Below, piece after piece: positions 1 through 64,000 of a stretch of 64,000 nt of DNA (positions are counted from its first letter, which is position 1; the number at the start of each line of letters is the position of its first letter). The DNA is from an unidentified bacterial endosymbiont. Its GTDB lineage: Bacteria > Pseudomonadota > Gammaproteobacteria > Enterobacterales > G038960095. Made by a program: the position numbers and the translations under genes. The stretch lies in assembly GCF_918320885.1 (NCBI RefSeq), contig NZ_OU907312.1, positions 1,364,465 through 1,428,464 on the forward strand. The letters are read 5' to 3'. The notes under the pieces are model-generated. The model was given only the letters and a program-made list of their open reading frames with translations, was not told where the DNA came from and made no database searches.

Positions 1-271
1 AGGCTTTTTTTAGGATATCCCTCTCTTCGCGTGCTATCGCCAATTCTTTCCGCAATTGACTGAGCTCAGCATCAGACGCTTTCAGGTATCCTTTGCCCGG
101 GAAAGCCTCTGCACCATCCTTGTTATGCTGATGGACCCACCCTGCCAATGTACTCTTGGGAACTCCCAATTCCTCGCTCAATTGACAGAGCGTTTTACCA
201 GTGCTGTGATACAGCTTTACCGCATTCAGCTTGAATTCCTTATCATAGCTCCTTGATTCCCCTTGATTCAT
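1..271 (-). CDS. IS3 OrfA (transposase N-terminal HTH protein), partial
   Basis: Minus-strand reading from ATG at 271 begins MNQGESRSYDKEF and matches the complete OrfA at 14031. The family binds the IS ends through a helix-turn-helix (QLSEELGVPKSTLAGW) followed by a leucine-zipper-like segment. The 3' end lies outside the window. The plus-strand frame over the same bases is an antisense shadow. Confidence 0.85.
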   Translation of the reverse strand, partial: MNQGESRSYDKEFKLNAVKLYHSTGKTLCQLSEELGVPKSTLAGWVHQHNKDGAEAFPGKGYLKASDAELSQLRKELAIAREERDILKKA

Positions 272-348
272 AACTTCACCTCAAAAAGTAACAAAAAATT
301 ATACGCTTTGTTCCTCTTCGTTGTGTCCGTTAAAGGGTAGCAAGATCA
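1..348 (-). mobile_element. IS3-family element, partial, cut by window edge
   Basis: This is the 5' end of an insertion sequence on the minus strand. It is a reverse-complement match to the complete copies at 13954-15236 and 62630-63912. The terminal inverted repeat ends at 348 in GATCA, as in the other copies. Transcription of its orfA runs leftwards off the window. The element abuts a cdiA coding sequence directly at 349, so it interrupts that gene. The other end and any target duplication are outside the window. Confidence 0.9.
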
Positions 349-3300
349 ATCACCTCACGGCGCGTGGTGATATACATAACCAAGGGGGCAACTTCGGCGC
401 CGAGAAGCACCTCCGGCTTCGTGCCAAGCGGGACTTTATCAACCAGACGGTCACGCACACCAGCAAGACGAGTAGCGACCGTCCAGGCTATCATGAGAGC
501 CATTGTCACACCACCCTAGGCCAGCGGGCAGGGCTGTATGTCCTGCAACCACAAGGGGTACTAGAGGCCGCCGCGGGGCGCGATATCACCCTGACCGCCG
601 CCCGCGTCCTAAATGCTGGGGTGGATGGTCAAACCCGATTCACCGCCGGTCGTGATATTAACCTTGGCGCGGTCCAGGTGGGGGAGCAGCATAAACACAT
701 CGATCATTACTACACCCAGTCGCAAGGCAGCAGCCGTGATGTGGGTAGTCAACTGAAAACCGCTGGCGATATTAGCTTCCAGGCTGGCCATAATTTCACT
801 GCCATAGCTGCCCAGTTAAGCAGTGGCATCCGTGTGAATCATTCAGGGGCTCTCAGCCTCAGGCGGGAGCGTGACCCCGCTATGACTGCTCCTAGCAGCA
901 GCGAAGAGAGCCTATTGCCGGCTGAGTCGCTAGCAACAAGCAGTGCCGACCCCCAACGTGCCACTGGTAGTTTGCGTATTCAGGCTGGCAATAATATCGA
1001 TATCCAAGCAGGCCAAGCAAGCCACCATAAGGAAAGCCACTGGAGGGGAAGCGATCGGTCGGTAGCTGGCCAGGAGGTGCTAGCCCAGGAAGCGCAGCTG
1101 GCAGTAGAAGCGCCGCAAGGTGAGCTACAAGTGGCAGCTCAACAGGATGTTTGCTTGAGCGCCGTGCAGCTCAGAAATCGTGGCGCAGCTGGCCACACCA
1201 CCCTCACCGCCGGCCGCCATCTCACGCTAGATACCCTGCGTAGCGAAGAACAGCAGAGCAGGGTCCAGGATGCCGACAACTTTCTACACCAAAGTCGCAC
1301 CGCAGCGGTGGGCAGCTCAATACAAACTGTCGGTGATGTGCGCTGTCAGGCTGGTGAGCGCTTCCAAGCCACCGCCGCTCAAGTGAGCAGCCGTGATGGG
1401 GCTGTGCAGGTGGCAGCTACTCAGCAGCTTGAACTCCTCAGTGGCGAAGCTACAGAGGATTATGATCATGCCACTAAGCACACCGAAGAGGGTTTTTTTA
1501 GTAGCAAGACCATCCGCACCCGTGATATTCGCCACCAAAGCATGGCCCTTGGGAGTAGTTTCAGCGGCCGTCAGGTGACAATGATTGCTGGGGATCAGGC
1601 GAAAAAAACCGGTCAAGGCCACATCAGCGTGGATGGTTCCAGCGTGGTGAGTGATCGACAAACCACCCTGGTCGCCAACACTATCAGCATCACCAGCGCC
1701 GAGAATCACCAACAGCAACACTACACTCGGCAGGAGAAAAAAAGTGGCCTATTCTCCACGGGTGGGGCCTCATTTTGTATTGGCAGCCAGCGCCAGAGCC
1801 TCGAGCAGCAGCGGGCGGGCATTACTCATAATAGCAGTAGTGTCGGCAGCTTACAGGGCGATGTGACTATCCAGGCCCTGGAGCACTACCAGCAGCTCGC
1901 TAGTCAGGTGGTGGCTCCGCAAGGCAATGTTGAAATCACTGCCGCGGAGCTCGCTATTTTGGATGAGCACAACCAACTGCAACTCACCCAGGAAAGTAGC
2001 AGCAGCACCAGCGGCTTCACCGTGAGTGTCAGCAACCCGGCCCTGAGCGCTCTCCAAACGGCTAAACAGCTGCAGAGTGCCGTCAGCCAGACCAGCGATC
2101 CACGGATGCACGCCTTAGCCGCCGCGGCCGGTGGCCTGGCCGCTAAGAACACCTATGATGCCCTGCAGTGCAAGCCGCAACAGCTAGGTGGAATTAACGT
2201 CACCGCCACCTTCGGCAGTAGTGAAAGTCACAGTGAAAGCAGTGAGCACCACACCACCGCCCAGCGCTCGCTGGTGGCCGGACAAAACCTCCTCATTCAA
2301 GCAAACAGGAGAAATGCCACGATACAGGGCGACCTGCAAGCCAAGGAGCGAGGACTGATAACCGCTGCCGGCGATCTGAAACTGCTGGCCAGTGAAAACC
2401 GCAGCCGGCAGAAAAGTAGTCAGAGCTCCAGCAGCCACTCATTCGGTGTTGGCCGAGGCCTCGTAATGGGGATGAGTGAAGGCGAAGGCAGCAGCCAAGG
2501 GGAGAGCTGCAGCTACCAGCTCGCCCAGGCGCGGGCCGGCCAAAAAATCGAGTTAGAGAGTGGTCGCAATATCCTCGCGCAGGGGGTGGTGAGCGCCCAG
2601 AACGTCAAAGTGCGCTGTGGCGCCAACTGCACGATTGAAAGCCTGGAAGACACCGACCACCAGGAGGGTGAACAGCGGCAGATTGGGATAAACCTAGATA
2701 TCGGTCCCATGGCGAGTGGCAGCGTTAATTTCAACCAGAGTAACTACCACCATGATTTTGCCAGTGTCCAGCAGCAGGCAGGCATCGAAGCGGGCGACCT
2801 GGGTTACCAAGGGGATGTTAAACTCAATACCCACCTGGGAGGCGGCGGCCTCAAAAGCAGTGCAAAGGCAGTGATCAACAACCTCAATCACTGGGGGACC
2901 GGTACCTTAACCCAAAGCGCGATTGAAAACCGTAACGACCATGATGCCCAGAGCATCAGTGGCAGCATCGGTTTTAGCCAACATCCCCAGAAGCCAGGGC
3001 AGCCCGCCCTGCAGGATGGAGGTGTTGGCAAAAACCAGTTAGGACAAGCCGCGCCAGGAGCCCTGCAGGTACCCGGCAGTGGGCTGCCGAGCCACCATGG
3101 CCTCTCCGCTACCATACCCATCGTGATGAACGCCAGTGGCCACGACCGCAGTACCACCCGCAGTGGTATTAGCGGCGCCGGGCAATCCGTCACCCTTACC
3201 AATCCCGCTGCTCAACTAGCACTCACCGGCCAAACTCCAGAGCAGGCCATCGCCGCCTTCGATGCCAGCGTCACCAGTGATAAGGACAGCAGCAACGCAC

Positions 3301-4628
3301 TATCCAACAGCTTCAACCTAGAAGAGATAAAAGCGGGCTTCCAGATTGTCGAGGCCCTCACCCGCGAAGTCGGCACTTTCCTAGACAATCGAGCTAAGGA
3401 GCAGACGAAAACGCAAACGGACTTAACCGAGGAGCAAGGCAAAGCGCTCGAGCAGCAAAATACCCAAAAAATAGCAGCGCTACAGGAGCGCTTACAAGAG
3501 AACCAGCTGTGGGAGATGGGCGGCAAAGGACGTATTCTGATGAGCGCCCTCTCCCTCGCCGCCGGCAGTAATATCACCGGCAGCACCGGCCAACTGTTGC
3601 AAGCGGCCACCGTCAACGTCATTCAAAGCTACGGCGCCCAGCAGATTAAGCTGCTAGCCGACAGCATGAACAGTGAAGTGGCCCGCACTGCCCTGCAGGG
3701 GCTACTGGCTGGCGCTGGCGCCGCCGCCCAAGGACAGAGCGCCACCCCCGCGGCCCTGGGGGCCAGTGCCAGCGTGGTCCTGAACAACCTCATAGACAGC
3801 GCCTATGGGGAAACCAGCAGCACTCTCAGCCTAGCGAAGCGCGAAGCCCGCAAAAACCTCGTCTCCACCCTCATCACCGGCACCACCCACGCCCTCGGCG
3901 GCGAGGCCGCCCTGGCCAATGCAGCGGCAACTATTGAAGCAGAGAATAATGCCGTTTTTGCCCCGTTAATTCCTGTTGCCCTGGGGACCATGTGGATAGC
4001 TGATAAGGCACTGACTGCTTACTACATCCACCAAGATGTTACTGCTCTACGTAGTGGTGAAAAAACTCTAGAACAAATTGCTCTTGAGCGCGGCGAGCAG
4101 TACATTATCGGAGCGTTGGTGGGTAACCTGGCCGGCCATGGCTACAAAGCCATCAAACAGGGTGGAAAATGGGTTGCTAAGGCCATCAAAGAGGGTACAC
4201 ACCACGGCCCACAGCTAGCTACGGCTACGGCAGGTGCAACCCAGCAATTTAGCCGGCAAGCTGGACAGATAAATAGCCGAACCCATGGCATTTACCAGGT
4301 CAATCGTCCTCAGCCTTCCGTTAATCCAGTAAATAAAATATGGAGCGTCAAGGGACGAATTAAAGAGGCTCAGTTGCCAACCAAGGGGAAAATAAGGTTT
4401 GTTCCACGTGAAGGTTATGCACCAAATGAATCGCTGCGCAGGAGTGTAAACAAGGGATATATTGATAGGTTCGGTAACGAATGGACTAAAGGCCCCTCTC
4501 GTACAGCAGGGCAACCATTTGAATGGGATGTTATTTTTTCAGATAGAGGGCAAAAGCAATTGGGGTGGGCTAGCCGTGATGGAAAACATATAAATGTCTC
4601 CTTAGATGGCAAAATAACTCATAGGTGA
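321..4628 (+). CDS. cdiA: CdiA-type filamentous haemagglutinin, 5'-truncated by IS3, C-terminal toxin intact
   Basis: Native cdiA sequence starts at 349; the frame happens to stay open back to a TTG at 321 inside the IS end. Signal peptide and TPS domain are missing. The protein has FHA-type repeats (GRDI, AGNNI, GDV motifs), then a block nearly identical to the complete cdiA at 53048 from about nucleotide 1980, then the pre-toxin region with an AENN version of the VENN boundary near 3940. After this the sequence is unique. The last 85 residues (KIRFVPREGY, DRFGNEWTKGPSRT, EWDV, QLGWASRDGKHINVS) resemble polymorphic toxin type 17; that family name is from memory. The immunity candidate overlaps or abuts the stop codon. 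Without a signal peptide it cannot be exported as it stands, so it is a stored cassette or relic. Confidence 0.85.
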   Translation: MCPLKGSKINHLTARGDIHNQGGNFGAEKHLRLRAKRDFINQTVTHTSKTSSDRPGYHESHCHTTLGQRAGLYVLQPQGVLEAAAGRDITLTAARVLNAGVDGQTRFTAGRDINLGAVQVGEQHKHIDHYYTQSQGSSRDVGSQLKTAGDISFQAGHNFTAIAAQLSSGIRVNHSGALSLRRERDPAMTAPSSSEESLLPAESLATSSADPQRATGSLRIQAGNNIDIQAGQASHHKESHWRGSDRSVAGQEVLAQEAQLAVEAPQGELQVAAQQDVCLSAVQLRNRGAAGHTTLTAGRHLTLDTLRSEEQQSRVQDADNFLHQSRTAAVGSSIQTVGDVRCQAGERFQATAAQVSSRDGAVQVAATQQLELLSGEATEDYDHATKHTEEGFFSSKTIRTRDIRHQSMALGSSFSGRQVTMIAGDQAKKTGQGHISVDGSSVVSDRQTTLVANTISITSAENHQQQHYTRQEKKSGLFSTGGASFCIGSQRQSLEQQRAGITHNSSSVGSLQGDVTIQALEHYQQLASQVVAPQGNVEITAAELAILDEHNQLQLTQESSSSTSGFTVSVSNPALSALQTAKQLQSAVSQTSDPRMHALAAAAGGLAAKNTYDALQCKPQQLGGINVTATFGSSESHSESSEHHTTAQRSLVAGQNLLIQANRRNATIQGDLQAKERGLITAAGDLKLLASENRSRQKSSQSSSSHSFGVGRGLVMGMSEGEGSSQGESCSYQLAQARAGQKIELESGRNILAQGVVSAQNVKVRCGANCTIESLEDTDHQEGEQRQIGINLDIGPMASGSVNFNQSNYHHDFASVQQQAGIEAGDLGYQGDVKLNTHLGGGGLKSSAKAVINNLNHWGTGTLTQSAIENRNDHDAQSISGSIGFSQHPQKPGQPALQDGGVGKNQLGQAAPGALQVPGSGLPSHHGLSATIPIVMNASGHDRSTTRSGISGAGQSVTLTNPAAQLALTGQTPEQAIAAFDASVTSDKDSSNALSNSFNLEEIKAGFQIVEALTREVGTFLDNRAKEQTKTQTDLTEEQGKALEQQNTQKIAALQERLQENQLWEMGGKGRILMSALSLAAGSNITGSTGQLLQAATVNVIQSYGAQQIKLLADSMNSEVARTALQGLLAGAGAAAQGQSATPAALGASASVVLNNLIDSAYGETSSTLSLAKREARKNLVSTLITGTTHALGGEAALANAAATIEAENNAVFAPLIPVALGTMWIADKALTAYYIHQDVTALRSGEKTLEQIALERGEQYIIGALVGNLAGHGYKAIKQGGKWVAKAIKEGTHHGPQLATATAGATQQFSRQAGQINSRTHGIYQVNRPQPSVNPVNKIWSVKGRIKEAQLPTKGKIRFVPREGYAPNESLRRSVNKGYIDRFGNEWTKGPSRTAGQPFEWDVIFSDRGQKQLGWASRDGKHINVSLDGKITHR

Positions 4629-4633
4629 TATTC

Positions 4634-4939
4634 ATGGAAATTGATTTTTTCCAGGAAGTTAAAATAATATCTGGAAACGATAAAACTAAAAAATATATAG
4701 GATTTAAAGGAATAGTTTTAGGGATAGGAAAAGAGAATGAGGAGATAGAAGGTTATGATGTATATATCTATGATGTAGAACGTGTTGCCGGATTCAGCAC
4801 GGGTGAAATCATTCCCACGGGGGTTCGTTTTAAACGAGAAGATTTTTATAATGGCTCCTATGCTAAGGTATCACCCACTGGTGAGCTGCTGGACCTTCAT
4901 TTAGTTGATGAAACGACTAATAAGCCATCAAATCACTAA
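4634..4939 (+). CDS. Imm31-like immunity protein
   Basis: About 101 residues starting MEIDFFQEVKIISG. An AGGTG sits 7 bases before this ATG. A GTG at 4625 that overlaps the toxin stop is an alternative start. The sequence (KYIGFKGIVLGIG, YDVYIYD, FSTGEIIPTG, FKREDFYNG) is like the Imm31 family of polymorphic-toxin immunity proteins, as I remember it. It is AT-rich compared with the preceding cdiA, which is usual for swapped toxin/immunity pairs. By position it should bind and neutralise the type-17-like toxin encoded just upstream, in the cytoplasm. Confidence 0.65.
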   Translation: MEIDFFQEVKIISGNDKTKKYIGFKGIVLGIGKENEEIEGYDVYIYDVERVAGFSTGEIIPTGVRFKREDFYNGSYAKVSPTGELLDLHLVDETTNKPSNH

Positions 4940-7184
4940 CACGAGTTATGCCGTGCAACTTACGCGTCGTTCCTATTACAGTAGTGGCAGCATTAATGTC
5001 AACCAAAGTAACTACCGCAGCGATTTTAAAAGCGTCCAGCAGCAGGCTGGCCTCAAGGCGGGCGACAAGGGTTGCCAAGTGACGATAAAACTCAACCTCC
5101 ACCTGGGAGCTGCCGACATCGCCAGCAATGAACAGGCAGTGACCGACGACCTCAATTCCGTGGTAACCGGCACCTTAACCCAGAGCCAGCTTGACAACTA
5201 TAACAACCATGATGCCCAGAGTATCGCAGGTGGCATCGGTTTTAGCCAACATCCCCAGAAGCCAGGTCAGCCCGCCCTGCAGGATGGGGGTGTTGGCAAA
5301 AACCAGTCAGGGCAAGCCGCTCCAGGAGCCCTGCAGGTACCCGGCAGTGGGCTGCCGAGCCACCATGGCCTCTCCGCTACCATACCCATCGTAATGAACG
5401 CCAGTGGCCACGACCGCAGTACCACCCGCAGTGGTATTAGCGGCGCCGGGCAATCCGTCACCCTTACCAATCCCGCTGCTCAACTAGCACTCACCGGCCA
5501 AACTCCAGAGCAGGCCATCGCCGCCTTCGATGCCAGCGTCACCAGTGAACAGGACAGCAGCAACGCACTATCCAACAGCTTCAACCTAGAAGAGATAAAA
5601 GCGGGCTTCCAGATTGTCGAGGCCATCACCCGCGAAGTCGGCACTTTCCTAGACAATCGAGCTAAGGAGCAGACGAAAACGCAAACGGACTTAACCGAGG
5701 AGCAAGGCAAAGCGCTCGAGCAGCAAAATACCCAAAAAATAGCGGCGCTACAGGAGCGCTTACAAGAGAACCAGCTGTGGGAGATGGGCGGCCAAGGACG
5801 TATTCTGATGAGCGCCCTGACCCTGGCTGCCGGCGGCAACATCACCGGCAGCACCGGCCAGATGTTGCAAGCAGCCACCGTCAACGTCATTCAAAGCTAC
5901 GGTGCCCAGCAGATTAAGCTGCTAGCCGACAGCATGAACAGTGAAGTGGCCCGCACTGCCCTGCAGGGGCTACTGGCTGGTGCTGGCGCCGCCGCCCAAG
6001 GACAGAGCGCCACCCCCGCCGCCCTGGGGGCTAGTGCCAGCGTGGTCCTGAACAACCTCATAGACAGCGCCTATGGGGAAACCAGCAGTCAACTCACCCT
6101 AGCGGAGCGGGAAGCCCGCAAAAACCTCGTCTCCACCCTCATCACCGGCACCACCCACGCCCTCGGCGGCGAGGCGGCTCTGGCCAATGCGGCGGCAACT
6201 ATTGAAACAGAGAACAATAGCGCCGCCGCAGTGCCTCTGGTGGGTCTGGCAGCAATTGGAGCGCCGATAACTGCCACTGCAGTGGGCACAGCAGCTGTTG
6301 GGAGTGCCGTAGGGGCCCTATTAGCTAAGACAGCCTCTGTGGTTCAAGAGGGGCATCAAGACTACCGAGATGCCAAAGAAATACTTGCTGGCAGGAAGGC
6401 CATGGAACAGGTGGTGGCTGAACGCGGCAGTCAGCGCGGAAGAGAGGTTGAGCTGTGTATCATGGAGATTCAGCTCAATCAGCATATGACCCATGCGGAT
6501 AAAGAGCAGCTGCTCGTGAGGCGCTCGCTGCATGACTATGAAGGCAGCAAACGCTACCTGGAATCCCTACAGGATAAGTACCTGCCCGCCGGTTTTTCAG
6601 CACTTCCTTCAGGAACTTTACCAAACCACACTGGTGAGAAGCAAATCCCTGATGCGCTGCCCAACAGATATACCACCCCAACGGCAGAGCAGCAGCCTAA
6701 TAAATATACTACCCCGGCCGCTGAGCCGCTGTCGACGACAGTAAGTTTACCGATTGTTGAAACAGAGCCAACCACTCTCCCTGGTCAATCAATTCCAGAA
6801 ACGCACTTCAAAGATCTTATAATGGAGGCAAGGAAGGCTGGGAATGGTGTCGATAACCGCTTACCAATCCCTTCGACGGTGCCTGCTGATAATGGCTTGA
6901 GTGTGCACTCCAATGAGAAACACACCCCCGGAGGGCAAGGATTTGACCCTCGTGTAGGAATTGAGCCCAGAAACTCCCAGGAGCTATTCGGTGATTCAGT
7001 AGCGCTGCCCGGGAGCACTGTTAGGTATACTAGAGACCCAGCAGGTAATATCCACCGCTTCGCCCAAACCAGAGATGGTATTTATCACTGGAATGGTAGT
7101 ACCGCCGATAAAAACAATCCATTGGATTTAACGAATAAAGTAAAAGCAAAGCTGGACAAAGAATTTGGGTGGAAAATTAAATGA
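4905..7184 (+). CDS. Orphan CdiA C-terminal cassette with unrecognised toxin tail
   Basis: The frame is open from 4905, but cdiA similarity begins near 4981 (SGSINVNQSNYRSDF), so the first about 26 residues are probably not functional. From there to about 6215 it is a near copy of the pre-toxin regions at 2700-3950 and 57220-58450, ending at a TENN motif. It then has an alanine/glycine-rich hydrophobic stretch, a charged helical region, a proline/threonine-rich linker with two NRYTTPTAE-like units, and a C-terminal domain with RYTRDPAGNIHRF, YHWNGST and KEFGWKIK. I do not recognise this toxin family. No signal peptide or TPS domain is present, as expected of an orphan cdiA-CT module. The stop codon overlaps the next ATG (ATGA at 7181). 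Confidence 0.8.
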   Translation: MMKRLISHQITNTSYAVQLTRRSYYSSGSINVNQSNYRSDFKSVQQQAGLKAGDKGCQVTIKLNLHLGAADIASNEQAVTDDLNSVVTGTLTQSQLDNYNNHDAQSIAGGIGFSQHPQKPGQPALQDGGVGKNQSGQAAPGALQVPGSGLPSHHGLSATIPIVMNASGHDRSTTRSGISGAGQSVTLTNPAAQLALTGQTPEQAIAAFDASVTSEQDSSNALSNSFNLEEIKAGFQIVEAITREVGTFLDNRAKEQTKTQTDLTEEQGKALEQQNTQKIAALQERLQENQLWEMGGQGRILMSALTLAAGGNITGSTGQMLQAATVNVIQSYGAQQIKLLADSMNSEVARTALQGLLAGAGAAAQGQSATPAALGASASVVLNNLIDSAYGETSSQLTLAEREARKNLVSTLITGTTHALGGEAALANAAATIETENNSAAAVPLVGLAAIGAPITATAVGTAAVGSAVGALLAKTASVVQEGHQDYRDAKEILAGRKAMEQVVAERGSQRGREVELCIMEIQLNQHMTHADKEQLLVRRSLHDYEGSKRYLESLQDKYLPAGFSALPSGTLPNHTGEKQIPDALPNRYTTPTAEQQPNKYTTPAAEPLSTTVSLPIVETEPTTLPGQSIPETHFKDLIMEARKAGNGVDNRLPIPSTVPADNGLSVHSNEKHTPGGQGFDPRVGIEPRNSQELFGDSVALPGSTVRYTRDPAGNIHRFAQTRDGIYHWNGSTADKNNPLDLTNKVKAKLDKEFGWKIK

Positions 7185-7996
7185 TTTACGGTGATGTTTT
7201 GGTTATTGGTATTCAGCTAGAGTTAGGGATGGTTTGTGATACCATCAAGTGCGGAATGTTTAATTTTGTATTTGATGGGAAATTATTTCCGGGTCAGGGG
7301 ATGGGGATAGAATTTTACCCAACAATTTTAGATTTACAGCATAGCCTACAGTTTGGGTTAAAAAAAAGGATGCCCGATATCGGAATGCTGCCTTTAGAGC
7401 AAATTGATTTTTTAGATGAACCCCCAGGTGTTATTCATTTGTCATCTGGCATGGCAGAAGATTTTGGATTCTGTTGTTGCCTAGGATTTGATGGCAATGA
7501 AGATCGATTTTTTTATTCTATGGATTATGGTAAGACCTATCAGGAAAAACGTTACCCCCAGGGGACCATTGAACGGTTAATTAACAGCCTGCCCAAAATA
7601 GAAGATATTGACTTTTGTAGCCAAGATGTAGTCAAAGATTTTGTAGGGCAATTAAGTGCAACTGGATTTAAACAAACCAGCGACTGGGATTACTCTAGCA
7701 GCAATGATCATCAATCCCCTCTGGTATTAAGCGAACAATGGATGAATGATAAAGTTAAGCAATTGGAGAATGTACCCCCGCATTGTCAAAGACTCTTTGA
7801 AGCTTCACGTCGACTACCCAAAGCGATACTACATCGGTATACCCAAGATGCCGAGGGTCATATTCATCGCTTCTCACCGACCCATACCGGGGATTATTAC
7901 TGGAGCGGCAGTACCAATCACTGTAGCAATCCCCTGAAGTTGCCTCTTGATGTGAAAGCCAGTTTACATAAAGAATTCGGGTGGTCAATCAAATGA
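7181..7996 (+). CDS. Immunity protein fused in frame to a second toxin tail
   Basis: Residues 1 to about 187 (MIYGDVLVIGIQLEL, FCCCLGFDGNEDRFFYS, GTIERLINSLPKIE) are an immunity-like protein, possibly Imm42-like, and are clearly homologous to the next gene. Residues about 203 to 271 (LFEASRRLPK, RYTQDAEGHIHRF, YYWSGST, HKEFGWSIK) match the toxin tail that ends the preceding gene at 7184. Both halves end with an ATGA overlap into an immunity gene, at 7181 and 7993. The simplest reading is a tandem duplication of a toxin-immunity unit in which the first immunity gene lost its stop and part of the second toxin was deleted. Whether the fused toxin half is active is unknown. Confidence 0.8.
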   Translation: MIYGDVLVIGIQLELGMVCDTIKCGMFNFVFDGKLFPGQGMGIEFYPTILDLQHSLQFGLKKRMPDIGMLPLEQIDFLDEPPGVIHLSSGMAEDFGFCCCLGFDGNEDRFFYSMDYGKTYQEKRYPQGTIERLINSLPKIEDIDFCSQDVVKDFVGQLSATGFKQTSDWDYSSSNDHQSPLVLSEQWMNDKVKQLENVPPHCQRLFEASRRLPKAILHRYTQDAEGHIHRFSPTHTGDYYWSGSTNHCSNPLKLPLDVKASLHKEFGWSIK

Positions 7997-8511
7997 TTTA
8001 TGGCGATATTTTTGTTATCGGCATCCAGCTTGAGCTAGTAGCGATTTATGATACGGTTAAGTATGGCATGATCAACTTTGTGATTGATGAAAGGTTATTG
8101 CCGGGACAAGGAACCTTAGTCGATCTATACCCCACGCTCGAGGGGCTAAAGAGCAGTTTACAGCTTGGGTTATCAAAGCAGCCCCCTGAGCTAGCTTCAG
8201 GTGCGCTGGCAGCAATTGATTTTGTAGAACCGCCGCCCGGTATTATCCGGCTACAAGTGGGTATGTTGGAAGATTTTGGGTTCTGTTGTTGTTTAGGGTT
8301 TACCACCAAGGATGATCGATTTTTTTATTCGACAGATTATGCCGAAACCTTTCAAGAACAACGTTACCCTCGAGGAACTATTGAACGCTTGATTAATAGC
8401 CTGCCAAAAATCGAAGAGGTCGAGTTTTGTAGCCAAGAGATAGTCAGGAATTACCCGGGCCCTTTGAAAGTCACTCGATTTGAACAAACTGGCGGCAAGG
8501 GTTATCGATAA
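7993..8511 (+). CDS. Immunity protein, paralogue of the preceding one (possibly Imm42-like)
   Basis: Start is the ATG at 7993, which overlaps the previous stop (ATGA); a GTG 12 bases upstream is less likely. The 172-residue product MIYGDIFVIGIQLEL aligns along its length with residues 1-187 of the preceding gene, with the same FGFCCCLGF, DRFFYSTDY and GTIERLINSLPKIE blocks. The C-terminus (EQTGGKGYR) differs and ends within 10 bp of the recombinase module junction, so the last residues may have been altered by that junction. It probably protects against the KEFGW-type toxin. Confidence 0.75.
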   Translation: MIYGDIFVIGIQLELVAIYDTVKYGMINFVIDERLLPGQGTLVDLYPTLEGLKSSLQLGLSKQPPELASGALAAIDFVEPPPGIIRLQVGMLEDFGFCCCLGFTTKDDRFFYSTDYAETFQEQRYPRGTIERLINSLPKIEEVEFCSQEIVRNYPGPLKVTRFEQTGGKGYR

Positions 8512-8933
8512 CGGAACCTTTGCCGCTGTTCCTCCCACAGCAGGGGCGTATTAGAGGCTAGCATGAATAAGGTAACGGTGGACGGCAAAGTCTCATCAAG
8601 GATAGCTTCAACGATATCTGGTGCCAGGGTGGTGAGGTTGACTATCCGGCTGACATAGGCGCTATCCACCCCCACTTGCTTGGCGACCTCGGCTAGATTG
8701 GACGCCTGGCCTGACTCCAGCAGCGCTAGCCAGCGGTGGCCGCGGGCCAAGGCTAACTGCAGTGGCGTGGGCTTCTCTGGGCACGGTGGCTTTAGTGGGT
8801 TGCCGTTCGGCAGCCTAACGACCTTATGCCAGCCACGGCGCTTGATCTGGATAGGCACTGATAAGGTTACCCGGCCATCGCTGGCAGTCAGCACGCCTGT
8901 TTCACCACTGCTCTGGATCCTGATCTCTTTCAT
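8502..8933 (-). CDS. HTH protein of the recombinase operon, copy 1
   Basis: 143 residues, last gene of the minus-strand recombinase operon, with ATG overlapping the recombinase stop by 4 bp. The C-terminal half has a ParB/KorB-like helix-turn-helix (NLAEVAKQVGVDSAYVSRIVNLTTLAPDIVEAI). The N-terminal part has a short beta-rich segment (GRVTLSVPIQIKRRG). Small proteins like this commonly follow large serine recombinases in phage islands. A role as recombinase accessory or DNA-binding regulator is inference. Its C-terminal five residues after WEEQRQ differ from the copy at 17944, which places an element boundary here. Confidence 0.75.
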   Translation of the reverse strand: MKEIRIQSSGETGVLTASDGRVTLSVPIQIKRRGWHKVVRLPNGNPLKPPCPEKPTPLQLALARGHRWLALLESGQASNLAEVAKQVGVDSAYVSRIVNLTTLAPDIVEAILDETLPSTVTLFMLASNTPLLWEEQRQRFRYR

Positions 8934-10285
8934 GCGGCGGTTTTCTTTATTTGGACCTGCGGTTGGCGCAGCTCACCGACCAAGCGTTGCAGGCCGGTAG
9001 CCCGTAAGCACACCTCTAAATTATCCGCTGAGACCACCACCTTCTCAATTAACAGCTTAAAAATCCTTGCCTGCTCCGCTGGGAACAGCTCTGCCCACAC
9101 AGTATCCAACTGAATCATCGCTACTGTGACTTGGGCCTCATCCAGGCTGGGATCGTGTTGCTGGGCCTGTGTTAGTATCGGTTCCAGTAAATCGGGGGAG
9201 CGCAGTAGGCGGCGTAGCTGCTCAAAGACTGCTGCCTCTAGTTGTGCCGCCGGTAACCTGGGGACGCCTGAGGCCCCCGCGTACTCCTTGGCATCCCGCT
9301 GTGGGATGTAGTAGCGATAGCAGCGGCCACTCTGCTTCTTGACCGTCTGCCAGGGCGATAGTGCCCGGCCATCACTGCCAAACAGCAACCCCTTCAGCAA
9401 AAAAGGCACCGTGGCCCGGGTGTGGTTGCTGCGGACTCGGCGGTGTGTGTCCAAGATCGCCTGGACGCTATCCCAGGTGGCTTGATCGATGATTGCTGCC
9501 TGCTCCCCCGGGTACCACTGCCCTTGATGTTGCAGCTCCCCCAAATAAAGGCGGTTATTGAGCAATTTGTAGATCAAACTCTTATCAATCAGTTTGCCCT
9601 GGCGAACCTGTCCCCGCTGGGTGGTCCAGCTTTTGGAGGTGGCGCCCGTTTGCTGTAGCTCTTTCACTAACAAGGTGCTAGAACCCAGGGCTATAAAGCG
9701 GTGAAAAATCTGCTGCACCAGTTGGGCTTCTGCCGGGTTGTGGACTAAGCGGCGATCTTGAACATCGTAGCCCAGCGGTGGGGTGCCGCCCATCCAGATC
9801 CCTTTACGTTTGCTGGCGGCAATCTTATCGCGGATGCGCTCGCCGGTCACCTCCCGTTCAAATTGCGCAAAGGAGAGCAAGATATTCAGCATCAACCGCC
9901 CCATCGAGGTGGTGGTGTTGAACTGCTGGGTTACCGAGACAAAGGAGACCCCTTGGCGATCAAATAGCTCGACCATTTTGGAAAAATCGCTGAGATTGCG
10001 GGTCAGGCGGTCAATTTTATAGATAATAATGATATCAATCTGCCCCGCCTCAATGTCTGCCAGCAGCCGCTGCAGGGCTGGACGCTCCATATGGCCGCCG
10101 GAGTAAGCGGGATCGTCGTAATCATCCGCCACCGGCAGCCAGCCCTCCGTGCGTTGACTGGCAATGTAGGCATGACCAGCATCCCGCTGGGCATCGATGG
10201 AGTTGTACTCCTGCTCTAGCCCCTCATCAGTCGATTTGCGGGTGTAGACTGCGCAGCGCTGGCGTTGCTGAATCACCTCGTTCAT
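8930..10285 (-). CDS. Large serine recombinase (phage integrase), copy 1
   Basis: 451 residues. The N-terminal resolvase domain carries the catalytic serine at Ser18 (YTRKSTDEG) and arginines in KIDRLTRN (93-96). A recombinase domain follows (GGTPPLGYDVQDRRLV, about 175-290). The C-terminal region is short and I see no zinc-ribbon cysteines. Members of this family integrate and excise phage or island DNA by unidirectional recombination between attP and attB. It is translationally coupled to DUF2924 upstream and the HTH gene downstream. A second copy is at 18372-19727, differing at scattered residues. Confidence 0.92.
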   Translation of the reverse strand: MNEVIQQRQRCAVYTRKSTDEGLEQEYNSIDAQRDAGHAYIASQRTEGWLPVADDYDDPAYSGGHMERPALQRLLADIEAGQIDIIIIYKIDRLTRNLSDFSKMVELFDRQGVSFVSVTQQFNTTTSMGRLMLNILLSFAQFEREVTGERIRDKIAASKRKGIWMGGTPPLGYDVQDRRLVHNPAEAQLVQQIFHRFIALGSSTLLVKELQQTGATSKSWTTQRGQVRQGKLIDKSLIYKLLNNRLYLGELQHQGQWYPGEQAAIIDQATWDSVQAILDTHRRVRSNHTRATVPFLLKGLLFGSDGRALSPWQTVKKQSGRCYRYYIPQRDAKEYAGASGVPRLPAAQLEAAVFEQLRRLLRSPDLLEPILTQAQQHDPSLDEAQVTVAMIQLDTVWAELFPAEQARIFKLLIEKVVVSADNLEVCLRATGLQRLVGELRQPQVQIKKTAA

Positions 10286-10788
10286 CGACCACCCCGCTGT
10301 TTCGTCGCGGTGGAGCCTTTAGGGCGCGCTTTTAGGCCAAAAAATAGCGGCCCCGACCAGCGGGTGCCAGTGATTTCTCTGGCTAGCTGCGACAGGTTGC
10401 TGTAGGGCCTCCCCTGATAGATAAAGCGGCCAGCGTCCTGGACCACCACCTGATGATCAACCCCTTGGTAGTGGCGACTCAGGAGTGTCCCCGGCAGCAA
10501 CGCCCGACTGGCGGCGCGCTTTGGCGATGGTTGTTGTTCTAGGGCGATTAGCTGCTCAATACGCTGCTGATTACGCGTGACTAGCGGCTGATTGGTTTTG
10601 CTGTACTCCAGTAGCTGCAGCTGGTAGGCGATCCGCCGTTCTAGAAAGCGGCGATTATGGGTGGGGGCTTCACTGCTAAAGAGCTGTTGCCATAGCGCTT
10701 TGAGTTCTGGCATCCCCAGTTGCGGCAGATTAACAATTTGTGCCATCACTGAGGCGCCGCTCGAAGGGCTGCTTCTCCGAATTTTCAT
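10282..10788 (-). CDS. DUF2924-family protein, copy 1
   Basis: 168 residues starting at an ATG that overlaps the preceding gene (ATGA), with a possible internal start at 10746 (MAQIVNLPQLGMPELK). Recognisable DUF2924 features are the LFSSEAPTHNRRFLERRIAYQLQ segment and the C-terminal PGTLLSRHYQGVDHQV...GRPYSNLSQLAREITGTRWSGPLFFGLK block. The family is regularly found just upstream of large serine recombinases in prophages and is of unknown function. A role in recombination or its control is inferred only from that linkage. Confidence 0.85.
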   Translation of the reverse strand: MKIRRSSPSSGASVMAQIVNLPQLGMPELKALWQQLFSSEAPTHNRRFLERRIAYQLQLLEYSKTNQPLVTRNQQRIEQLIALEQQPSPKRAASRALLPGTLLSRHYQGVDHQVVVQDAGRFIYQGRPYSNLSQLAREITGTRWSGPLFFGLKARPKGSTATKQRGGR

Positions 10789-11003
10789 GCAGGTTCCTTG
10801 GGTGAGAGAGTAGCAGGGCCCCTATGAACGCTCGGCTGGCTGCGAAAGCCAAGTAAAACCTGACGCTCTGTAAGTTTATCCGGGGTTATACCGCTGTTTT
10901 TAGCCCGCAGTCGGCACAGGCCAGTGGCCAGAATGGCGGCGATGGCTAGGCAGCGCTGCTCTGGGGTCATTTGCGCGGGCAGTAATGAGTGGATGGTCTC
11001 CAT
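10785..11003 (-). CDS. Small protein at head of recombinase operon, copy 1
   Basis: 72 residues from the ATG at 11003, preceded by GGAG 8 bases upstream; a GTG at 11012 is an alternative start. The sequence contains MTPEQRCLAIAAILATGLCRLRAKN. I do not recognise a family. It is the first of four genes that overlap by 4 bp each, so it is probably co-transcribed with the recombinase. The copy at 20227 has the same N-terminus but a different C-terminal tail. Confidence 0.6.
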   Translation of the reverse strand: METIHSLLPAQMTPEQRCLAIAAILATGLCRLRAKNSGITPDKLTERQVLLGFRSQPSVHRGPATLSPKEPA

Positions 11004-11378
11004 CGGTAGCACTCCAGGGGTTCAATAAACGCTATCATCCCGATCACCACACTGGAATGCTAGGCAGAGATTTCTAGCCGCTGGCGGGGAGTACGGGCTA
11101 GCGTTGACAGAATTTGACAGCTGATGGGCTCTGAGCATTCGGTGACAACGGGCTGGTGGCTACGGTTGGCAATCGATGGCTACCCCAAATAGCTTTGGCG
11201 GCCAAAAATAAAATTAAATAAAATCGCGTTATCCTCGCAATAGCCCTCAATACTCCACAAATGCCCTGAATCTCTGGCTGGCATTTTTGATCAGTGGCAC
11301 GGATGATGGTCACTCAAGAACCCTACTCAATTGACCGGGTGAATAAATAATAAAACACATTATCCATCAGAGAACTTT
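11004..11378. promoter_or_regulatory. Divergent intergenic control region, copy 1
   Basis: About 375 bp between the leftward recombinase operon and the rightward AlpA-like gene. It must hold both promoters. It is AT-rich around 11210-11235. A 71-codon minus-strand frame (11098-11313) is nearly the same in the second copy, but the whole region is almost identical at DNA level, so that conservation does not show coding. I cannot point to operators with confidence. Confidence 0.4.
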
Positions 11379-11576
11379 ATGAGCATTAGACACTTGAATC
11401 AAAATCAATTGGCGACCCGTTGGGATCTAAGTGAAGGATCTTTAGAGCGTTGGCGCAGTAAGGGAATCGGTCCTATTTTTTTAAAACTGCAAGGGCGAGT
11501 ACTGTATCGTCTGGAGGATATTGAAGAGTTTGAATTAACCAGTTTACGTCGGAGTACTTCTCATAGCAGAAAATAA
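11379..11576 (+). CDS. AlpA/excisionase-like HTH regulator, copy 1
   Basis: 65 residues with a MerR/AlpA-type winged helix pattern: LNQNQLATRWDLSEGSLERWRSKGIGPIF, then a beta hairpin LQGRVLYRLEDIEEFE. Proteins of this size and fold act as excisionases or activators next to integrases. It diverges from the recombinase operon and precedes the replication genes. The copy at 20821 is identical in protein sequence. Confidence 0.8.
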   Translation: MSIRHLNQNQLATRWDLSEGSLERWRSKGIGPIFLKLQGRVLYRLEDIEEFELTSLRRSTSHSRK

Positions 11577-11691
11577 AACCTGACTACTATTGAATAAATC
11601 CATAAAAAACCACTAAGGCTGTACCTTTTGTCTTAAAAAATGAGTAGTTAAGATTTTAACTCATTGAATTAACCAACTAACTTGAGGCTTA

Positions 11692-12255
11692 ATGATGAAC
11701 TTTTTTGATTTTAATACTGCGCCCGATCAACACACCGTGGCGTTAATTCCCCATGGGACGATGACTCAAGTCAGTCTACATATTCGACCGGGTGGCTATA
11801 ACGATCAGGCACAAGGCTGGGAGGGCGGCTGGGCAACTAAAAATGAGAGCAGCGGCGCTATTTACCTAAACTGTGAATTTACTGTACTAGCAGGCCTCTA
11901 TCAACAGCGCAAAATCTGGTCGCTGATCGGCCTCTACAGCCCCAAAGGCGCAGAGTGGGGCCTCCGGGGTCGCAGTTTTATTAAGGCGATCCTCCACTCC
12001 GCAAATGGTATTCAGCCCCTGGACCAGAGCCCGGCAGCCCAACAGGCGCGCTTAATCTATGGTTTTGAGGCGCTTGAGGGCCTGGAGTTTCTGGCAAAAA
12101 TCGAGGTGGAAAAAGCCAGTGGTAATAATGTTATTAAAACCGCCTTGATGCCGGGCCATCCCGACTATCCAGGGCTGCTGCTAGAGCAGCTGGCCCCCAG
12201 GGGTAGTGATGATTCTCATCAGGACCTGCCTACCTTCTGGGGCAGTGATAGATAA
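11692..12255 (+). CDS. Hypothetical phage protein, copy 1 (intact)
   Basis: 187 residues. An SD-like TTGAGG lies upstream of the double ATG at 11692/11695. It begins FFDFNTAPDQHT, like the start of the primase that follows (WFDFNNALDQQ). The middle has beta-rich, aromatic segments (GWEGGWATKNESSGAIYLNCEFTVLAG, WSLIGLYSPKG). I do not recognise the family. Position just before a primase suggests a single-strand DNA-binding or replication role, but that is inference. The second copy has a nonsense codon. Confidence 0.6.
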   Translation: MMNFFDFNTAPDQHTVALIPHGTMTQVSLHIRPGGYNDQAQGWEGGWATKNESSGAIYLNCEFTVLAGLYQQRKIWSLIGLYSPKGAEWGLRGRSFIKAILHSANGIQPLDQSPAAQQARLIYGFEALEGLEFLAKIEVEKASGNNVIKTALMPGHPDYPGLLLEQLAPRGSDDSHQDLPTFWGSDR

Positions 12256-12349
12256 CTACTACCCCTTCTTAGATAACTTATCCACTCATTATTGGCGCCA
12301 TTGGAGGGCGCTGGCAGCCCAACAGACTAATTATTGGAGAATACCTTTC

Positions 12350-13972
12350 ATGACTGATAATAACCCTAACTGGTTTGATTTTAATAACGCCCTTGATCAA
12401 CAGATGGTGAGCGGTTTCCATGATCTGCAGGCACTCCGGAACGGGCTACTGGCACAGCTAGAGCGCCTGCTACAAACGCTGTTTCCCCAAGGGTATAGCC
12501 GCCATGGTAAGTTTTTTATCGGTAATTTGGCCGGTGATCGTGGCAAAAGCCTGGTGGTCGAGCTCCAAGGGGACAAACGCGGTTTTTGGAAAGATTTTGC
12601 CACCGATGAGGGTGGCGATGTGTTCGCACTGTGTGCTGGCTCACAACAATTCACCTCCACGAATGACTTCCTCCAACTCTTGAAGGAGCTCCAGCAGTGG
12701 TTGGGAATGGACTCTACCGCCCCGCTCCCTACGCCACCTCGCCAACCCCAGCCAGGGGTGTATCTTGACGAGCGGGGCGCACCTACCCAGCAGTGGCACT
12801 ATCTCAGCGACCAAGGCGAGCTGCTTGCCTGCGTTTATCGCTATGATACGCCTCAAGGCAAGCTGTTCTGCCCTTGGGATGTGCGTGCTAGAAAGTATCA
12901 AGCGCCCACGCCACGCCCCTTGTATCACCTTCCAGGCATTAAGCAAGCCACTCAGGTAGTTTTAGTCGAGGGGGAGCAGTGTGCGGCAGCCTTGATAAAA
13001 ATCGGCATCACCACGACCACCGCCATGAATGGCGCGCAGGCGCCGATAGCAAAAACCGCTTGGACGCCATTAGCGGGGAAAGAGGTGCTGATTTGGCCAG
13101 ACAACGATCCGCCCGGCCAGGCGTACGCTCAGCGCGCTGCCCAAGCCATCCTAGCGGCACAGGCCGCTTCCGTCGCTATTCTAACCCTTCCCCCCAATAA
13201 ACCCGCTGGCTGGGATGCTGCCGATGCCCTCGCTGAAGACTTTGACTGCAGGGTTTTTATTCAACATGGGACCCGGGTACTCCTCCAGCCCCCGGCCGCG
13301 GAGAGCGATCAGATCCTAGCAGATAATCTCTCAATACCCTCTATTATCAACACCGAAGATGCCCTCACGCTGCTGTTTACGCATCACTATCAACAGGAGT
13401 GGCGCTATGTGGCCGCCTGGGGCAAATGGCTACTCTGGGAGGGTCAGCGCTGGCGGATTGAAGAGACCTTAGCAGCGGCCGATCGGGTTCGTCACCTCTG
13501 CCGGCAAGCAGCCCTCAAGGCAGAGACTCCGCGACTGGCCTGCAAATTGGCGGCAGCCAGTACCATGAGCAGCGTGGAACGGCTGATAAAAAGCGATCGA
13601 CGACACGCCGCTACTAGCGATGAGTGGGATGCTGATGAGTGGATGCTGAACACCCCGGGTGGGGTAGTCGATCTACAAACTGGGCAGCTCTCTCCCCACA
13701 ACCGTGAATATCGCATGACCAAAATGGCAACGGCGACTTTAGTGCCCAACAGTCACTGTTCAAACTGGTTACAGTTTCTCTGCCAAGTCACCGGCGGTAA
13801 CACAGAGCAGATCAATTACCTGCAAAGGGTGTTTGGCTATTGCTTAACCGGGAGCACGCGGGAGCAGGCGCTATTTTTTCTCTATGGCACCGGGGCCAAT
13901 GGCAAAAGTGTTTTTGTGAACACCTTGTCCACCCTGGTGGGTGACTATGCGGCTGATCTTGCTACCCTTTAA
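12350..13972 (+). CDS. Phage primase/helicase, copy 1, 3'-truncated by IS3
   Basis: Start ATG 12350 follows TTGGAGA. The N-terminal half has a CHC2-like/primase region (HGKFFIGN, RGFWKDFATDEGGDVFALC) and a Toprim domain (QVVLVEGEQCAAALI, VLIWPDNDPPGQAY). The C-terminal half has a P4/D5-type region (EWDADEWMLNTPGGVVDL) and a superfamily-3 Walker A near residue 512 (YGTGANGKSV). Native coding stops at 13953 inside the helicase; the last codons and stop come from the IS. It would lack Walker B and beyond, so helicase activity is probably lost. Its helicase half differs from that of copy 2 although the Toprim half is nearly identical. Confidence 0.85.
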   Translation: MTDNNPNWFDFNNALDQQMVSGFHDLQALRNGLLAQLERLLQTLFPQGYSRHGKFFIGNLAGDRGKSLVVELQGDKRGFWKDFATDEGGDVFALCAGSQQFTSTNDFLQLLKELQQWLGMDSTAPLPTPPRQPQPGVYLDERGAPTQQWHYLSDQGELLACVYRYDTPQGKLFCPWDVRARKYQAPTPRPLYHLPGIKQATQVVLVEGEQCAAALIKIGITTTTAMNGAQAPIAKTAWTPLAGKEVLIWPDNDPPGQAYAQRAAQAILAAQAASVAILTLPPNKPAGWDAADALAEDFDCRVFIQHGTRVLLQPPAAESDQILADNLSIPSIINTEDALTLLFTHHYQQEWRYVAAWGKWLLWEGQRWRIEETLAAADRVRHLCRQAALKAETPRLACKLAAASTMSSVERLIKSDRRHAATSDEWDADEWMLNTPGGVVDLQTGQLSPHNREYRMTKMATATLVPNSHCSNWLQFLCQVTGGNTEQINYLQRVFGYCLTGSTREQALFFLYGTGANGKSVFVNTLSTLVGDYAADLATL

Positions 13973-14030
13973 CGGACACAACGAAGAGGAACAAAGCGTA
14001 TAATTTTTTGTTACTTTTTGAGGTGAAGTT

Positions 14031-14330
14031 ATGAATCAAGGGGAATCAAGGAGCTATGATAAGGAATTCAAGCTGAATGCGGTAAAGCTGTATCACAGCA
14101 CTGGTAAAACGCTCTGTCAATTGAGCGAGGAATTGGGAGTTCCCAAGAGTACATTGGCAGGGTGGGTCCATCAGCATAACAAGGATGGTGCAGAGGCTTT
14201 CCCGGGCAAAGGATACCTGAAAGCGTCTGATGCTGAGCTCAGTCAATTGCGGAAAGAATTGGCGATAGCACGCGAAGAGAGGGATATCCTAAAAAAAGCC
14301 TTGGGCATCTTCTCAGTGGCCCGCAAGTAA
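14031..14330 (+). CDS. IS3 OrfA
   Basis: 99 residues with an N-terminal helix-turn-helix (LCQLSEELGVPKSTLAGWV) and a C-terminal coiled-coil (ELSQLRKELAIAREERDILKKAL). A run of seven A followed by G (14291-14297) near the 3' end is the usual A6G -1 slippage site of the IS3 family. Slippage there would join OrfA to the OrfB frame, giving the OrfAB transposase. Confidence 0.92.
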   Translation: MNQGESRSYDKEFKLNAVKLYHSTGKTLCQLSEELGVPKSTLAGWVHQHNKDGAEAFPGKGYLKASDAELSQLRKELAIAREERDILKKALGIFSVARK

Positions 14331-14341
14331 AATACCAGTTT

Positions 14342-15196
14342 ATGCAAAAGCATGCTGGGGAATTCAGCGTAGAGAGGATGTCCAACGTGTTAGGTGTATC
14401 CCGCAGTGGCTATTATCAGTTTATCAAGGCTGAGCCATCCAAGCGCTATTGTGAGGATGAGCGTTTAATATCTGAAATTAAAGAGGTTTATACCATAAGC
14501 AACCAAATTTACGGTAGCCCACGTATCCATGCTGAGTTACGAGCTAGAGGTGAGCGCTGTTCACGCAAACGGGTTTGTCGGCTAATGAAAGCAGCCCATA
14601 TTGCGGCTAAGATGAAAAAACGATTTAAGGTAACCACAATAGTCGATCCAAAGGCCGCAGTGGCGCCTAATTTACTCAAGCAGAAGTTCACAGCCACTCG
14701 CCCTGATCAATACTGGGCAGCAGATATTACCTATATTCCGACCCAAGAGGGATGGTTGTATGTTGCTATCGTACTGGACCTGTTCTCTCGTAGTATCGTG
14801 GGGATGGATATGCAAGCTCACATGACCACCGAGTTAGTAGCCGCAGCATTACGCCAGGCAATAACACGGAGGAAGCCTGCTGCAGGTCTCATCCACCACT
14901 CCGACCGAGGCAGCCAGTATACCAGCAAAGGATTCAAGGCTGTATCGGCGCATCACCAGATAACGCTTAGCATGAGTAGTACGGGCAATTGTTATGACAA
15001 TGCAGTAGCAGAGAGTTTTTTCCATACCTTAAAAACAGAGCACACCCACTTTGAACGTTTTGAGAGCAGAGAACAAGCCAAATTGAGCATTTTTGAATAC
15101 GTAGAAGTGTTTTATAACCGACAGAGACGGCACTCAACGCTAGGCTATCTGTCTCCTGTAAATTTTGAAAAAAATTGGTTATCCCAGGTCGCTTAA
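14342..15196 (+). CDS. IS3 OrfB transposase (DDE integrase core)
   Basis: 284 residues from the first ATG; the frame is open further upstream through the A7 site, so the working product is likely OrfAB made by -1 frameshifting. The HTH_21 segment (YGSPRIHAELRARG) is followed by an rve core with DDE residues in AADITYIP, HSDRGSQYTS and DNAVAESFFHTLK. It catalyses excision and joining of the IS ends. The copy at 63018 has the same protein sequence. Confidence 0.93.
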   Translation: MQKHAGEFSVERMSNVLGVSRSGYYQFIKAEPSKRYCEDERLISEIKEVYTISNQIYGSPRIHAELRARGERCSRKRVCRLMKAAHIAAKMKKRFKVTTIVDPKAAVAPNLLKQKFTATRPDQYWAADITYIPTQEGWLYVAIVLDLFSRSIVGMDMQAHMTTELVAAALRQAITRRKPAAGLIHHSDRGSQYTSKGFKAVSAHHQITLSMSSTGNCYDNAVAESFFHTLKTEHTHFERFESREQAKLSIFEYVEVFYNRQRRHSTLGYLSPVNFEKNWLSQVA

Positions 15197-15233
15197 GGTT
15201 TCTCTTCTCTGTGTCTAAAAAAAGGTGGCAAGA

Positions 15234-16256
15234 TCATAGGCTCTTCCGCGAGGGGCGTGTACCTAGGTACGCGCGCCCCGTTTTGGGGGAGTAACATCGA
15301 CCGAAGGTGTACCCCAGAAAATCAAAGGTTTCTCCAGGAACCTGGCAAATACGAGTCTTCTCCTCATTGACTGTCAGCCCCAACCGAATCATCAACTGGC
15401 GCATCGCTGCCAGAGCCTTCCCTGCCTCGTGGCGGCAACAGATCACTAGATCATCGGCATAGGACACAATATGTGCCTGATACCGCCGTTGTAAACCTAA
15501 TTTGCGCCAGCCTAAAATGAACCGCCTCATATAGAGGTTTGATAGCAAGGGGGAGATTGGCGACCCTTGTGGCGTGCCACGCGCACTGTCCCGATTCTGG
15601 GTAGTGCGTCGCTTGCTCCCCTGGGCATCACTCTCTTCCACAGGGGCCTTCAACCACTGCTTGATTAAATGCAGTAGCATCCGATCCACTATACGGCGGG
15701 CCACAGAGTTGAGTAGCTGCGCATGTGGGATGCCGTCAAAGTACGACGATAGATCGGCATCAACCACCTGCGTTAGCCCTCTGCTGAGCAGGCGATGGAC
15801 CTGTTTCACGGCATTAAGCGCCCCACGCTTTGGACGGTAGGCGTACTGCTCAGGGGGCAGGTCAGCCTCAAATATAGGTTCTAAGACCAACATCACCGCC
15901 GTTTGCACTACGCGATCCCGAATTGTTGGGATACCCAAAGGGCGCCGTTTGCCGTGTGGTTTAGGAATATAGACTCGTTTTACCGCTTCCGGTTGATAAC
16001 TTTTGTTCCTCAGCACTTGCGCCAGTTCCCGCAGCCACCGCTCCTCGCCATACGCTATGATATCTGCAAACCGCTCGCCATCTACGCCAGCTGCCCCCTT
16101 GTTGGCCTTGCAGCAGGCGTATGCGTGAGCTAGCACATCTTCACGATACACCTTGTCGTACAGCGAGTAGAAGCGATAGCTCGGTTCAGCCTTCGCTTTG
16201 GCATGTAACGCCCTCTGTAGCGCCTGGACACTTCCAGGAGTTGCTAGGTTACCCAA
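15234..16256 (-). CDS. Group II intron reverse transcriptase/maturase, C-terminally truncated
   Basis: 340 residues. RT blocks are visible: GKRRPLGIPTIRDRVVQ, QYAYRPKRGA, VVDADLSSYFDGI, RGTPQGSPISPLLSN (216-230) and the catalytic YADD (256-259). Full-length LtrA-type proteins run to 420 residues or more and include a maturase X domain. Here the reading ends RPSRKSL at a TGA supplied by the IS3 end, so the X domain is lost. RT activity may remain; splicing assistance probably does not. Confidence 0.88.
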   Translation of the reverse strand: MGNLATPGSVQALQRALHAKAKAEPSYRFYSLYDKVYREDVLAHAYACCKANKGAAGVDGERFADIIAYGEERWLRELAQVLRNKSYQPEAVKRVYIPKPHGKRRPLGIPTIRDRVVQTAVMLVLEPIFEADLPPEQYAYRPKRGALNAVKQVHRLLSRGLTQVVDADLSSYFDGIPHAQLLNSVARRIVDRMLLHLIKQWLKAPVEESDAQGSKRRTTQNRDSARGTPQGSPISPLLSNLYMRRFILGWRKLGLQRRYQAHIVSYADDLVICCRHEAGKALAAMRQLMIRLGLTVNEEKTRICQVPGETFDFLGYTFGRCYSPKTGRAYLGTRPSRKSL

Positions 16257-16756
16257 TCTCCCCCCCTTTACTACTTCTTACGTTAATCTTGAACCAAGGC
16301 CCCTTCCCTCCACTGGCATTACCCAGCTTCCTCGGTACTACGGGCCTCTCCGCCACCCTGTCGCGCCTAGCCTCTCCCTCACGGGTGTCTAGTTGGCTGG
16401 TCGCGCACAGCCACACGACAGGGCTTCCCGTGTTGCAACACTCTTCCTCTTTGATACATGCCATCGCCAATATCCCGGCGGAATCAGTTCAGTGCATTCT
16501 TCGCTCTCTTCCCAAACCAATGGCAGCCTTCCCCGAAGTACAGACGGGTCGGCTTCCGCATTACAGTTTTCGAGACCTGCTCAGCGTTCACTCATGTTAT
16601 GGCCTACATCATCGCTGAATCACTAATATGACCCTTTATACCGAAGGCTTCAGCCGTTTCGTTACCTTCACGACTGCTCCGATTGCTACCGGCTGGAGCG
16701 AAAGTTACCGGACGGGATTCGCACCCGCTAGAAGACCGTGCCTTTGCACGGCGCAC
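15237..16756 (-). mobile_element. Group II intron, 3'-truncated
   Basis: On the minus strand the intron begins at 16756 with GTGCGCC, the conserved group II 5' end. About 500 nt of structured non-coding RNA (domains I-III or so) precede the reverse transcriptase gene. The 3' part, including the maturase end and domains V/VI, is missing because IS3 abuts at 15236. The upstream exon side (16757-16830) leads into cdiA remnant DNA. Without domain V it cannot splice or retrohome by itself. Confidence 0.8.
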
Positions 16757-16829
16757 TGCACTTACTCTGTTAATCCAGCGACGAATGACGAAACATTGCT
16801 TTAATTTAACCAAGGCCACGACGCCACCC

Positions 16830-17095
16830 CAGTGGCTCCAGCTGTCAGTGCCAGCGTACAACCTGCTAGACAGCGCCTATGGGGAGAGCAGCAGCACTCT
16901 CAGCCTATCAGAGCGCGAAGCCCGCAAAAACCTCGTCTCCACCCTCATCACCGGCACCACCCACGCCCTCGGCGGCGAGGCGGCTGCAGAAAAAATCTAT
17001 CCCGAGGAAGATTTCAGTACCGATTGCCTGATGGTCACGGTGTTAGATACAATGCAGATGGTTCGTTTAATACACTGCTTGATCCACTACGTTGA
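16830..17095 (+). pseudogene. cdiA-CT remnant with out-of-frame toxin tail
   Basis: 16845-16983 is the cdiA pre-toxin block (LLDSAYGESSSTLSL, REARKNLVSTLITGTTHALGGEA). The sequence then joins a different tail without the usual ENN boundary. The plausible toxin end (RGRFQYRLPDGHGVRYNADG then SFNTLLDPLR, stop at 17095) is in another frame from the cdiA block. The cassette is therefore broken by a deletion or frameshift. The following gene at 17111 probably encodes its former immunity protein. Confidence 0.65.
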
Positions 17096-17110
17096 AATGA
17101 GATAAGAGCC

Positions 17111-17350
17111 ATGAATGAAAAAATAGAGTTGTTTTTTTCAAGTCCAGAAGAGTATGAAAAATTGACAATTGAGGTCCAGCTTGAGCGTGAAAAAATAGCA
17201 GAAATCAATCAAGATAAAGGAACAGACAATTTAGAAATTGAGTTATTTGGAACGGATAAAGCACATAATTTTATCGCAAAAATGCCATTGGATAAATTAA
17301 TTAATGCTTTAATTAAAGCAAAGGAAGAGATCGTCAAAGATAACTTATAA
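17111..17350 (+). CDS. Putative CDI immunity protein, family not recognised
   Basis: 79 residues, acidic and AT-rich (FFSSPEEYEKLTIEVQLERE, IELFGTDKAHNFIAKMPLDKLINAL). It starts 15 bp after the stop of a toxin-tail remnant and is in the same orientation. Small AT-rich genes directly downstream of cdiA C-termini are normally immunity genes, which is the only basis for this call. I see no catalytic motif or membrane segment. Confidence 0.55.
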   Translation: MNEKIELFFSSPEEYEKLTIEVQLEREKIAEINQDKGTDNLEIELFGTDKAHNFIAKMPLDKLINALIKAKEEIVKDNL

Positions 17351-17363
17351 TGCTGATTGTTAA

Positions 17364-17492
17364 TTTGGCAGTGTCTCCAAATCGTTGGTAAGTGCTGGAT
17401 TTCTAGAGCTTTCCAGACCAATAGAGGCCAATGTAGCAGTTACAGGAAAATTGGTTGAGGCTAAAACCATCCCATTAGAATTGAGGAAATAA
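17364..17492 (+). pseudogene. Toxin C-terminal stub coupled to the next immunity gene
   Basis: A 42-codon open stretch reads FGSVSKSLVSAGFLELSRPI then EANVAVTGKLVEAKTIPLEL and ends in a TAA that overlaps the next ATG (TAATG at 17490-17494). The overlap is the usual toxin-immunity junction in this window. No start codon and no cdiA block precede it, so only the last residues of a former toxin survive. The toxin family cannot be identified from this stub. Confidence 0.5.
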
Positions 17493-17878
17493 TGAAAGTC
17501 ATCTGTTTGGCGAATAAGTTATCAAAGGATCAAAAAAAACAGCTAGGTATTGTTGAAGAAAATGATTTCAAATATCCATTTGAAGAAGGTCAAATCTATA
17601 CAGTATTGGGAATGACTAACAATTTAATAGAAAATGGCTCTATAACTCTTGAAATGCCTTATTTTTATATATTTCCAACACCTTTATGCTTATTTAATGT
17701 AATTGATGATCGTCCATCTAAATATTGGAAAATAAAAAAAATCAGTGAGCATCAGATAGCTTTTCGCCCGGAAGAATTTTACCAAAAATATTTTCATGAT
17801 CGCCTTAGTGACGGTGATCCTGAATTTATTGATATTTATCAAAAAGTTTTAGAAAAGTTAGAAAAAGAATTTGATTAA
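17492..17878 (+). CDS. Putative CDI immunity protein, family not recognised
   Basis: 128 residues, AT-rich, starting MKVICLANKLSKDQKKQLGI and containing YPFEEGQIYTVLGMTNN, FPTPLCLFNVID and a polar C-terminus (EEFYQKYFHDRLSDGDPEF). The ATG overlaps the stop of a toxin stub, which supports an immunity role. No known domain is recognised. The recombinase-module end lies 66 bp downstream on the other strand. Confidence 0.6.
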   Translation: MKVICLANKLSKDQKKQLGIVEENDFKYPFEEGQIYTVLGMTNNLIENGSITLEMPYFYIFPTPLCLFNVIDDRPSKYWKIKKISEHQIAFRPEEFYQKYFHDRLSDGDPEFIDIYQKVLEKLEKEFD

Positions 17879-17943
17879 AAGTTGGTCACTGTCATCGCCG
17901 GTTAAATGCTATCTATAGGGCCCGAACTGCCATGCAAAGCCCT

Positions 17944-18375
17944 CTATGGTGACTCCAGCAACTGTCGCTGCTCCTCCCACAGTAGCGGTGTATTAGAGGC
18001 TAGCATGAATAGGGTGACGGTGGATGGCAAAGTTTCATCAAGGATAGCTTCGACGATATCTGGTGCCAGGGTGGTGAGGTTGACCATCCGGCTAACATAG
18101 GCGCTATCCACCCCCACTTGCTTGGCGACCTCAGCTAGGGTGGCTGCTTGCCCTGACTCCAGCAGCGCTAGCCAGCGGTGGCCGCGGGCCAAGGCTAACT
18201 GCAGTGGCGTGGGCTTCTCTGGGCACGGTGGCTTTAGCGGGGTGCCGTTGGGCAGCCTCACCACCTTATGCCAGCCGCGGCGCTTGATCTGAATCGGCAC
18301 CGATAAGGTGACCCGGCCATCACTGGCAGTCAGCACGGCGGTTTTACCACTGCTCTGGATCCTGATCTCATTCAT
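17944..18375 (-). CDS. HTH protein of the recombinase operon, copy 2
   Basis: 143 residues, near copy of the product at 8502 with the same helix-turn-helix (TLAEVAKQVGVDSAYVSRMV). It ends WEEQRQLLESP, whereas copy 1 ends WEEQRQRFRYR. The shared sequence stops at this point, which marks the outer edge of the element. ATG overlaps the recombinase stop. Confidence 0.75.
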   Translation of the reverse strand: MNEIRIQSSGKTAVLTASDGRVTLSVPIQIKRRGWHKVVRLPNGTPLKPPCPEKPTPLQLALARGHRWLALLESGQAATLAEVAKQVGVDSAYVSRMVNLTTLAPDIVEAILDETLPSTVTLFMLASNTPLLWEEQRQLLESP

Positions 18376-19727
18376 GCGGCGCTTTTCTTGATTGGTGCTA
18401 GTGGCGGCTGAAGCTCCCTGGCCAACTGTTGCAGACCGGTAACTCGTAAGCGCACCTCTAAATTATCCGCTGAGACCACCACCTTCTCAATTAACAGCTT
18501 AAAAATCCTTGCCTGCTCCGCTGGGAACAGCTCTGCCCACACAGTATCCAACTGAATCATCGCTACTGTGACTTGGGCCTCATCCAGGCTGGGATCGTGT
18601 TGCTGGGCCTGTGTTAGTATCGGTTCCAGTAAATCAGGGGAGCGCAGTAGGCTGCGCAGCTGCTCAAACACTGCCGCCTCTAGTTGTGCCGCCGGTAACC
18701 TGGGGACGCCTGAGACACCCGCGTACTCCTTGGCATCCCGCTGTGGGATGTAGTAGCGATAGCAGCGACCGCTCTGCTTCTTGACCGTCTGCCAGGGCGA
18801 TAGCGCCCGGCCATCACTGCCAAACAGCAACCCCTTCAGCAGAAAAGGCACGGTGGCCCGGGTGTGGTTGCTGCGGATTCGGCGGTGAGTCTCCAAGATC
18901 GCCTGGACGCTATCCCAGGTGGCTTGATCGATGATCGCCGCCTGCTCACCCGGGTACCACTGCCCTTGATGTGGCAGCTCACCCAGATAGAGTCGGTTAT
19001 TGAGCAATTTGTAGATCAAACTCTTATCTATCGGTTTGCCCAGGCGAACCTGGCAACGCTGGGTGGTCCAGCTTTTGGAGGTGGCGCCCGCTTGCTGGAG
19101 CTCTTTCACTAGCAAAGTACTGGAGCCCAGCGCTATAAAACGGTGAAAAATCTGCTGCACCAGCTGGGCTTCTGCCGGGTTGTGGACTAAGCGGCGATCT
19201 TGAACATCGTAGCCCAGCGGTGGTGTGCCGCCCATCCAGATCCCTTTACGTTTGCTGGCGGCAATCTTATCGCGGATGCGCTCGCCGGTCACCTCCCGTT
19301 CAAATTGCGCAAAGGAGAGCAAGATATTCAGCATCAACCGCCCCATCGAGGTGGTGGTATTGAACTGCTGGGTCACCGAGACAAAGGAGACCCCTTGGCG
19401 ATCAAATAGCTCGACCATTTTGGAAAAATCGCTGAGATTGCGGGTCAGGCGGTCAATTTTATAGATAATAATGATATCAATCTGCCCCGCCTCAATGTCT
19501 GCCAGCAGTCGCTGCAGGGCTGGACGCTCCATATGGCCGCCGGAGTAAGCGGGATCGTCATAATCATCCGCTACCGGCAGCCAGCCCTCCGTACGTTGAC
19601 TGGCAATGTAGGCATGACCAGCATCCCGCTGGGCATCGATGGAGTTGTACTCCTGCTCTAGCCCCTCATCGCTGGATTTGCGGGTGTAGACTGCGCAGCG
19701 CTGGCGTTGCTGAATCCCCTCACTCAT
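18372..19727 (-). CDS. Large serine recombinase (phage integrase), copy 2
   Basis: 451 residues with catalytic Ser18 in YTRKSSDEG, KIDRLTRN, and the same recombinase domain as copy 1. Differences from copy 1 are scattered and cluster at the C-terminus (RLRVTGLQQLARELQPPLAPIKKSAA region). This copy adjoins the complete prophage that extends to about 47.3 kb, so it is the likely integrase for that prophage. It is the third gene of a four-gene operon with 4-bp overlaps. Confidence 0.92.
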   Translation of the reverse strand: MSEGIQQRQRCAVYTRKSSDEGLEQEYNSIDAQRDAGHAYIASQRTEGWLPVADDYDDPAYSGGHMERPALQRLLADIEAGQIDIIIIYKIDRLTRNLSDFSKMVELFDRQGVSFVSVTQQFNTTTSMGRLMLNILLSFAQFEREVTGERIRDKIAASKRKGIWMGGTPPLGYDVQDRRLVHNPAEAQLVQQIFHRFIALGSSTLLVKELQQAGATSKSWTTQRCQVRLGKPIDKSLIYKLLNNRLYLGELPHQGQWYPGEQAAIIDQATWDSVQAILETHRRIRSNHTRATVPFLLKGLLFGSDGRALSPWQTVKKQSGRCYRYYIPQRDAKEYAGVSGVPRLPAAQLEAAVFEQLRSLLRSPDLLEPILTQAQQHDPSLDEAQVTVAMIQLDTVWAELFPAEQARIFKLLIEKVVVSADNLEVRLRVTGLQQLARELQPPLAPIKKSAA

Positions 19728-20230
19728 CGACCACCCCGCTGCTTCGTCGCGGTGGAGACTTTAGGGCGCTCCTTTAGGCCAAAAAATAGCGGCCCCGACC
19801 AGCGGGTGCCGGTGATTTCTCTGGCTAGCTGCGACAGGTTGCTGTAGGGCCGCCCCTGATAGATAAACTGGCCAGCGGCCTGGACTATCACTTGGTGATC
19901 GACCCCTTGATAGTGGCGGCTTAGGAGTGTCCCCGGGAGCAACGCCTGACTGGCTGCGCGATTTGGCGACGGTTGTTGTTCTAGAGCGATCAGCTGCTCA
20001 ATACGCTGCTGATTACGCGTGACTAGCGGCTGATTAGTTTTGCTGTACTCCAGCAGCTGCAGCTGGTAAGCGATCCGCCGTTCTAGAAAGCGGCGATTAT
20101 GGGTAGGAGCTTCACTGGTAAAGAGCTGTTGCCATAGCGCTTTGAGTTCTGGCATCCCCAGTTGCGGCAGATTAACAATTTGTGCCATCACTGAGGTGTT
20201 GCTAGGGGATCGGGTGCTCCGAGTGGTCAT
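19724..20230 (-). CDS. DUF2924-family protein, copy 2
   Basis: 168 residues, near copy of 10282-10788, with the first 14 residues divergent (MTTRSTRSPSNTSV then MAQIVNLPQL). The divergence before the internal Met suggests that translation may really start at that Met (20188). The family is of unknown function and is linked to serine recombinases. Confidence 0.85.
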   Translation of the reverse strand: MTTRSTRSPSNTSVMAQIVNLPQLGMPELKALWQQLFTSEAPTHNRRFLERRIAYQLQLLEYSKTNQPLVTRNQQRIEQLIALEQQPSPNRAASQALLPGTLLSRHYQGVDHQVIVQAAGQFIYQGRPYSNLSQLAREITGTRWSGPLFFGLKERPKVSTATKQRGGR

Positions 20231-20445
20231 AAGGATTCCCTGATTGAGGGGTGGGCCGGGCCCCTATGAACGCTCGGTTCGCCGCGAAAGCCAAGTAAAA
20301 CCTGACGCTCTGCGAGTTTATCCGGGGTTATACCGCTGTTTTTAGCTCGCAGACGGCACAGGCCAGTAGCCAGAATGGCGGCGATGGCTAGGCAGCGCTG
20401 CTCTGGGGTCATTTGCGCAGGCAGTAATGGGTGGATGGTCTCCAT
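20227..20445 (-). CDS. Small protein at head of recombinase operon, copy 2
   Basis: 72 residues from ATG 20445 with GGAG upstream. It shares LLPAQMTPEQRCLAIAAILA with copy 1, but the C-terminus (GEPSVHRGPAHPSIRESL) is different. Family unknown. The stop overlaps the DUF2924 start. Confidence 0.6.
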   Translation of the reverse strand: METIHPLLPAQMTPEQRCLAIAAILATGLCRLRAKNSGITPDKLAERQVLLGFRGEPSVHRGPAHPSIRESL

Positions 20446-20820
20446 CGGTAGCACTCCAGGGGTTCAATAAACGCTATCATCCCGATCACCACACTGGAAT
20501 GCTAGGCAGAGATTTCTAGCCGCTGGCGGGGAGTACGGGCTAGCGTTGACAGAATTTGACAGCTGATGGGCTCTGAGCATTCGGTGACAACGGGCTGGTG
20601 GCTACGGTTGGCAATCGATGGCTACCCAAAATAGCTTTGGCGGCCAAAAATAAAATTAAATAAAATCGCGTTATCCTCGCAATAGCCCTCAATACTCCAC
20701 AAATGCCCTGAATCTCTGGCTGGCATTTTTGATCAGTGGCACGGATGATGGTCACTCAAGAACCCTACTCAATTGACCGGGTGAATAAATAATAAAACAC
20801 ATTATCCATCAGAGAACTTT
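20446..20820. promoter_or_regulatory. Divergent intergenic control region, copy 2
   Basis: Near-identical repeat of 11004-11378, between the recombinase operon and the AlpA-like gene. It must carry both divergent promoters. Near identity of this non-coding stretch, against the greater divergence of the recombinase genes beside it, suggests recent gene conversion or conserved regulatory function. Confidence 0.4.
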
Positions 20821-21018
20821 ATGAGCATTAGACACTTGAATCAAAATCAATTGGCGACCCGTTGGGATCTAAGTGAAGGATCTTTAGAGCGTTGGCGCAG
20901 TAAGGGAATCGGTCCTATTTTTTTAAAACTGCAAGGGCGAGTACTGTATCGTCTGGAGGATATTGAAGAGTTTGAATTAACCAGTTTACGTCGGAGTACT
21001 TCTCATAGCAGAAAATAA
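20821..21018 (+). CDS. AlpA/excisionase-like HTH regulator, copy 2
   Basis: 65 residues with the same protein sequence as the product at 11379: a winged-helix pattern LATRWDLSEGSLERWRSKG and a short beta-hairpin. It probably controls recombinase direction or early phage genes. It lies divergent to the recombinase operon. Confidence 0.8.
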   Translation: MSIRHLNQNQLATRWDLSEGSLERWRSKGIGPIFLKLQGRVLYRLEDIEEFELTSLRRSTSHSRK

Positions 21019-21133
21019 AGCCTGACTACTATTGAATAAATCCATAAAAAACCACTAAGGCTGTACCTTTTGTCTTAAAAAATGAGTAGTTAAGATTTTA
21101 ACTCATTGAATTAACCAACTAACTTGAGGCTTA

Positions 21134-21697
21134 ATGATGAACTTTTTTGATTTTAATACTGCGCCCGATCAACACACCGTGGCGTTAATTCCCCATGGGA
21201 CGATGACTTAAGTCAGTCTACATATTCGACCGGGTGGCTATAACGATCAGGCACAAGGCTGGGAGGGCGGCTGGGCAACTAAAAATGAGAGCAGCGGCGC
21301 TATTTACCTAAACTGTGAATTTACTGTACTAGCAGGCCCCTATCAACAGCGCAAAATCTGGTCGCTGATCGGCCTCTACAGCCCCAAAGGCGCAGAGTGG
21401 GGCCTCCGGGGTCGCAGTTTTATTAAGGCGATCCTCCACTCCGCAAATGGTATTCAGCCCCTGGACCAGAGCCCGGCAGCCCAACAGGCGCGCTTAATCT
21501 ATGGTTTTGAGGCGCTTGAGGGCCTGGAGTTTCTGGCAAAAATCGAGGTGGAAAAAGCCAGTGGTAATAATGTTATTAAAACCGCCTTGATGCCGGGCCA
21601 TCCCGACTATCCAGGGCTGCTGCTAGAGCAGCTGGCCCCCAGGGGTAGTGATGATTCTCATCAGGACCTGCCTACCTTCTGGGGCAGTGATCGATAA
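21134..21697 (+). pseudogene. Hypothetical phage protein, copy 2, with nonsense codon
   Basis: Near copy of the gene at 11692-12255. Codon 26 is TAA at 21209-21211 where copy 1 has CAA, a single C-to-T change. The rest of the frame is preserved to 21697. The product would be cut to 25 residues unless translation restarts. Since this copy lies in the more complete prophage, the gene seems dispensable or recently lost. Confidence 0.75.
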
Positions 21698-21791
21698 CTA
21701 CTACCCCTTCTTAGATAACTTATCCGCTCATTATTGGCGCCATTGGAGGGCGCTGGCAGCTCAACAGACTAATTATTGGAGAATACCTTTC

Positions 21792-24176
21792 ATGACTGAC
21801 AATAACCCTAACTGGTTTGATTTTAATCATGATCCTGATCAACAACCGGTGAGCGGTTTCCATGATCTGCAGGCACTCCGGAACGGGCTACTGGCACAGC
21901 TAGAGCGCCTGCTACAAACGCTGTTTCCCCAAGGGTATAGCCGCCATGGTAAGTTTTTTATCGGTAATTTGGCCGGTGATCGTGGCAAAAGCCTGGTGGT
22001 CGAGCTCCAAGGGGACAAACGCGGTTTTTGGAAAGATTTTGCCACCGATGAGGGCGGCGATGTGTTCGCACTGTGTGCTGGCTCACAACAATTCACCTCC
22101 ACGAATGACTTCCTCCAACTCTTGAAGGAGCTCCAGCAGTGGTTGGGAATGGACTCTACCGCCCCGCTCCCTACGCCACCTCGCCAACCCCAGCCAGGGG
22201 TGTATCTTGACGAGCGGGGCGCACCTACTCAGCAGTGGCACTATCTCAGCGACCAAGGCGAGCTGCTGGCCTGCGTTTATCGCTATGATACGCCTCAAGG
22301 CAAGCTGTTCTGCCCTTGGGATGTGCGTGCTAGAAAGTATCAAGCCCCCACGCCACGCCCCTTGTATCACCTTCCAGGGGTTAAGCAAGCTACTCAGGTG
22401 GTTTTGGTGGAGGGGGAGCAGTGTGCGGCGGCCTTGATAAAAATCGGCATCACCGCCACCACCGCCATGAATGGCGCACAGGCGCCAATAGCAAAAACCG
22501 ATTGGACGCCATTAGCTGGGAAAGAGGTGCTGATTTGGCCAGACAACGATCCGCCCGGCCAGGCGTACGCTCAGCGGGCTGCTCAGGCTATTCAAGCCGC
22601 CAAGGCGGCTTCCGTCGCTATTCTAACACTCCCCCCCAATAAACCCGCCGGTTGGGATGCCGCCGATGCCCTCGCTGAGGGCTTTGATATAGCGACCTTG
22701 ATGGCGACTGCTAAAAAAACTTCCACCACCTCGTTAACGTCAACTACTGAGCCCTTAGCGGGAGTATCTGGGATGGATTGTCGAACCGAGAATGGCTTAG
22801 CCACTCTATTGACTCATCGCTATCATGAGGATTGGCTCTATTGCCAACCCTGGAAAAAATGGCTATTTTGGAATGGCAAGCGCTGGGAAATCGACACCGC
22901 TCTGCATATCTTCCATCTGGCTAGAGGCCTATGCTGTGAAGCTGCCTCAAACAGTGACAAAGCAACGCTTAAAAATAGATTATCCAGCTACGCCACTATC
23001 GCTGCGGTGGTGAAAATAGCGGCTTCCGATCCACAACATGTTGCCGCGGTTGATGAGTGGGATCTCGATATTTGGGCCCTCAATACCCCGGGCGGGGTCA
23101 TTAATCTATTGTCTGGTGAGAGTCAGCCCCCTGAGCGCAACCATAGAATCACGAAAATAGCGACCGCCACGCCACAGGGAGAGAGTCCAACCTGGCACTC
23201 ATTTTTGCACACTATCACCAATAGTAATATAGAGCTCATAGACTATTTGCAACGCCTGGCGGGTTACTGTTTGACAGGCTCCACCCAAGAGCATGCGCTG
23301 TTTTTTTTGTATGGAACCGGAGCAAATGGAAAATCTGTCTGGGTGAACGTGCTGACTACCATTTTAGGGGATTATGCCGGCAGTGCCTCCATGGAGACCT
23401 TCGTGAGAACTAAATATGAACAACATCCAACCGATTTAGCCGGTTTAAAAGGCGCTAGAGTGGTCTGTTGCGTTGAAACTGAAGAGAGCCACGCCTGGAA
23501 TGAATCAAGAATTAAGGCCATCACTGGCGGTGATAAAATAGTGGCCAGATTTATGCACCAAGATTTCTTTGACTACATTCCACAATTTAAATTAATGATT
23601 ACTGGCAACCATAAGCCGGTGATTGCTAATACCGATCATGCCCTGCAGCGCAGATTACAGCTCATCCCCTTCTTGGTCACCATTCCGCCTGAAAAACAGG
23701 ATAAACAGTTGATTGACAAATTACTCCAGGAACGGGATGGTATTTTAGCGTGGGCGATAGCTGGCTGTAAAGCTTGGCAGCGTGAAGGATTAAATCCACC
23801 GAGTTGTGTGACCTCAGCCACGGAGGAGTATTTTGAAATCGAAGATGCCTTCGGACAATGGCTCGAGGAGAATTGTCAGCTCTCTACCGGGCAGTGTGAA
23901 AAGGTCTCTGATTTGTTTGCTGATTGGCGGCAATGGGCTGAACGCTCTGGGGAATTGATTGGTTCTGTCAGAAGATTTTCTAAACAGATGATGGCCCGCA
24001 AATTTAATAGAACTCGTTTGACCGGTGGGGCGAGAGGCTTTTCTGGGGTTCAATTAAAAAACCCGGTGAGCTTTTTTAAGCCTAGTGACCGTTACTGTGA
24101 CTCATCGAAAGCTCGATTGGTACGGTCTATCGGCATAGTGACTGTAGTGACACATTTTTACTTATTTTTTTATTAA
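21792..24176 (+). CDS. Phage primase/helicase (P4-alpha-like), complete
   Basis: 794 residues from ATG 21792, with a GGAGA upstream. Domains: N-terminal primase-like region (FFIGNLAGDRGKSLVV, FWKDFATDEGGDVF), Toprim (VVLVEGEQCAAALI about 200; IWPDNDPPGQ about 240), a D5_N-type region (LNTPGGVINL), and an SF3 helicase with Walker A GTGANGKS at 508-515 and the downstream KLMITGNHKP sensor. Such proteins prime and unwind DNA at the phage origin. Its 3' end overlaps the first unit of a 500-bp repeat rich in GTGAC, a possible origin. Residues after about 770 (FKPSDRYCDSS to the end) are encoded by that repeat. Confidence 0.9.
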   Translation: MTDNNPNWFDFNHDPDQQPVSGFHDLQALRNGLLAQLERLLQTLFPQGYSRHGKFFIGNLAGDRGKSLVVELQGDKRGFWKDFATDEGGDVFALCAGSQQFTSTNDFLQLLKELQQWLGMDSTAPLPTPPRQPQPGVYLDERGAPTQQWHYLSDQGELLACVYRYDTPQGKLFCPWDVRARKYQAPTPRPLYHLPGVKQATQVVLVEGEQCAAALIKIGITATTAMNGAQAPIAKTDWTPLAGKEVLIWPDNDPPGQAYAQRAAQAIQAAKAASVAILTLPPNKPAGWDAADALAEGFDIATLMATAKKTSTTSLTSTTEPLAGVSGMDCRTENGLATLLTHRYHEDWLYCQPWKKWLFWNGKRWEIDTALHIFHLARGLCCEAASNSDKATLKNRLSSYATIAAVVKIAASDPQHVAAVDEWDLDIWALNTPGGVINLLSGESQPPERNHRITKIATATPQGESPTWHSFLHTITNSNIELIDYLQRLAGYCLTGSTQEHALFFLYGTGANGKSVWVNVLTTILGDYAGSASMETFVRTKYEQHPTDLAGLKGARVVCCVETEESHAWNESRIKAITGGDKIVARFMHQDFFDYIPQFKLMITGNHKPVIANTDHALQRRLQLIPFLVTIPPEKQDKQLIDKLLQERDGILAWAIAGCKAWQREGLNPPSCVTSATEEYFEIEDAFGQWLEENCQLSTGQCEKVSDLFADWRQWAERSGELIGSVRRFSKQMMARKFNRTRLTGGARGFSGVQLKNPVSFFKPSDRYCDSSKARLVRSIGIVTVVTHFYLFFY

Positions 24177-25012
24177 GTAATTAACAATACGCGCGTGCGG
24201 GCGCACCGGTAATAAAAAAATATAACGTTGTGTCATTCTGTCACTTTGTCACCCCCTAGTGACATTTTTATCTTGATTTAAGAGTAGCAGGCTGGAAACG
24301 AGCCGGTTATTGCATCCCCGCCCAAGAGGATTGAGGGGTAGCCCGCTCAGGGCAACAATCCTCTCGTGTCCAGGGTAAAAGCACTAAAAGTTGATATAAT
24401 CGATTTTAAGGCATTTTTTATAATTTAAGCACAAACCCTATTAACATAGGTAATATATCGCCTTAAAATGGCTTACAGGAGCTTTTAGCGCTATTTGGAG
24501 ATCATGGGGCAGCCCATCTGCTCCGCCAACCTGTTGAATAGAGGACCTCGACGGTTGGATCTGTTTTGAGCTTTTTAAGCCCAGTGACCATTCGCGTGAC
24601 TCATCAAGTGCTCGATGAGTACAGTCTATCGGCATAGTGACTGTAGTGACACATTTTTACTTATTTTTTTATTAAGTAATTAACAATACGCGAGCGTATG
24701 CGCACGGGTAATAAAAAAATATAACCTTGTGTCATTCTGTCACTTTGTCACCACCTAGTGACATTCTTATCTTGATTTAAGTCTAGCAGGCTGGAGACGA
24801 GCCTGCTATTGCATCCCCGCCCAAGAGGATTGAGGGGTAGCACGTTTAGGGTGACAACCCTCTCGTGGCCAGGGGGAACCACTAAAAGTCGCTGTAATCT
24901 ACTTTAAAGAGATTTTATACTTGAACACCTACCACCCCATTACTATTGGTGTTATCTCTCGTTAAAATAGCCTACAGAAGCTTTTAACACCATTTATAGA
25001 TTATGGAGGAGC
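24071..25012 (+). repeat. Two tandem ~500-bp repeats, GTGAC-rich, origin-like
   Basis: Unit 1 runs from about 24071 to 24570 and unit 2 from 24571 to about 25012, with clear but imperfect identity. Each unit has seven GTGAC/GTCAC pentamers, an AT-rich stretch (ATTAAGTAATTAACAATACG), and a hairpin (AGAGGATTG pairing with CAATCCTCT in unit 1). No gene fits 24177-25016. P4-type phages replicate from a repeat-containing origin recognised by their primase/helicase, so an origin is a reasonable inference. Unit 2 ends just before the next gene, so it may also hold its promoter. Confidence 0.65.
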
Positions 25013-25016
25013 CACT

Positions 25017-25412
25017 ATGCCGCCATGGACCATTGAGCAGATAGCCATACGATTCGAACAGGCCGCCCAAGTAGCACGCTGTTTACCCACCCCACGCGCC
25101 AAAGGATTCACCGGCTGTTGGGAGTTGATTTTACAGCAAAAAAGCTTACCAGAGGGGAGCGAAGACTCCAATCACTATCACCAGCCGCCCCCGGAGGCGG
25201 TGGAGCTGATGCTAGAGAGCTGCCGCTGGGTGGTGGGGTTGGCGACCGAGCAACGTAAACTGATCTGGCTGCGAGCTAAGGGCTACTCCTGGCGCCACAT
25301 CGCAGAGCGGGTGGGGTGTCACCGCGTGACCGCTAAACAGCGTTGGCAGCACGTCCTGAACTGTGTAGTGCAACAGCTCAACAACAGTGCCCCCCCCCCG
25401 AACAACCAGTAA
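25017..25412 (+). CDS. DUF6362-family phage protein (HTH)
   Basis: 131 residues. WTIEQIAIRFEQAAQVARCLP, then a middle WRWV-like helix (ESCRWVVGLATEQRKLIWLRAKGYSWRHIAERVG) with a helix-turn-helix (CHRVTAKQRWQHVL). This matches the DUF6362 family found before terminase genes in prophages. Function is unknown; a late-gene regulator is plausible. TGGAGGAGCC upstream is a good ribosome-binding site. Its 3' end is included in the tandem repeat that follows. Confidence 0.8.
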   Translation: MPPWTIEQIAIRFEQAAQVARCLPTPRAKGFTGCWELILQQKSLPEGSEDSNHYHQPPPEAVELMLESCRWVVGLATEQRKLIWLRAKGYSWRHIAERVGCHRVTAKQRWQHVLNCVVQQLNNSAPPPNNQ

Positions 25413-26155
25413 TAGAAATTACCTGAAATTCAGGGTGATAACCCGCTAAATCAGCATACTGTGCCCATCTGAGGAAGCCTGCAAAAACCGCCCCACTAAC
25501 CAATTTGCCAAAATAAGTGTATGATTTACGGTAAGCTTGGAACGAGCTGTCCCCTTCACCTTTTTTCCAGAGTAGGTCGCCGGTACAGATTGAATAACGC
25601 CCCATTAGAGCGTTAATTCTCTATGCCGACAGCAGGGCCTGAACTGTGTAGCGCAACAGCTGAACAACATGGACTCCCCCCCCCCTGAGCAACCAGTAAT
25701 AGAAATTACTAGAAATTCAGGGTGATAACCCGCTAAATCAGCCAGCTGTGGCCATCTGAGGAAGCCTGCAAAAACCGCCCCACTAACCAATTTGCCAAAA
25801 TAAGGGTATGATTTACAGTAAGCTTGGAACGAGCTCTCCCCTTCCCCTTTTTTCCAGAGTAAACCGCCGGTGCAGATTGAATACCGCTGCATTGCAGCGT
25901 TAATTCCCGATGGCTATCTTCACTAACAACCAGTAATAGAAATTACTAGAAATTCAGGATGATAACCTGCTTAATCAGCCAGCTGTGGAGATCTGGGGAA
26001 GCTTGCAAAAACTGCCCCACTAACCAATTTGCCAAAATAAGGGTATGATTTACAGTAAGCTTGGAACAAGCTCTCCCCTTTCCCCTTTTTTCCAGAGTAG
26101 ACCGCCGGTGCAGATTGAATACCGCCCCATTGCAGCGTTGATTCCCTATGCCGGC
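25355..26155 (+). repeat. Three tandem ~270-bp repeats with palindromes
   Basis: Units lie at about 25355-25636, 25638-25912 and 25924-26155 (the third lacks the first part). Each contains the tail of the DUF6362 gene (units 1 and 2), a palindrome AGTAAT-AGAA-ATTACT (degenerate in unit 1), a GGGTGATAACCC palindrome (degenerate in unit 3), a pyrimidine-rich stretch, and the first codons of the following methyltransferase. No gene is supported in 25413-26044. The units look like stepwise tandem duplication of one junction, multiplying possible operator sites. Confidence 0.75.
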
Positions 26156-27340
26156 AATAGCCGCCAGCACTCTGAGGCTCAGGTGGCGCAAATCGCCGCC
26201 TCTATTCAAGCCTTTGGGTGGACCACCCCTATCTTGGTGGATGGGGCGAACGGCATTATTGCCGGCCACGGCAGGCTGTTGGCGGCCCAGCAGCTGGCAT
26301 GGCAGCAGGTGCCAGTGATCGAACTGAAACAGCTCACCGAACTACAGCAGCAGGCCTATCGGTTAGCCGATAATCAGCTGGCTGCCAATGCCGAGTGGGA
26401 TGAAGCACTGCTCAAAGTCGCTTTGCAGACCCTGCAAGCCGCTGATTTCGATCTGTCGTTAACCGGTTTTTCCACGGAGGAACTTTCAGCACTATTGACT
26501 GAACTGAGTCAGGAGGAGTCACCGACTGCTGCTGATGAGCTGCTGCCAGATCCCCTACCCTCGCCAGTCAGTCAGCTGGGCGATTGCTGGCTATTGGGAG
26601 CCCACCGGCTGCTCTGTGGCGACGCCACCGATCCCGCGGTATTAGCGCAGCTGATGGACGGTGAACAGGCTGCTATGGCCTTTACCGATCCCCCCTACAA
26701 CGTCAATTATCAAGGCCGCACACAGCGCCAAGGGCGCCACTCCCCCCGGCCGATTATCAACGACAACCTGGGGGAAGCTTTTACCAAGTTCCTCACCATC
26801 AGCTGCCGCCAGCTGCTGCAGTACACCGAGGGCGCTGTCTATATCTGTATGGGCGCCAAGCAGCTCGACCAACTGCAACAGGCCTTTCAGCAAGCTGGCG
26901 GCCAATGGTCCACCTTTATCATCTGGGTGAAAAACCGCTTTACCCTCGGACGAGCCGATTATCAGCGCCAATATGAGGTGGCCCTCTATGGCTGGCGGGC
27001 CGGCGCCAAACACTTCTGGTGTGGCGATCGTGATCAAGGCGATGTCTGGTTCTTCGATAAGCCGCTGAAAAACGATCTCCACCCCACCATGAAACCAGTG
27101 CCCCTGGTGGAGCGGGCCCTGAACAACAGCAGCCGCCCCCATGATCTGGTGCTCGATCTATTTGCTGGTTCCGGTACCACGCTGATAGCGGCCGAGAAGA
27201 CTCAACGACGTGCCCGGTTAGTGGAGCTCGATCCCCACTATGTCGATGTCATCATACAGCGCTGGCAGACGTTGACGGGCCAGACCGCTCGACGCCAAGC
27301 CGATCACCGCTGCTTTGATGAGCTCGCGGCTGCCAGTTAG
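26045..27340 (+). CDS. ParB-domain DNA methyltransferase
   Basis: 431 residues. N-terminal ParB/Srx domain (IEYRPIAALIPYAGNSRQHS, GIIAGHGR at 70-77), then a beta-class N4/N6 methyltransferase with TDPPYNV at 214-220, a target region, and the SAM-binding FAGSGTT at 373-379. It should methylate cytosine-N4 or adenine-N6 in phage or host DNA, often as anti-restriction. The first 21 residues are atypical for the family; the GTG at 26108 (VQIEYRPI) is an alternative start that matches relatives better. It lies just before the terminase genes. Confidence 0.9.
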   Translation: MIYSKLGTSSPLSPFFQSRPPVQIEYRPIAALIPYAGNSRQHSEAQVAQIAASIQAFGWTTPILVDGANGIIAGHGRLLAAQQLAWQQVPVIELKQLTELQQQAYRLADNQLAANAEWDEALLKVALQTLQAADFDLSLTGFSTEELSALLTELSQEESPTAADELLPDPLPSPVSQLGDCWLLGAHRLLCGDATDPAVLAQLMDGEQAAMAFTDPPYNVNYQGRTQRQGRHSPRPIINDNLGEAFTKFLTISCRQLLQYTEGAVYICMGAKQLDQLQQAFQQAGGQWSTFIIWVKNRFTLGRADYQRQYEVALYGWRAGAKHFWCGDRDQGDVWFFDKPLKNDLHPTMKPVPLVERALNNSSRPHDLVLDLFAGSGTTLIAAEKTQRRARLVELDPHYVDVIIQRWQTLTGQTARRQADHRCFDELAAAS

Positions 27341-27457
27341 CCACCACCGCGGGGGGCCCCTGGACCTAGAGAGCCATTTGGTGCCATTAACCCGCGTGAT
27401 TTGACTAGAGACCGATCGGCCTAAAGGTTCGCTTCCTCAAACAATTGAGAGGTATCC

Positions 27458-27985
27458 ATGGCCATAGCCACGGTCGAGTCACTGGCTAAGCTGCTGGATA
27501 TCACCCCACGCCGCATCCAACAGCTGGTGGCCGCCAAAGTGCTCCCAAAACCGGTAAGCCGCGGGCAGTATGAGATTGTGCCCTCTGTGATCGCCTATAT
27601 CCGCCATCTCCGTGCGATCGCTCACGGCGATAGTGGCGATCTGCTGGTTGAAAAAACCCGCCTGGCCCGCGCCCAAGCGGCAAAAACTGAGCTGGAGACC
27701 GCCCGCTTACAAAGTACCCTGGTCCCCGCCGTTGAGGTGGCCCGCTGTTGGGGGGCGATGGTCACCGCCGCCCGCGCTAAATTATTAGCCTTGCCAGCCC
27801 GGACCGCCCCCTTACTCCAGCCCCTCAGCACCGAGGGGGCCATTGAGCAGCTGCTCACCGATCGGCTGATGGAGGCGTTAGCAGAACTTGCACAGATCCC
27901 TTTCGTTGACTCTTCAGGGCTTGATCACCCAAGTCCAACAGCTGTGGCGCCCGCCACCAACGATGACCGTGAGCCAATGGAGTGA
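27458..27985 (+). CDS. Terminase small subunit (Nu1-like)
   Basis: 175 residues. An N-terminal winged HTH (ATVESLAKLLDITPRRIQQLV, then VSRGQYEIVPSVIAYIRHLR) is followed by a long charged helix (VEKTRLARAQAAKTELETARLQ), the arrangement of lambda Nu1. It recognises the packaging site and assembles with the large subunit. Its 3' end overlaps the start of the large subunit gene. Confidence 0.88.
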   Translation: MAIATVESLAKLLDITPRRIQQLVAAKVLPKPVSRGQYEIVPSVIAYIRHLRAIAHGDSGDLLVEKTRLARAQAAKTELETARLQSTLVPAVEVARCWGAMVTAARAKLLALPARTAPLLQPLSTEGAIEQLLTDRLMEALAELAQIPFVDSSGLDHPSPTAVAPATNDDREPME

Positions 27986-29807
27986 GGCTAATCTCTACCT
28001 GTCACCAGAAGATAGCGCAGAACCTGGAAAGTACCTAGGACACCGCGCCCCCTATCAGCGCGGCATCATGGAGGCTTTCACCGAGCCGGGCGTCGAAGAG
28101 GTGGTCATCATGTCTTCAGCCCAGGTAGGCAAGACCCTGATTTTAAAAGCGCTGATCGGCTATTACATCGATCTCGATGCCTCGCCTATCTTGATGGTAC
28201 AACCGACCATTGAGATGGGGGAGAGCTTCTCTAAAGAGCGCTTAGCGCCGATGATCCGCGATACCCCCGCCTTGGCGGCTAAAGTGCGTGACGCCAAGAG
28301 TCGCGACTCCGGCAACACCATCTTAAAAAAGTATTTTCCCGGTGGTCATTTAACCATCGCCGGCGCCAACAGTGCCGCCAGCCTCTCCAGCCGCCCCATT
28401 CGGGTGCTGCTCTGTGATGAGGTCGACCGCTACCCCGCCTCGGCCGGCACCGAGGGCGATCCCGTCACCCTGGCGCGCAAACGGACCACCACCTTTCGGT
28501 CACGCAAAAAAATTGTCCTGGTCTCCACCCCCACTATCCAGGGACATAGTCGGATTGAACGGGCTTGGCTGCAATCCGATCAACGCCACTTCTGGGTCCC
28601 CTGCCCGCACTGTGACCATCGTCACATTCTGGAGTGGCAGCAGATCTTCATCCCAGAAGAGGAGCCCTCGAAAACCTGTTTACTCTGTCCCGCCTGCGGG
28701 GCTTTGATCCAGGAGGCGGATCGCCCCGCGATGTTGGCAGCGGGTGAATGGAGAGCGCAAGTAGTTAACAGCCCGATCCCCGGCTTTCATCTGAATGAAC
28801 TCTACTCCCCTTGGCGCAAACTCTCAGAGATCGCCAGTGACTTTTTAAAAGCCCAAGGCAATCCCGAGGAGTTGCGCAGCTGGTGGAATACCACCCTAGG
28901 CTTGCCCTTTGAGTCCTTAGGCGATCGGGCCGATCCCCAGCAGCTCTCACTGCAGCGGGAACACTATGCCCCCGATAGCCTGCCCAACGGAATTTTAACA
29001 ATAACGGTTGGGGTCGATACCCAAAAAGATCGCCTGGAGTTGGAAATTGTCGGTTGGGGGGTTGGCGAGGAGTCCTGGGGGATTGAGGCGATTTCCCTGC
29101 AGGGGAGCCCGGTGGAGCCTGAGAGCTGGCAACAGCTTGATCAGCTGTTAATCAACGGGCGCTTTCTCACGGAGGATGGCCGCGTATTACGGATAGCCGC
29201 GGTCTGCATTGACTCTGGAGGGCATCATGTGCAGCAGGTGTATGAGTTTGCCACCCCCCGTTTTGCCCGCAATCTCTGGGCGATTAAAGGCCAATATGGC
29301 CCCAGGCCCGTCTGGCCGAAGCGCCATACCCGCTCGGGTAAATATCGCGGCCACACCCTGCGGTTAATTGGGGTCGATACCGCGAAAGATACCATTTATG
29401 CCTACTGGCAGGTTGCCCTTGGCAAGCCTGGCTACTGTCACTTTGCCCTCTCCTACGACGATGAGTGGTTTAAACAGGCCACCATCGAAAAACGGGTGAC
29501 CAAGCTCGACCACCGTGGTCAGGAGATCCGCCGCTGGGAAAAGCCACCCGGGGCGCGGAATGAAGCCCTGGACTGTCGGGTCTACGCCTATGCAGCGCTA
29601 CAGGGACTGAAGATAGAGCGTCGCTTGCTATTAACACATAGTCACCGCCTGGCCTTACAGCATGAAGAGCAGGCCCGGCCTGCAACCCTCAGTCACTCCG
29701 TACCCCAAATAGCGGTAGCAGCCACAGCCCCAACCGCGCCACTGCCTGCACGGGTTGCCCGGTCGCGACGCTGCTCGTTATCTCACTATTTACGGCCTCG
29801 ACGTTAA
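27888..29807 (+). CDS. Terminase large subunit (lambda GpA family)
   Basis: 639 residues. The TTG start at 27888 is chosen because lambda GpA also has about 20 residues before the conserved WSEANLYLSPEDSAEPG segment; ATG 27963 is an alternative. Walker A-like SSAQVGKT is at 76-83 and Walker B VLLCDEVDR near 180. Zinc-type cysteines (CPHCDHRH, CLLCPACG) follow. The nuclease domain has GVDTQKDRLELEIVGWG and NEALDCRVYAYAAL. It packages DNA into the head and cuts concatemers. It overlaps the gpW gene in sequence context at its 3' end by about 1 codon spacing. Confidence 0.93.
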   Translation: MHRSLSLTLQGLITQVQQLWRPPPTMTVSQWSEANLYLSPEDSAEPGKYLGHRAPYQRGIMEAFTEPGVEEVVIMSSAQVGKTLILKALIGYYIDLDASPILMVQPTIEMGESFSKERLAPMIRDTPALAAKVRDAKSRDSGNTILKKYFPGGHLTIAGANSAASLSSRPIRVLLCDEVDRYPASAGTEGDPVTLARKRTTTFRSRKKIVLVSTPTIQGHSRIERAWLQSDQRHFWVPCPHCDHRHILEWQQIFIPEEEPSKTCLLCPACGALIQEADRPAMLAAGEWRAQVVNSPIPGFHLNELYSPWRKLSEIASDFLKAQGNPEELRSWWNTTLGLPFESLGDRADPQQLSLQREHYAPDSLPNGILTITVGVDTQKDRLELEIVGWGVGEESWGIEAISLQGSPVEPESWQQLDQLLINGRFLTEDGRVLRIAAVCIDSGGHHVQQVYEFATPRFARNLWAIKGQYGPRPVWPKRHTRSGKYRGHTLRLIGVDTAKDTIYAYWQVALGKPGYCHFALSYDDEWFKQATIEKRVTKLDHRGQEIRRWEKPPGARNEALDCRVYAYAALQGLKIERRLLLTHSHRLALQHEEQARPATLSHSVPQIAVAATAPTAPLPARVARSRRCSLSHYLRPRR

Positions 29808-29814
29808 GGAGCTT

Positions 29815-30024
29815 ATGGCTTTTGCACAAGAAGATATTGAGCGACTAGAACAGGCCATCGCTAAGGGTGAGCGGATCGTGCGGTTTGCCGATCGCTCCAT
29901 TGAGTATCGCTCGATTAAGGAGCTGATTGAGGCCCGTGATCGCATGCTGACTGAGCGGAGTACCCAACTGCCACCCCAGCGCTCACGACTCACGCGGCTC
30001 TACCATGCAGGCAAGGGGTTGTAA
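29815..30024 (+). CDS. Head-tail joining protein GpW
   Basis: 69 residues from ATG 29815 with AAGGAG upstream. The sequence FAQEDIERLEQAIAKGERIV, then SIEYRSIKELIEARDRM fits lambda gpW, a small protein that plugs the portal between packaging and tail joining. Size and place, between terminase and portal, match lambda. Confidence 0.88.
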   Translation: MAFAQEDIERLEQAIAKGERIVRFADRSIEYRSIKELIEARDRMLTERSTQLPPQRSRLTRLYHAGKGL

Positions 30025-30028
30025 GCCA

Positions 30029-31513
30029 ATGGCCCTAAACTATCCCTGGCTGCAACGGCGGGGCTTTGTCATCCCCGAGCGACTGCTCAAGGCGAGTTAT
30101 GAAGCTGCCGGATCGGGTAGGCGCACCCACACCTGGAACGCGCCCAGCAGTGGTCCTAGTGCGATAGCCCTGGGCGGTCTGCAAGCGCTACGGGATCGGG
30201 CACGGGCGATGACCCGGAATGATCCCTATGCCTTTTCGGCGATCGATCATTTAGTGTCGAGCACCATTGGAACCGGCATCACACCAAAACCCCAACACCC
30301 AGACGATCAGATCCGTCGGCAGTTACAGGAGCTGTGGGACGATTGGACCGAAGAGGTCGATGGGGATGGCCGTACCGATTGGTATGGACTGCAAGCCATC
30401 GTCTGCCGAACACTCTATGAGGCTGGGGAGTGCTTTGTCAGGCTACAGCCGCAGCGATTAAATGCTGATTGGGCGGTGCCTCTGCAGTTACAGCTGCTTG
30501 AGCCGGAATTTGTGCCCCATGAGAAGCATGAACTGTTAGCCAATGGGCACGCCATCCGGGCCGGGATCGAATTTAACCGGCAGGGTCAACGAGTGGCCTA
30601 CTGGGTCTATCCCCGGCATCCTGGGGAGCGTTTAGAGCCCCAGTTTGGTGCCAATCAGCTCATTCGGGTGCCCGCGGACCAGCTCCTGCATATTTTTGAA
30701 CCGCTGCGGCCCGGGCAGCTGCGGGGGGTCCCGCTGTTGGCTCCGGTATTAACGCGGTTGAAGTCACTGGATAACTTTGATGATGCCGTGCTGTTTCGCC
30801 AGGAGGTCTCCAATCTGTTTGCCGGCTTTATTCGCAAGCCGGTGCCCGATGAGCCCTTAACCGATCCGCTGACCGGCGCTCCCCTGCGGCCCGATAGCGA
30901 CGGCTTTACCCCGATGGTGGGCTTGGAGCCCGGTACCCTGCAAGAGCTGTTGCCCGGCGAAGATATCCACTTCTCCACCCCACCGGATGCCGGCAACACC
31001 TACCCCGATTTTATGCGCCAACAGCTGTTAGCCACCGCTGCCGGTGCTGGGTTGCCCTATGAATTATTGACCGGCGATCTCCGCGGGATCAGTGATCGGA
31101 TCATTCGCGTGGTCCTGAACGAATTTAGACGGCGTATCGAACAGCGACAATTTGGCATTTTTGTCTATCAACTCTGCCGGCCAGTGCGCAACGCCTGGCT
31201 CGATCTGGCGGTATTGGCGGGGGCGATTCAGCTGCCCGATTATCCGCAGCAGCGCCGCCACTATCGGCGTACCCGTTGGGTACCTCAGGGCTGGCCCTAC
31301 TTGCATCCCGTCCAGGATGTCCAGGCCCGCCGAATGGAGGTACGCGCCGGCTTTACCTCCCGCTCAGAGGTCGCTTTACGCCAAGGCTATGATGCTGAGT
31401 TAATCGATGCCGAAAATGCGGCAGACAATGCCCGGGTAGATGCCTGGGGACTGCAATACGATTCCGATCCTCGGCTCGCGGTGGCTGAGAGTGATCCCAA
31501 GGCATCAATTTAA
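30029..31513 (+). CDS. Portal protein (lambda GpB family)
   Basis: 494 residues from ATG 30029. Family features: TRNDPYAFSAIDHLVSSTIG, WDDWTEEVDGDGRTDWYGLQ, LLEPEFV, HIFEPLRPGQLRGVPLLAPV and RVVLNEFRRRIEQRQF. It forms the ring through which DNA enters the capsid. It follows gpW and precedes the protease, as in lambda-type heads. An upstream ATG at 30005 overlapping gpW is possible. Confidence 0.93.
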   Translation: MALNYPWLQRRGFVIPERLLKASYEAAGSGRRTHTWNAPSSGPSAIALGGLQALRDRARAMTRNDPYAFSAIDHLVSSTIGTGITPKPQHPDDQIRRQLQELWDDWTEEVDGDGRTDWYGLQAIVCRTLYEAGECFVRLQPQRLNADWAVPLQLQLLEPEFVPHEKHELLANGHAIRAGIEFNRQGQRVAYWVYPRHPGERLEPQFGANQLIRVPADQLLHIFEPLRPGQLRGVPLLAPVLTRLKSLDNFDDAVLFRQEVSNLFAGFIRKPVPDEPLTDPLTGAPLRPDSDGFTPMVGLEPGTLQELLPGEDIHFSTPPDAGNTYPDFMRQQLLATAAGAGLPYELLTGDLRGISDRIIRVVLNEFRRRIEQRQFGIFVYQLCRPVRNAWLDLAVLAGAIQLPDYPQQRRHYRRTRWVPQGWPYLHPVQDVQARRMEVRAGFTSRSEVALRQGYDAELIDAENAADNARVDAWGLQYDSDPRLAVAESDPKASI

Positions 31514-31525
31514 GGAACAACCTGA

Positions 31526-32605
31526 ATGACGACTCCCAGTAGGGCAACCTCACGGTGCTGGTATCACATCCACGCCCAGGCGACCCCTCACCAACCCAAA
31601 GCCATCGAAGTATTGATCTACGACGAAATCGGTCTCTGGGGTATTAGCGCCAGCCAGTTTTTGCAAGATCTTGCAGCGATGGATGATGGCAGCAGCCCCA
31701 TCACCGTGGCGATTAACAGTCCCGGGGGCAATGTCTTTGATGGCTTTGCCATTTACAACGCCCTCTTGCGCTTAGGCGACCGCTGTACCGTCCGCATCGA
31801 TGGCTTAGCCGCCTCGATTGCCAGTGTCATCGCCTGTGGCGGCCATAGAGTCGTCATGGCAGCCAATGCCTTGCTGATGATCCACAACCCCTGGTCACTC
31901 GCCTATGGCACTGCAGAGGAGCTCAGGAAGACCGCCGATCTGATCGATAAAACCCGCGAGGGGATTTTAGCCGCCTATCAGCGCCGGGCCCCCAGTCTAG
32001 AGGCCGATAAGTTGGCGCTGCTATTGGATGAAGAGAGCTGGTTTACCGCCACTGAGGCAGTTGCCTTAGGGTTTGCTGATGAGATCACGCCTGAAAATAA
32101 GATAACCGCCACCATCAGCTCCAGCGGCTTAATACACCAGTTTAAGCGCGCGCCAGCGGCCCTGTTAGCACCAACTGCCTTGGTAGATAAGCCCTCCTCA
32201 GCTCCTGCTCCAGCCGCAGAGCCCCCGCTTCATAATATTGTTAGGCTCGTCAGTGCCTACTGTCAGGCGGGATTAACAGCCCCCAGTGAGTTCCTACTGC
32301 GGCGCCTCGATCTGGCGGATGAGATCCAAGTAGCCGCTGAGCTGGAGCGTATTAGCGCCATTGACTCTCTGTGTAAAACCGCCAACCAACCACAGTGGAC
32401 CGTTCATTGCCTGCAATCAGCGATGACCCTTGACAGCGTCCGTGCTCAACTGCTTAACCAGCTGGTAGCAGCCACGATACCGATTAACCCGCAAGCGATC
32501 ACAACAGAACCCCTAGTCACGCCGTTGCCGCCGAGCACGGAGATCTATGCGCGCCGCCACCGCCTGGCGACCACCACCCTACAAGCCTTAAGAGGAGTCT
32601 TATGA
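31526..32605 (+). CDS. Head maturation protease (ClpP-like, S14)
   Basis: 359 residues. The N-terminal 200 residues are a ClpP fold with INSPGGNVFDGFAIYNAL, catalytic Ser97 in DGLAASIAS and His120 in MIHNP. The C-terminal 150 residues are low-complexity then helical, consistent with a scaffold-like extension. It would cleave capsid components during head assembly. The stop overlaps the next ATG by 4 bp. Confidence 0.92.
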   Translation: MTTPSRATSRCWYHIHAQATPHQPKAIEVLIYDEIGLWGISASQFLQDLAAMDDGSSPITVAINSPGGNVFDGFAIYNALLRLGDRCTVRIDGLAASIASVIACGGHRVVMAANALLMIHNPWSLAYGTAEELRKTADLIDKTREGILAAYQRRAPSLEADKLALLLDEESWFTATEAVALGFADEITPENKITATISSSGLIHQFKRAPAALLAPTALVDKPSSAPAPAAEPPLHNIVRLVSAYCQAGLTAPSEFLLRRLDLADEIQVAAELERISAIDSLCKTANQPQWTVHCLQSAMTLDSVRAQLLNQLVAATIPINPQAITTEPLVTPLPPSTEIYARRHRLATTTLQALRGVL

Positions 32606-33006
32606 ACATCAAAACAGAGCCGGTACACCCCGCTGAATTTATTATTTCAGAGAGCCCAGGACGCCTGTCACGGGAAGCCATCACGCTCACTGCTGGCGAT
32701 CCCTTACCCGCCGGACAACTGCTGATCTTGGACGACGCCACCAGCACTTATCGCGTGTATACCCCGGAGAGCCCCGCTAATAGAGGCACCCGGGTAAAAC
32801 CCAGTAGCCGTGAGGCAGAAGCAGAACCTTCAACCCCTGAGCCGCCGCCCACGCTGGCGCTGTTAGTCAACCCGGTGCCGGCCGATACCCTTCCCAGAAA
32901 TGGGGGCGCTTGTGTCCGCTTAGCTGAAGTCAGCCGCGCGTTATTAACCGGGCTGGATGAAGTCGCCCGGCACTCCCTCGCTGCCCGCTTTTTAATCGTG
33001 CGTTAA
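32602..33006 (+). CDS. Head decoration protein (lambda GpD-like)
   Basis: 134 residues. HPAEFIISESPGRLSREAIT and TAGDPLPAGQLLI are typical of the GpD decoration family, followed by a proline-rich insertion and a C-terminal RLAEVSRALLTGLDEVA segment. It stabilises the expanded head. It sits between protease and capsid genes. Confidence 0.82.
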   Translation: MNIKTEPVHPAEFIISESPGRLSREAITLTAGDPLPAGQLLILDDATSTYRVYTPESPANRGTRVKPSSREAEAEPSTPEPPPTLALLVNPVPADTLPRNGGACVRLAEVSRALLTGLDEVARHSLAARFLIVR

Positions 33007-33023
33007 CACCATAGGTCCAGCCG

Positions 33024-34031
33024 ATGCCCGTCAGTTTTGAAGCCTTTAATGATCACGCCTTTAGCGTTACCTCGCTGACCGCCGCTATTAATCAGCCCCC
33101 AGAGGGGCAAGCAGTCCCCACGCTACTCGATAGCCTATTTGAAGAGGAGGGGATCACCACCACCTCGGTGCTGATTGAGCGCGAAGGCAACGAACTGGCA
33201 TTAGTCCCCGCCAGTGAACGCGGCGCCCCCACGGATGTCACATTGGCCAGTAAAAGAGATTTGATCCCCTTCGCCACCTTGCATCTGGCCACGGTGGCTG
33301 CCATTAAAGCCGATGAGTTCCAAAATATCCGCGCCTTTGGCACGGAGAATACCGCACAAACCCTACAAAGCCTGGTGGCTAAGCGGCTGCAGAAGATGCG
33401 CCAACGGCTCGAGGCCACCCTGCGCTATCAGCGGGTGGGTGCCATCACCGGCGAGATTTTTGATGCCGATGGTAGCCGTAAGCTGCTCGATCTCTACCAA
33501 AGTTTTAATATCAAACAGAACAGCGTCACGATGGGCTTCAGTGATGCCAGCAGCGAGGTGCAAAAAAAGGTACTGGAGGCCAAACGTAAAAGTGAAGATG
33601 CCCTGGGCGATGCTGGAGTCATCACCGGCTGGTTGGCCATTTGTGGGCGGGGCTTCTATGACGCCTTGATCAGCCACCCTTCGGTCCAACAGGCCTTTGC
33701 CCGCTGGAATGATGGCCAATTTTTACGCGACGATTTGCGAAAAGGCTTCACCTTTTGTGAGGTGATGTGGAAGGAGTTTTATGGCCGCGTGGGTAAACTC
33801 TCCTTTATCAACGATCAGGAGGGTTATTTGATCCCCGTCGGCATCAGTGACTTTCTCATTACCCGCTATGCCCCGGCCGATTATGTGGAGACGGTGAATA
33901 CCATTGGCCTGCCCTTCTACGCCAAGCAGGAGCGGCTGCGGCTGGACAAAGGCATTGAGCTTGAGGCGCAGTCTAATCCGCTCAATCTCTGCACCAAGCC
34001 CCGAGCCATCATTAAACTCACCGCCAAATGA
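33024..34031 (+). CDS. Major capsid protein (GpE family)
   Basis: 335 residues. Recognisable blocks: TTSVLIEREGNELALVPASERG, DLIPFATLHLATVAAIKADE, LEATLRYQRVGAITGEIFDADG and the C-terminal GLPFYAKQERLRLDKGIELEAQSNPL. These match the major capsid protein E family. It forms the icosahedral shell. The stop overlaps the following ATG. Confidence 0.92.
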   Translation: MPVSFEAFNDHAFSVTSLTAAINQPPEGQAVPTLLDSLFEEEGITTTSVLIEREGNELALVPASERGAPTDVTLASKRDLIPFATLHLATVAAIKADEFQNIRAFGTENTAQTLQSLVAKRLQKMRQRLEATLRYQRVGAITGEIFDADGSRKLLDLYQSFNIKQNSVTMGFSDASSEVQKKVLEAKRKSEDALGDAGVITGWLAICGRGFYDALISHPSVQQAFARWNDGQFLRDDLRKGFTFCEVMWKEFYGRVGKLSFINDQEGYLIPVGISDFLITRYAPADYVETVNTIGLPFYAKQERLRLDKGIELEAQSNPLNLCTKPRAIIKLTAK

Positions 34032-34336
34032 TCACCGGACAACCTTTTCGTGATCTGGTCACTGCCCAGGATGCGCGACTCTTTGAGTTACTCTCCGATA
34101 CCGTAGAGATTGCTGGGAATCCCTGCCAAGGGATGTTTTCCGCCCCCTGGCTAGCCCCGCAATTAGGCCAATTAACTACCGGCCTCCTTGAGCCACACCT
34201 GGTGATTAGAGAGGAGGATGCCCGCACCATCAGCACCGGCACGCTGGTGAGCTTTAGCGCCCTCGATTACACAGTGGTCGGGATTGAGCCCGACAGCACT
34301 GGACTGACGGTCCTGTTATTAAGGCCGCTTGATTGA
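34028..34336 (+). CDS. Head-tail joining protein (lambda FII-like)
   Basis: 102 residues. Beta-rich C-terminus (GTLVSFSALDYTVVGIEPDSTGL then TVLLLRPLD) as in phage head-tail connector proteins. Assigned from size, this motif and place after the capsid gene. Confidence 0.7.
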   Translation: MITGQPFRDLVTAQDARLFELLSDTVEIAGNPCQGMFSAPWLAPQLGQLTTGLLEPHLVIREEDARTISTGTLVSFSALDYTVVGIEPDSTGLTVLLLRPLD

Positions 34337-34860
34337 CCACGTTAACCGTCACCCTGGATGTGGAAGCAGTGATGCGAAAACTGCGCCCCTTGGGGGCCCA
34401 AGCCTGCCAAACAGCCTGGCGCCGTACGCTGAAAAAAAGTAGTCGCTGGATCGCCACGCAAACGGCCAAAGCGATCAGCCAACAGACCAAAATCCCACAG
34501 AAGCTGATTAAAAAACGGCTCTATTTTTTCCCAAAATCAGCGAGCAGTGGCAAAGTGTGGTTGGGGTTAAACCCCCTCCCAGCGCATCACTTGGGACAAC
34601 CTAAACAGACTCGCACCGGGGTTAGCGTCGGCCGTTACCACTTTGCCGGGGCCTGGCTGATGCGCTACCGGGCGCCCAATGGTCCGGTGTTTCGGCGACT
34701 GACTCCGAAATCAGCCCGCTATGGCAACGTTACAGTGGCCTGGTCTAGTGCCGGAGAAGCGGCCTTTACCGCGGCCGCCCGCCAGCTCCGCCCGCGCCTG
34801 TTGACCGTTTTGGCTCAAGAGGTGAACTATGCGATCCACCAAGCATTGGCTAAAACATGA
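34333..34860 (+). CDS. Minor tail protein Z-like protein
   Basis: 175 residues from a TTG overlapping the previous stop. TAWRRTLKKSSRWIATQTAKAIS, IPQKLIKKRLYFF and a basic middle match the GPZ minor tail family, involved in head-tail joining. Both neighbours overlap it by 4 bp, so it is part of one late operon. Confidence 0.78.
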   Translation: MTTLTVTLDVEAVMRKLRPLGAQACQTAWRRTLKKSSRWIATQTAKAISQQTKIPQKLIKKRLYFFPKSASSGKVWLGLNPLPAHHLGQPKQTRTGVSVGRYHFAGAWLMRYRAPNGPVFRRLTPKSARYGNVTVAWSSAGEAAFTAAARQLRPRLLTVLAQEVNYAIHQALAKT

Positions 34861-35390
34861 ATCACCCCACGACGCTGATCTCCTTGGCCAGTTTGCACCA
34901 AGCCATTGTTCATGGCCTACAGTGCAAGTTAACAGCCCCCGTGTGGATTGCCGCCTATCCAGTGATTCAACGCACGCTAGCCTTGCCAGCCGTGCTGATC
35001 GAACTGACTGAACTAGAGCCTGGCGACGATCCGGGTACCGGTGAAACGGCGCTAGTCGCCCACCTACAGGCGAGAGTGATGGTCGATCCTAATCGGCCGC
35101 AGGCAGCGCTCTCCGTGCGCGAGCTCGCAGCTCAAGTAGTCGTCGCCCTAACCCATGAGCAGTGGGGTTTGCCGATCACCCCAGCCAAGCTGAGCCGGAT
35201 GGGTGAGGCGCTGATTAAGCCTGATTTAGAAGGCTATCTGGCCTGGAGTGTGGAGTGGTCGCATGAACTGCATCTAGGGACGGTAGTCTGGCCCTACAGG
35301 GATGAGAGTGAATTGACCCTAGCAGTGGGGTTTACTCCGGATGCCGGGCCTCCTGTTGATCACCAGCTGATTAAGGAGCGGGCATGCTAG
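34857..35390 (+). CDS. Putative tail completion/terminator protein
   Basis: 177 residues (SLASLHQAIVHGLQCKLTAPVWIAAYPVI, LPAVLIELTELEPGDDPGTG). I do not recognise the family by sequence. A beta-rich protein of this length between gpZ and the baseplate V gene is most likely a tail terminator or neck protein. The call is from position. Confidence 0.55.
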   Translation: MNHPTTLISLASLHQAIVHGLQCKLTAPVWIAAYPVIQRTLALPAVLIELTELEPGDDPGTGETALVAHLQARVMVDPNRPQAALSVRELAAQVVVALTHEQWGLPITPAKLSRMGEALIKPDLEGYLAWSVEWSHELHLGTVVWPYRDESELTLAVGFTPDAGPPVDHQLIKERAC

Positions 35391-35962
35391 CAGGATTTGT
35401 GGTGGCTGAGCTGGATCGACGGCTAGCAGCGATGATTCAACCAGGCACTATCGCGGCTATCGACTATACCACCGCTCGCGCTCGGGTACGAGTCGGTGAC
35501 TGGATCTCAGCTTGGCTGCCTTGGCAGAGCCGTGCCGGTCAAGTCACCAGCTGGTGCCCGCCAACAGTCGGTGAGCAGTGTCTGCTGCTCTCTGCCTCTG
35601 GCATGCCTGAGCTCGGCTTTATTTTGACCGGATTCTACACCGAGACCTATCAGCCAGCCGATCAGCAGCCGCAAACGATAGCGCTCCGTCTGCCCGATGG
35701 TGCCCAACTGCTGTATGACTGGCAAACCAGCACTTTGGAAGTGGCGGGGATCCAAACCATCAAGATCAGCAATGCACAGATGATCACAGTGGAAAGTAGT
35801 GACACTGTCACAATTAAAGTCCCGCAACTGCTCCTTCAAGGGGAACTGCGGGTAGAGGGCTCAATCCAGGCGACTGGGGATATCCAAGCGGATGGCATTA
35901 GCCTGCAGCAGCATCGCCATCAAGCCCAGGGCAGTAACGCCGAGACCAGTCCACCACAGTGA
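35384..35962 (+). CDS. Baseplate spike protein GpV
   Basis: 192 residues. N-terminal OB-like domain (TIAAIDYTTARARVRVGDWISAWLPW, GEQCLLLSASGM), then a repetitive beta-helix (IKISNAQMITVESSDTVTIK) and a C-terminal QQHRHQ, the metal-binding HxH type apex of P2 gpV. It forms the membrane-piercing tip of a contractile tail. Confidence 0.88.
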   Translation: MLAGFVVAELDRRLAAMIQPGTIAAIDYTTARARVRVGDWISAWLPWQSRAGQVTSWCPPTVGEQCLLLSASGMPELGFILTGFYTETYQPADQQPQTIALRLPDGAQLLYDWQTSTLEVAGIQTIKISNAQMITVESSDTVTIKVPQLLLQGELRVEGSIQATGDIQADGISLQQHRHQAQGSNAETSPPQ

Positions 35963-35974
35963 AAACCAGATATT

Positions 35975-36229
35975 TTAATAGTGATATCGGCATTGGACGA
36001 TAGTAGTGGTTTTATCGGAAAATTTGTAAACCAGTCGATGTTCACGATCAATTCGACGTGACCAGTAACCAGCCCACTGGTGCTTCAACGGTTCGGGATC
36101 GCCTATCCCTTGGAAAGGCTGCCTTTGGATCGCCGTTATCAGCATGTTGATTCTTTTGAGCAGTTGTTTATCCTGTCGTTGCCAATAGAGATAATCCTCC
36201 CACGCGGCAGCTGTCCAGGCGACGATCAC
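35975..36229 (-). CDS. yoeB: YoeB-family mRNA interferase toxin
   Basis: 84 residues, the family length. The catalytic residues of YoeB are at their usual positions: Glu46 (DPEPLKH), Arg65 (DREHRLVYK) and His83 (RYHY). It cleaves mRNA at the ribosome when freed from its antitoxin. Its start overlaps the antitoxin stop by 4 bp. The pair is on the minus strand inside the plus-strand tail operon, between V and W. Confidence 0.93.
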   Translation of the reverse strand: MIVAWTAAAWEDYLYWQRQDKQLLKRINMLITAIQRQPFQGIGDPEPLKHQWAGYWSRRIDREHRLVYKFSDKTTTIVQCRYHY

Positions 36230-36480
36230 GCTTCGATTAACCCCTGCTGAACAGCATTTCCAGCCTCTGCTTCAGCAATAGATTGACTCAATCTTACCGC
36301 ATTTTTAGGACTGGCCATTAAATAGGCTGTTTCCTCATAAGATCTAAAATCTTCGAGAGACATCACAACTGCTGGCTTACCAGTTTGTCGCGTGATCAGT
36401 ACGGGTAAATGGTCATCGTTCACTTTATCTAAGGTGCTTGCCATATGACTACGAAAAAAAGAGTAACTCAAACTCTGCAT
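36226..36480 (-). CDS. yefM: YefM/Phd-family antitoxin
   Basis: 84 residues from ATG 36480. YSFFRSHMASTLDKVNDDHLPVLITRQTGKPAVVMSLEDFRSYEET is the typical Phd/YefM DNA-binding N-terminus; the C-terminal tail would wrap the toxin. It would neutralise YoeB and repress the shared promoter upstream (36481-36540). A longer frame to 36543 exists but lacks family support. Confidence 0.92.
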   Translation of the reverse strand: MQSLSYSFFRSHMASTLDKVNDDHLPVLITRQTGKPAVVMSLEDFRSYEETAYLMASPKNAVRLSQSIAEAEAGNAVQQGLIEA

Positions 36481-36542
36481 CAGGGTGATCTCTTGTTTAC
36501 TATCGGTACTTATTATTGTACCTATATTTTTTGATTGTACCA

Positions 36543-36875
36543 ATGGAATTAACTGGCATGCATCGCAGTAGTGGTGCCCCGCTGTCTGGGATCGCCCATC
36601 TGCAGCAATCCATTAAAGATATTTTGACCACCCCGCTCGGCAGCCGCCGCATGCGACCAGAGTATGGCTCAGAGCTACCACGCTATGTCGATTTACCAAT
36701 TAACCGCGGCTGGATCTCCGCGGTGCAGGCAGAAGCTGCCCGGGCCATCAGCCGCTGGGAGCCGCGGCTCAAACTCACGGCAGTCCAGGTGGAAGCCATT
36801 GTTGAGGGCTCCATTCATTTTAATATCCGGGGCCACTATGCGGCGGCGCCAATCGTTTTAGTGATGGCCTGGTGA
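36543..36875 (+). CDS. Baseplate protein GpW (gp25-like)
   Basis: 110 residues. GIAHLQQSIKDILTTPLGSRRMRPEYGSEL is the signature of the gp25/W baseplate lysozyme-like family. The start could be ATG 36543 or 36558; neither has a strong ribosome-binding site, perhaps because the toxin-antitoxin pair displaced it. It overlaps the J gene by 4 bp. Confidence 0.88.
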   Translation: MELTGMHRSSGAPLSGIAHLQQSIKDILTTPLGSRRMRPEYGSELPRYVDLPINRGWISAVQAEAARAISRWEPRLKLTAVQVEAIVEGSIHFNIRGHYAAAPIVLVMAW

Positions 36876-37756
36876 TCGATCTGGCACAACTGCCACCCCC
36901 TGAGGTGGTGGAGTCTCTAGACTTTGAGACCCTTTATCAGCAGCTGTTAGCGCTGTTTCGTACTCTGATGGGCGAGCGCTGGGAGGCCCCACTGGAATCC
37001 GATCCCGTGATCAAACTACTAGAGCTGGCCGCCTACCGGGAACTCCAGCTGCGAGCCCGCATTAATGATGCCGCCTGCTCCGTGTTATTGGCTTTTGCCG
37101 TCGGTGCCGATTTAGAGCAGTTAGCGGCTAACGTCAATGTCTCCAGGCTACTCGTGACTCCAGGCGATCCTCAGGCTAACCCGCCCGTGGCGCCCTGCTA
37201 TGAGAGCGATAGCAGCCTGCGCGCTCGGGTACCGCAGGCGTTTGAAGGGCTATCGGTGGCTGGCTCCCGCGCCGCCTATCGCTATCGGGCCTTGTCAGCC
37301 GATGGCCGGGTGATTGATGCCAGTGTCGAGAGTCCTCAACCCGCCACCGTGGTTGTCACCCTGCTCTCCAGTGAGACTAGTGGCGCCGCTTCCACAGAGT
37401 TACTGACCACGGTTGAGCAGGCGCTCTCCGGTGAGGCGGTTCGACCAGTGGCCGATCGGCTAACCGTCCAAGCTGCCGAGATCGTCCCCTATCGCATCAA
37501 CGCCGGATTATGGCTCTATCCAGGACCAGCCATCGAGCCCATTATGGCCGCCTCCCGGCAACAGGTGATCCAGTATACCCAGCAGCTGCAGCGCTTGGGG
37601 CGGGATATTCGCTGCTCAGCGCTGTTTGCCGCCCTGCATGTAGAGGGGGTACAGCGGATCGAGCTGATAGCGCCCACGGACGATCTAATTTTAAGTAGTC
37701 AACAAGCCGCTTATTGTGAACAGATTGACCTCAGCTACCAAGGTGCTGATGAGTAG
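36872..37756 (+). CDS. Baseplate protein GpJ
   Basis: 294 residues from a GTG overlapping the W stop. DPVIKLLELAAYRELQLRARINDAACSV and GADLEQLAANVNVSRL are typical of the P2 J/Mu gp47 family that forms the baseplate wedge. The 3' end overlaps the tail protein I gene. Confidence 0.92.
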   Translation: MIDLAQLPPPEVVESLDFETLYQQLLALFRTLMGERWEAPLESDPVIKLLELAAYRELQLRARINDAACSVLLAFAVGADLEQLAANVNVSRLLVTPGDPQANPPVAPCYESDSSLRARVPQAFEGLSVAGSRAAYRYRALSADGRVIDASVESPQPATVVVTLLSSETSGAASTELLTTVEQALSGEAVRPVADRLTVQAAEIVPYRINAGLWLYPGPAIEPIMAASRQQVIQYTQQLQRLGRDIRCSALFAALHVEGVQRIELIAPTDDLILSSQQAAYCEQIDLSYQGADE

Positions 37757-38381
37757 CCAGCTGCTGCCACCTAATGCCACGCGCTTGGAGCGCGCACTAG
37801 CCGATACCCTCAATCAGCCCTGTCCGCTGCCGATTACCCAGCTCTGGAGCCCGGAACACTGCCCCTTAGCGCTGCTGCCCTATCTCGCCTGGGCCCGTTC
37901 GGTAGATCGTTGGGATCCCAACTGGCCAGAAGCTACCAAACGCTTGATGGTCAGCAACGCCTTCTATATCCATCAGCACAAGGGCACCCTCAGCGCCTTA
38001 AAACGGGTGATCGCCCCCTTTGCCGGGGATTTTAAAATTACTGAGTGGTGGCAAACCACGCCACCAGGAGCGCCCGGGACCTTTACTATTGTATTGTCTG
38101 TCATAGAGACCGGGATCTCTGAGGAGACCTATCTCGAGCTGCAACGGCTACTCGATGATGCCAAACCCGCCAGCCGCCCCTATGCGCTCACCATCGCTGT
38201 TAAATCGTTAGGTCATTGCTCCGTGCAACTGGGTTGTTTTGACGGCGATCTGCTGGTGATCCAAGCATTGCTAGGCCCCATCGACGATCCAGCCCTACCC
38301 GCTCTCTATTGTGCGACAGTAGGCTGTTTTGACGGTGATCTGCTGGTGATTCACCCCCTAGACTCACTTCATGGAGAATAG
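37749..38381 (+). CDS. Tail protein GpI with repeated C-terminus
   Basis: 210 residues from ATG 37749. LLPPNATRLERALADTL, LLPYLAWARSVDRWDPNWPE and HKGTLSALKRVIAPF are P2 I-type baseplate wedge motifs. The C-terminus has two copies of GCFDGDLLVI (38232-38262 and 38322-38352), beyond the usual P2 length. Confidence 0.88.
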   Translation: MSSQLLPPNATRLERALADTLNQPCPLPITQLWSPEHCPLALLPYLAWARSVDRWDPNWPEATKRLMVSNAFYIHQHKGTLSALKRVIAPFAGDFKITEWWQTTPPGAPGTFTIVLSVIETGISEETYLELQRLLDDAKPASRPYALTIAVKSLGHCSVQLGCFDGDLLVIQALLGPIDDPALPALYCATVGCFDGDLLVIHPLDSLHGE

Positions 38382-38383
38382 CA

Positions 38384-39400
38384 GTGTCACAACACTACGG
38401 GGCATTATTAACCGCGCTGGGCGAGGCTAAAATCACCGCAGCGATCGCTCATCATGCCCAGATACAACTCACCCACTTAGCGGTGGGCGATGGTGACGGC
38501 CAGCTGCCACCGCTTCATTCAGCACAAACTACCTTAGTGCACGAACAGTATCGAGTGGCTCTTAGTAGTCTCACCATCGATCCAGACAACCGTAGCCACC
38601 TGATCGCCGAGGCCATCCTCCGGGAAGAGGTTGGCGGTTGGTGGATCCGCGAAATTGGTCTGTTTGATGAGCACGGGGAGCTCTGTGCGGTGGCTAACTG
38701 CCCAGAGACCTACAAGCCCAAGCTAGAAGAGGGTGCCGGTCGAACGCAGGTGATCCGCCTGGTCTTGATCGTCAGCAGTGCGACTGCTGTAGCCCTCACC
38801 ATTGATCCAGCTGTTGTGTTAGCCACCCGGAAAGAGCTTGTTGATGTGCTCAATCAACATGTCTCAGAGCCTGATCCACATCACCAATATTTAACTAGAA
38901 TTGATCCTGTTCTACAAGGTCACCCAACAACCCCAACACCACAGCCATTTAGTAAAGATTCATCGATTGCGACGACTGAATTTGTGCAAACCGCCTTAGA
39001 AAATAATTCAGGAGTATTCTTTTTTGATAAAAGGAGAAATAGTTCAAATCAATTAGTAGATAATAAATATTCAGAAAATATTCTATCTGAAACAGAAATT
39101 GAGTTATCAGAAATACATGTTGGATCATTTATAATATTTTGGGTTGATAGTAAAATAAATATTAAACTACCCACTTCTGTCCCTAAAGGTTCTAAATTTT
39201 GTATTGCCAACCATGGTGCAAGTGGTGCTTCACTTGAAGTAGGCTCCAATTCAATATATTCACCTGCTCATGCTCATAATTCCGGTATATTCGAAATGCC
39301 CGCCGCTTCACATGCGGAATTTATTTATTGTGGTCAGGATACTGTATTAAGTTATTACTTTGTAATAAATTTCCTTGCTCAACATAATCCATTAGCATAA
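38384..39400 (+). CDS. Tail fibre protein with AT-rich tip
   Basis: 338 residues from GTG 38384. The N-terminal 150 residues (LTALGEAKITAAIAHHAQIQLTHLAVGDGDG, GGWWIREIGLFDEHGELCAVANCPE) are the conserved tail-attachment domain of P2-like fibres. After about residue 165 the DNA becomes AT-rich and the protein polar (KRRNSSNQLVDNKYSENIL, GASLEVGSNSIYSPAHAHNSG). The tip binds the host receptor and was probably acquired separately. No fibre assembly chaperone follows. Confidence 0.87.
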   Translation: MSQHYGALLTALGEAKITAAIAHHAQIQLTHLAVGDGDGQLPPLHSAQTTLVHEQYRVALSSLTIDPDNRSHLIAEAILREEVGGWWIREIGLFDEHGELCAVANCPETYKPKLEEGAGRTQVIRLVLIVSSATAVALTIDPAVVLATRKELVDVLNQHVSEPDPHHQYLTRIDPVLQGHPTTPTPQPFSKDSSIATTEFVQTALENNSGVFFFDKRRNSSNQLVDNKYSENILSETEIELSEIHVGSFIIFWVDSKINIKLPTSVPKGSKFCIANHGASGASLEVGSNSIYSPAHAHNSGIFEMPAASHAEFIYCGQDTVLSYYFVINFLAQHNPLA

Positions 39401-39484
39401 ATAATTTTTCTGGTTATCTAAAAGAATATGAATTTCTTTAAAGATTAATAACTTATTGTAAACTTTTTTAGAGAGATACTGTTC

Positions 39485-40702
39485 ATGACCAGTGCTTTTT
39501 TCCATGGGGTGACGGTAACGCTGATTGATAGTGGACCACGCCCGATAGCCACCCCCGCCGCTTCAATTATTGGTCTCGTGGACACCTATACCCCGGCGAC
39601 CGCATTAGCCCCGCCACACCAACCGGTGTTACTCACCAACCAGCGGGAGGCAGTACAACAGTTCGGGGCAGGTAGTGCTATCGCTCAATCTGCTCGCGGC
39701 ATCTTTGCCCAATCCGCCGCCGTGGTGGTTGCGGTGGGGGTACCCTTAAACCCTACCGAGCACGCCCCTGAAGCAGCAGAAAAACCCGCTCGCAAATCGA
39801 CTGCCACTACAGAGACCAGCCCACTGATGACTGCTCTGATTGGTGGGATCGGAGCTGAGGGGCAGCGCACCGGGATGCAGGTGCTGTTGGATGGCAAATC
39901 AGTGCACAATGCCCAACCCCGTTTAATCCTCTGCCCGGGCCACTCAGCACACCCAGCCGTCGCCACGGCGATGCAGGCTTTAGCCGATAAGCTAAAAGCC
40001 ATTGCCATTATTGATGGCCCCAATCGCGATGATCAGGCTGCTATTCAATATTTTGCTGAAATCAGCAGTCAACGGGTCTACGCAGTCGATCCTTGGCTAA
40101 AAATTTGGGATGCCGAGAGTGACACGATGCAGATCGTCCCCGCCTCCCCCGCGGTCGCTGGCCTGTTTGCTAAAACCGATCGCCAAGTTGGTTTTTGGGC
40201 CTCACCCTCCAATAAAGCGCTGCTAGAGGTGATCGGCACCGCCCGACCGATTGAATTTATTGAGGGCGATGACACCTGCCGCGCCAACCTGCTCAATAGC
40301 GCCCATATCGCCACCATTATTCGGGAGGGCAGCTATCGCTTATGGGGGAATCGCAGCTGCTCCAGCGATCCCAAGTGGGCCTTTATCACCCGCGTACGCA
40401 CCGTCGATATGGTGATGGAGGCCCTTCTGTTGGGCCATCAATGGGCTGTCGATCGCTCCATCACTAAAACCTATCTCAAAGAGGTGACCGAAGGCGTACA
40501 AGCCTTTATGCGCGATTTAAGAGCCCAGGGGGCTATCATCAACTTCGAAGTCTATCCTGATGAAGCCCTCAACAGCCCTACTCAGCTAGAGCAGGGACGT
40601 GTCTACTGGACCATTCGCTTTACGGATGTGCCCCCAGCCGAGAACCCTAACTTTAGGGTTGAAGTAACCAACCAGTGGATTAGTGAGATCATCGACTTAT
40701 GA
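39485..40702 (+). CDS. Tail sheath protein (GpFI)
   Basis: 405 residues. HGVTVTLIDSGPRPIATPAASIIGLV, then WGNRSCSSDPKWAFITRVRTVDMV and YWTIRFTDVPPAENPNF are hallmarks of the P2 FI sheath family. It contracts during injection. It follows 84 bp of AT-rich DNA after the fibre gene, which may hold a promoter. Confidence 0.93.
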   Translation: MTSAFFHGVTVTLIDSGPRPIATPAASIIGLVDTYTPATALAPPHQPVLLTNQREAVQQFGAGSAIAQSARGIFAQSAAVVVAVGVPLNPTEHAPEAAEKPARKSTATTETSPLMTALIGGIGAEGQRTGMQVLLDGKSVHNAQPRLILCPGHSAHPAVATAMQALADKLKAIAIIDGPNRDDQAAIQYFAEISSQRVYAVDPWLKIWDAESDTMQIVPASPAVAGLFAKTDRQVGFWASPSNKALLEVIGTARPIEFIEGDDTCRANLLNSAHIATIIREGSYRLWGNRSCSSDPKWAFITRVRTVDMVMEALLLGHQWAVDRSITKTYLKEVTEGVQAFMRDLRAQGAIINFEVYPDEALNSPTQLEQGRVYWTIRFTDVPPAENPNFRVEVTNQWISEIIDL

Positions 40703-41202
40703 TTCCGCAAACCCTTTACAATATGAATCTGTTTATCGACGGCATCAGCTTTGCGGGTGTCGCCACCCAAGTCACCCCACCAAAGCTCAAAATCAAAGCC
40801 GAAGAGTATCGCGGCGGCGGCATGGATGCGCCGATCAAAATGGACTTAGGCCTGGAGATGTTAGAGGCCAACTTCTCACTATCCACCCTAGCCCCGCAAG
40901 CGCTGCAGTGCTTTGGTGTCGCCGATCAAAGTGCGTTTAATGGTGTCTTTAGAGGGGCGCTGCGCGACCACAAAGGCGCCGTACAGGCCTGTATCTTAAC
41001 GATGCGTGGGATGCTCACCGAAGTCGATATGGGCGACTGGAAACCTGCGGAAAAAGCTGAAAGTAAATTTACGCTGGCCTGCAGTTACTACAAATTCGAA
41101 TTGGATGGCGCCCTCCTCTATGAGATTGACCCCCTAGCCTCGGTACGAGTCATTGATGGCCGCGATCAATTAACCGCTATTCGAGTGGCCTTAGGCCTTT
41201 AA
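40699..41202 (+). CDS. Major tail tube protein (GpFII)
   Basis: 167 residues. LYNMNLFIDGISFAGVATQVTPPKLKIKAEEYRGGGMDAPIKMDLGLE matches the P2 FII tube family, which forms the inner tube. It overlaps the sheath stop by 4 bp. Confidence 0.92.
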   Translation: MIPQTLYNMNLFIDGISFAGVATQVTPPKLKIKAEEYRGGGMDAPIKMDLGLEMLEANFSLSTLAPQALQCFGVADQSAFNGVFRGALRDHKGAVQACILTMRGMLTEVDMGDWKPAEKAESKFTLACSYYKFELDGALLYEIDPLASVRVIDGRDQLTAIRVALGL

Positions 41203-41213
41203 GGAGTTACTGG

Positions 41214-41543
41214 ATGGAACAGTTAACCGTCACCCTAGAGTACCCCGCCCCCTTTGATGGCGTGCTGCGCGATCGCCTAAGCCTGCGAGCACCAAAAGTG
41301 CGGGATATGCGTAGTGCTGCCAAACAGGCGCCACAAGATATTGAAGAGCGCGAGCTGATTCTGTTTGGGCTATTAGCGGAGGTATCGCCCAAAGAGTTAG
41401 AGGGACTGCACTTTACCGACTATCGGCGGTTGCAGGAGGGCTATTTTCGCCTGGTCTCCCCTAGCACAGCTGCCAATCCAGTCGCTGTGCCGACTGATGA
41501 AACGGCTCGCCCGCGAGCTGCACTTCCAGCCCTCGGAGATTGA
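41214..41543 (+). CDS. Tail assembly chaperone (GpE-like), first frame
   Basis: 109 residues. LTVTLEYPAPFDGVLRDRLSLRAPKVRDM and IEERELILFGLLAEVSPKELEGLHFTDYRRLQ fit the Mu/P2 tail assembly chaperone family. It precedes the tape measure. Relatives make a longer product by frameshifting into the overlapping frame, which is present here (41497-41586). Confidence 0.85.
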   Translation: MEQLTVTLEYPAPFDGVLRDRLSLRAPKVRDMRSAAKQAPQDIEERELILFGLLAEVSPKELEGLHFTDYRRLQEGYFRLVSPSTAANPVAVPTDETARPRAALPALGD

Positions 41544-41586
41544 CCAACTCACCCTAGAACAGGCCCTGTGGTGGCTAGAGGAGTAA
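41497..41586 (+). CDS. GpE'-like extension frame of the tail assembly chaperone
   Basis: 29 codons, LARELHFQPSEIDQLTLEQALWWLEE after the first three, ending TAA 41584. The HFQPSEIDxLTLxxALWW pattern is the P2 GpE' family. The frame is offset by +1 (equivalent to -2) from gpE and is open back to about 41400. It is probably translated as a frameshift fusion rather than alone. I could not identify the slip site with confidence. Confidence 0.65.
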   Translation: MKRLARELHFQPSEIDQLTLEQALWWLEE

Positions 41587-41589
41587 CCG

Positions 41590-43785
41590 ATGGCACGTGA
41601 TATCGCAATGGGATTGGTCATCGGCGGTGCGGTCGATGGCTCACTTGGCAAAGCTGTCAAACAGGCAGGCTCACAGCTTGAGGCGCTACAGCAGCAAGCC
41701 GCCAAACAGCGACTCTGGCAACAGACCATTGGGGAGACCCAACAGCTACAGCGCGATTTCCAGCGGCTAAAACTCAGTGGGGATGATGCCGCTACCGGCA
41801 TCCAGCGGCAGCTGGAAAGCAACCTCCTCACGCTAAAAAAAGCGGGCATTGAGCTACAGAGCCTGGATCAGGCCTATCAGCAACTGGGGCGGACTGCCAA
41901 AGGATTAGAGCTGCGGGCCAGTGGTCATCAACTCATCAGCCAGGGGATGGCTCAGGGGAAACAGGCCCTTGGCGATGCCCTAAAATTAACCGCCACCGTA
42001 GCGGTACCGACCCTGTTATCAGCCAACTACCAAGATTTGATCCGCGATATCGTGATCAAAGCCGGGCAGGCCGGCACGGCTGAGGAGGCCCGCATTGGCC
42101 AATTGATTGCTAAGACCGCCTCAGAGGTTGGGATAGCGCGCAATGAACTGGCCGAAGCGCTCAACCAGATGGTCGGGGCCGGGATGGAATTGCAGCAAGC
42201 AGTCCAATTGGCACCCAGTCTGGCCAAGTTCTCCGTCAGCCAACGCTCGGAGAGCAGCGATACCGCCCGCATGATGACCGCCATGGTGCAGAATGCCGGC
42301 ATTGTCGATCCGCAACAGATGCAACAGGCGTTAGAGTCAATTGCCTATTTGGGCAAAGAGGGCTCATTTGAGGCCTCCGATATGGCCAAATGGTTCCCAC
42401 AAATCTTAGCGGAGACCAAGAAGCTAGGCATTACTGGCGTTGAAGCCATAGTCAAAGCCGGGGCTGCCTTACAGGTGATGATGAAGGTCTCTGGCTCCAG
42501 TGATGAAGCGGCCACCATCCTGAAGAACTGGATGTCCAAGATGGGTGCCATGGAGACCAAAGAGCGCTATACAAAGGTTGGCATTGACTACCCAGCGGTG
42601 ATGCAGCAGTTTATTCAGAAAGGCTGGGATCCCCTACTGGCCTCCTTTAAGCTCGTCCAGCTGTATATTGAGAAAAGCGATCCCGAAGAAGCTGCCAGGA
42701 TGTCCAAAACCCTGGCAGCGATCGACCAAGAGAGCAATCAGGCGAAAAAGCAGGCGATGCTGAAAGCCTTCGCTGAATCGATGAAAGCGGGCGATCTCTT
42801 TACCAACCAATACACCAAAGCCGCTCTCACGGCAGCGATGCAAAATGAGGCCCTGCTACATCAACTGGTAAAGGGAGCAAGCGGGGTGAGCGGTGAACTA
42901 GACAAAGATTTACGCGATCGCCGCGTGATGTCCAAACAGATCTGGGCTGAGGTTGTGCAAGCCTGGGATGAAGCCGCACGACAGGTGGGGGATGCCCTAC
43001 GCCCCCTGACCGACACCGTTGGCAGCCTGCTGAAACAGCTCGGCCTAGGGCTAGCTAACCTAGCAGAAAAAGCACCGCTGGCGATAGCCGCCATCACCAC
43101 CTTAGCTGGTGGCTTTATCGGCTTAAAAGCCCTACAAGCCAGCTGGAGTATCGGCAAAGGCGCAATGGCAGTCGCCAAGGGCACCTTATTAGGAGGGATA
43201 GCTAAAGTCCAACCAGGGGGTATCAGCAATTTAGGCAAATCCACACTAGGTAAAGTGGGAGGTGCCCTTGGCAAAGCTGGCGGCTATCTGGGGGGTGCCT
43301 TAGCTCTCGGGAGTACGGCTTATCAAATCTATGACACTGCTCAGCACGCCACCACCAGTGCCGAAAAAGGGGCCGGTTACGGCGATGCCGTCGGCGGCTT
43401 AGCGGGGGGCTTAGCTGGTGCTAAATTAGGCGCCTTAGTCGGCGCCTGGGGCGGCCCCATCGGTATCGCCATTGGCGGGGTACTCGGTAGCGTGGTGGGC
43501 ACCCTAGGCGGTGGTCAATTAGGTGGCTGGTTAGGGAAATCACTATTTGGCAGTGAATCCCCGCTGCCAGAGGCAGCTCATCCAGCTATCAGCGTACCCG
43601 ATAAGCCGCCAGCAGCGGTCAATCAGCAGCTACAGTTTTCACCAACGGTACAAGTCACCGTGCAGGGTGAGATGAAAGATCCCAAGCAACTCGCCAACGA
43701 TCTGATGCCCCACTTGCACAGCCTATTCGAACAATTTCACCAGCAGCAACAGCGCACCGCATGGTATGATACCGCACATAGTTAA
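41590..43785 (+). CDS. Tail tape measure protein (GpT)
   Basis: 731 residues. N-terminal coiled coil (QAGSQLEALQQQAAKQRLWQ), the TP901/Mu-type core (TASEVGIARNELAEALNQMVGAG, YLGKEGSFEASDMAKWFPQIL), and glycine/alanine-rich hydrophobic segments near the C-terminus (GDAVGGLAGGLAGAKLGALVGAWGG). It sets tail length and may help DNA cross the inner membrane. Confidence 0.92.
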   Translation: MARDIAMGLVIGGAVDGSLGKAVKQAGSQLEALQQQAAKQRLWQQTIGETQQLQRDFQRLKLSGDDAATGIQRQLESNLLTLKKAGIELQSLDQAYQQLGRTAKGLELRASGHQLISQGMAQGKQALGDALKLTATVAVPTLLSANYQDLIRDIVIKAGQAGTAEEARIGQLIAKTASEVGIARNELAEALNQMVGAGMELQQAVQLAPSLAKFSVSQRSESSDTARMMTAMVQNAGIVDPQQMQQALESIAYLGKEGSFEASDMAKWFPQILAETKKLGITGVEAIVKAGAALQVMMKVSGSSDEAATILKNWMSKMGAMETKERYTKVGIDYPAVMQQFIQKGWDPLLASFKLVQLYIEKSDPEEAARMSKTLAAIDQESNQAKKQAMLKAFAESMKAGDLFTNQYTKAALTAAMQNEALLHQLVKGASGVSGELDKDLRDRRVMSKQIWAEVVQAWDEAARQVGDALRPLTDTVGSLLKQLGLGLANLAEKAPLAIAAITTLAGGFIGLKALQASWSIGKGAMAVAKGTLLGGIAKVQPGGISNLGKSTLGKVGGALGKAGGYLGGALALGSTAYQIYDTAQHATTSAEKGAGYGDAVGGLAGGLAGAKLGALVGAWGGPIGIAIGGVLGSVVGTLGGGQLGGWLGKSLFGSESPLPEAAHPAISVPDKPPAAVNQQLQFSPTVQVTVQGEMKDPKQLANDLMPHLHSLFEQFHQQQQRTAWYDTAHS

Positions 43786-43830
43786 TCGATGCACTGCCCT
43801 GGAAACCGCTAGCGCAGTGAGGACTGCTAG

Positions 43831-44778
43831 ATGGCAAAAAAATCTCAACATCATGATCTGTTTTACAAAAGCTTTATGCAGGAAAAGCAGCTGGTCATCG
43901 ATTTTCTAAAGATTCATTTACCCAAAGAGATTCAACGATTAATGGATTTCTCCACCTTAACCTTGGTGAATCATGAGCTACTACCGGCCCCGCTTAAAAA
44001 ATTGCAATCTGATGTGGTTTTTCAGTGCAAAATTAACCAGGGCGAAGATGATCTTTACCTGATCATCGAGCACCAATCCGCCTCTCATCGCCTAATGCCG
44101 CTAAGAATGCACGAATACATCACGGCATTAATGCGTTATCATTTAAAGCAAGGCAACCGCAAACTGCCGCTGGTGCTGCCAGTGCTCGTCTATCACGGCC
44201 ACCCATCTCCCTACCCCGTTTCATCCGAACTATGGGATCTATTTAACCAGCCGCAGTTAGCCGAGCAAATCATGTTTAAAGCGCACCAAGTCATTGATAT
44301 TTCAGCCATGACCGATGAAGAGATCGCCTCTCATGGAGCGGCTGCCTTGCTGGAATGGCCCCTGCGCGATGCCAAAAACCGCGGAGAGCACTTTCTAGAT
44401 AAAGTAAAAAGCCAACTGCACCAGCTGTTTGCTAGTGATAGGCTGGATAATTTTCCTGACTTTAAGCTGGCCCTTTACAGGTATATACTATTAACGTATA
44501 GAGGGTCAAAATCACTTGATGAGGTGATCGACGAGCTGACCCAGGTAGCACCGGAGGAGAAAGAGGCGATGCTAACAGCAGGACAACAATTAGAGCAGCG
44601 TGGGATGCAGGCTGGCATGCAACAGGGTATGCAACAGGGTATGCAACAGGGTATGCAACAGGGTGTTCAACAAGAGAAGTATGAGATAGCCAAGCGTATG
44701 TTGAAGAAAGGCATGTCGCTAGAGGATATTGTGCAGATCACTGGATTGGCTAAAAAAGAGTTATCACACCTGCATTGA
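43831..44778 (+). CDS. Rpn-family recombination-promoting nuclease (PDDEXK)
   Basis: 315 residues. HHDLFYKSFMQEKQLVIDFLKIHLP, LQSDVVFQCKIN and YLIIEHQSASHRLMPLRMHEYI are the Rpn/YhgA PDDEXK-type core (Asp and Glu-x-Gln active site). The C-terminus has four perfect 12-bp repeats (44617-44664, ATGCAACAGGGT) giving MQQG repeats, then KRMLKKGMSLEDIVQITGL. Rpn proteins are DNA endonucleases that raise RecA-independent recombination. It is not a tail gene and has been inserted between T and U. Confidence 0.9.
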   Translation: MAKKSQHHDLFYKSFMQEKQLVIDFLKIHLPKEIQRLMDFSTLTLVNHELLPAPLKKLQSDVVFQCKINQGEDDLYLIIEHQSASHRLMPLRMHEYITALMRYHLKQGNRKLPLVLPVLVYHGHPSPYPVSSELWDLFNQPQLAEQIMFKAHQVIDISAMTDEEIASHGAAALLEWPLRDAKNRGEHFLDKVKSQLHQLFASDRLDNFPDFKLALYRYILLTYRGSKSLDEVIDELTQVAPEEKEAMLTAGQQLEQRGMQAGMQQGMQQGMQQGMQQGVQQEKYEIAKRMLKKGMSLEDIVQITGLAKKELSHLH

Positions 44779-44837
44779 TTAGGGGGTAGTGCTACTGAAC
44801 TCGCTGATACGAATGCAATCAAACCACGGGGTGTTGT

Positions 44838-45740
44838 ATGTCAAACACCTCGATTATTAACCTCATCTCTCAATCGACCACTGCCATTGCCGGTGCTGCT
44901 GGCCAGACCCATCGTTTTAGTGAGCTAGTCACGCAATCCCACGCCGACGGCAGTGCACTACGCGTGGCTGCTCAGAGTAGCTCAGCGCTCTCTGGGACTG
45001 CTAGTCAATTATCCACCCTGGCTAAACTGGTCTCAGCCGGGGGGAGCTCATCGGCTGATCGGAACGCCATCACGCGGGGGATCTCACGGATGGGCGCTGG
45101 ATTAGCTGAGATCGACCGCAGCCTGCGGCTGGTAAATCAAGGGATCAACACCGCGGTCAACACTAACAGCCAGTTAAGTGCTTCTGCCCAATCAATCAGC
45201 CAAGCTAAACAGGCTGTCAGCAGCAGCTTGCAGGCCCTGCAGAGCAAGCTGGGGAGCGGCCAAGCGCTAGGCCAACGGCAGAGCATCGTTCAACGGAGCT
45301 CAACTTTAATGCCCACGTTGACCGGGCCTCGCTCTCATTTGCTGGTCTTGATCGCTGAACAGGGGCAGCGCTACTTTTTTGGATTAACGACCGCCGCCTT
45401 TGACAAACTACAGCGCAAAATTAGCTATAACGTGATCGCACAAGAGCGTTTGGGGAGACCCGATGCCTTACAAGCGGTCAATCAAGGGGGTGAAACCATC
45501 ACCTTGAGTGGCGTGGTCTTTACCCAGTTTTCTGGTATTGCTCAGTTAGATGCGTTGCGAGAGATTGGCTTCCAAATGAAGCCGGTCGAATTGGTGATGG
45601 GCTATGGGGATGTCTTGGGACGCTGGTATCTCACGGCCATTGATGAGGAACAGCAAGCGCTACTAGCGAATGGCGTGCCCCGCAAACAGAGCTTCAGCGT
45701 GGAGTTTAAACGCTATGGCGACGATTATACGAAGTTCTGA
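44838..45740 (+). CDS. Phage tail protein GpU with N-terminal extension
   Basis: 300 residues. The C-terminal 140 residues (HLLVLIAEQGQRYFFGLTTAAFDKLQRKISYNV, GGETITLSGVVFTQFSG, GYGDVLGRWYLTAIDEEQ) are the P2 U family. The N-terminal 155 residues are Ser/Ala/Gln-rich and helical and are not part of P2 gpU. It lies between tape measure and X as in P2. Confidence 0.87.
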   Translation: MSNTSIINLISQSTTAIAGAAGQTHRFSELVTQSHADGSALRVAAQSSSALSGTASQLSTLAKLVSAGGSSSADRNAITRGISRMGAGLAEIDRSLRLVNQGINTAVNTNSQLSASAQSISQAKQAVSSSLQALQSKLGSGQALGQRQSIVQRSSTLMPTLTGPRSHLLVLIAEQGQRYFFGLTTAAFDKLQRKISYNVIAQERLGRPDALQAVNQGGETITLSGVVFTQFSGIAQLDALREIGFQMKPVELVMGYGDVLGRWYLTAIDEEQQALLANGVPRKQSFSVEFKRYGDDYTKF

Positions 45741-45921
45741 AGGGGATCTCTTAGATACCCTGTGCTACGCTCATTACGGCCACTTAAACGGCACGGTAGA
45801 AGCGGTACTGAGGGCGAATCCTGGGTTGAGTGCCCTACCGCAACCCTACCCAGCAGGCGTCACCCTGCGCTTCCCTGAGCTGGCAGCTGCACGCAGCGAG
45901 ACCATCCACCTCTGGAGCTGA
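45715..45921 (+). CDS. Tail protein X (LysM-like)
   Basis: 68 residues from ATG 45715, overlapping the end of U. SEGDLLDTLCYAHYGHLNGTVEAVLRANPGLS is the P2 X pattern. It has a role in tail maturation. Confidence 0.88.
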   Translation: MATIIRSSEGDLLDTLCYAHYGHLNGTVEAVLRANPGLSALPQPYPAGVTLRFPELAAARSETIHLWS

Positions 45922-45924
45922 TCG

Positions 45925-46980
45925 ATGCGGCCCCTATTTCAAGTCATCGCGGATGCCCAGGATATCACCCCCCTACTTCAAGATCGGCTCCTGAGCTTGC
46001 AGGTGATCGATCGGGTCGCTTTGGCGGCAGATAGCTGTGAAATCAAACTAGATGATCGTGATAGCAAGATTGCTTTTCCGCGCAAAGGTGCTTGCTTAAC
46101 CCTCTCCTTGGGCTGGCAAGGCAGCGGTTTAACAGTAATGGGCCACTATACTATCGATGAAATTGAACTCACGGGCCCACCGCGTACAGTAACACTACGG
46201 GGCACCTCGACCGCGATGGCGGGGACCGCTAAAAACAGTCGCTCGCAAGCTTGGGAACAGGTGACATTGTCACATATCGTCCAAGCGATTGCCGCCCGCC
46301 AAGGTTGGATAGCCACTTGCCCGATTGAAACCCTGGTGACCCGTGCTGATCAAGTGGGGGAATCTGATTTAAATTTTTTAAGCCGTTTAGCCCGCCAATA
46401 CAACGCCACCGCCACCCTCAAGGCGGGAAAATTGCTGGTGCTACCCCGGGCGGCTGGCAAGCAGGCTAGTGGCGGAGAGTTACCGCTGGCGAGCTTAACC
46501 CTCCATGAGGTGGCTAATTTTCGGTTGCTGTTTCCTAATCGAACGAGCGTCGCCAAGGTCCTTGCCAAAGCCCATGATAGCCAAACCGGACAGCAGGTGA
46601 CCATTGAAATCCCCAATCCAGAGGCTCCCATCACTTCAGCAGGGGCAGTACATGCTGAACGGCATACCTACGCGAATGCCAGCCTAGCTACCGCAGCGGC
46701 CCAGGCCGCCCTCGCCCGCTTAAATCGAGAGACTGCCAGTGGCACGCTGGAGCTGCGCGGCCGTGGAGACTTAGTGGCAGAGAAGTTCATCAAACTAAGT
46801 GGTTTTAAAACAGAGGCAGATGGAGTTTATCTCATCGAATCAGTGACCAACCACTTTACACAGCGCAGTTGGACTACCTCAATTGAGATTTCAGCAGGTC
46901 AATCAGGGAAAGCAAACCTGGGGCAGCCCTCAAAACCACAACCACCCCTGCTGATTGAGATCCCTGAAGCGCCTCAGTAA
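45925..46980 (+). CDS. Late control/tail hub protein GpD
   Basis: 351 residues. QVIDRVALAADSCEIKLDDRD, GHYTIDEIELTGPPRTVTLRGT, ESDLNFLSRLARQYNATATLK and VYLIESVTNHFTQRSWTTSIE are the P2 D/VgrG-like hub motifs. It is the last recognisable phage gene. No lysis genes follow. Confidence 0.92.
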   Translation: MRPLFQVIADAQDITPLLQDRLLSLQVIDRVALAADSCEIKLDDRDSKIAFPRKGACLTLSLGWQGSGLTVMGHYTIDEIELTGPPRTVTLRGTSTAMAGTAKNSRSQAWEQVTLSHIVQAIAARQGWIATCPIETLVTRADQVGESDLNFLSRLARQYNATATLKAGKLLVLPRAAGKQASGGELPLASLTLHEVANFRLLFPNRTSVAKVLAKAHDSQTGQQVTIEIPNPEAPITSAGAVHAERHTYANASLATAAAQAALARLNRETASGTLELRGRGDLVAEKFIKLSGFKTEADGVYLIESVTNHFTQRSWTTSIEISAGQSGKANLGQPSKPQPPLLIEIPEAPQ

Positions 46981-47325
46981 GGATCGCTGGCCATCATCGC
47001 TTGGTAGACTATATAGTTGCCCTAGGGATCTATTTGAATAATATGATCAAAGACTTTCAAAAAATAAAGTCTATAGGAAAATAGAAACAATTTTTATAAG
47101 TTATTTAGACGGGTTTTAAGTAAATCTTTTTAATACAATTGATATTCCATCAAACGGTCGATTGTTGTAAACATGCCTTGCAATTTGGCCAATTTCATGA
47201 GTGCGAAAATTGTGATTAAAGCAGATTTAGCGGTAGGCCATTACAGCCAAGGTTTCCCCAAACCAGCAATATACACATCCACCCTCACTGGCTATTATCC
47301 ATTGTGGAGAGCGGGTTGGTTGCCG
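46981..47325. other. Non-coding stretch after the last phage gene
   Basis: About 345 bp with an AT-rich part at 47020-47170. I see no supported gene. A frame at 47173-47418 runs through the terminator and has no family resemblance. No lysis cassette or tRNA was found. Confidence 0.4.
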
Positions 47326-47339
47326 GCTGCCGCTGCTCC
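47326..47339 (+). other. Candidate prophage right attachment site
   Basis: GCTGCCGCTGCTCC here is identical to 59908-59921 and differs by one base over its last 12 from the module edges at 8521-8532 and 17963-17974. Those three sites are where the sequence shared by the recombinase modules stops. The site lies in the loop of an inverted repeat (GGAGA...TTGGT / ACCAATCTCC, 47307-47350). It is the natural place for the far end of the prophage whose integrase is at 18372, but the match is short. Confidence 0.4.
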
Positions 47340-47352
47340 ACCAATCTCCAGG

Positions 47353-47383
47353 CCTCAGCCGTTCTCTGCTGAGGTTTTTTTTT
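47353..47383 (+). terminator. Rho-independent terminator
   Basis: Stem CCTCAGC / GCTGAGG (7 bp) with an 8-base loop, followed by nine T. It separates phage DNA from the cdiB promoter region and would stop late phage transcription from running into the CDI operon. Confidence 0.85.
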
Positions 47384-47657
47384 CGCCCAACCCCGCGCCA
47401 TTGGGCACGCGCTGCTGATCGTTCCGGACTTTGCCTTCCAGCTCCCCTACCCCGTTAAGCCCTTATTTTGCTCTCTGAGGACCGATGTTCTCCAAAACGA
47501 GAGCGCCGAGAAATGTCGAAGTCCGGACGCACCTATTTTTTTATCCCTTTAAAAACAACCGATTACTTACAGACTCAGCGATGCCATTTATTCCCAGCAT
47601 TGCCTAGCAACCCAAAATCACTAACCATCCATTAATATTGTTCAATCATTAATTTTA

Positions 47658-47686
47658 TTGTCACACCAAAATATTCCAGCTAGAAT
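47658..47686 (+). promoter_or_regulatory. Sigma-70 promoter for cdiB
   Basis: TTGTCA (47658-47663), a 17-bp spacer and TAGAAT (47681-47686) give a good -35/-10 pair. Transcription would start near 47693, giving a leader of about 40 nt before the TTG start of cdiB. The region upstream (47384-47657) is non-coding; part of it near 47500-47660 is AT-rich. Confidence 0.6.
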
Positions 47687-47734
47687 TTCACCTCATTACG
47701 AACTTTTCGGTTTATCACCAGGGAAGGTATTTAG

Positions 47735-49516
47735 TTGTTATCTTCTAGCCTGACTACACTTTGGCGACACCGCTTATTTGGCCTTAACGCCATCAGACGC
47801 TCCCTTATCTCACTGATCCTGAGTGCCCTGCTAGGCACCTCACTACCAGCCTCTGCGGTAGCGCCCGAGCCTGCTGCCCAACAGCAACAAGCGCGTGAAC
47901 AGGAGCGTGAACTGCGGCAACAGCAAGAGAGCGTCCCTGATGTACACCTACAGCCGACCCCCTCACCCGAGCTGCTGCAGCGCCTTCCTGCTGACGAAAC
48001 CCCTTGCTTTAAGATTAAACAGCTGCAACTCCAGGGCGAGGCCGCTCAGCAGTTTCAATGGGCCTTAGCCGCCGCTCACCGCGCGGGGAGTGCTCCAGAT
48101 AGCCCGCTGGGTCGCCGGCTGGGGGCTAACGGCATCAACTTGATCCTCAAGCGGGTGCACCATGCCATCGTGCAGCGCGGCTTTATCACCACTCAGGTGG
48201 TGGCAGAGCCACAAAACCTGGCCAGTGGCACCTTGGTGCTCACACTCATTCCTGGACGCTTGCATCGTCTCTATTTTTCAGAAAAGTCTGATAAGCAGGC
48301 TAGACACTGGAACGCCCTGCCCGCCAAGCCTGGTGATCTACTCAATTTACGGGATATCGAGCAAGCCTTAGAGAACTTTAAACGACTCCCCAGCGTTACC
48401 GCCACCTTCCAAATTGCCCCTGCCAGCGATCCAGAGGCTCCAGCGGGCACCAGCGATCTGATAATCACCTGGCAACAGCAGCTGCCGCTACGCGGAACGC
48501 TCTCTTTAGAGGATTCTGGCAATCCGCTGACTAAAAAACACCAAGGGGGCTTTACCCTAGCCTACGATCAACCCTTGGGGTTCAACGATCTATTTTATAT
48601 CAATCTGCATCAAGGCTTCGGTGGTTGCTCGGTAGGCCGGGGGATCACCCGCGGGCATACCCTGCACTATGGGCTACCCTGGGGCTACTGGTTCTTAGAG
48701 TTCACCCACACGCAAGAGGCCCATGACTACAGTCAACGGCCCGATCGCCTCGATCTCCGCAGCGGCGGCAGTGCTCGCTCAGAGGCCAAGCTAGCCCGCC
48801 TGCTCTACCGCGATGCCCGGCGTAAAACCACCCTCTCCTTCAAAGGCTTTCGCCGGAACAATCACAGTGGCTATAAACTTTTAGGCATCGACTCACCTCT
48901 CCAGCGGCACGCGCTCGGCGGCTGGGGCAGCACACTGGCGCATCGGGAATTTATTGGCAAGGCGATCCTCGATGCCAGCCTCAGTTATCAACGGGGCACC
49001 GGTGCTTTTGGTGCCCAAGCGGTTCCTGAGAACACCCGGGAGGGAACCCCGCGCTTTAAAGTGATCACTCTAGAGCTCTCCTGCAAACTGCCGGTGCAGA
49101 TTGCACAGCTGGCCTGTCACTACCACGGCAATTGGAACGCACAATACAACCGTACACCATTGCCTCCCTCAGAGCGCTTTAGTATCGGCAGTCGCCACAC
49201 CGTCCGGGGTTTTGGGTATAGTGATCCGCTGCTCCCACTCTCCTCGGAGCGCGGTTGGTGGCTACGCAATGAGTTTGGTGTCGCCTTGGGTCACACCGGC
49301 TCTGAGCTCTATCTGGGGCTGGATTACGGCCAAGTCAGCGGCTCCCTCGCCCACGATTTAACAGAGGGCCGCCGCCTCGCCGGTGCTGCCCTCGGCCTGC
49401 GAGGCAATTTAAAGGGCCTAAGCTATACGCTGTTTACCAGCTGGCCGCTGAAAACAACCCGAAACTTTACCGGCTCCCGCAATCTCTGCGGCTTTAGCCT
49501 GCTCTACAACTTTTAG
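47735..49516 (+). CDS. cdiB: CdiB/ShlB-type outer-membrane transporter (TpsB)
   Basis: 593 residues from a TTG preceded by GGGAAGG. N-terminal signal peptide (SLISLILSALLGTSLPASAVA). A Gln-rich linker is followed by a POTRA_2 domain from about residue 90 (CFKIKQLQLQGE). The C-terminal beta-barrel has the conserved VRGF at 490-493, LRNEFGVALG and GLDYGQV. It is an Omp85-type pore that exports TpsA partners across the outer membrane. It is followed by two genes with TPS domains, so all three probably form one operon. Confidence 0.94.
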   Translation: MLSSSLTTLWRHRLFGLNAIRRSLISLILSALLGTSLPASAVAPEPAAQQQQAREQERELRQQQESVPDVHLQPTPSPELLQRLPADETPCFKIKQLQLQGEAAQQFQWALAAAHRAGSAPDSPLGRRLGANGINLILKRVHHAIVQRGFITTQVVAEPQNLASGTLVLTLIPGRLHRLYFSEKSDKQARHWNALPAKPGDLLNLRDIEQALENFKRLPSVTATFQIAPASDPEAPAGTSDLIITWQQQLPLRGTLSLEDSGNPLTKKHQGGFTLAYDQPLGFNDLFYINLHQGFGGCSVGRGITRGHTLHYGLPWGYWFLEFTHTQEAHDYSQRPDRLDLRSGGSARSEAKLARLLYRDARRKTTLSFKGFRRNNHSGYKLLGIDSPLQRHALGGWGSTLAHREFIGKAILDASLSYQRGTGAFGAQAVPENTREGTPRFKVITLELSCKLPVQIAQLACHYHGNWNAQYNRTPLPPSERFSIGSRHTVRGFGYSDPLLPLSSERGWWLRNEFGVALGHTGSELYLGLDYGQVSGSLAHDLTEGRRLAGAALGLRGNLKGLSYTLFTSWPLKTTRNFTGSRNLCGFSLLYNF

Positions 49517-49581
49517 GAGCACGGTGCCCAATAGCGTGGTCCAGTCATAAATACCCTTGATAGGGACATTAGGAGTCAGGT

Positions 49582-52500
49582 ATGAATCAGCGCTGTTTTC
49601 GGGTTATCTTCAATCGACCACGCGGCCAAGCGATCGTCGTCGGCGAACTGGCGCGGACGCCAGGTCACGTGAGTAGCGCTGGCAGCGTGCCCAGACAGTC
49701 CCGGTGGCGCTGCTGTACCCTGCCTCTCGTTTTGATCGTCACCCTCGGCTGGATGCCTGGAGCGGACGCCACTATCGTCGCCGATGCCAACGCCCCAAGC
49801 GCCCAACAGCCCAACGTCGTCACCGCCCCCAATGGGGCCTCACCCCTGGTCAATATTCAAACACCCAATGCCGCCGGGATCTCACATAACACCTATAGCC
49901 GCTTTGATGTCGAGCCAGCAGGGGCCATTCTCAATAACAGCCGCCAAGCGGTGCACACCCAGTTAGCCGGCACTATCGCTGGCAACCCTCACCTCACCAC
50001 TGGCCCCGCCCAGATCATTCTGAATGAAGTCAACTCCAGCAACCCCAGCCTGTTGCGGGGCTTTATCGAGGTGGCCGGGCAACGAGCCCACGTGGTCGTA
50101 GCCAATCCCTCAGGGATTTATGTCAAAGGGGGTGGCTTTATCAACACCAGTGGTGTCACCCTGACCACCGGTACCCCACAATTGCAAAATGGGCACCTCG
50201 ACAGCTATCGGGTGATCGGTGGTCTCATTAAGATTGATGGTGAGGGGTTAGATGCCCGCTCCGCCGACTACACCCAAATCTTTGCCCAAGCGGTGCAACT
50301 GAATGCGGCAGTGCACGCCAAAAAACTGATGGTCACCACCGGCAATAACCTCGTTAAAGTGGATAACGAGAAAGCTACTCCAATCGCCAGTAATACTGAA
50401 GCACCTGAGTTTGCGCTTGATGTCGCTAAACTGGGTGGTATGTATGCCCATCATATTTTCATCGTGGGTACTGAAAACGGCGTTGGCATGCGTAATAGCG
50501 GCACACTGCAGGCAACTTCTGGCAACCTGAAAATTGATAACCAAGGCTGGTTAACTAACCATGGGAATCTACAGAGTTACGGTGATCTGCAAATAAAACT
50601 GAACGGTAATGACCATACTCAGAGCTTCTGTGATCCACAAGTAAGAATGGCCGGTAGTAAACGGACTGTCCGTACCACCATTGCTGCCGATGCTACTGCA
50701 CCAAAAACGCAACAGCCAAGTGTATCAATGGCAGTTAATAAGGTGCCGCTGGTAGATATTCAGACACCTAATGCCGCTGGGGTCTCTTATAATATTTACA
50801 GCCGCTTTGATGTAGAACGACAAGGTGCTGTTCTAAACAACAGCCGTGATACAGTAGAGACGCGCTTAGCGGGCACCATTGCTGCTAATGCTAACCTGAC
50901 TAACGGCCCCGCCCGCCTCATTCTTAATGAGATCAATTCAAGTGATCCTAGTTATCTGCGTGGTGCCCTCGAGGTAGCGGGTCAAGGTGCTCAAGTGATT
51001 ATTGCCAACCCCTCAGGGATTTATGTTGAAGGGGCTGGCTTTATCAATACCAGTGGCGCCATGCTCATGACCGGTAAACCACAGTTCCGAGAGGGTCATC
51101 TGGATAGTTACTGTGTAACTGGTGGTATCGTTCATATCAGCGGGAAGGGATTAGATACACGGGGTACCGACCATACTCAGATCTCGGCACAAGCTGTGCA
51201 ACTGAATACTAAATCACATGCGGAAAAGCTAACGATTACTACCGGCAACAACCTTATTAAAACAAACAATGGCCACAATACCCCGATTGCCAGCAGTAAC
51301 CAGCCTTCTGCCTTTAACCTCAGTGTGCTTAGACAGGGGGGGATCTATGCCAAACAGATTTTTATCGTTGGCACCCAGGTAGGAACGGAGATTCGCAATG
51401 ACGGTATTTTGCAGACCAAGAACGGTGATCTGAACATCACTAACCAAGGATGCTTAACCAGCCGTGGTGTCCTACAGAGTGGCCGTGATCTGAAAGTAAA
51501 AGTGATCGGTCGTAACCACACTTTCAGGATCACCTCGTCGGAACTCCGTGCTGCCAGCGAACTAGAATTAGATACCGAAGGCAAGCTTGATATACGTGAT
51601 AGCAAGATAATTGGTCATGCTAAGGGTGAGGTCACATTGAGCAGGAGCGATTGCTGCCCGGGATTACTGGTCATCCCGCTCTTGGACCACAACAACATCA
51701 ATATTAAACGGTTGCAAACCGACAGTACCTCTCTAGCAGCTCCCAGAGGGCTGAATAACTTTGGGCTGCTACAAGCAGGCCACCAGTTAACTCTGCAGGC
51801 TAACGCTATCCGCAATCATGCCGAAGGCGTTATCAACGCTACCCATACCCGGGTGCTAACGGATAAAGGCGAGAGTGGCTGGTTAAATAATCGCGGGCTG
51901 ATTGATGGTCAAACCACCGAGGTACGCGCCCACAGTCTAAATAATCTCGGCAGTGGGGTCATTTACGGTGACCAACTGCTGCTAGGTGCACACACCCTGA
52001 CCAATCATCGCGGACAGGTCAATGCCAATAATAAAGCGATCATCGCTGCCCGTCAGCAATTGACCATCGGTGCCCAGCATATTCTAAACCAGGAGGGAGC
52101 CCTTATCATGAGCGCCGGCCCGATGGCAGTCGGTGAACGTCTTGATGAGCAGCAACAGCTGGTAGGCCAGACTCTAGAGCTGAATAACAGTTCCGCCACC
52201 ATCGATGTCCAAGGCGATGCTCACTTTAATATCACTACCCTGAATAACAGTGATATCCATTTTAAGACCCACGAGGTACAAGTGAGCCATACCCAGGGAC
52301 ATCGACGTGTGGAGCGCAGCCCGCATATTGACAGACCGAATGACTACACCGCCTACGATTACAATACCACAATTACTGAAACCAGAATCGCCCAGCAAGA
52401 TCCCGCAAAATTATTAATTGGTGGCAACCTAAGGCTGGAGGGTCATTGTCTTAACAATGATAAAAGTCAGGTCATCATGGGAGGAAGCATGACTGGCCCT

Positions 52501-52929
52501 TTGAAAACCATCAACAATCTCAATGAATCAGGCACTCGAATTATTGAAGATAGTGGTACAGCGCAATGGACTTATACTCGATGGCGGGGAGGCTTTAGAC
52601 AATATACTCAACGCTACTGGGATAACGCAGTACCCTACCATGCCCGCAGTCAGGAGCCTATCCAGATAACAGTAGCCCTAGAGCAGCGCAATACCCGGCC
52701 CCTTGGCAGTGGAGTAAAAATAACTGACCGCCCAGAGATTGTATTAGTCCAACCGACCGTAATCAGCGTGGCCGCTCTGAACCCTCGGGAGCAGGATAGC
52801 TCTCTCAACACCAATAACACTGAGGCGGTGCCTACCCCAAATGATTTATCCACTGCACGACCCATTGTGCTTGAGCAGCCAAGTCTGCCTGCTGATCTTG
52901 AGGCGGATTTGGCGACCATGTCCCACTAA
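49582..52929 (+). CDS. Short TpsA/FHA exoprotein with two tandem TPS domains
   Basis: 1115 residues, AGGAG upstream. ESPR extended signal (MNQRCFRVIFNRPRGQAIVV) and cleavage near GADA (residue 64). TPS domain 1 spans about 66-290 (VNIQTPNAAGISHNTYSRFDV, NPSGIYVKGGGFINTSG). A second complete TPS domain starts about 358 (TTIAADATAPKTQQ, VDIQTPNAAGVSYNIYSRFD, NPSGIYVEGAGFINTSG) without its own signal. A short FHA-repeat region follows, and the protein ends at a unique proline/threonine-rich tail (LEQPSLPADLEADLATMSH). It lacks the receptor-binding, pre-toxin and toxin regions of cdiA. DNA for the second TPS domain is more AT-rich than the first. Confidence 0.88.
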   Translation: MNQRCFRVIFNRPRGQAIVVGELARTPGHVSSAGSVPRQSRWRCCTLPLVLIVTLGWMPGADATIVADANAPSAQQPNVVTAPNGASPLVNIQTPNAAGISHNTYSRFDVEPAGAILNNSRQAVHTQLAGTIAGNPHLTTGPAQIILNEVNSSNPSLLRGFIEVAGQRAHVVVANPSGIYVKGGGFINTSGVTLTTGTPQLQNGHLDSYRVIGGLIKIDGEGLDARSADYTQIFAQAVQLNAAVHAKKLMVTTGNNLVKVDNEKATPIASNTEAPEFALDVAKLGGMYAHHIFIVGTENGVGMRNSGTLQATSGNLKIDNQGWLTNHGNLQSYGDLQIKLNGNDHTQSFCDPQVRMAGSKRTVRTTIAADATAPKTQQPSVSMAVNKVPLVDIQTPNAAGVSYNIYSRFDVERQGAVLNNSRDTVETRLAGTIAANANLTNGPARLILNEINSSDPSYLRGALEVAGQGAQVIIANPSGIYVEGAGFINTSGAMLMTGKPQFREGHLDSYCVTGGIVHISGKGLDTRGTDHTQISAQAVQLNTKSHAEKLTITTGNNLIKTNNGHNTPIASSNQPSAFNLSVLRQGGIYAKQIFIVGTQVGTEIRNDGILQTKNGDLNITNQGCLTSRGVLQSGRDLKVKVIGRNHTFRITSSELRAASELELDTEGKLDIRDSKIIGHAKGEVTLSRSDCCPGLLVIPLLDHNNINIKRLQTDSTSLAAPRGLNNFGLLQAGHQLTLQANAIRNHAEGVINATHTRVLTDKGESGWLNNRGLIDGQTTEVRAHSLNNLGSGVIYGDQLLLGAHTLTNHRGQVNANNKAIIAARQQLTIGAQHILNQEGALIMSAGPMAVGERLDEQQQLVGQTLELNNSSATIDVQGDAHFNITTLNNSDIHFKTHEVQVSHTQGHRRVERSPHIDRPNDYTAYDYNTTITETRIAQQDPAKLLIGGNLRLEGHCLNNDKSQVIMGGSMTGPLKTINNLNESGTRIIEDSGTAQWTYTRWRGGFRQYTQRYWDNAVPYHARSQEPIQITVALEQRNTRPLGSGVKITDRPEIVLVQPTVISVAALNPREQDSSLNTNNTEAVPTPNDLSTARPIVLEQPSLPADLEADLATMSH

Positions 52930-53047
52930 AATCATTATTCTCAGGTTGAAATCGATGCAGATTTCACTGACCATTTCAATCAATAGAAGTTATTACAGGA
53001 CTAATCACTAGTCTATAACCAGTAGCTAGGGATCTCAGGAGCATCAT

Positions 53048-56000
53048 ATGAATCAGGGCTGTTACCGGGTAATCTTCAATCAAAAACGTGGCCAAACGAT
53101 GGTGGTGGGCGAACTAGCCAGAACGCCAGGCCAAGCAAGCCGTTCGAGCACTCCAACCGCCCGGTGGCTACGCTGTGCCCAGCCCCTGGTGTTTACATTC
53201 ATCCTCGGTTGGAGCGCCCTCACCCAGGCAGCCATCGTGGCCGACAGCAACGCCCCAGCCGCGCAACAGCCCAGCGTCGTGACCGCCCCTAACGGGGCCC
53301 CGGTGGTCAATATTCAAACCCCCAATGCCGCAGGTGTCTCCCACAACACCTATAGCCGCTTTGATGTTGAACAACCCGGCGCAGTCCTCAATAACAGCGC
53401 CGCCGCCACCCAAACCCAGCTCGCGGGAGCGATTGCCGGCAATGCTCACTTGGCCAACGGCACCGCCCGCCTCATCCTCAACGAAGTCAACTCCAGCGAT
53501 CCCACGGTGCTGAGCGGGATGATTGAAGTGGCGGGACAAGGCGCCCACGTGGTGATAGCCAACCCCTCAGGGATTTATATCAATGGGGGCGGCTTTATCA
53601 ACACGACGGGAGCCACACTGACGACCGGTCAACCACAGTTTAAAAACGGGCAGCTCGACAGCTATCGGGTGACCAGCGGTACCATAAAGATTGAGGGTCA
53701 AGGCTTAAATAGTCGCGATACCGACTATACGGCGATTATGGCACGAGCGGTTGAGGTGAACAGCCACCTCCAGGCCAAAAAATTAACGATAACTACCGGT
53801 AGCAACCAGGTGCAGGCCGATAATAACCAAGCAACGCCGATAACCACGACTGAAGCTGCCCCCACGGTAGCGCTGGATGTCGCCCAGCTGGGTGGTATGT
53901 ATGCCGAGCATATTTTTATCGTCGGCACGGAGGCTGGTGTTGGCATCCGCAATGCGGGGCGACTGACAGCCTCTACCGGCTCTGTGGTGGTCAATAGCGA
54001 CGGCTGGTTGACACACACCGGTCTAGTGGTCGCCAGAGAGAACGTCAATCTACAGGCCCAGCAAACGCTCACCCTACAGGGAGAAATAAAATCGGGTGGC
54101 ACACAAAGCTATCAGGGCAGCACCCTAGAGGGGATGGGGGTTACCTTAAAAGGCCAATCGCTCACCCTGCAAGCCACCCAGGGCGCGCTGCAGCTACCCG
54201 GGGCCACTCTGGAATCCCAGCAGACCCTAACCTTAACCACCCCAACCGTCCTGAACACGGATGCCGCCACCCTGAGAGCCGAAAAACTACAACTGAGTGC
54301 CCGGGACTTAAGCAATATTGGGGGTAACTTAGTTCAGCATGGCCCAGAAGATTTGCCATTGAAAATGACTGGGACCCTGGATAATAGCAACGGTCGGATT
54401 GCCAGTAACAGTCACCAGCTGACTCTCCAGGCACAAACGGTGAACAATCAGGGCGGCCGAATCGAGCATGCCGGGCAGGGTGATCTACAGATAGAAGCAC
54501 AAACACTTTTAGGACAGCGGGGTCATTTTGGCAGTAACAGTGCCGTCGTCCTTCGCACCGCACAAGCCGAGCTGCAGCAGGCCACCACCCAGGGCACCCA
54601 AGTCACCCTCAACGGCAAGCCTTGGCAGCCCAGCCACGAGGCGCTAGCAACGCTAGGCAACCAGAGCCTGCAGCCCTACCCGACCGCTTTACGGGAACGG
54701 GTCTCCACTCTGCCGTTAGCGCTGACGTTGCCGACTAGCGGCCTGTTCTCGGTCAATACCCAGCCTGGAGTTCCCCTAGTCACCACCGATCCAAAATTTA
54801 TACGGCAGCGGCAGTATGTCAGCTCTGAGCGGTTACTGAGAGCGCTCAAGGTCGACTTGAAAAACCTACCGAAGCCCTTTGGCGATGGCTTTTATGAGCA
54901 GCAGCAGCTGCGTGACGCCGTCATTCAAATGACTAGCCAGCGGTTTATCGGCGATTACCAGGATGATGATACGCAATATCGAGCGCTGATAGCCAATGCC
55001 ATTAGTGCGGCTAAAACGCTGCAGCTACAGCCTGGCGTGCCGCTATCCAACACCCAGATGGCTCAACTCACCCGGGATATCGTCTGGCCGGTACAAGCCT
55101 CAGTCCAGGCACCCGATGGCAGCCAGGTGCAGGTTTTAGCACCACAGCTCTATCTAAGAGTTCCCGAAGGCACTATTGGCGCTGGGTACGGCTCACTGAT
55201 ATCGGCGAAGAACATCCTGCTTGATCTCAGTGGTAATTTCACCGGTAACGGGACGACGCTGGCCCGCGACACCCTATCCATCACTGCTGAAAACATCCAC
55301 CATCAGGGCGGAACACTCTACGGTGGAAAGACCCACCTCAAGGCGCGCCAAGATATCAACCATCAGGGCGGCCTAGTGAGCGGCGACACGCTATTACAAG
55401 TTGAGGCGGGCAGAGACGTCACGGCGGAAACTACCACCGTCACCACCACTGGCGGCGATCCCAACGGCAGCAGTTATAGCAGCCATACCAATTTAGGCCA
55501 ACGAGCAAAGCTGCTGGTCAGGCAAGCAGGCGGTGTGATGGCGGTCCAGGCGGGACGCGACGCTAACCTGGTGGCTACCCAGATATTGAACGCTGGCGAG
55601 GGCGGCCACACACAGATAAGGGCTGGCCACGATCTCAAGCTGAGCACTGCCCAGGTCGGACAACACGAGCAACTCATCTGGGATGAGAACAACCACCGGG
55701 TTGAAGGGGGCTACCGAGATGTCGGCAGCCAAATCAAAACCGTCGGCACCCTGCAGCTCCACGCGGGCAATAAACTCACCGCCACCGCTGCCCAGGTAGC
55801 CAGTGGAGTTTCCGCCCAGTCAGTCGCCGCGCTCGTTCAGGGGCCCCTTGCCCTAGAGCAGGAGGGCAGCGGTGCTGCCCCTCTCGTGTCGACCGAGCAG
55901 TCCCTGGAGGCACAACTCGCCGCCGGCACGTTACAGATGAGTGCTAAAAGCATTGAAATTCTTCCTGGTCAAGCCACTCGCTACTTGGATGAAGCGCACC

Positions 56001-59000
56001 AGAAAACCCATAGCGGGCTTTTTAATGATAAAACGACCACCTCACGCATCGTCCAGCAAGAGACCATCGCTTTGGGGAGCCAATTCATTGGCACACAAAC
56101 GGAGATGGTTGCCACCGAAGGCGATCTGCGAATCCACGGCTCCAGCGTCCTGGGAGAGCAAGGTACTACCTTGATAGCCCAAGAGGGCAATATAAAAATC
56201 ACCAGTGCTGAAAATCGCCAACGGCAAATCAGCTACCATCAGGTAGAAGAGAGTGGGCTACTCACCGGGGGAGGCGCTGCTTTGACCTTAGGCGAGCGCG
56301 AGAGCAGCCAGCAGCAAGAGCTCGAGGGCACTCAGCAGCAGAGCAGTGCGGTGGGCAGCCTGTTGGGTGATGTGCGCATCTGGGCCAAGCAGAAATTCCA
56401 GCAACTGGGCAGCCACCTGATCACCCCCCAGGGTGATATTAACGTCTCAGCGGCCACGATAGAGGTCCTAGACACCCACCACCAGCAGCAACTCACCCAG
56501 GAAAGTAGCAGCAGCACCAGCGGCTTCACCATGAGTGTCAGCAACCCGGCCGTGAGCGCTCTCCAAACCGCTCAACAGCTGCAGAGCGCTGTCGGCCAGA
56601 CTAGCGACCCCCGGATGCACGCCCTAGCTGCCGCGGCCGGCGGCCTGGCCGCCAAGAACACCTATGATGCCCTGCAGTGCAATCCGCAACAACTAGGTGG
56701 AATTAACGTCACCACCACCTTCGGCAGTAGTGAAAGTCACAGTGAAAGCAGTGAGCATCACACCACCTCCCAGCGCTCGCTGGTGTCCGGCCGCAGGGTT
56801 ATCATTCAAGCTAGAAGCGGAGATGCCACGATACAGGGCGACCTGCAAGCTCAGGAGCTAGCAAGGATAGCCGCCGCCGGCAATCTAAAACTACTGGCCA
56901 GTGAAAACCGCGGCCAGCAGGAGAGCAGCCAGAGCTCCAGCAGCCAGTCATTCGGTGTTGGCCGAGGCATCGTAGTGGGAATGAGTGAAGGCGAAGGCAG
57001 CAGCCAAGGGGAGAGCTGCCGGTACCAACTCGCCCAGGTACACGCTGGCCAGAAAGTCGAGTTAGAGAGTGGCGGCGATACCCTCGTGCAGGGGGTGGTG
57101 AGCGCCCCGCAAATCCAAGCGGCTATTGCCGGCAACCTCACGATTGAAAGCCTGCAAGACACCGACCACCAGGAGGGCGAACAGCAGCAGATTGGGATAA
57201 ACCTAGATATCGGTCCCATGGTGAGTGGCAGCCTGAATTTCAACCAAAGTGACTACCGCAGCGATTTTAAAAGCGTCCAGCAGCAGGCAGGCCTCGAAGC
57301 GGGCGACCTGGGTTATCAACTGGATGTTAAAGGCAACTTCCACCTGGGAGCCGGCGGCCTCAAAAGCAGTGCAAAGGCAGTGACCGCCGGCCGCAATAAA
57401 GCCAGAGCCAGCACCTTAACCCAGAGCCAGCTTGACAACTATGACAAGCATAACGCCCAGAGCATCAGTGGCAGCATCGGTTTTAGCCAACATCCCCAGA
57501 AGCCAGGGCAGCCCGCCCTGCAGGATGGGGGTGTTGGCAAAAACCAGTCAGGGCAAGCCGCTCCAGGAGCCCTGCAGGTACCGGGCAGTGGGCTGCCGAG
57601 CCACCATGGCCTCTCCGCTACCATACCCATCGTCACAAACGCCCGCGGCAGCGCCAGCAGTACCACCCGCAGTGTGATTAGTGGCGCCAGGCAAGCCGTG
57701 ACCATTACCAATCCCGCTGCTCAACTAGCACTCACCGGCCAAACTCCAGAGCAGGCCATCGCCGCCTTCGATGCCAGCGTCACCAGTGATAAGGACAGCA
57801 GCAACGCACTGTCCAACAGCTTCAACCTAGAAGAGATAAAAGCGGGCTTCCAGATTGTCGAGGCTCTCACCCGCGAAGTCGGCACTTTCCTAGACAATCG
57901 AGCTAAGGAGCAGACGAAAACGCAAACGGACTTAACCGAGGAGCAAGGCAAAGCGCTCGAGCAGCAAAATACCCAAAAAATAGCAGCGCTACAGGAGCGC
58001 TTACAAGAGAACCAGCTGTGGGAGATGGGCGGCAAAGGACGTATTCTGATGAGCGCCCTCTCCCTCGCCGCCGGCAGTAATATCACCGGCAGCACCGGCC
58101 AACTGTTGCAAGCGGCCACCGTGAACGTCATTCAAAGCTACGGCGCCCAGCAGATTAAGTTGCTAGCCGACAGCATGAATAGTGAAGTGGCCCGCACTGC
58201 CCTGCAGGGGCTACTGGCTGGCGCTGGCGCCGCCGCCCAAGGACAGAGCGCCACCCCAGCGGCCCTGGGGGCCAGTGCCAGCGTGGTCCTGAACAACCTC
58301 ATAGACAGCGCCTATGGGGAAACCAGCAGCACTCTCAGCCTAGCGGAGCGCGAAGCCCGCAAAAACCTCGTCTCCACCCTCATCACCGGTACCACCCAGG
58401 CTATCGGCGGCGAGGCGGCACTGGCCAATGCGGCGGCCACGCTGGAGATGGAAAACAACTATCTAAGCCGGGCGCAATGCAGCCGGAGAAATCAGGAATT
58501 ATCTGAAGGTGAAAATCTGCTTCATAAGGCCGCTATCCGGGCCAAGTGGGATTTAATTGACACTGGACAGGATGTTAGCTTTAGAGCAGGAGAGATAGCT
58601 GGTATCCCTGACACCCTGTATGAGGCTGTAGAGGGGATAGTCAATGCAGCATTGAGCCCTCATGAAACTTACCTATCACTCAAGTCTCTGTTTGATAGCG
58701 ATAATGTACTGGGGACCGTCTCTGAAGCCGTAAAACAATCTTATATTGCCCGCCTCGATAAAATGGACGCCGAGTTCGAAAAAGCAGGCGCCAGTGGCTC
58801 CTTCAAAGCGGGATTAGAAAGTACTAAGCTAATTGCCGATATCGCCTCCTTGGCTGCCAGCGGTATTGGGGTTGCTAAGGGGGGTGTTGCCTTAACCAAT
58901 TTAGGCGTTAAAGCTGCCAAACAAGGCATCCAGTCTACCAAGACTGTCCGAGGACTAGCGACAGCCGCCAAACAAGGAACGACTGCTACAGTACCTAAAA

Positions 59001-59503
59001 TTCCCTCGAAGGTTACTGGCGTCAGTGATACACTGGCAGCAGCAAATTCGCTGAGCAAGGCAGGACACGTAGCTGCGAAACCACCTGGGATTAGCTCCAA
59101 TGCTGCCTCCTCTACACAACTAGGAACTGTAAATTTAGAGGGTGCAGCAAAGGGGACAATAAATATTATTGACTCAAGTAAATTTGATTATTTATTTGGT
59201 AAATCAAGTAGTAATGCACATAATGCAGCACGTTCTAATCAATTGGCTCTGGAAATGAAAAGACTAGGCATACATAATGATCAACTTGGCCGTGCAACAT
59301 TAACAAACCACTTACAATCAATAACTCAAAATACAAAAAGTATAATTAATAAATTCTCTAATATACATGGAAATTTTGAGGTTAGAGAATCGTTACTTAT
59401 GGGGCCATCAGGAAAAGCAGCGATGTTGCAGACAACTTTCCAGGTTATGTCTGATGGCTCTCATCGCTTTGTAACAGCCATTTCCTTCAGTGGAGCTAAA
59501 TAA
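53048..59503 (+). CDS. cdiA: Complete CdiA contact-dependent toxin
   Basis: 2151 residues; CAGGAGC upstream. ESPR signal (MNQGCYRVIFNQKRGQTMVV), cleavage near residue 61, TPS domain about 64-310 (NPSGIYINGGGFINTTG), FHA-1 repeats, a likely receptor-binding middle (about 570-720, KFIRQRQYVSSERLLRALK), FHA-2 repeats, and the pre-toxin with boundary MENN at 1801-1804. A helical entry region follows to GHVAA, then a variable C-terminal toxin (SKFDYLFGKSSSNAHNAARS, LLMGPSGKAAMLQTTFQV). I do not recognise its enzymatic class. It is the only cdiA here with all parts, so it is probably the expressed effector. The last base of its stop overlaps the next ATG. Confidence 0.95.
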   Translation: MNQGCYRVIFNQKRGQTMVVGELARTPGQASRSSTPTARWLRCAQPLVFTFILGWSALTQAAIVADSNAPAAQQPSVVTAPNGAPVVNIQTPNAAGVSHNTYSRFDVEQPGAVLNNSAAATQTQLAGAIAGNAHLANGTARLILNEVNSSDPTVLSGMIEVAGQGAHVVIANPSGIYINGGGFINTTGATLTTGQPQFKNGQLDSYRVTSGTIKIEGQGLNSRDTDYTAIMARAVEVNSHLQAKKLTITTGSNQVQADNNQATPITTTEAAPTVALDVAQLGGMYAEHIFIVGTEAGVGIRNAGRLTASTGSVVVNSDGWLTHTGLVVARENVNLQAQQTLTLQGEIKSGGTQSYQGSTLEGMGVTLKGQSLTLQATQGALQLPGATLESQQTLTLTTPTVLNTDAATLRAEKLQLSARDLSNIGGNLVQHGPEDLPLKMTGTLDNSNGRIASNSHQLTLQAQTVNNQGGRIEHAGQGDLQIEAQTLLGQRGHFGSNSAVVLRTAQAELQQATTQGTQVTLNGKPWQPSHEALATLGNQSLQPYPTALRERVSTLPLALTLPTSGLFSVNTQPGVPLVTTDPKFIRQRQYVSSERLLRALKVDLKNLPKPFGDGFYEQQQLRDAVIQMTSQRFIGDYQDDDTQYRALIANAISAAKTLQLQPGVPLSNTQMAQLTRDIVWPVQASVQAPDGSQVQVLAPQLYLRVPEGTIGAGYGSLISAKNILLDLSGNFTGNGTTLARDTLSITAENIHHQGGTLYGGKTHLKARQDINHQGGLVSGDTLLQVEAGRDVTAETTTVTTTGGDPNGSSYSSHTNLGQRAKLLVRQAGGVMAVQAGRDANLVATQILNAGEGGHTQIRAGHDLKLSTAQVGQHEQLIWDENNHRVEGGYRDVGSQIKTVGTLQLHAGNKLTATAAQVASGVSAQSVAALVQGPLALEQEGSGAAPLVSTEQSLEAQLAAGTLQMSAKSIEILPGQATRYLDEAHQKTHSGLFNDKTTTSRIVQQETIALGSQFIGTQTEMVATEGDLRIHGSSVLGEQGTTLIAQEGNIKITSAENRQRQISYHQVEESGLLTGGGAALTLGERESSQQQELEGTQQQSSAVGSLLGDVRIWAKQKFQQLGSHLITPQGDINVSAATIEVLDTHHQQQLTQESSSSTSGFTMSVSNPAVSALQTAQQLQSAVGQTSDPRMHALAAAAGGLAAKNTYDALQCNPQQLGGINVTTTFGSSESHSESSEHHTTSQRSLVSGRRVIIQARSGDATIQGDLQAQELARIAAAGNLKLLASENRGQQESSQSSSSQSFGVGRGIVVGMSEGEGSSQGESCRYQLAQVHAGQKVELESGGDTLVQGVVSAPQIQAAIAGNLTIESLQDTDHQEGEQQQIGINLDIGPMVSGSLNFNQSDYRSDFKSVQQQAGLEAGDLGYQLDVKGNFHLGAGGLKSSAKAVTAGRNKARASTLTQSQLDNYDKHNAQSISGSIGFSQHPQKPGQPALQDGGVGKNQSGQAAPGALQVPGSGLPSHHGLSATIPIVTNARGSASSTTRSVISGARQAVTITNPAAQLALTGQTPEQAIAAFDASVTSDKDSSNALSNSFNLEEIKAGFQIVEALTREVGTFLDNRAKEQTKTQTDLTEEQGKALEQQNTQKIAALQERLQENQLWEMGGKGRILMSALSLAAGSNITGSTGQLLQAATVNVIQSYGAQQIKLLADSMNSEVARTALQGLLAGAGAAAQGQSATPAALGASASVVLNNLIDSAYGETSSTLSLAEREARKNLVSTLITGTTQAIGGEAALANAAATLEMENNYLSRAQCSRRNQELSEGENLLHKAAIRAKWDLIDTGQDVSFRAGEIAGIPDTLYEAVEGIVNAALSPHETYLSLKSLFDSDNVLGTVSEAVKQSYIARLDKMDAEFEKAGASGSFKAGLESTKLIADIASLAASGIGVAKGGVALTNLGVKAAKQGIQSTKTVRGLATAAKQGTTATVPKIPSKVTGVSDTLAAANSLSKAGHVAAKPPGISSNAASSTQLGTVNLEGAAKGTINIIDSSKFDYLFGKSSSNAHNAARSNQLALEMKRLGIHNDQLGRATLTNHLQSITQNTKSIINKFSNIHGNFEVRESLLMGPSGKAAMLQTTFQVMSDGSHRFVTAISFSGAK

Positions 59504-59852
59504 TGTTTATAGAGACATATCCTGATGAGTTAGAATTGCTGAATTTTTTTGAAGTAGAACCTGAGTTTAGTGACCCTATAGAAGGAAAGTATGCATATCG
59601 TGTTTCTGATAATAACAATTTAACCTTAATATTCTCATTTGCAGCTGTAGAAGGATGGATTCAGACTGTATTAGAATATAAAGGAATAATAATTCATCAA
59701 TGCCTCAGTGAAGGTGTTAAGAATTTTAATATAAAAGATATAGAGAAAAAAAATATCTTTTTTCAGAAATAATAATTAATGGTATAAAAATAGAAGTTGA
59801 AATAACAATAAATCCTTTTATATTAGTTAAATGGAATACATTATTAACATAA
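59503..59852 (+). pseudogene. cdiI: Cognate immunity gene with frameshift at A8
   Basis: ATG overlaps the cdiA stop (TAATG). The frame MFIETYPDELELLNFFEVEP, FSFAAVEGWIQTVLEY runs to a TAA at 59770-59772, giving 89 residues. Another frame continues without break as LFSEIIINGIKIEVEITINP FILVKWNTLLT to TAA 59850-59852. The two join at a run of eight A (59746-59753): nine A would give one protein of about 116 residues. Either the gene is broken, or slippage on the A run makes the full protein. By position it should protect against the SKFDYLFG toxin. Confidence 0.75.
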
Positions 59853-59907
59853 TCCTAAATTTTCAAATTAGACAACCGAGATACTACTTACGGCATCAGC
59901 AGCACCT

Positions 59908-60021
59908 GCTGCCGCTGCTCCTCCCACAGTAGCGGTGTATTAGAGGCTAGCATGAATAGGGTGACGGTGGATGGCAAAGTTTCATCAAGGATAGCTTCGA
60001 CGATGTCTGGAGCCAGGGTGG
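59908..60021 (-). pseudogene. Fragment of recombinase-operon HTH gene end
   Basis: About 110 bp nearly identical to 17961-18072, the 3' end of the HTH gene of the recombinase operon. It starts at the same module edge (GCTGCTCCTCCCACAG) and stops at 60019-60021, where it joins the cdiA pre-toxin block. It is a footprint of a third recombinase module that has been deleted. Confidence 0.8.
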
Positions 60022-61178
60022 GGGCCAGTGCCAGCGTGATACTGAACAATCTAATAGACAGCGCCTATGGGGAAACCAGCAGCACTCTCAGCCTAGCGGA
60101 GCGCGAAGCCCGCAAAAACCTCGTCTCCACCCTCATCACCGGCACCACCCACGCCCTCGGCGGCGAGGCGGCCCTGGCGAATGCGGCGGCCACGCTGGAG
60201 ATGGAAAACAACTATCTAAGCCGGGCGCAATGCAGCCGGAGAAATCAGGAATTATCTGAAGGTGAAAATCTGCTTCATAAGGCCGCTATCCGGGCCAAGT
60301 GGGATTTAATTGACACTGGACAGGATGTTAGCTTTAGAGCAGGAGAGATAGCTGGTATCCCTGACACCCTGTATGAGGCTGTAGAGGGGATAGTCAATGC
60401 AGCATTGAGCCCTCATGAAACTTACCTATCACTCAAGTCTCTGTTTGATAGCGATAATGTACTGGGGACCGTCTCTGAAGCCGTAAAACAATCTTATATT
60501 GCCCGCCTCGATAAAATGGACGCCGAGTTCGAAAAAGCAGGCGCCAGTGGCTCCTTCAAAGCGGGGTTAGAAAGTACTAAGCTAATTGCCGATATCGCCT
60601 CCTTGGCTGCTAGCGGTATTGGGGTTGCTAAGGGGGGTGTTGCCTTAACCAATTTAGGCGTTAAAGCTGCCAAACAAGGCATCCAGTCTACCAAGACTGT
60701 CCGAGGACTAGCGACAAACGCTAAACAAGGAATGACTGCCACAGTACCTAAAGTTCCCTCGAAGATTGCTGGCGTCAGTGATACACTGGCAGCAGCAAAT
60801 TCGCTGAGCAAAGCAGGACACGTAGCTGCGAGCCCGTCTGCTTCTAGCTTTGCAGTTTTAAAACAGCCGCCCAAATTGACCAGTATAGCACCCTCAAAAA
60901 ATTCGAACATTTCTCAAGTATTGCCAAAAACAAGAGCTGAATTATATGCTGATCTTAAGTCAAAAGGATTTGTTCCTCCTGATAAAACTAGTGCAGGAGG
61001 ATATGAAAGATGGGTAGGGCCTAATGGTGTTAAGATAAATATAAAACCGACAGGAGAGGTCATTAGAACCCAGAAGATTTGGGCTGCTGATAAAAGCAAG
61101 AAGTATGGAGAAAGACAAGATTATTTTGGAAACCGTTTACCAGATCAATCCCATTCAACTGGCCATTTTGTTGAGTAA
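59952..61178 (+). CDS. Orphan CdiA-CT cassette with chimeric 5' end
   Basis: 408 residues. The first about 22 are antisense to the HTH-gene fragment. From GASASVILNNLIDSAYGE on it is cdiA pre-toxin and entry region, near identical to the complete cdiA through MENN and up to GHVAA. It then has a new toxin end: TRAELYADLKSKGFVPPDK, GGYERWVGPNGVKINIKPTG, and GERQDYFGNRLPDQSHSTG HFVE. I have seen this C-terminal pattern in polymorphic toxins but cannot name the fold. It lacks signal and TPS parts, so it needs recombination into cdiA for delivery, or could act inside the cell if expressed. Confidence 0.85.
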   Translation: MNRVTVDGKVSSRIASTMSGARVGASASVILNNLIDSAYGETSSTLSLAEREARKNLVSTLITGTTHALGGEAALANAAATLEMENNYLSRAQCSRRNQELSEGENLLHKAAIRAKWDLIDTGQDVSFRAGEIAGIPDTLYEAVEGIVNAALSPHETYLSLKSLFDSDNVLGTVSEAVKQSYIARLDKMDAEFEKAGASGSFKAGLESTKLIADIASLAASGIGVAKGGVALTNLGVKAAKQGIQSTKTVRGLATNAKQGMTATVPKVPSKIAGVSDTLAAANSLSKAGHVAASPSASSFAVLKQPPKLTSIAPSKNSNISQVLPKTRAELYADLKSKGFVPPDKTSAGGYERWVGPNGVKINIKPTGEVIRTQKIWAADKSKKYGERQDYFGNRLPDQSHSTGHFVE

Positions 61179-61196
61179 AATATGTTTGGAGATAAA

Positions 61197-61556
61197 ATGC
61201 AAGCTGATGATTTTTGTTTAGAAAGTTTTACTTTTTTGAATTCTGCAAAAGATTTTATGATAAAATTTTGTAGCACATATAACGGAAATTTTCTTGGATA
61301 TATTCATTGCAGAAACGTAAGTCATTTTTTATATCAAAATAATTTTCTTGAGGATGATGATGCTTTTGGTTGTTATGTGTGTGACTTACAGTTGAGAAGA
61401 GCTGTCAAGGAAGACCCCCCAGGATGGCTGACGTCAGAAAATGATTCTCTAATAAATAATAGTGATTATTTTCTTACTTTAGAGTCTGGAGATATCTTAA
61501 TGCAGATACGTTTTTCTCAAATAGAACAAAACTTTTTCAAATCACTTGATTTGTAG
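61197..61556 (+). CDS. Putative immunity protein for the GHFVE-type toxin
   Basis: 119 residues from ATG 61197, chosen because GGAG lies 6 bases upstream; ATG 61182 gives 5 more residues. It is AT-rich: FCLESFTFLNSAKDFMIKF, DDDAFGCYVCDLQLRRA, DYFLTLESGDILMQIRF. No family recognised. It starts 18 bp after the toxin stop, the usual place for immunity genes. Confidence 0.65.
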   Translation: MQADDFCLESFTFLNSAKDFMIKFCSTYNGNFLGYIHCRNVSHFLYQNNFLEDDDAFGCYVCDLQLRRAVKEDPPGWLTSENDSLINNSDYFLTLESGDILMQIRFSQIEQNFFKSLDL

Positions 61557-61649
61557 AAAAATATAGGAAAATTAAGGAAGTAAGGGGTGGGATGCCGCCC
61601 ACCAGCTTGCCCAAGTGAACGATGGCTGTGAATCAACTGAGGCGTGTCC

Positions 61650-62148
61650 TGACTCTGGCTGCCGCCGGCAACATCACCGGCAGCACCGGCCAACTGCTGC
61701 AAGCGGCCACTGTTAACGTTATTCAAAGCTACGGCGCCCAGCAGATTAAGCTGCTAGCCGACAGCATGAATAGCGAAGCAGCCCGCACTGCCCTGCAGGG
61801 GCTAGTGCCAGCGCCGCCGCCCAAGGGCAAAGCGCCACCCCTGGGGGCCAGTGCCAGCGTGGTCCTGAACAACCTCATAGACAGCGCCTATGGGGAAACC
61901 AGCAGCACTCTCAGCCTAGCGGAGCGCGAAGCCCGCAAAAACCTCGTCTCCACCCTCATCACCGGCACCACCCACGCCCTCGGCGGCGAGGCCGCCCTGG
62001 CCAATGCGGCGGCAACTATTGAAGCAGAGAATAATGCCGTTTTTGCCCCGTTAATTCCTGTTGCCCTGGGGACCATGTGGGTAGCTGATAAGGCACTGAC
62101 TGCTTACTACATCCACCAAGATGTTACTGCTCTACGTAGTGGTGAAAA
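61650..62148 (+). pseudogene. cdiA pre-toxin fragment cut by IS30
   Basis: From about 61650 the sequence matches cdiA pre-toxin DNA (LTLAAAGNITGSTGQLLQAA) with an internal deletion (LVPAPPPKGKAPPLGASAS replaces about 30 residues). It continues past AENN (AENNAVFAPLIPVALGTMW) as in the gene at 321-4628 up to LRSGEK, where an IS30 remnant begins. It has no start, no toxin end and no immunity gene. It resembles the type-17 toxin cassette, not its neighbour. An open frame starts at 61622, but its first codons are not cdiA. Confidence 0.8.
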
Positions 62149-62629
62149 GCTGGATTCACGCAATAAGTGCAACACGGCAGCCGGTATAAGCTTCTAGGGG
62201 AGTTAGACCCAGGAGTACTTTTCTGGGAGTCATATTAAGGCGTAATTCCATATCCCTAATCTCCTGTTTACTCAGAGCCCCCATACACATTTTTTTAGGC
62301 CAGCAGCGTCGAATAAGACCGTTTGTGTTCTCATTAGTGCCTCTCTGGTAGCTGGCATAAGGGCGTGCAAAGAATATCTGGGACCCAGTGGCTTTTGTAA
62401 CCTTCTCGTGCTGAGCAAATTCTCCACCATTATCCAGGGTAATGGTATGTACAGTATCAACGCGATTTAGCATATTAATCATCATATTAGATACTGTTTC
62501 CGCTGTTTTATTGGGGACTTTTCCTATCAATGTCAGCCGGCTCTTACGCTCAACCAGCGTCACTAAACTGGCCTCTTGTCCATACACTGTATCTCCCTCC
62601 CAATCTCCTAAACGCGAACGCTGCTCAAC
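62149..62629 (-). mobile_element. IS30-family remnant
   Basis: The 3' part of an IS30-type element on the minus strand. Its right end lies at about 62149, where cdiA similarity stops, and its 5' part is lost at the IS3 insertion at 62630. Confidence 0.75.
62156..62629 (-). CDS. IS30 transposase, C-terminal fragment
   Basis: About 157 codons remain. The frame is open into the IS3 junction and reads VEQRSRLGDWEGDTVYGQ before EASLVTLVERKSRLTLIGKV. DDE residues Asp in GDWEGDT, Asp in LDNGGEFAQH and Glu in NENTNGLIRRC are present. The N-terminal HTH is missing, so it is non-functional. Confidence 0.88.
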   Translation of the reverse strand, partial: VEQRSRLGDWEGDTVYGQEASLVTLVERKSRLTLIGKVPNKTAETVSNMMINMLNRVDTVHTITLDNGGEFAQHEKVTKATGSQIFFARPYASYQRGTNENTNGLIRRCWPKKMCMGALSKQEIRDMELRLNMTPRKVLLGLTPLEAYTGCRVALIA

Positions 62630-62706
62630 TGATCTTGCTACCCTTTAACGGACACAACGAAGAGGAACAAAGCGTATAATTTTTTGTTACTTTTTGAGGT
62701 GAAGTT

Positions 62707-63006
62707 ATGAATCAAGGGGAATCAAGGAGCTATGATAAGGAATTCAAGCTGAATGCGGTAAAGCTGTATCACAGCACTGGTAAAACGCTCTGTCAATTGA
62801 GCGAGGAATTGGGAGTTCCCAAGAGTACATTGGCAGGGTGGGTCCATCAGCATAACAAGGATGGTGCAGAGGCTTTCCCGGGCAAAGGATACCTGAAAGC
62901 GTCTGATGCTGAGCTCAGTCAATTGCGGAAAGAATTGGCGATAGCACGCGAAGAGAGGGATATCCTAAAAAAAGCCTTGGGCATCTTCTCAGTGGCCCGC
63001 AAGTAA
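62707..63006 (+). CDS. IS3 OrfA, copy B
   Basis: 99 residues with the same sequence as the OrfA at 14031: helix-turn-helix plus leucine-rich coiled coil, with the A7G slippage site near the end. Confidence 0.92.
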   Translation: MNQGESRSYDKEFKLNAVKLYHSTGKTLCQLSEELGVPKSTLAGWVHQHNKDGAEAFPGKGYLKASDAELSQLRKELAIAREERDILKKALGIFSVARK

Positions 63007-63017
63007 AATACCAGTTT

Positions 63018-63872
63018 ATGCAAAAGCATGCTGGGGAATTCAGCGTAGAGAGGATGTCCAACGTGTTAGGTGTATCCCGCAGTGGCTATTATCAGTTTAT
63101 CAAGGCTGAGCCATCCAAGCGCTATTGTGAGGATGAGCGTTTAATATCTGAAATTAAAGAGGTTTATACCATAAGCAACCAAATTTACGGTAGCCCACGT
63201 ATCCATGCTGAGTTACGAGCTAGAGGTGAGCGCTGTTCACGCAAACGGGTTTGTCGGCTAATGAAAGCAGCCCATATTGCGGCTAAGATGAAAAAACGAT
63301 TTAAGGTAACCACAATAGTCGATCCAAAGGCCGCAGTGGCGCCTAATTTACTCAAGCAGAAGTTCACAGCCACTCGCCCTGATCAATACTGGGCAGCAGA
63401 TATTACCTATATTCCGACCCAAGAGGGATGGTTGTATGTTGCTATCGTACTGGACCTGTTCTCTCGTAGTATCGTGGGGATGGATATGCAAGCTCACATG
63501 ACCACCGAGTTAGTAGCCGCAGCATTACGCCAGGCAATAACACGGAGGAAGCCTGCTGCAGGTCTCATCCACCACTCCGACCGAGGCAGCCAGTATACCA
63601 GCAAAGGATTCAAGGCTGTATCGGCGCATCACCAGATAACGCTTAGCATGAGTAGTACGGGCAATTGTTATGACAATGCAGTAGCAGAGAGTTTTTTCCA
63701 TACCTTAAAAACAGAGCACACCCACTTTGAACGTTTTGAGAGCAGAGAACAAGCCAAATTGAGCATTTTTGAATACGTAGAAGTGTTTTATAACCGACAG
63801 AGACGGCACTCAACGCTAGGCTATCTGTCTCCTGTAAATTTTGAAAAAAATTGGTTATCCCAGGTCGCTTAA
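63018..63872 (+). CDS. IS3 OrfB transposase, copy B
   Basis: 284 residues with the DDE core (AADITYIP, HSDRGSQYTS, DNAVAESFF), same protein as 14342-15196. It is likely produced mainly as OrfAB by -1 frameshift. Confidence 0.93.
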   Translation: MQKHAGEFSVERMSNVLGVSRSGYYQFIKAEPSKRYCEDERLISEIKEVYTISNQIYGSPRIHAELRARGERCSRKRVCRLMKAAHIAAKMKKRFKVTTIVDPKAAVAPNLLKQKFTATRPDQYWAADITYIPTQEGWLYVAIVLDLFSRSIVGMDMQAHMTTELVAAALRQAITRRKPAAGLIHHSDRGSQYTSKGFKAVSAHHQITLSMSSTGNCYDNAVAESFFHTLKTEHTHFERFESREQAKLSIFEYVEVFYNRQRRHSTLGYLSPVNFEKNWLSQVA

Positions 63873-63912
63873 GGTTTCTCTTCTCTGTGTCTAAAAAAAG
63901 GTGGCAAGATCA

Positions 63913-63967
63913 GAATCGCTGTTCGAATCAAATCGGAATCAGTGTTCGGATATGATCGGAACCAGCA
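63913..63967 (+). repeat. Tandem 23-bp repeats, IS21-type end
   Basis: Units at 63913-63935 and 63936-63958 share GAATC-G/A-GTGTTCG-A/G-AT and end in ATCG; a third starts GAACCAG at 63959. Repeated motifs of this kind occur at the ends of IS21-family elements, where they bind the transposase. The element itself would lie to the right, outside the window. The last 33 bases hold nothing recognisable. Confidence 0.5.
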
Positions 63968-64000
63968 GCTGGATTATAACCATAAAAGAAACTAACTTAT

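Follow-up and report, generated by a model that had tools for sequence, protein, structure and literature searches.

The 64,000-nucleotide stretch of DNA analyzed here, referred to below as the window, carries a cdi locus in which genes follow one another closely (Table 1). It begins with a TpsB/CdiB transporter gene, continues with an open reading frame (ORF) for a TpsA protein that contains two TPS domains, here called the double-TPS protein, and proceeds to a full-length cdiA whose product has an ESPR and a single TPS domain of its own. The end of tpsB lies 65 bp from the double-TPS ORF, which is followed after 118 bp by cdiA. A promoter-like site precedes tpsB as a consensus match at most slightly above shuffled expectation, and consensus matching, itself weak against shuffled expectation, yielded no plus-strand terminator-like site between the double-TPS ORF and cdiA.

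Assembled into one contig of 1.66 Mb and scored 100% complete, the genome contains the double-TPS locus twice, with an identical protein product. A block of ~32 kb comprising prophage genes and the cdi locus is repeated on the opposite strand (G000:C1 ~1060801-1095098); identical IS3 copies lie at its edges, and a stretch at ~43775-45500 is variable. In the second copy, cdiA is broken by an IS3 element at the equivalent of window positions 58550-58553, while the window copy is open.

Table 1. Features of the double-TPS locus and its surroundings, in window coordinates
Feature	Coordinates	Strand	Evidence
Duplicated block (prophage genes and cdi locus)	32179..63914		Bounded by IS3 copies
Putative exchanged cassette (tpsB with its upstream region, signal, most of TPS1)	47335..50481	+	Also present at the paralogue locus G000:C1:1359699
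TpsB/CdiB transporter of 593 aa with TTG start (ShlB barrel, two POTRA domains)	47735..49516	+	PF03865 9.7e-71, PF17287, PF08479
Double-TPS TpsA, 1115 aa	49582..52929	+	Single frame; identical protein at second genomic copy
Extended signal peptide, residues 1-62, comprising ESPR and signal core	49582..49767	+	PF13018; hydrophobic core
TPS domain 1 (TPS1)	49768..50550	+	PF05860, 167.5 bits
Linker/junction, ~20 residues (345-364), predicted disordered	50614..50673	+	pLDDT below 50
TPS domain 2 (TPS2), without signal peptide	50677..51453	+	PF05860, 147.3 bits; AlphaFold2; Foldseek
Short tail, putatively beta-helical	51502..52926	+	Neither PF13332 nor a toxin family; 54% identical to paralogue 746-1088
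Full-length CdiA of 2151 aa with an ESPR and one TPS domain of its own	53048..59503	+	PF13018; PF05860, one stretch; PF13332

Anatomy of the double-TPS protein

In the usual view, a TPS domain acts a single time, at the front of its protein, where it docks on TpsB and starts beta-helix folding. A preliminary description of this DNA had proposed one signal peptide followed by two complete TPS domains, the second beginning near residue 358 and lacking a signal of its own. This layout is borne out: a single open frame runs from ATG to stop behind an AGGAG ribosome-binding site, with one ESPR match (PF13018, residues 1-40; Pfam, E 9.5e-8) and a hydrophobic signal core recognized by inspection, PLVLIVTLGWMPGADA, both ahead of TPS1 only, and with TPS2 starting at residue ~364. 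PF05860 matches the protein in two stretches (Pfam, whole-protein E 2.5e-87), as does the NCBIfam model adhes_NPXG, and in a six-frame genome scan both domains score far above the PF05860 cut-off of 33.5 bits. Chance likeness is excluded by the identity between TPS1 and TPS2, which reaches 60% at the protein level (E 2e-123) and 67% at the DNA level. TPS1 carries the motifs NPSG and NPHL; TPS2 keeps NPSG and has NANL for NPHL, a position at which the downstream CdiA reads NAHL.

After TPS2 come ~475 residues of tail, of which 718-1059 resemble the neighboring cdiA paralogue (54% over 346 aa) and in which AlphaFold2 predicts strands at low model confidence. Pfam and NCBIfam found neither FHA-2 repeats (PF13332) nor toxin families in the ORF, in keeping with the earlier view of a short, toxin-free protein.

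An extended Sec signal directly before a TPS domain, NPNG-like and NPNL-like motifs, and an adjacent cognate TpsB all identify the protein as a TpsA, even though it departs from the usual—but not strictly defining—trait of a TPS domain that occurs once, at the mature N-terminus. With type Vb TpsA proteins of the first TPS subfamily (FHA, ShlA/HpmA, CdiA) it has in common the ESPR-type signal, N-terminal TPS domain, adjacent TpsB, and, possibly, a beta-helical body; unlike them, it adds a second complete internal TPS domain and ends in a short tail without toxin or FHA-2 repeats. Similarly, its signal and its TPS domains fall into one in-genome clade with those of the downstream CdiA, within the same TpsB cluster, whereas the combination of FHA-2 repeats and C-terminal toxin that marks CdiA/BcpA effectors is absent.

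Simpler accounts of the second domain were rejected. An in-frame ATG at 50647 might offer TPS2 a separate translation start, but by inspection no clear ribosome-binding site lies upstream of it and no signal peptide downstream. Two separate genes, the arrangement that the preliminary description had set against its own reading, or a frameshift, are contradicted by one frame that continues uninterrupted, through the same junction, in both genomic copies of the assembly.

Predicted fold and rate of change of the second domain

AlphaFold2 modeled TPS2 from 21 sequences with pLDDT mostly 94-98 (~97) over the domain, which starts at residue ~365, N-terminal cap included, and Foldseek matched the model to HpmA (3fy3) at a TM of 0.90 and to FHA (1rwr) at 0.82, by target length. 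The domain is thus predicted to be a right-handed beta-helix with an N-terminal cap, a complete TPS fold; a missing cap, which the preliminary description had named as the structural sign against its reading, is not what the model contains. Modeling of the tandem was limited to residues 202-720, since a full-tandem alignment left TPS2 without depth. That model contains the end of TPS1, a low-confidence linker at 345-364, and TPS2 as a separate unit; its alignment is shallow over TPS1, and the relative orientation of the two domains is not to be read from it.

All four in-genome TPS domains form one group in a maximum-likelihood tree (100/100), where TPS2 is sister to the pair formed by TPS1 and the paralogue; its branch measures 0.59, as against 0.07 and 0.03 for theirs. 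With CdiA as outgroup, 47 unique residue changes fall to TPS2 and 15 to the paralogue (P=5e-5), and by this comparison TPS2 is changing about three times faster. Of 84 positions that other TPS domains conserve, it keeps 69; its siblings keep 81, 81, and 78. Changes by codon position number 39/34/66, and the continued excess at third positions indicates that constraint is relaxed rather than absent. The fast change may predate the tandem. The bias toward third positions, the retained NPSG, and the fact that the domain models perfectly mean that TPS2 may still be selected for some role.

Mosaic DNA and proposed origin of the tandem

The preliminary description also had TPS2 as the more diverged and AT-rich domain, imported from another paralogue. 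Divergence and composition stand, with the counts above and a GC content of 48% in TPS2 against 57% in the first 905 nt of the ORF. The import, by contrast, appears to have run the other way: the DNA points to the first ~900 nt, encoding the signal and most of TPS1, as the exchanged part.

The evidence comes from a third locus, at G000:C1:1359699, 4.8 kb before the start of the window, where a single-TPS cdiA cut by IS3 accompanies an intact TpsB that is 97.6% identical to the one in the window. The two loci are 96% identical over the tpsB upstream region and tpsB, and the third-locus cdiA matches the double-TPS ORF at 100% over nt 1-500 and at 90-98% to nt 900, after which identity collapses sharply. 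GC content drops in step, from 57% over nt 1-905 to 44% over nt 905-1035. This breakpoint and fall in GC at nt ~900 indicate that the signal and most of TPS1 were recently exchanged with such a locus. TPS1 is thus the newcomer, what lies past nt ~900 being different and more AT-rich, and TPS2 is its older and faster-evolving relative within the same in-genome paralogue clade. The last ~130 nt of the TPS1 module match TPS2 in composition, which suggests, from a short piece of sequence, that the tandem predates the exchange. The 60-nt junction DNA has no source elsewhere in the genome; by eye, it weakly resembles the stretch where the signal peptide ends (GWMPGA versus RMAGS), but the match is too short to weigh.

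Most likely, then, genes of one family recombined in such a way that an export-and-folding domain came to stand twice in tandem. Recombination among tpsA family genes also generates chimeras in the meningococcal tpsA/tpsC cassettes, where the 3' end is exchanged (PMC3848433); here, in contrast, the exchanged part is the 5' end including tpsB, and two TPS domains are left. The locus suggests that cdiB-cdiA 5' cassettes may be exchangeable as a unit, which would link a signal and a transporter to different sequence of the family.

Double TPS domains elsewhere

The double-TPS layout seems rare. Screens with PF05860 at the level of order, class, and phylum, in partly overlapping sets, found TPS-positive genomes in 116 of 395, 120 of 369, and 98 of 299 cases, respectively. 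Among the matches listed, the source genome was the only one in which a single frame contains two TPS domains separated by less than 1 kb, so the search for the arrangement elsewhere that the preliminary description had proposed brought up no other case. These screens scored the best 6-8 candidates per genome, with one genome per species, and a rare second example could have escaped them. The tandem itself, used as a query against 369 genomes, likewise gave no second double-TPS protein among the matches listed: four candidates with alignments extending past TPS1 (L058-L061) are each a single-TPS protein, and 17 named genome loci have a single TPS domain each. Plasmid and phage matches over most of the query proved to be one TPS domain matched twice, those listed spanning ~1.0-1.2 kb, and a first scan of genome contigs with the full double-TPS protein as query returned no match. 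Open-licence papers yielded no report of tandem or second TPS domains.

A probable chimeric TpsA and its alternatives

We favor, as the probable explanation, a chimeric, recombination-made, toxin-free TpsA of the CdiA/FHA family that is exported via TPS1 and carries TPS2 along as a cap. This reading draws on the two PF05860 domains, the breakpoint and GC change at nt ~900, and the tpsB-TPS1 cassette common to the paralogue; on the long branch of TPS2 within the in-genome clade, its 47 changes against 15, and its 69 of 84 conserved positions; and on the modeled cap, fold, and flexible linker in a protein with neither toxin nor FHA-2 repeats. Recombination would have placed a cassette of tpsB, signal, and TPS1, like that of the neighboring cdiA, in frame before older family sequence that still opens with a TPS domain of its own. 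TPS domains are recognized in an extended state by the POTRA domains of TpsB and probably nucleate folding outside (PMC5422565). Here, the ESPR signal would direct Sec export, TPS1 would engage the POTRA domains and likely nucleate folding outside, and TPS2, emerging later beyond the linker, would fold into a second capped beta-helix and close off the short tail, acting as cargo and not itself as a targeting signal. The product would be a short adhesin-like stub, either displayed or released.

The double-TPS protein presumably uses the same TpsB as the downstream CdiA. CdiA-family TpsA proteins compete for one shared TpsB in Burkholderia (PMC10449530), and by analogy the double-TPS protein could slow CdiA export. 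That documented competition, the operon-like cluster with one TpsB and one CdiA, and a TPS2 that is complete, capped, and in possession of most conserved positions would also fit a use for both domains, in which TPS2 docks on another POTRA site or another TpsB, or serves as an internal pause or folding seed, so that TpsB is occupied for longer and CdiA export is regulated or competed with. Yet competition requires one TPS domain only, TPS2 is evolving at about three times the rate of the paralogue, NANL stands in place of NPHL (though CdiA, too, departs there), and no relative of the same layout appears among the matches listed; we regard this use as quite improbable. The same low expectation attaches to selection having kept the tandem for both domains, in which case TPS1 would be an export module that is removable or initiates export, and TPS2 an internal folding seed or a second TpsB-engaging, CdiA-throttling site.

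Decay is a somewhat better prospect, albeit still an unlikely one. Fusion and truncation could have left a non-functional gene that has not yet gained a stop, as the missing toxin, truncated tail, relaxed constraint on TPS2, and IS3 insertions in neighboring cdiA genes might suggest; but the frame is open across 3.3 kb, start and ribosome-binding site are intact, as are both folds, and the tandem seems to have survived a later exchange and a duplication. Least credible of all is an assembly artifact in which two distinct genes were wrongly joined. Regional repeats—IS3 copies, paralogues, and the 32-kb duplication—are of a kind that misleads assemblers, but the junction is the same in both copies and has no other genomic source, the frame runs across it, and the genome is one complete contig.

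A natural second TPS domain in mid-protein provides a ready-made test of whether such a domain stalls export, re-engages TpsB, or simply folds in passing.

Prophage surroundings

Directly upstream of the cdi locus, positions 27888-46980 hold structural genes of a myovirus/P2-type prophage (terminase, portal, capsid, sheath, tape measure, gpU, gpD), for which no near match was found among phage records. The cdi locus may be prophage cargo. A transposase-like gene (phrog_3300; 43831-44778) sits between tape measure and gpU, at the edge of the stretch that differs between the block copies. Toward the start of the window, after an IS3 copy ending at ~350, an ORF at 321-4628 encodes an Ntox17 toxin domain together with FHA-2 repeats and appears to be the distal portion of an IS3-cut cdiA paralogue whose start lies ahead of the window. 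Finally, two related Toprim/D5-type primase-helicase genes (12206-13972 and 21648-24176) lie ~7.7 kb apart, end to start, a pairing that suggests two adjacent prophage replication modules.
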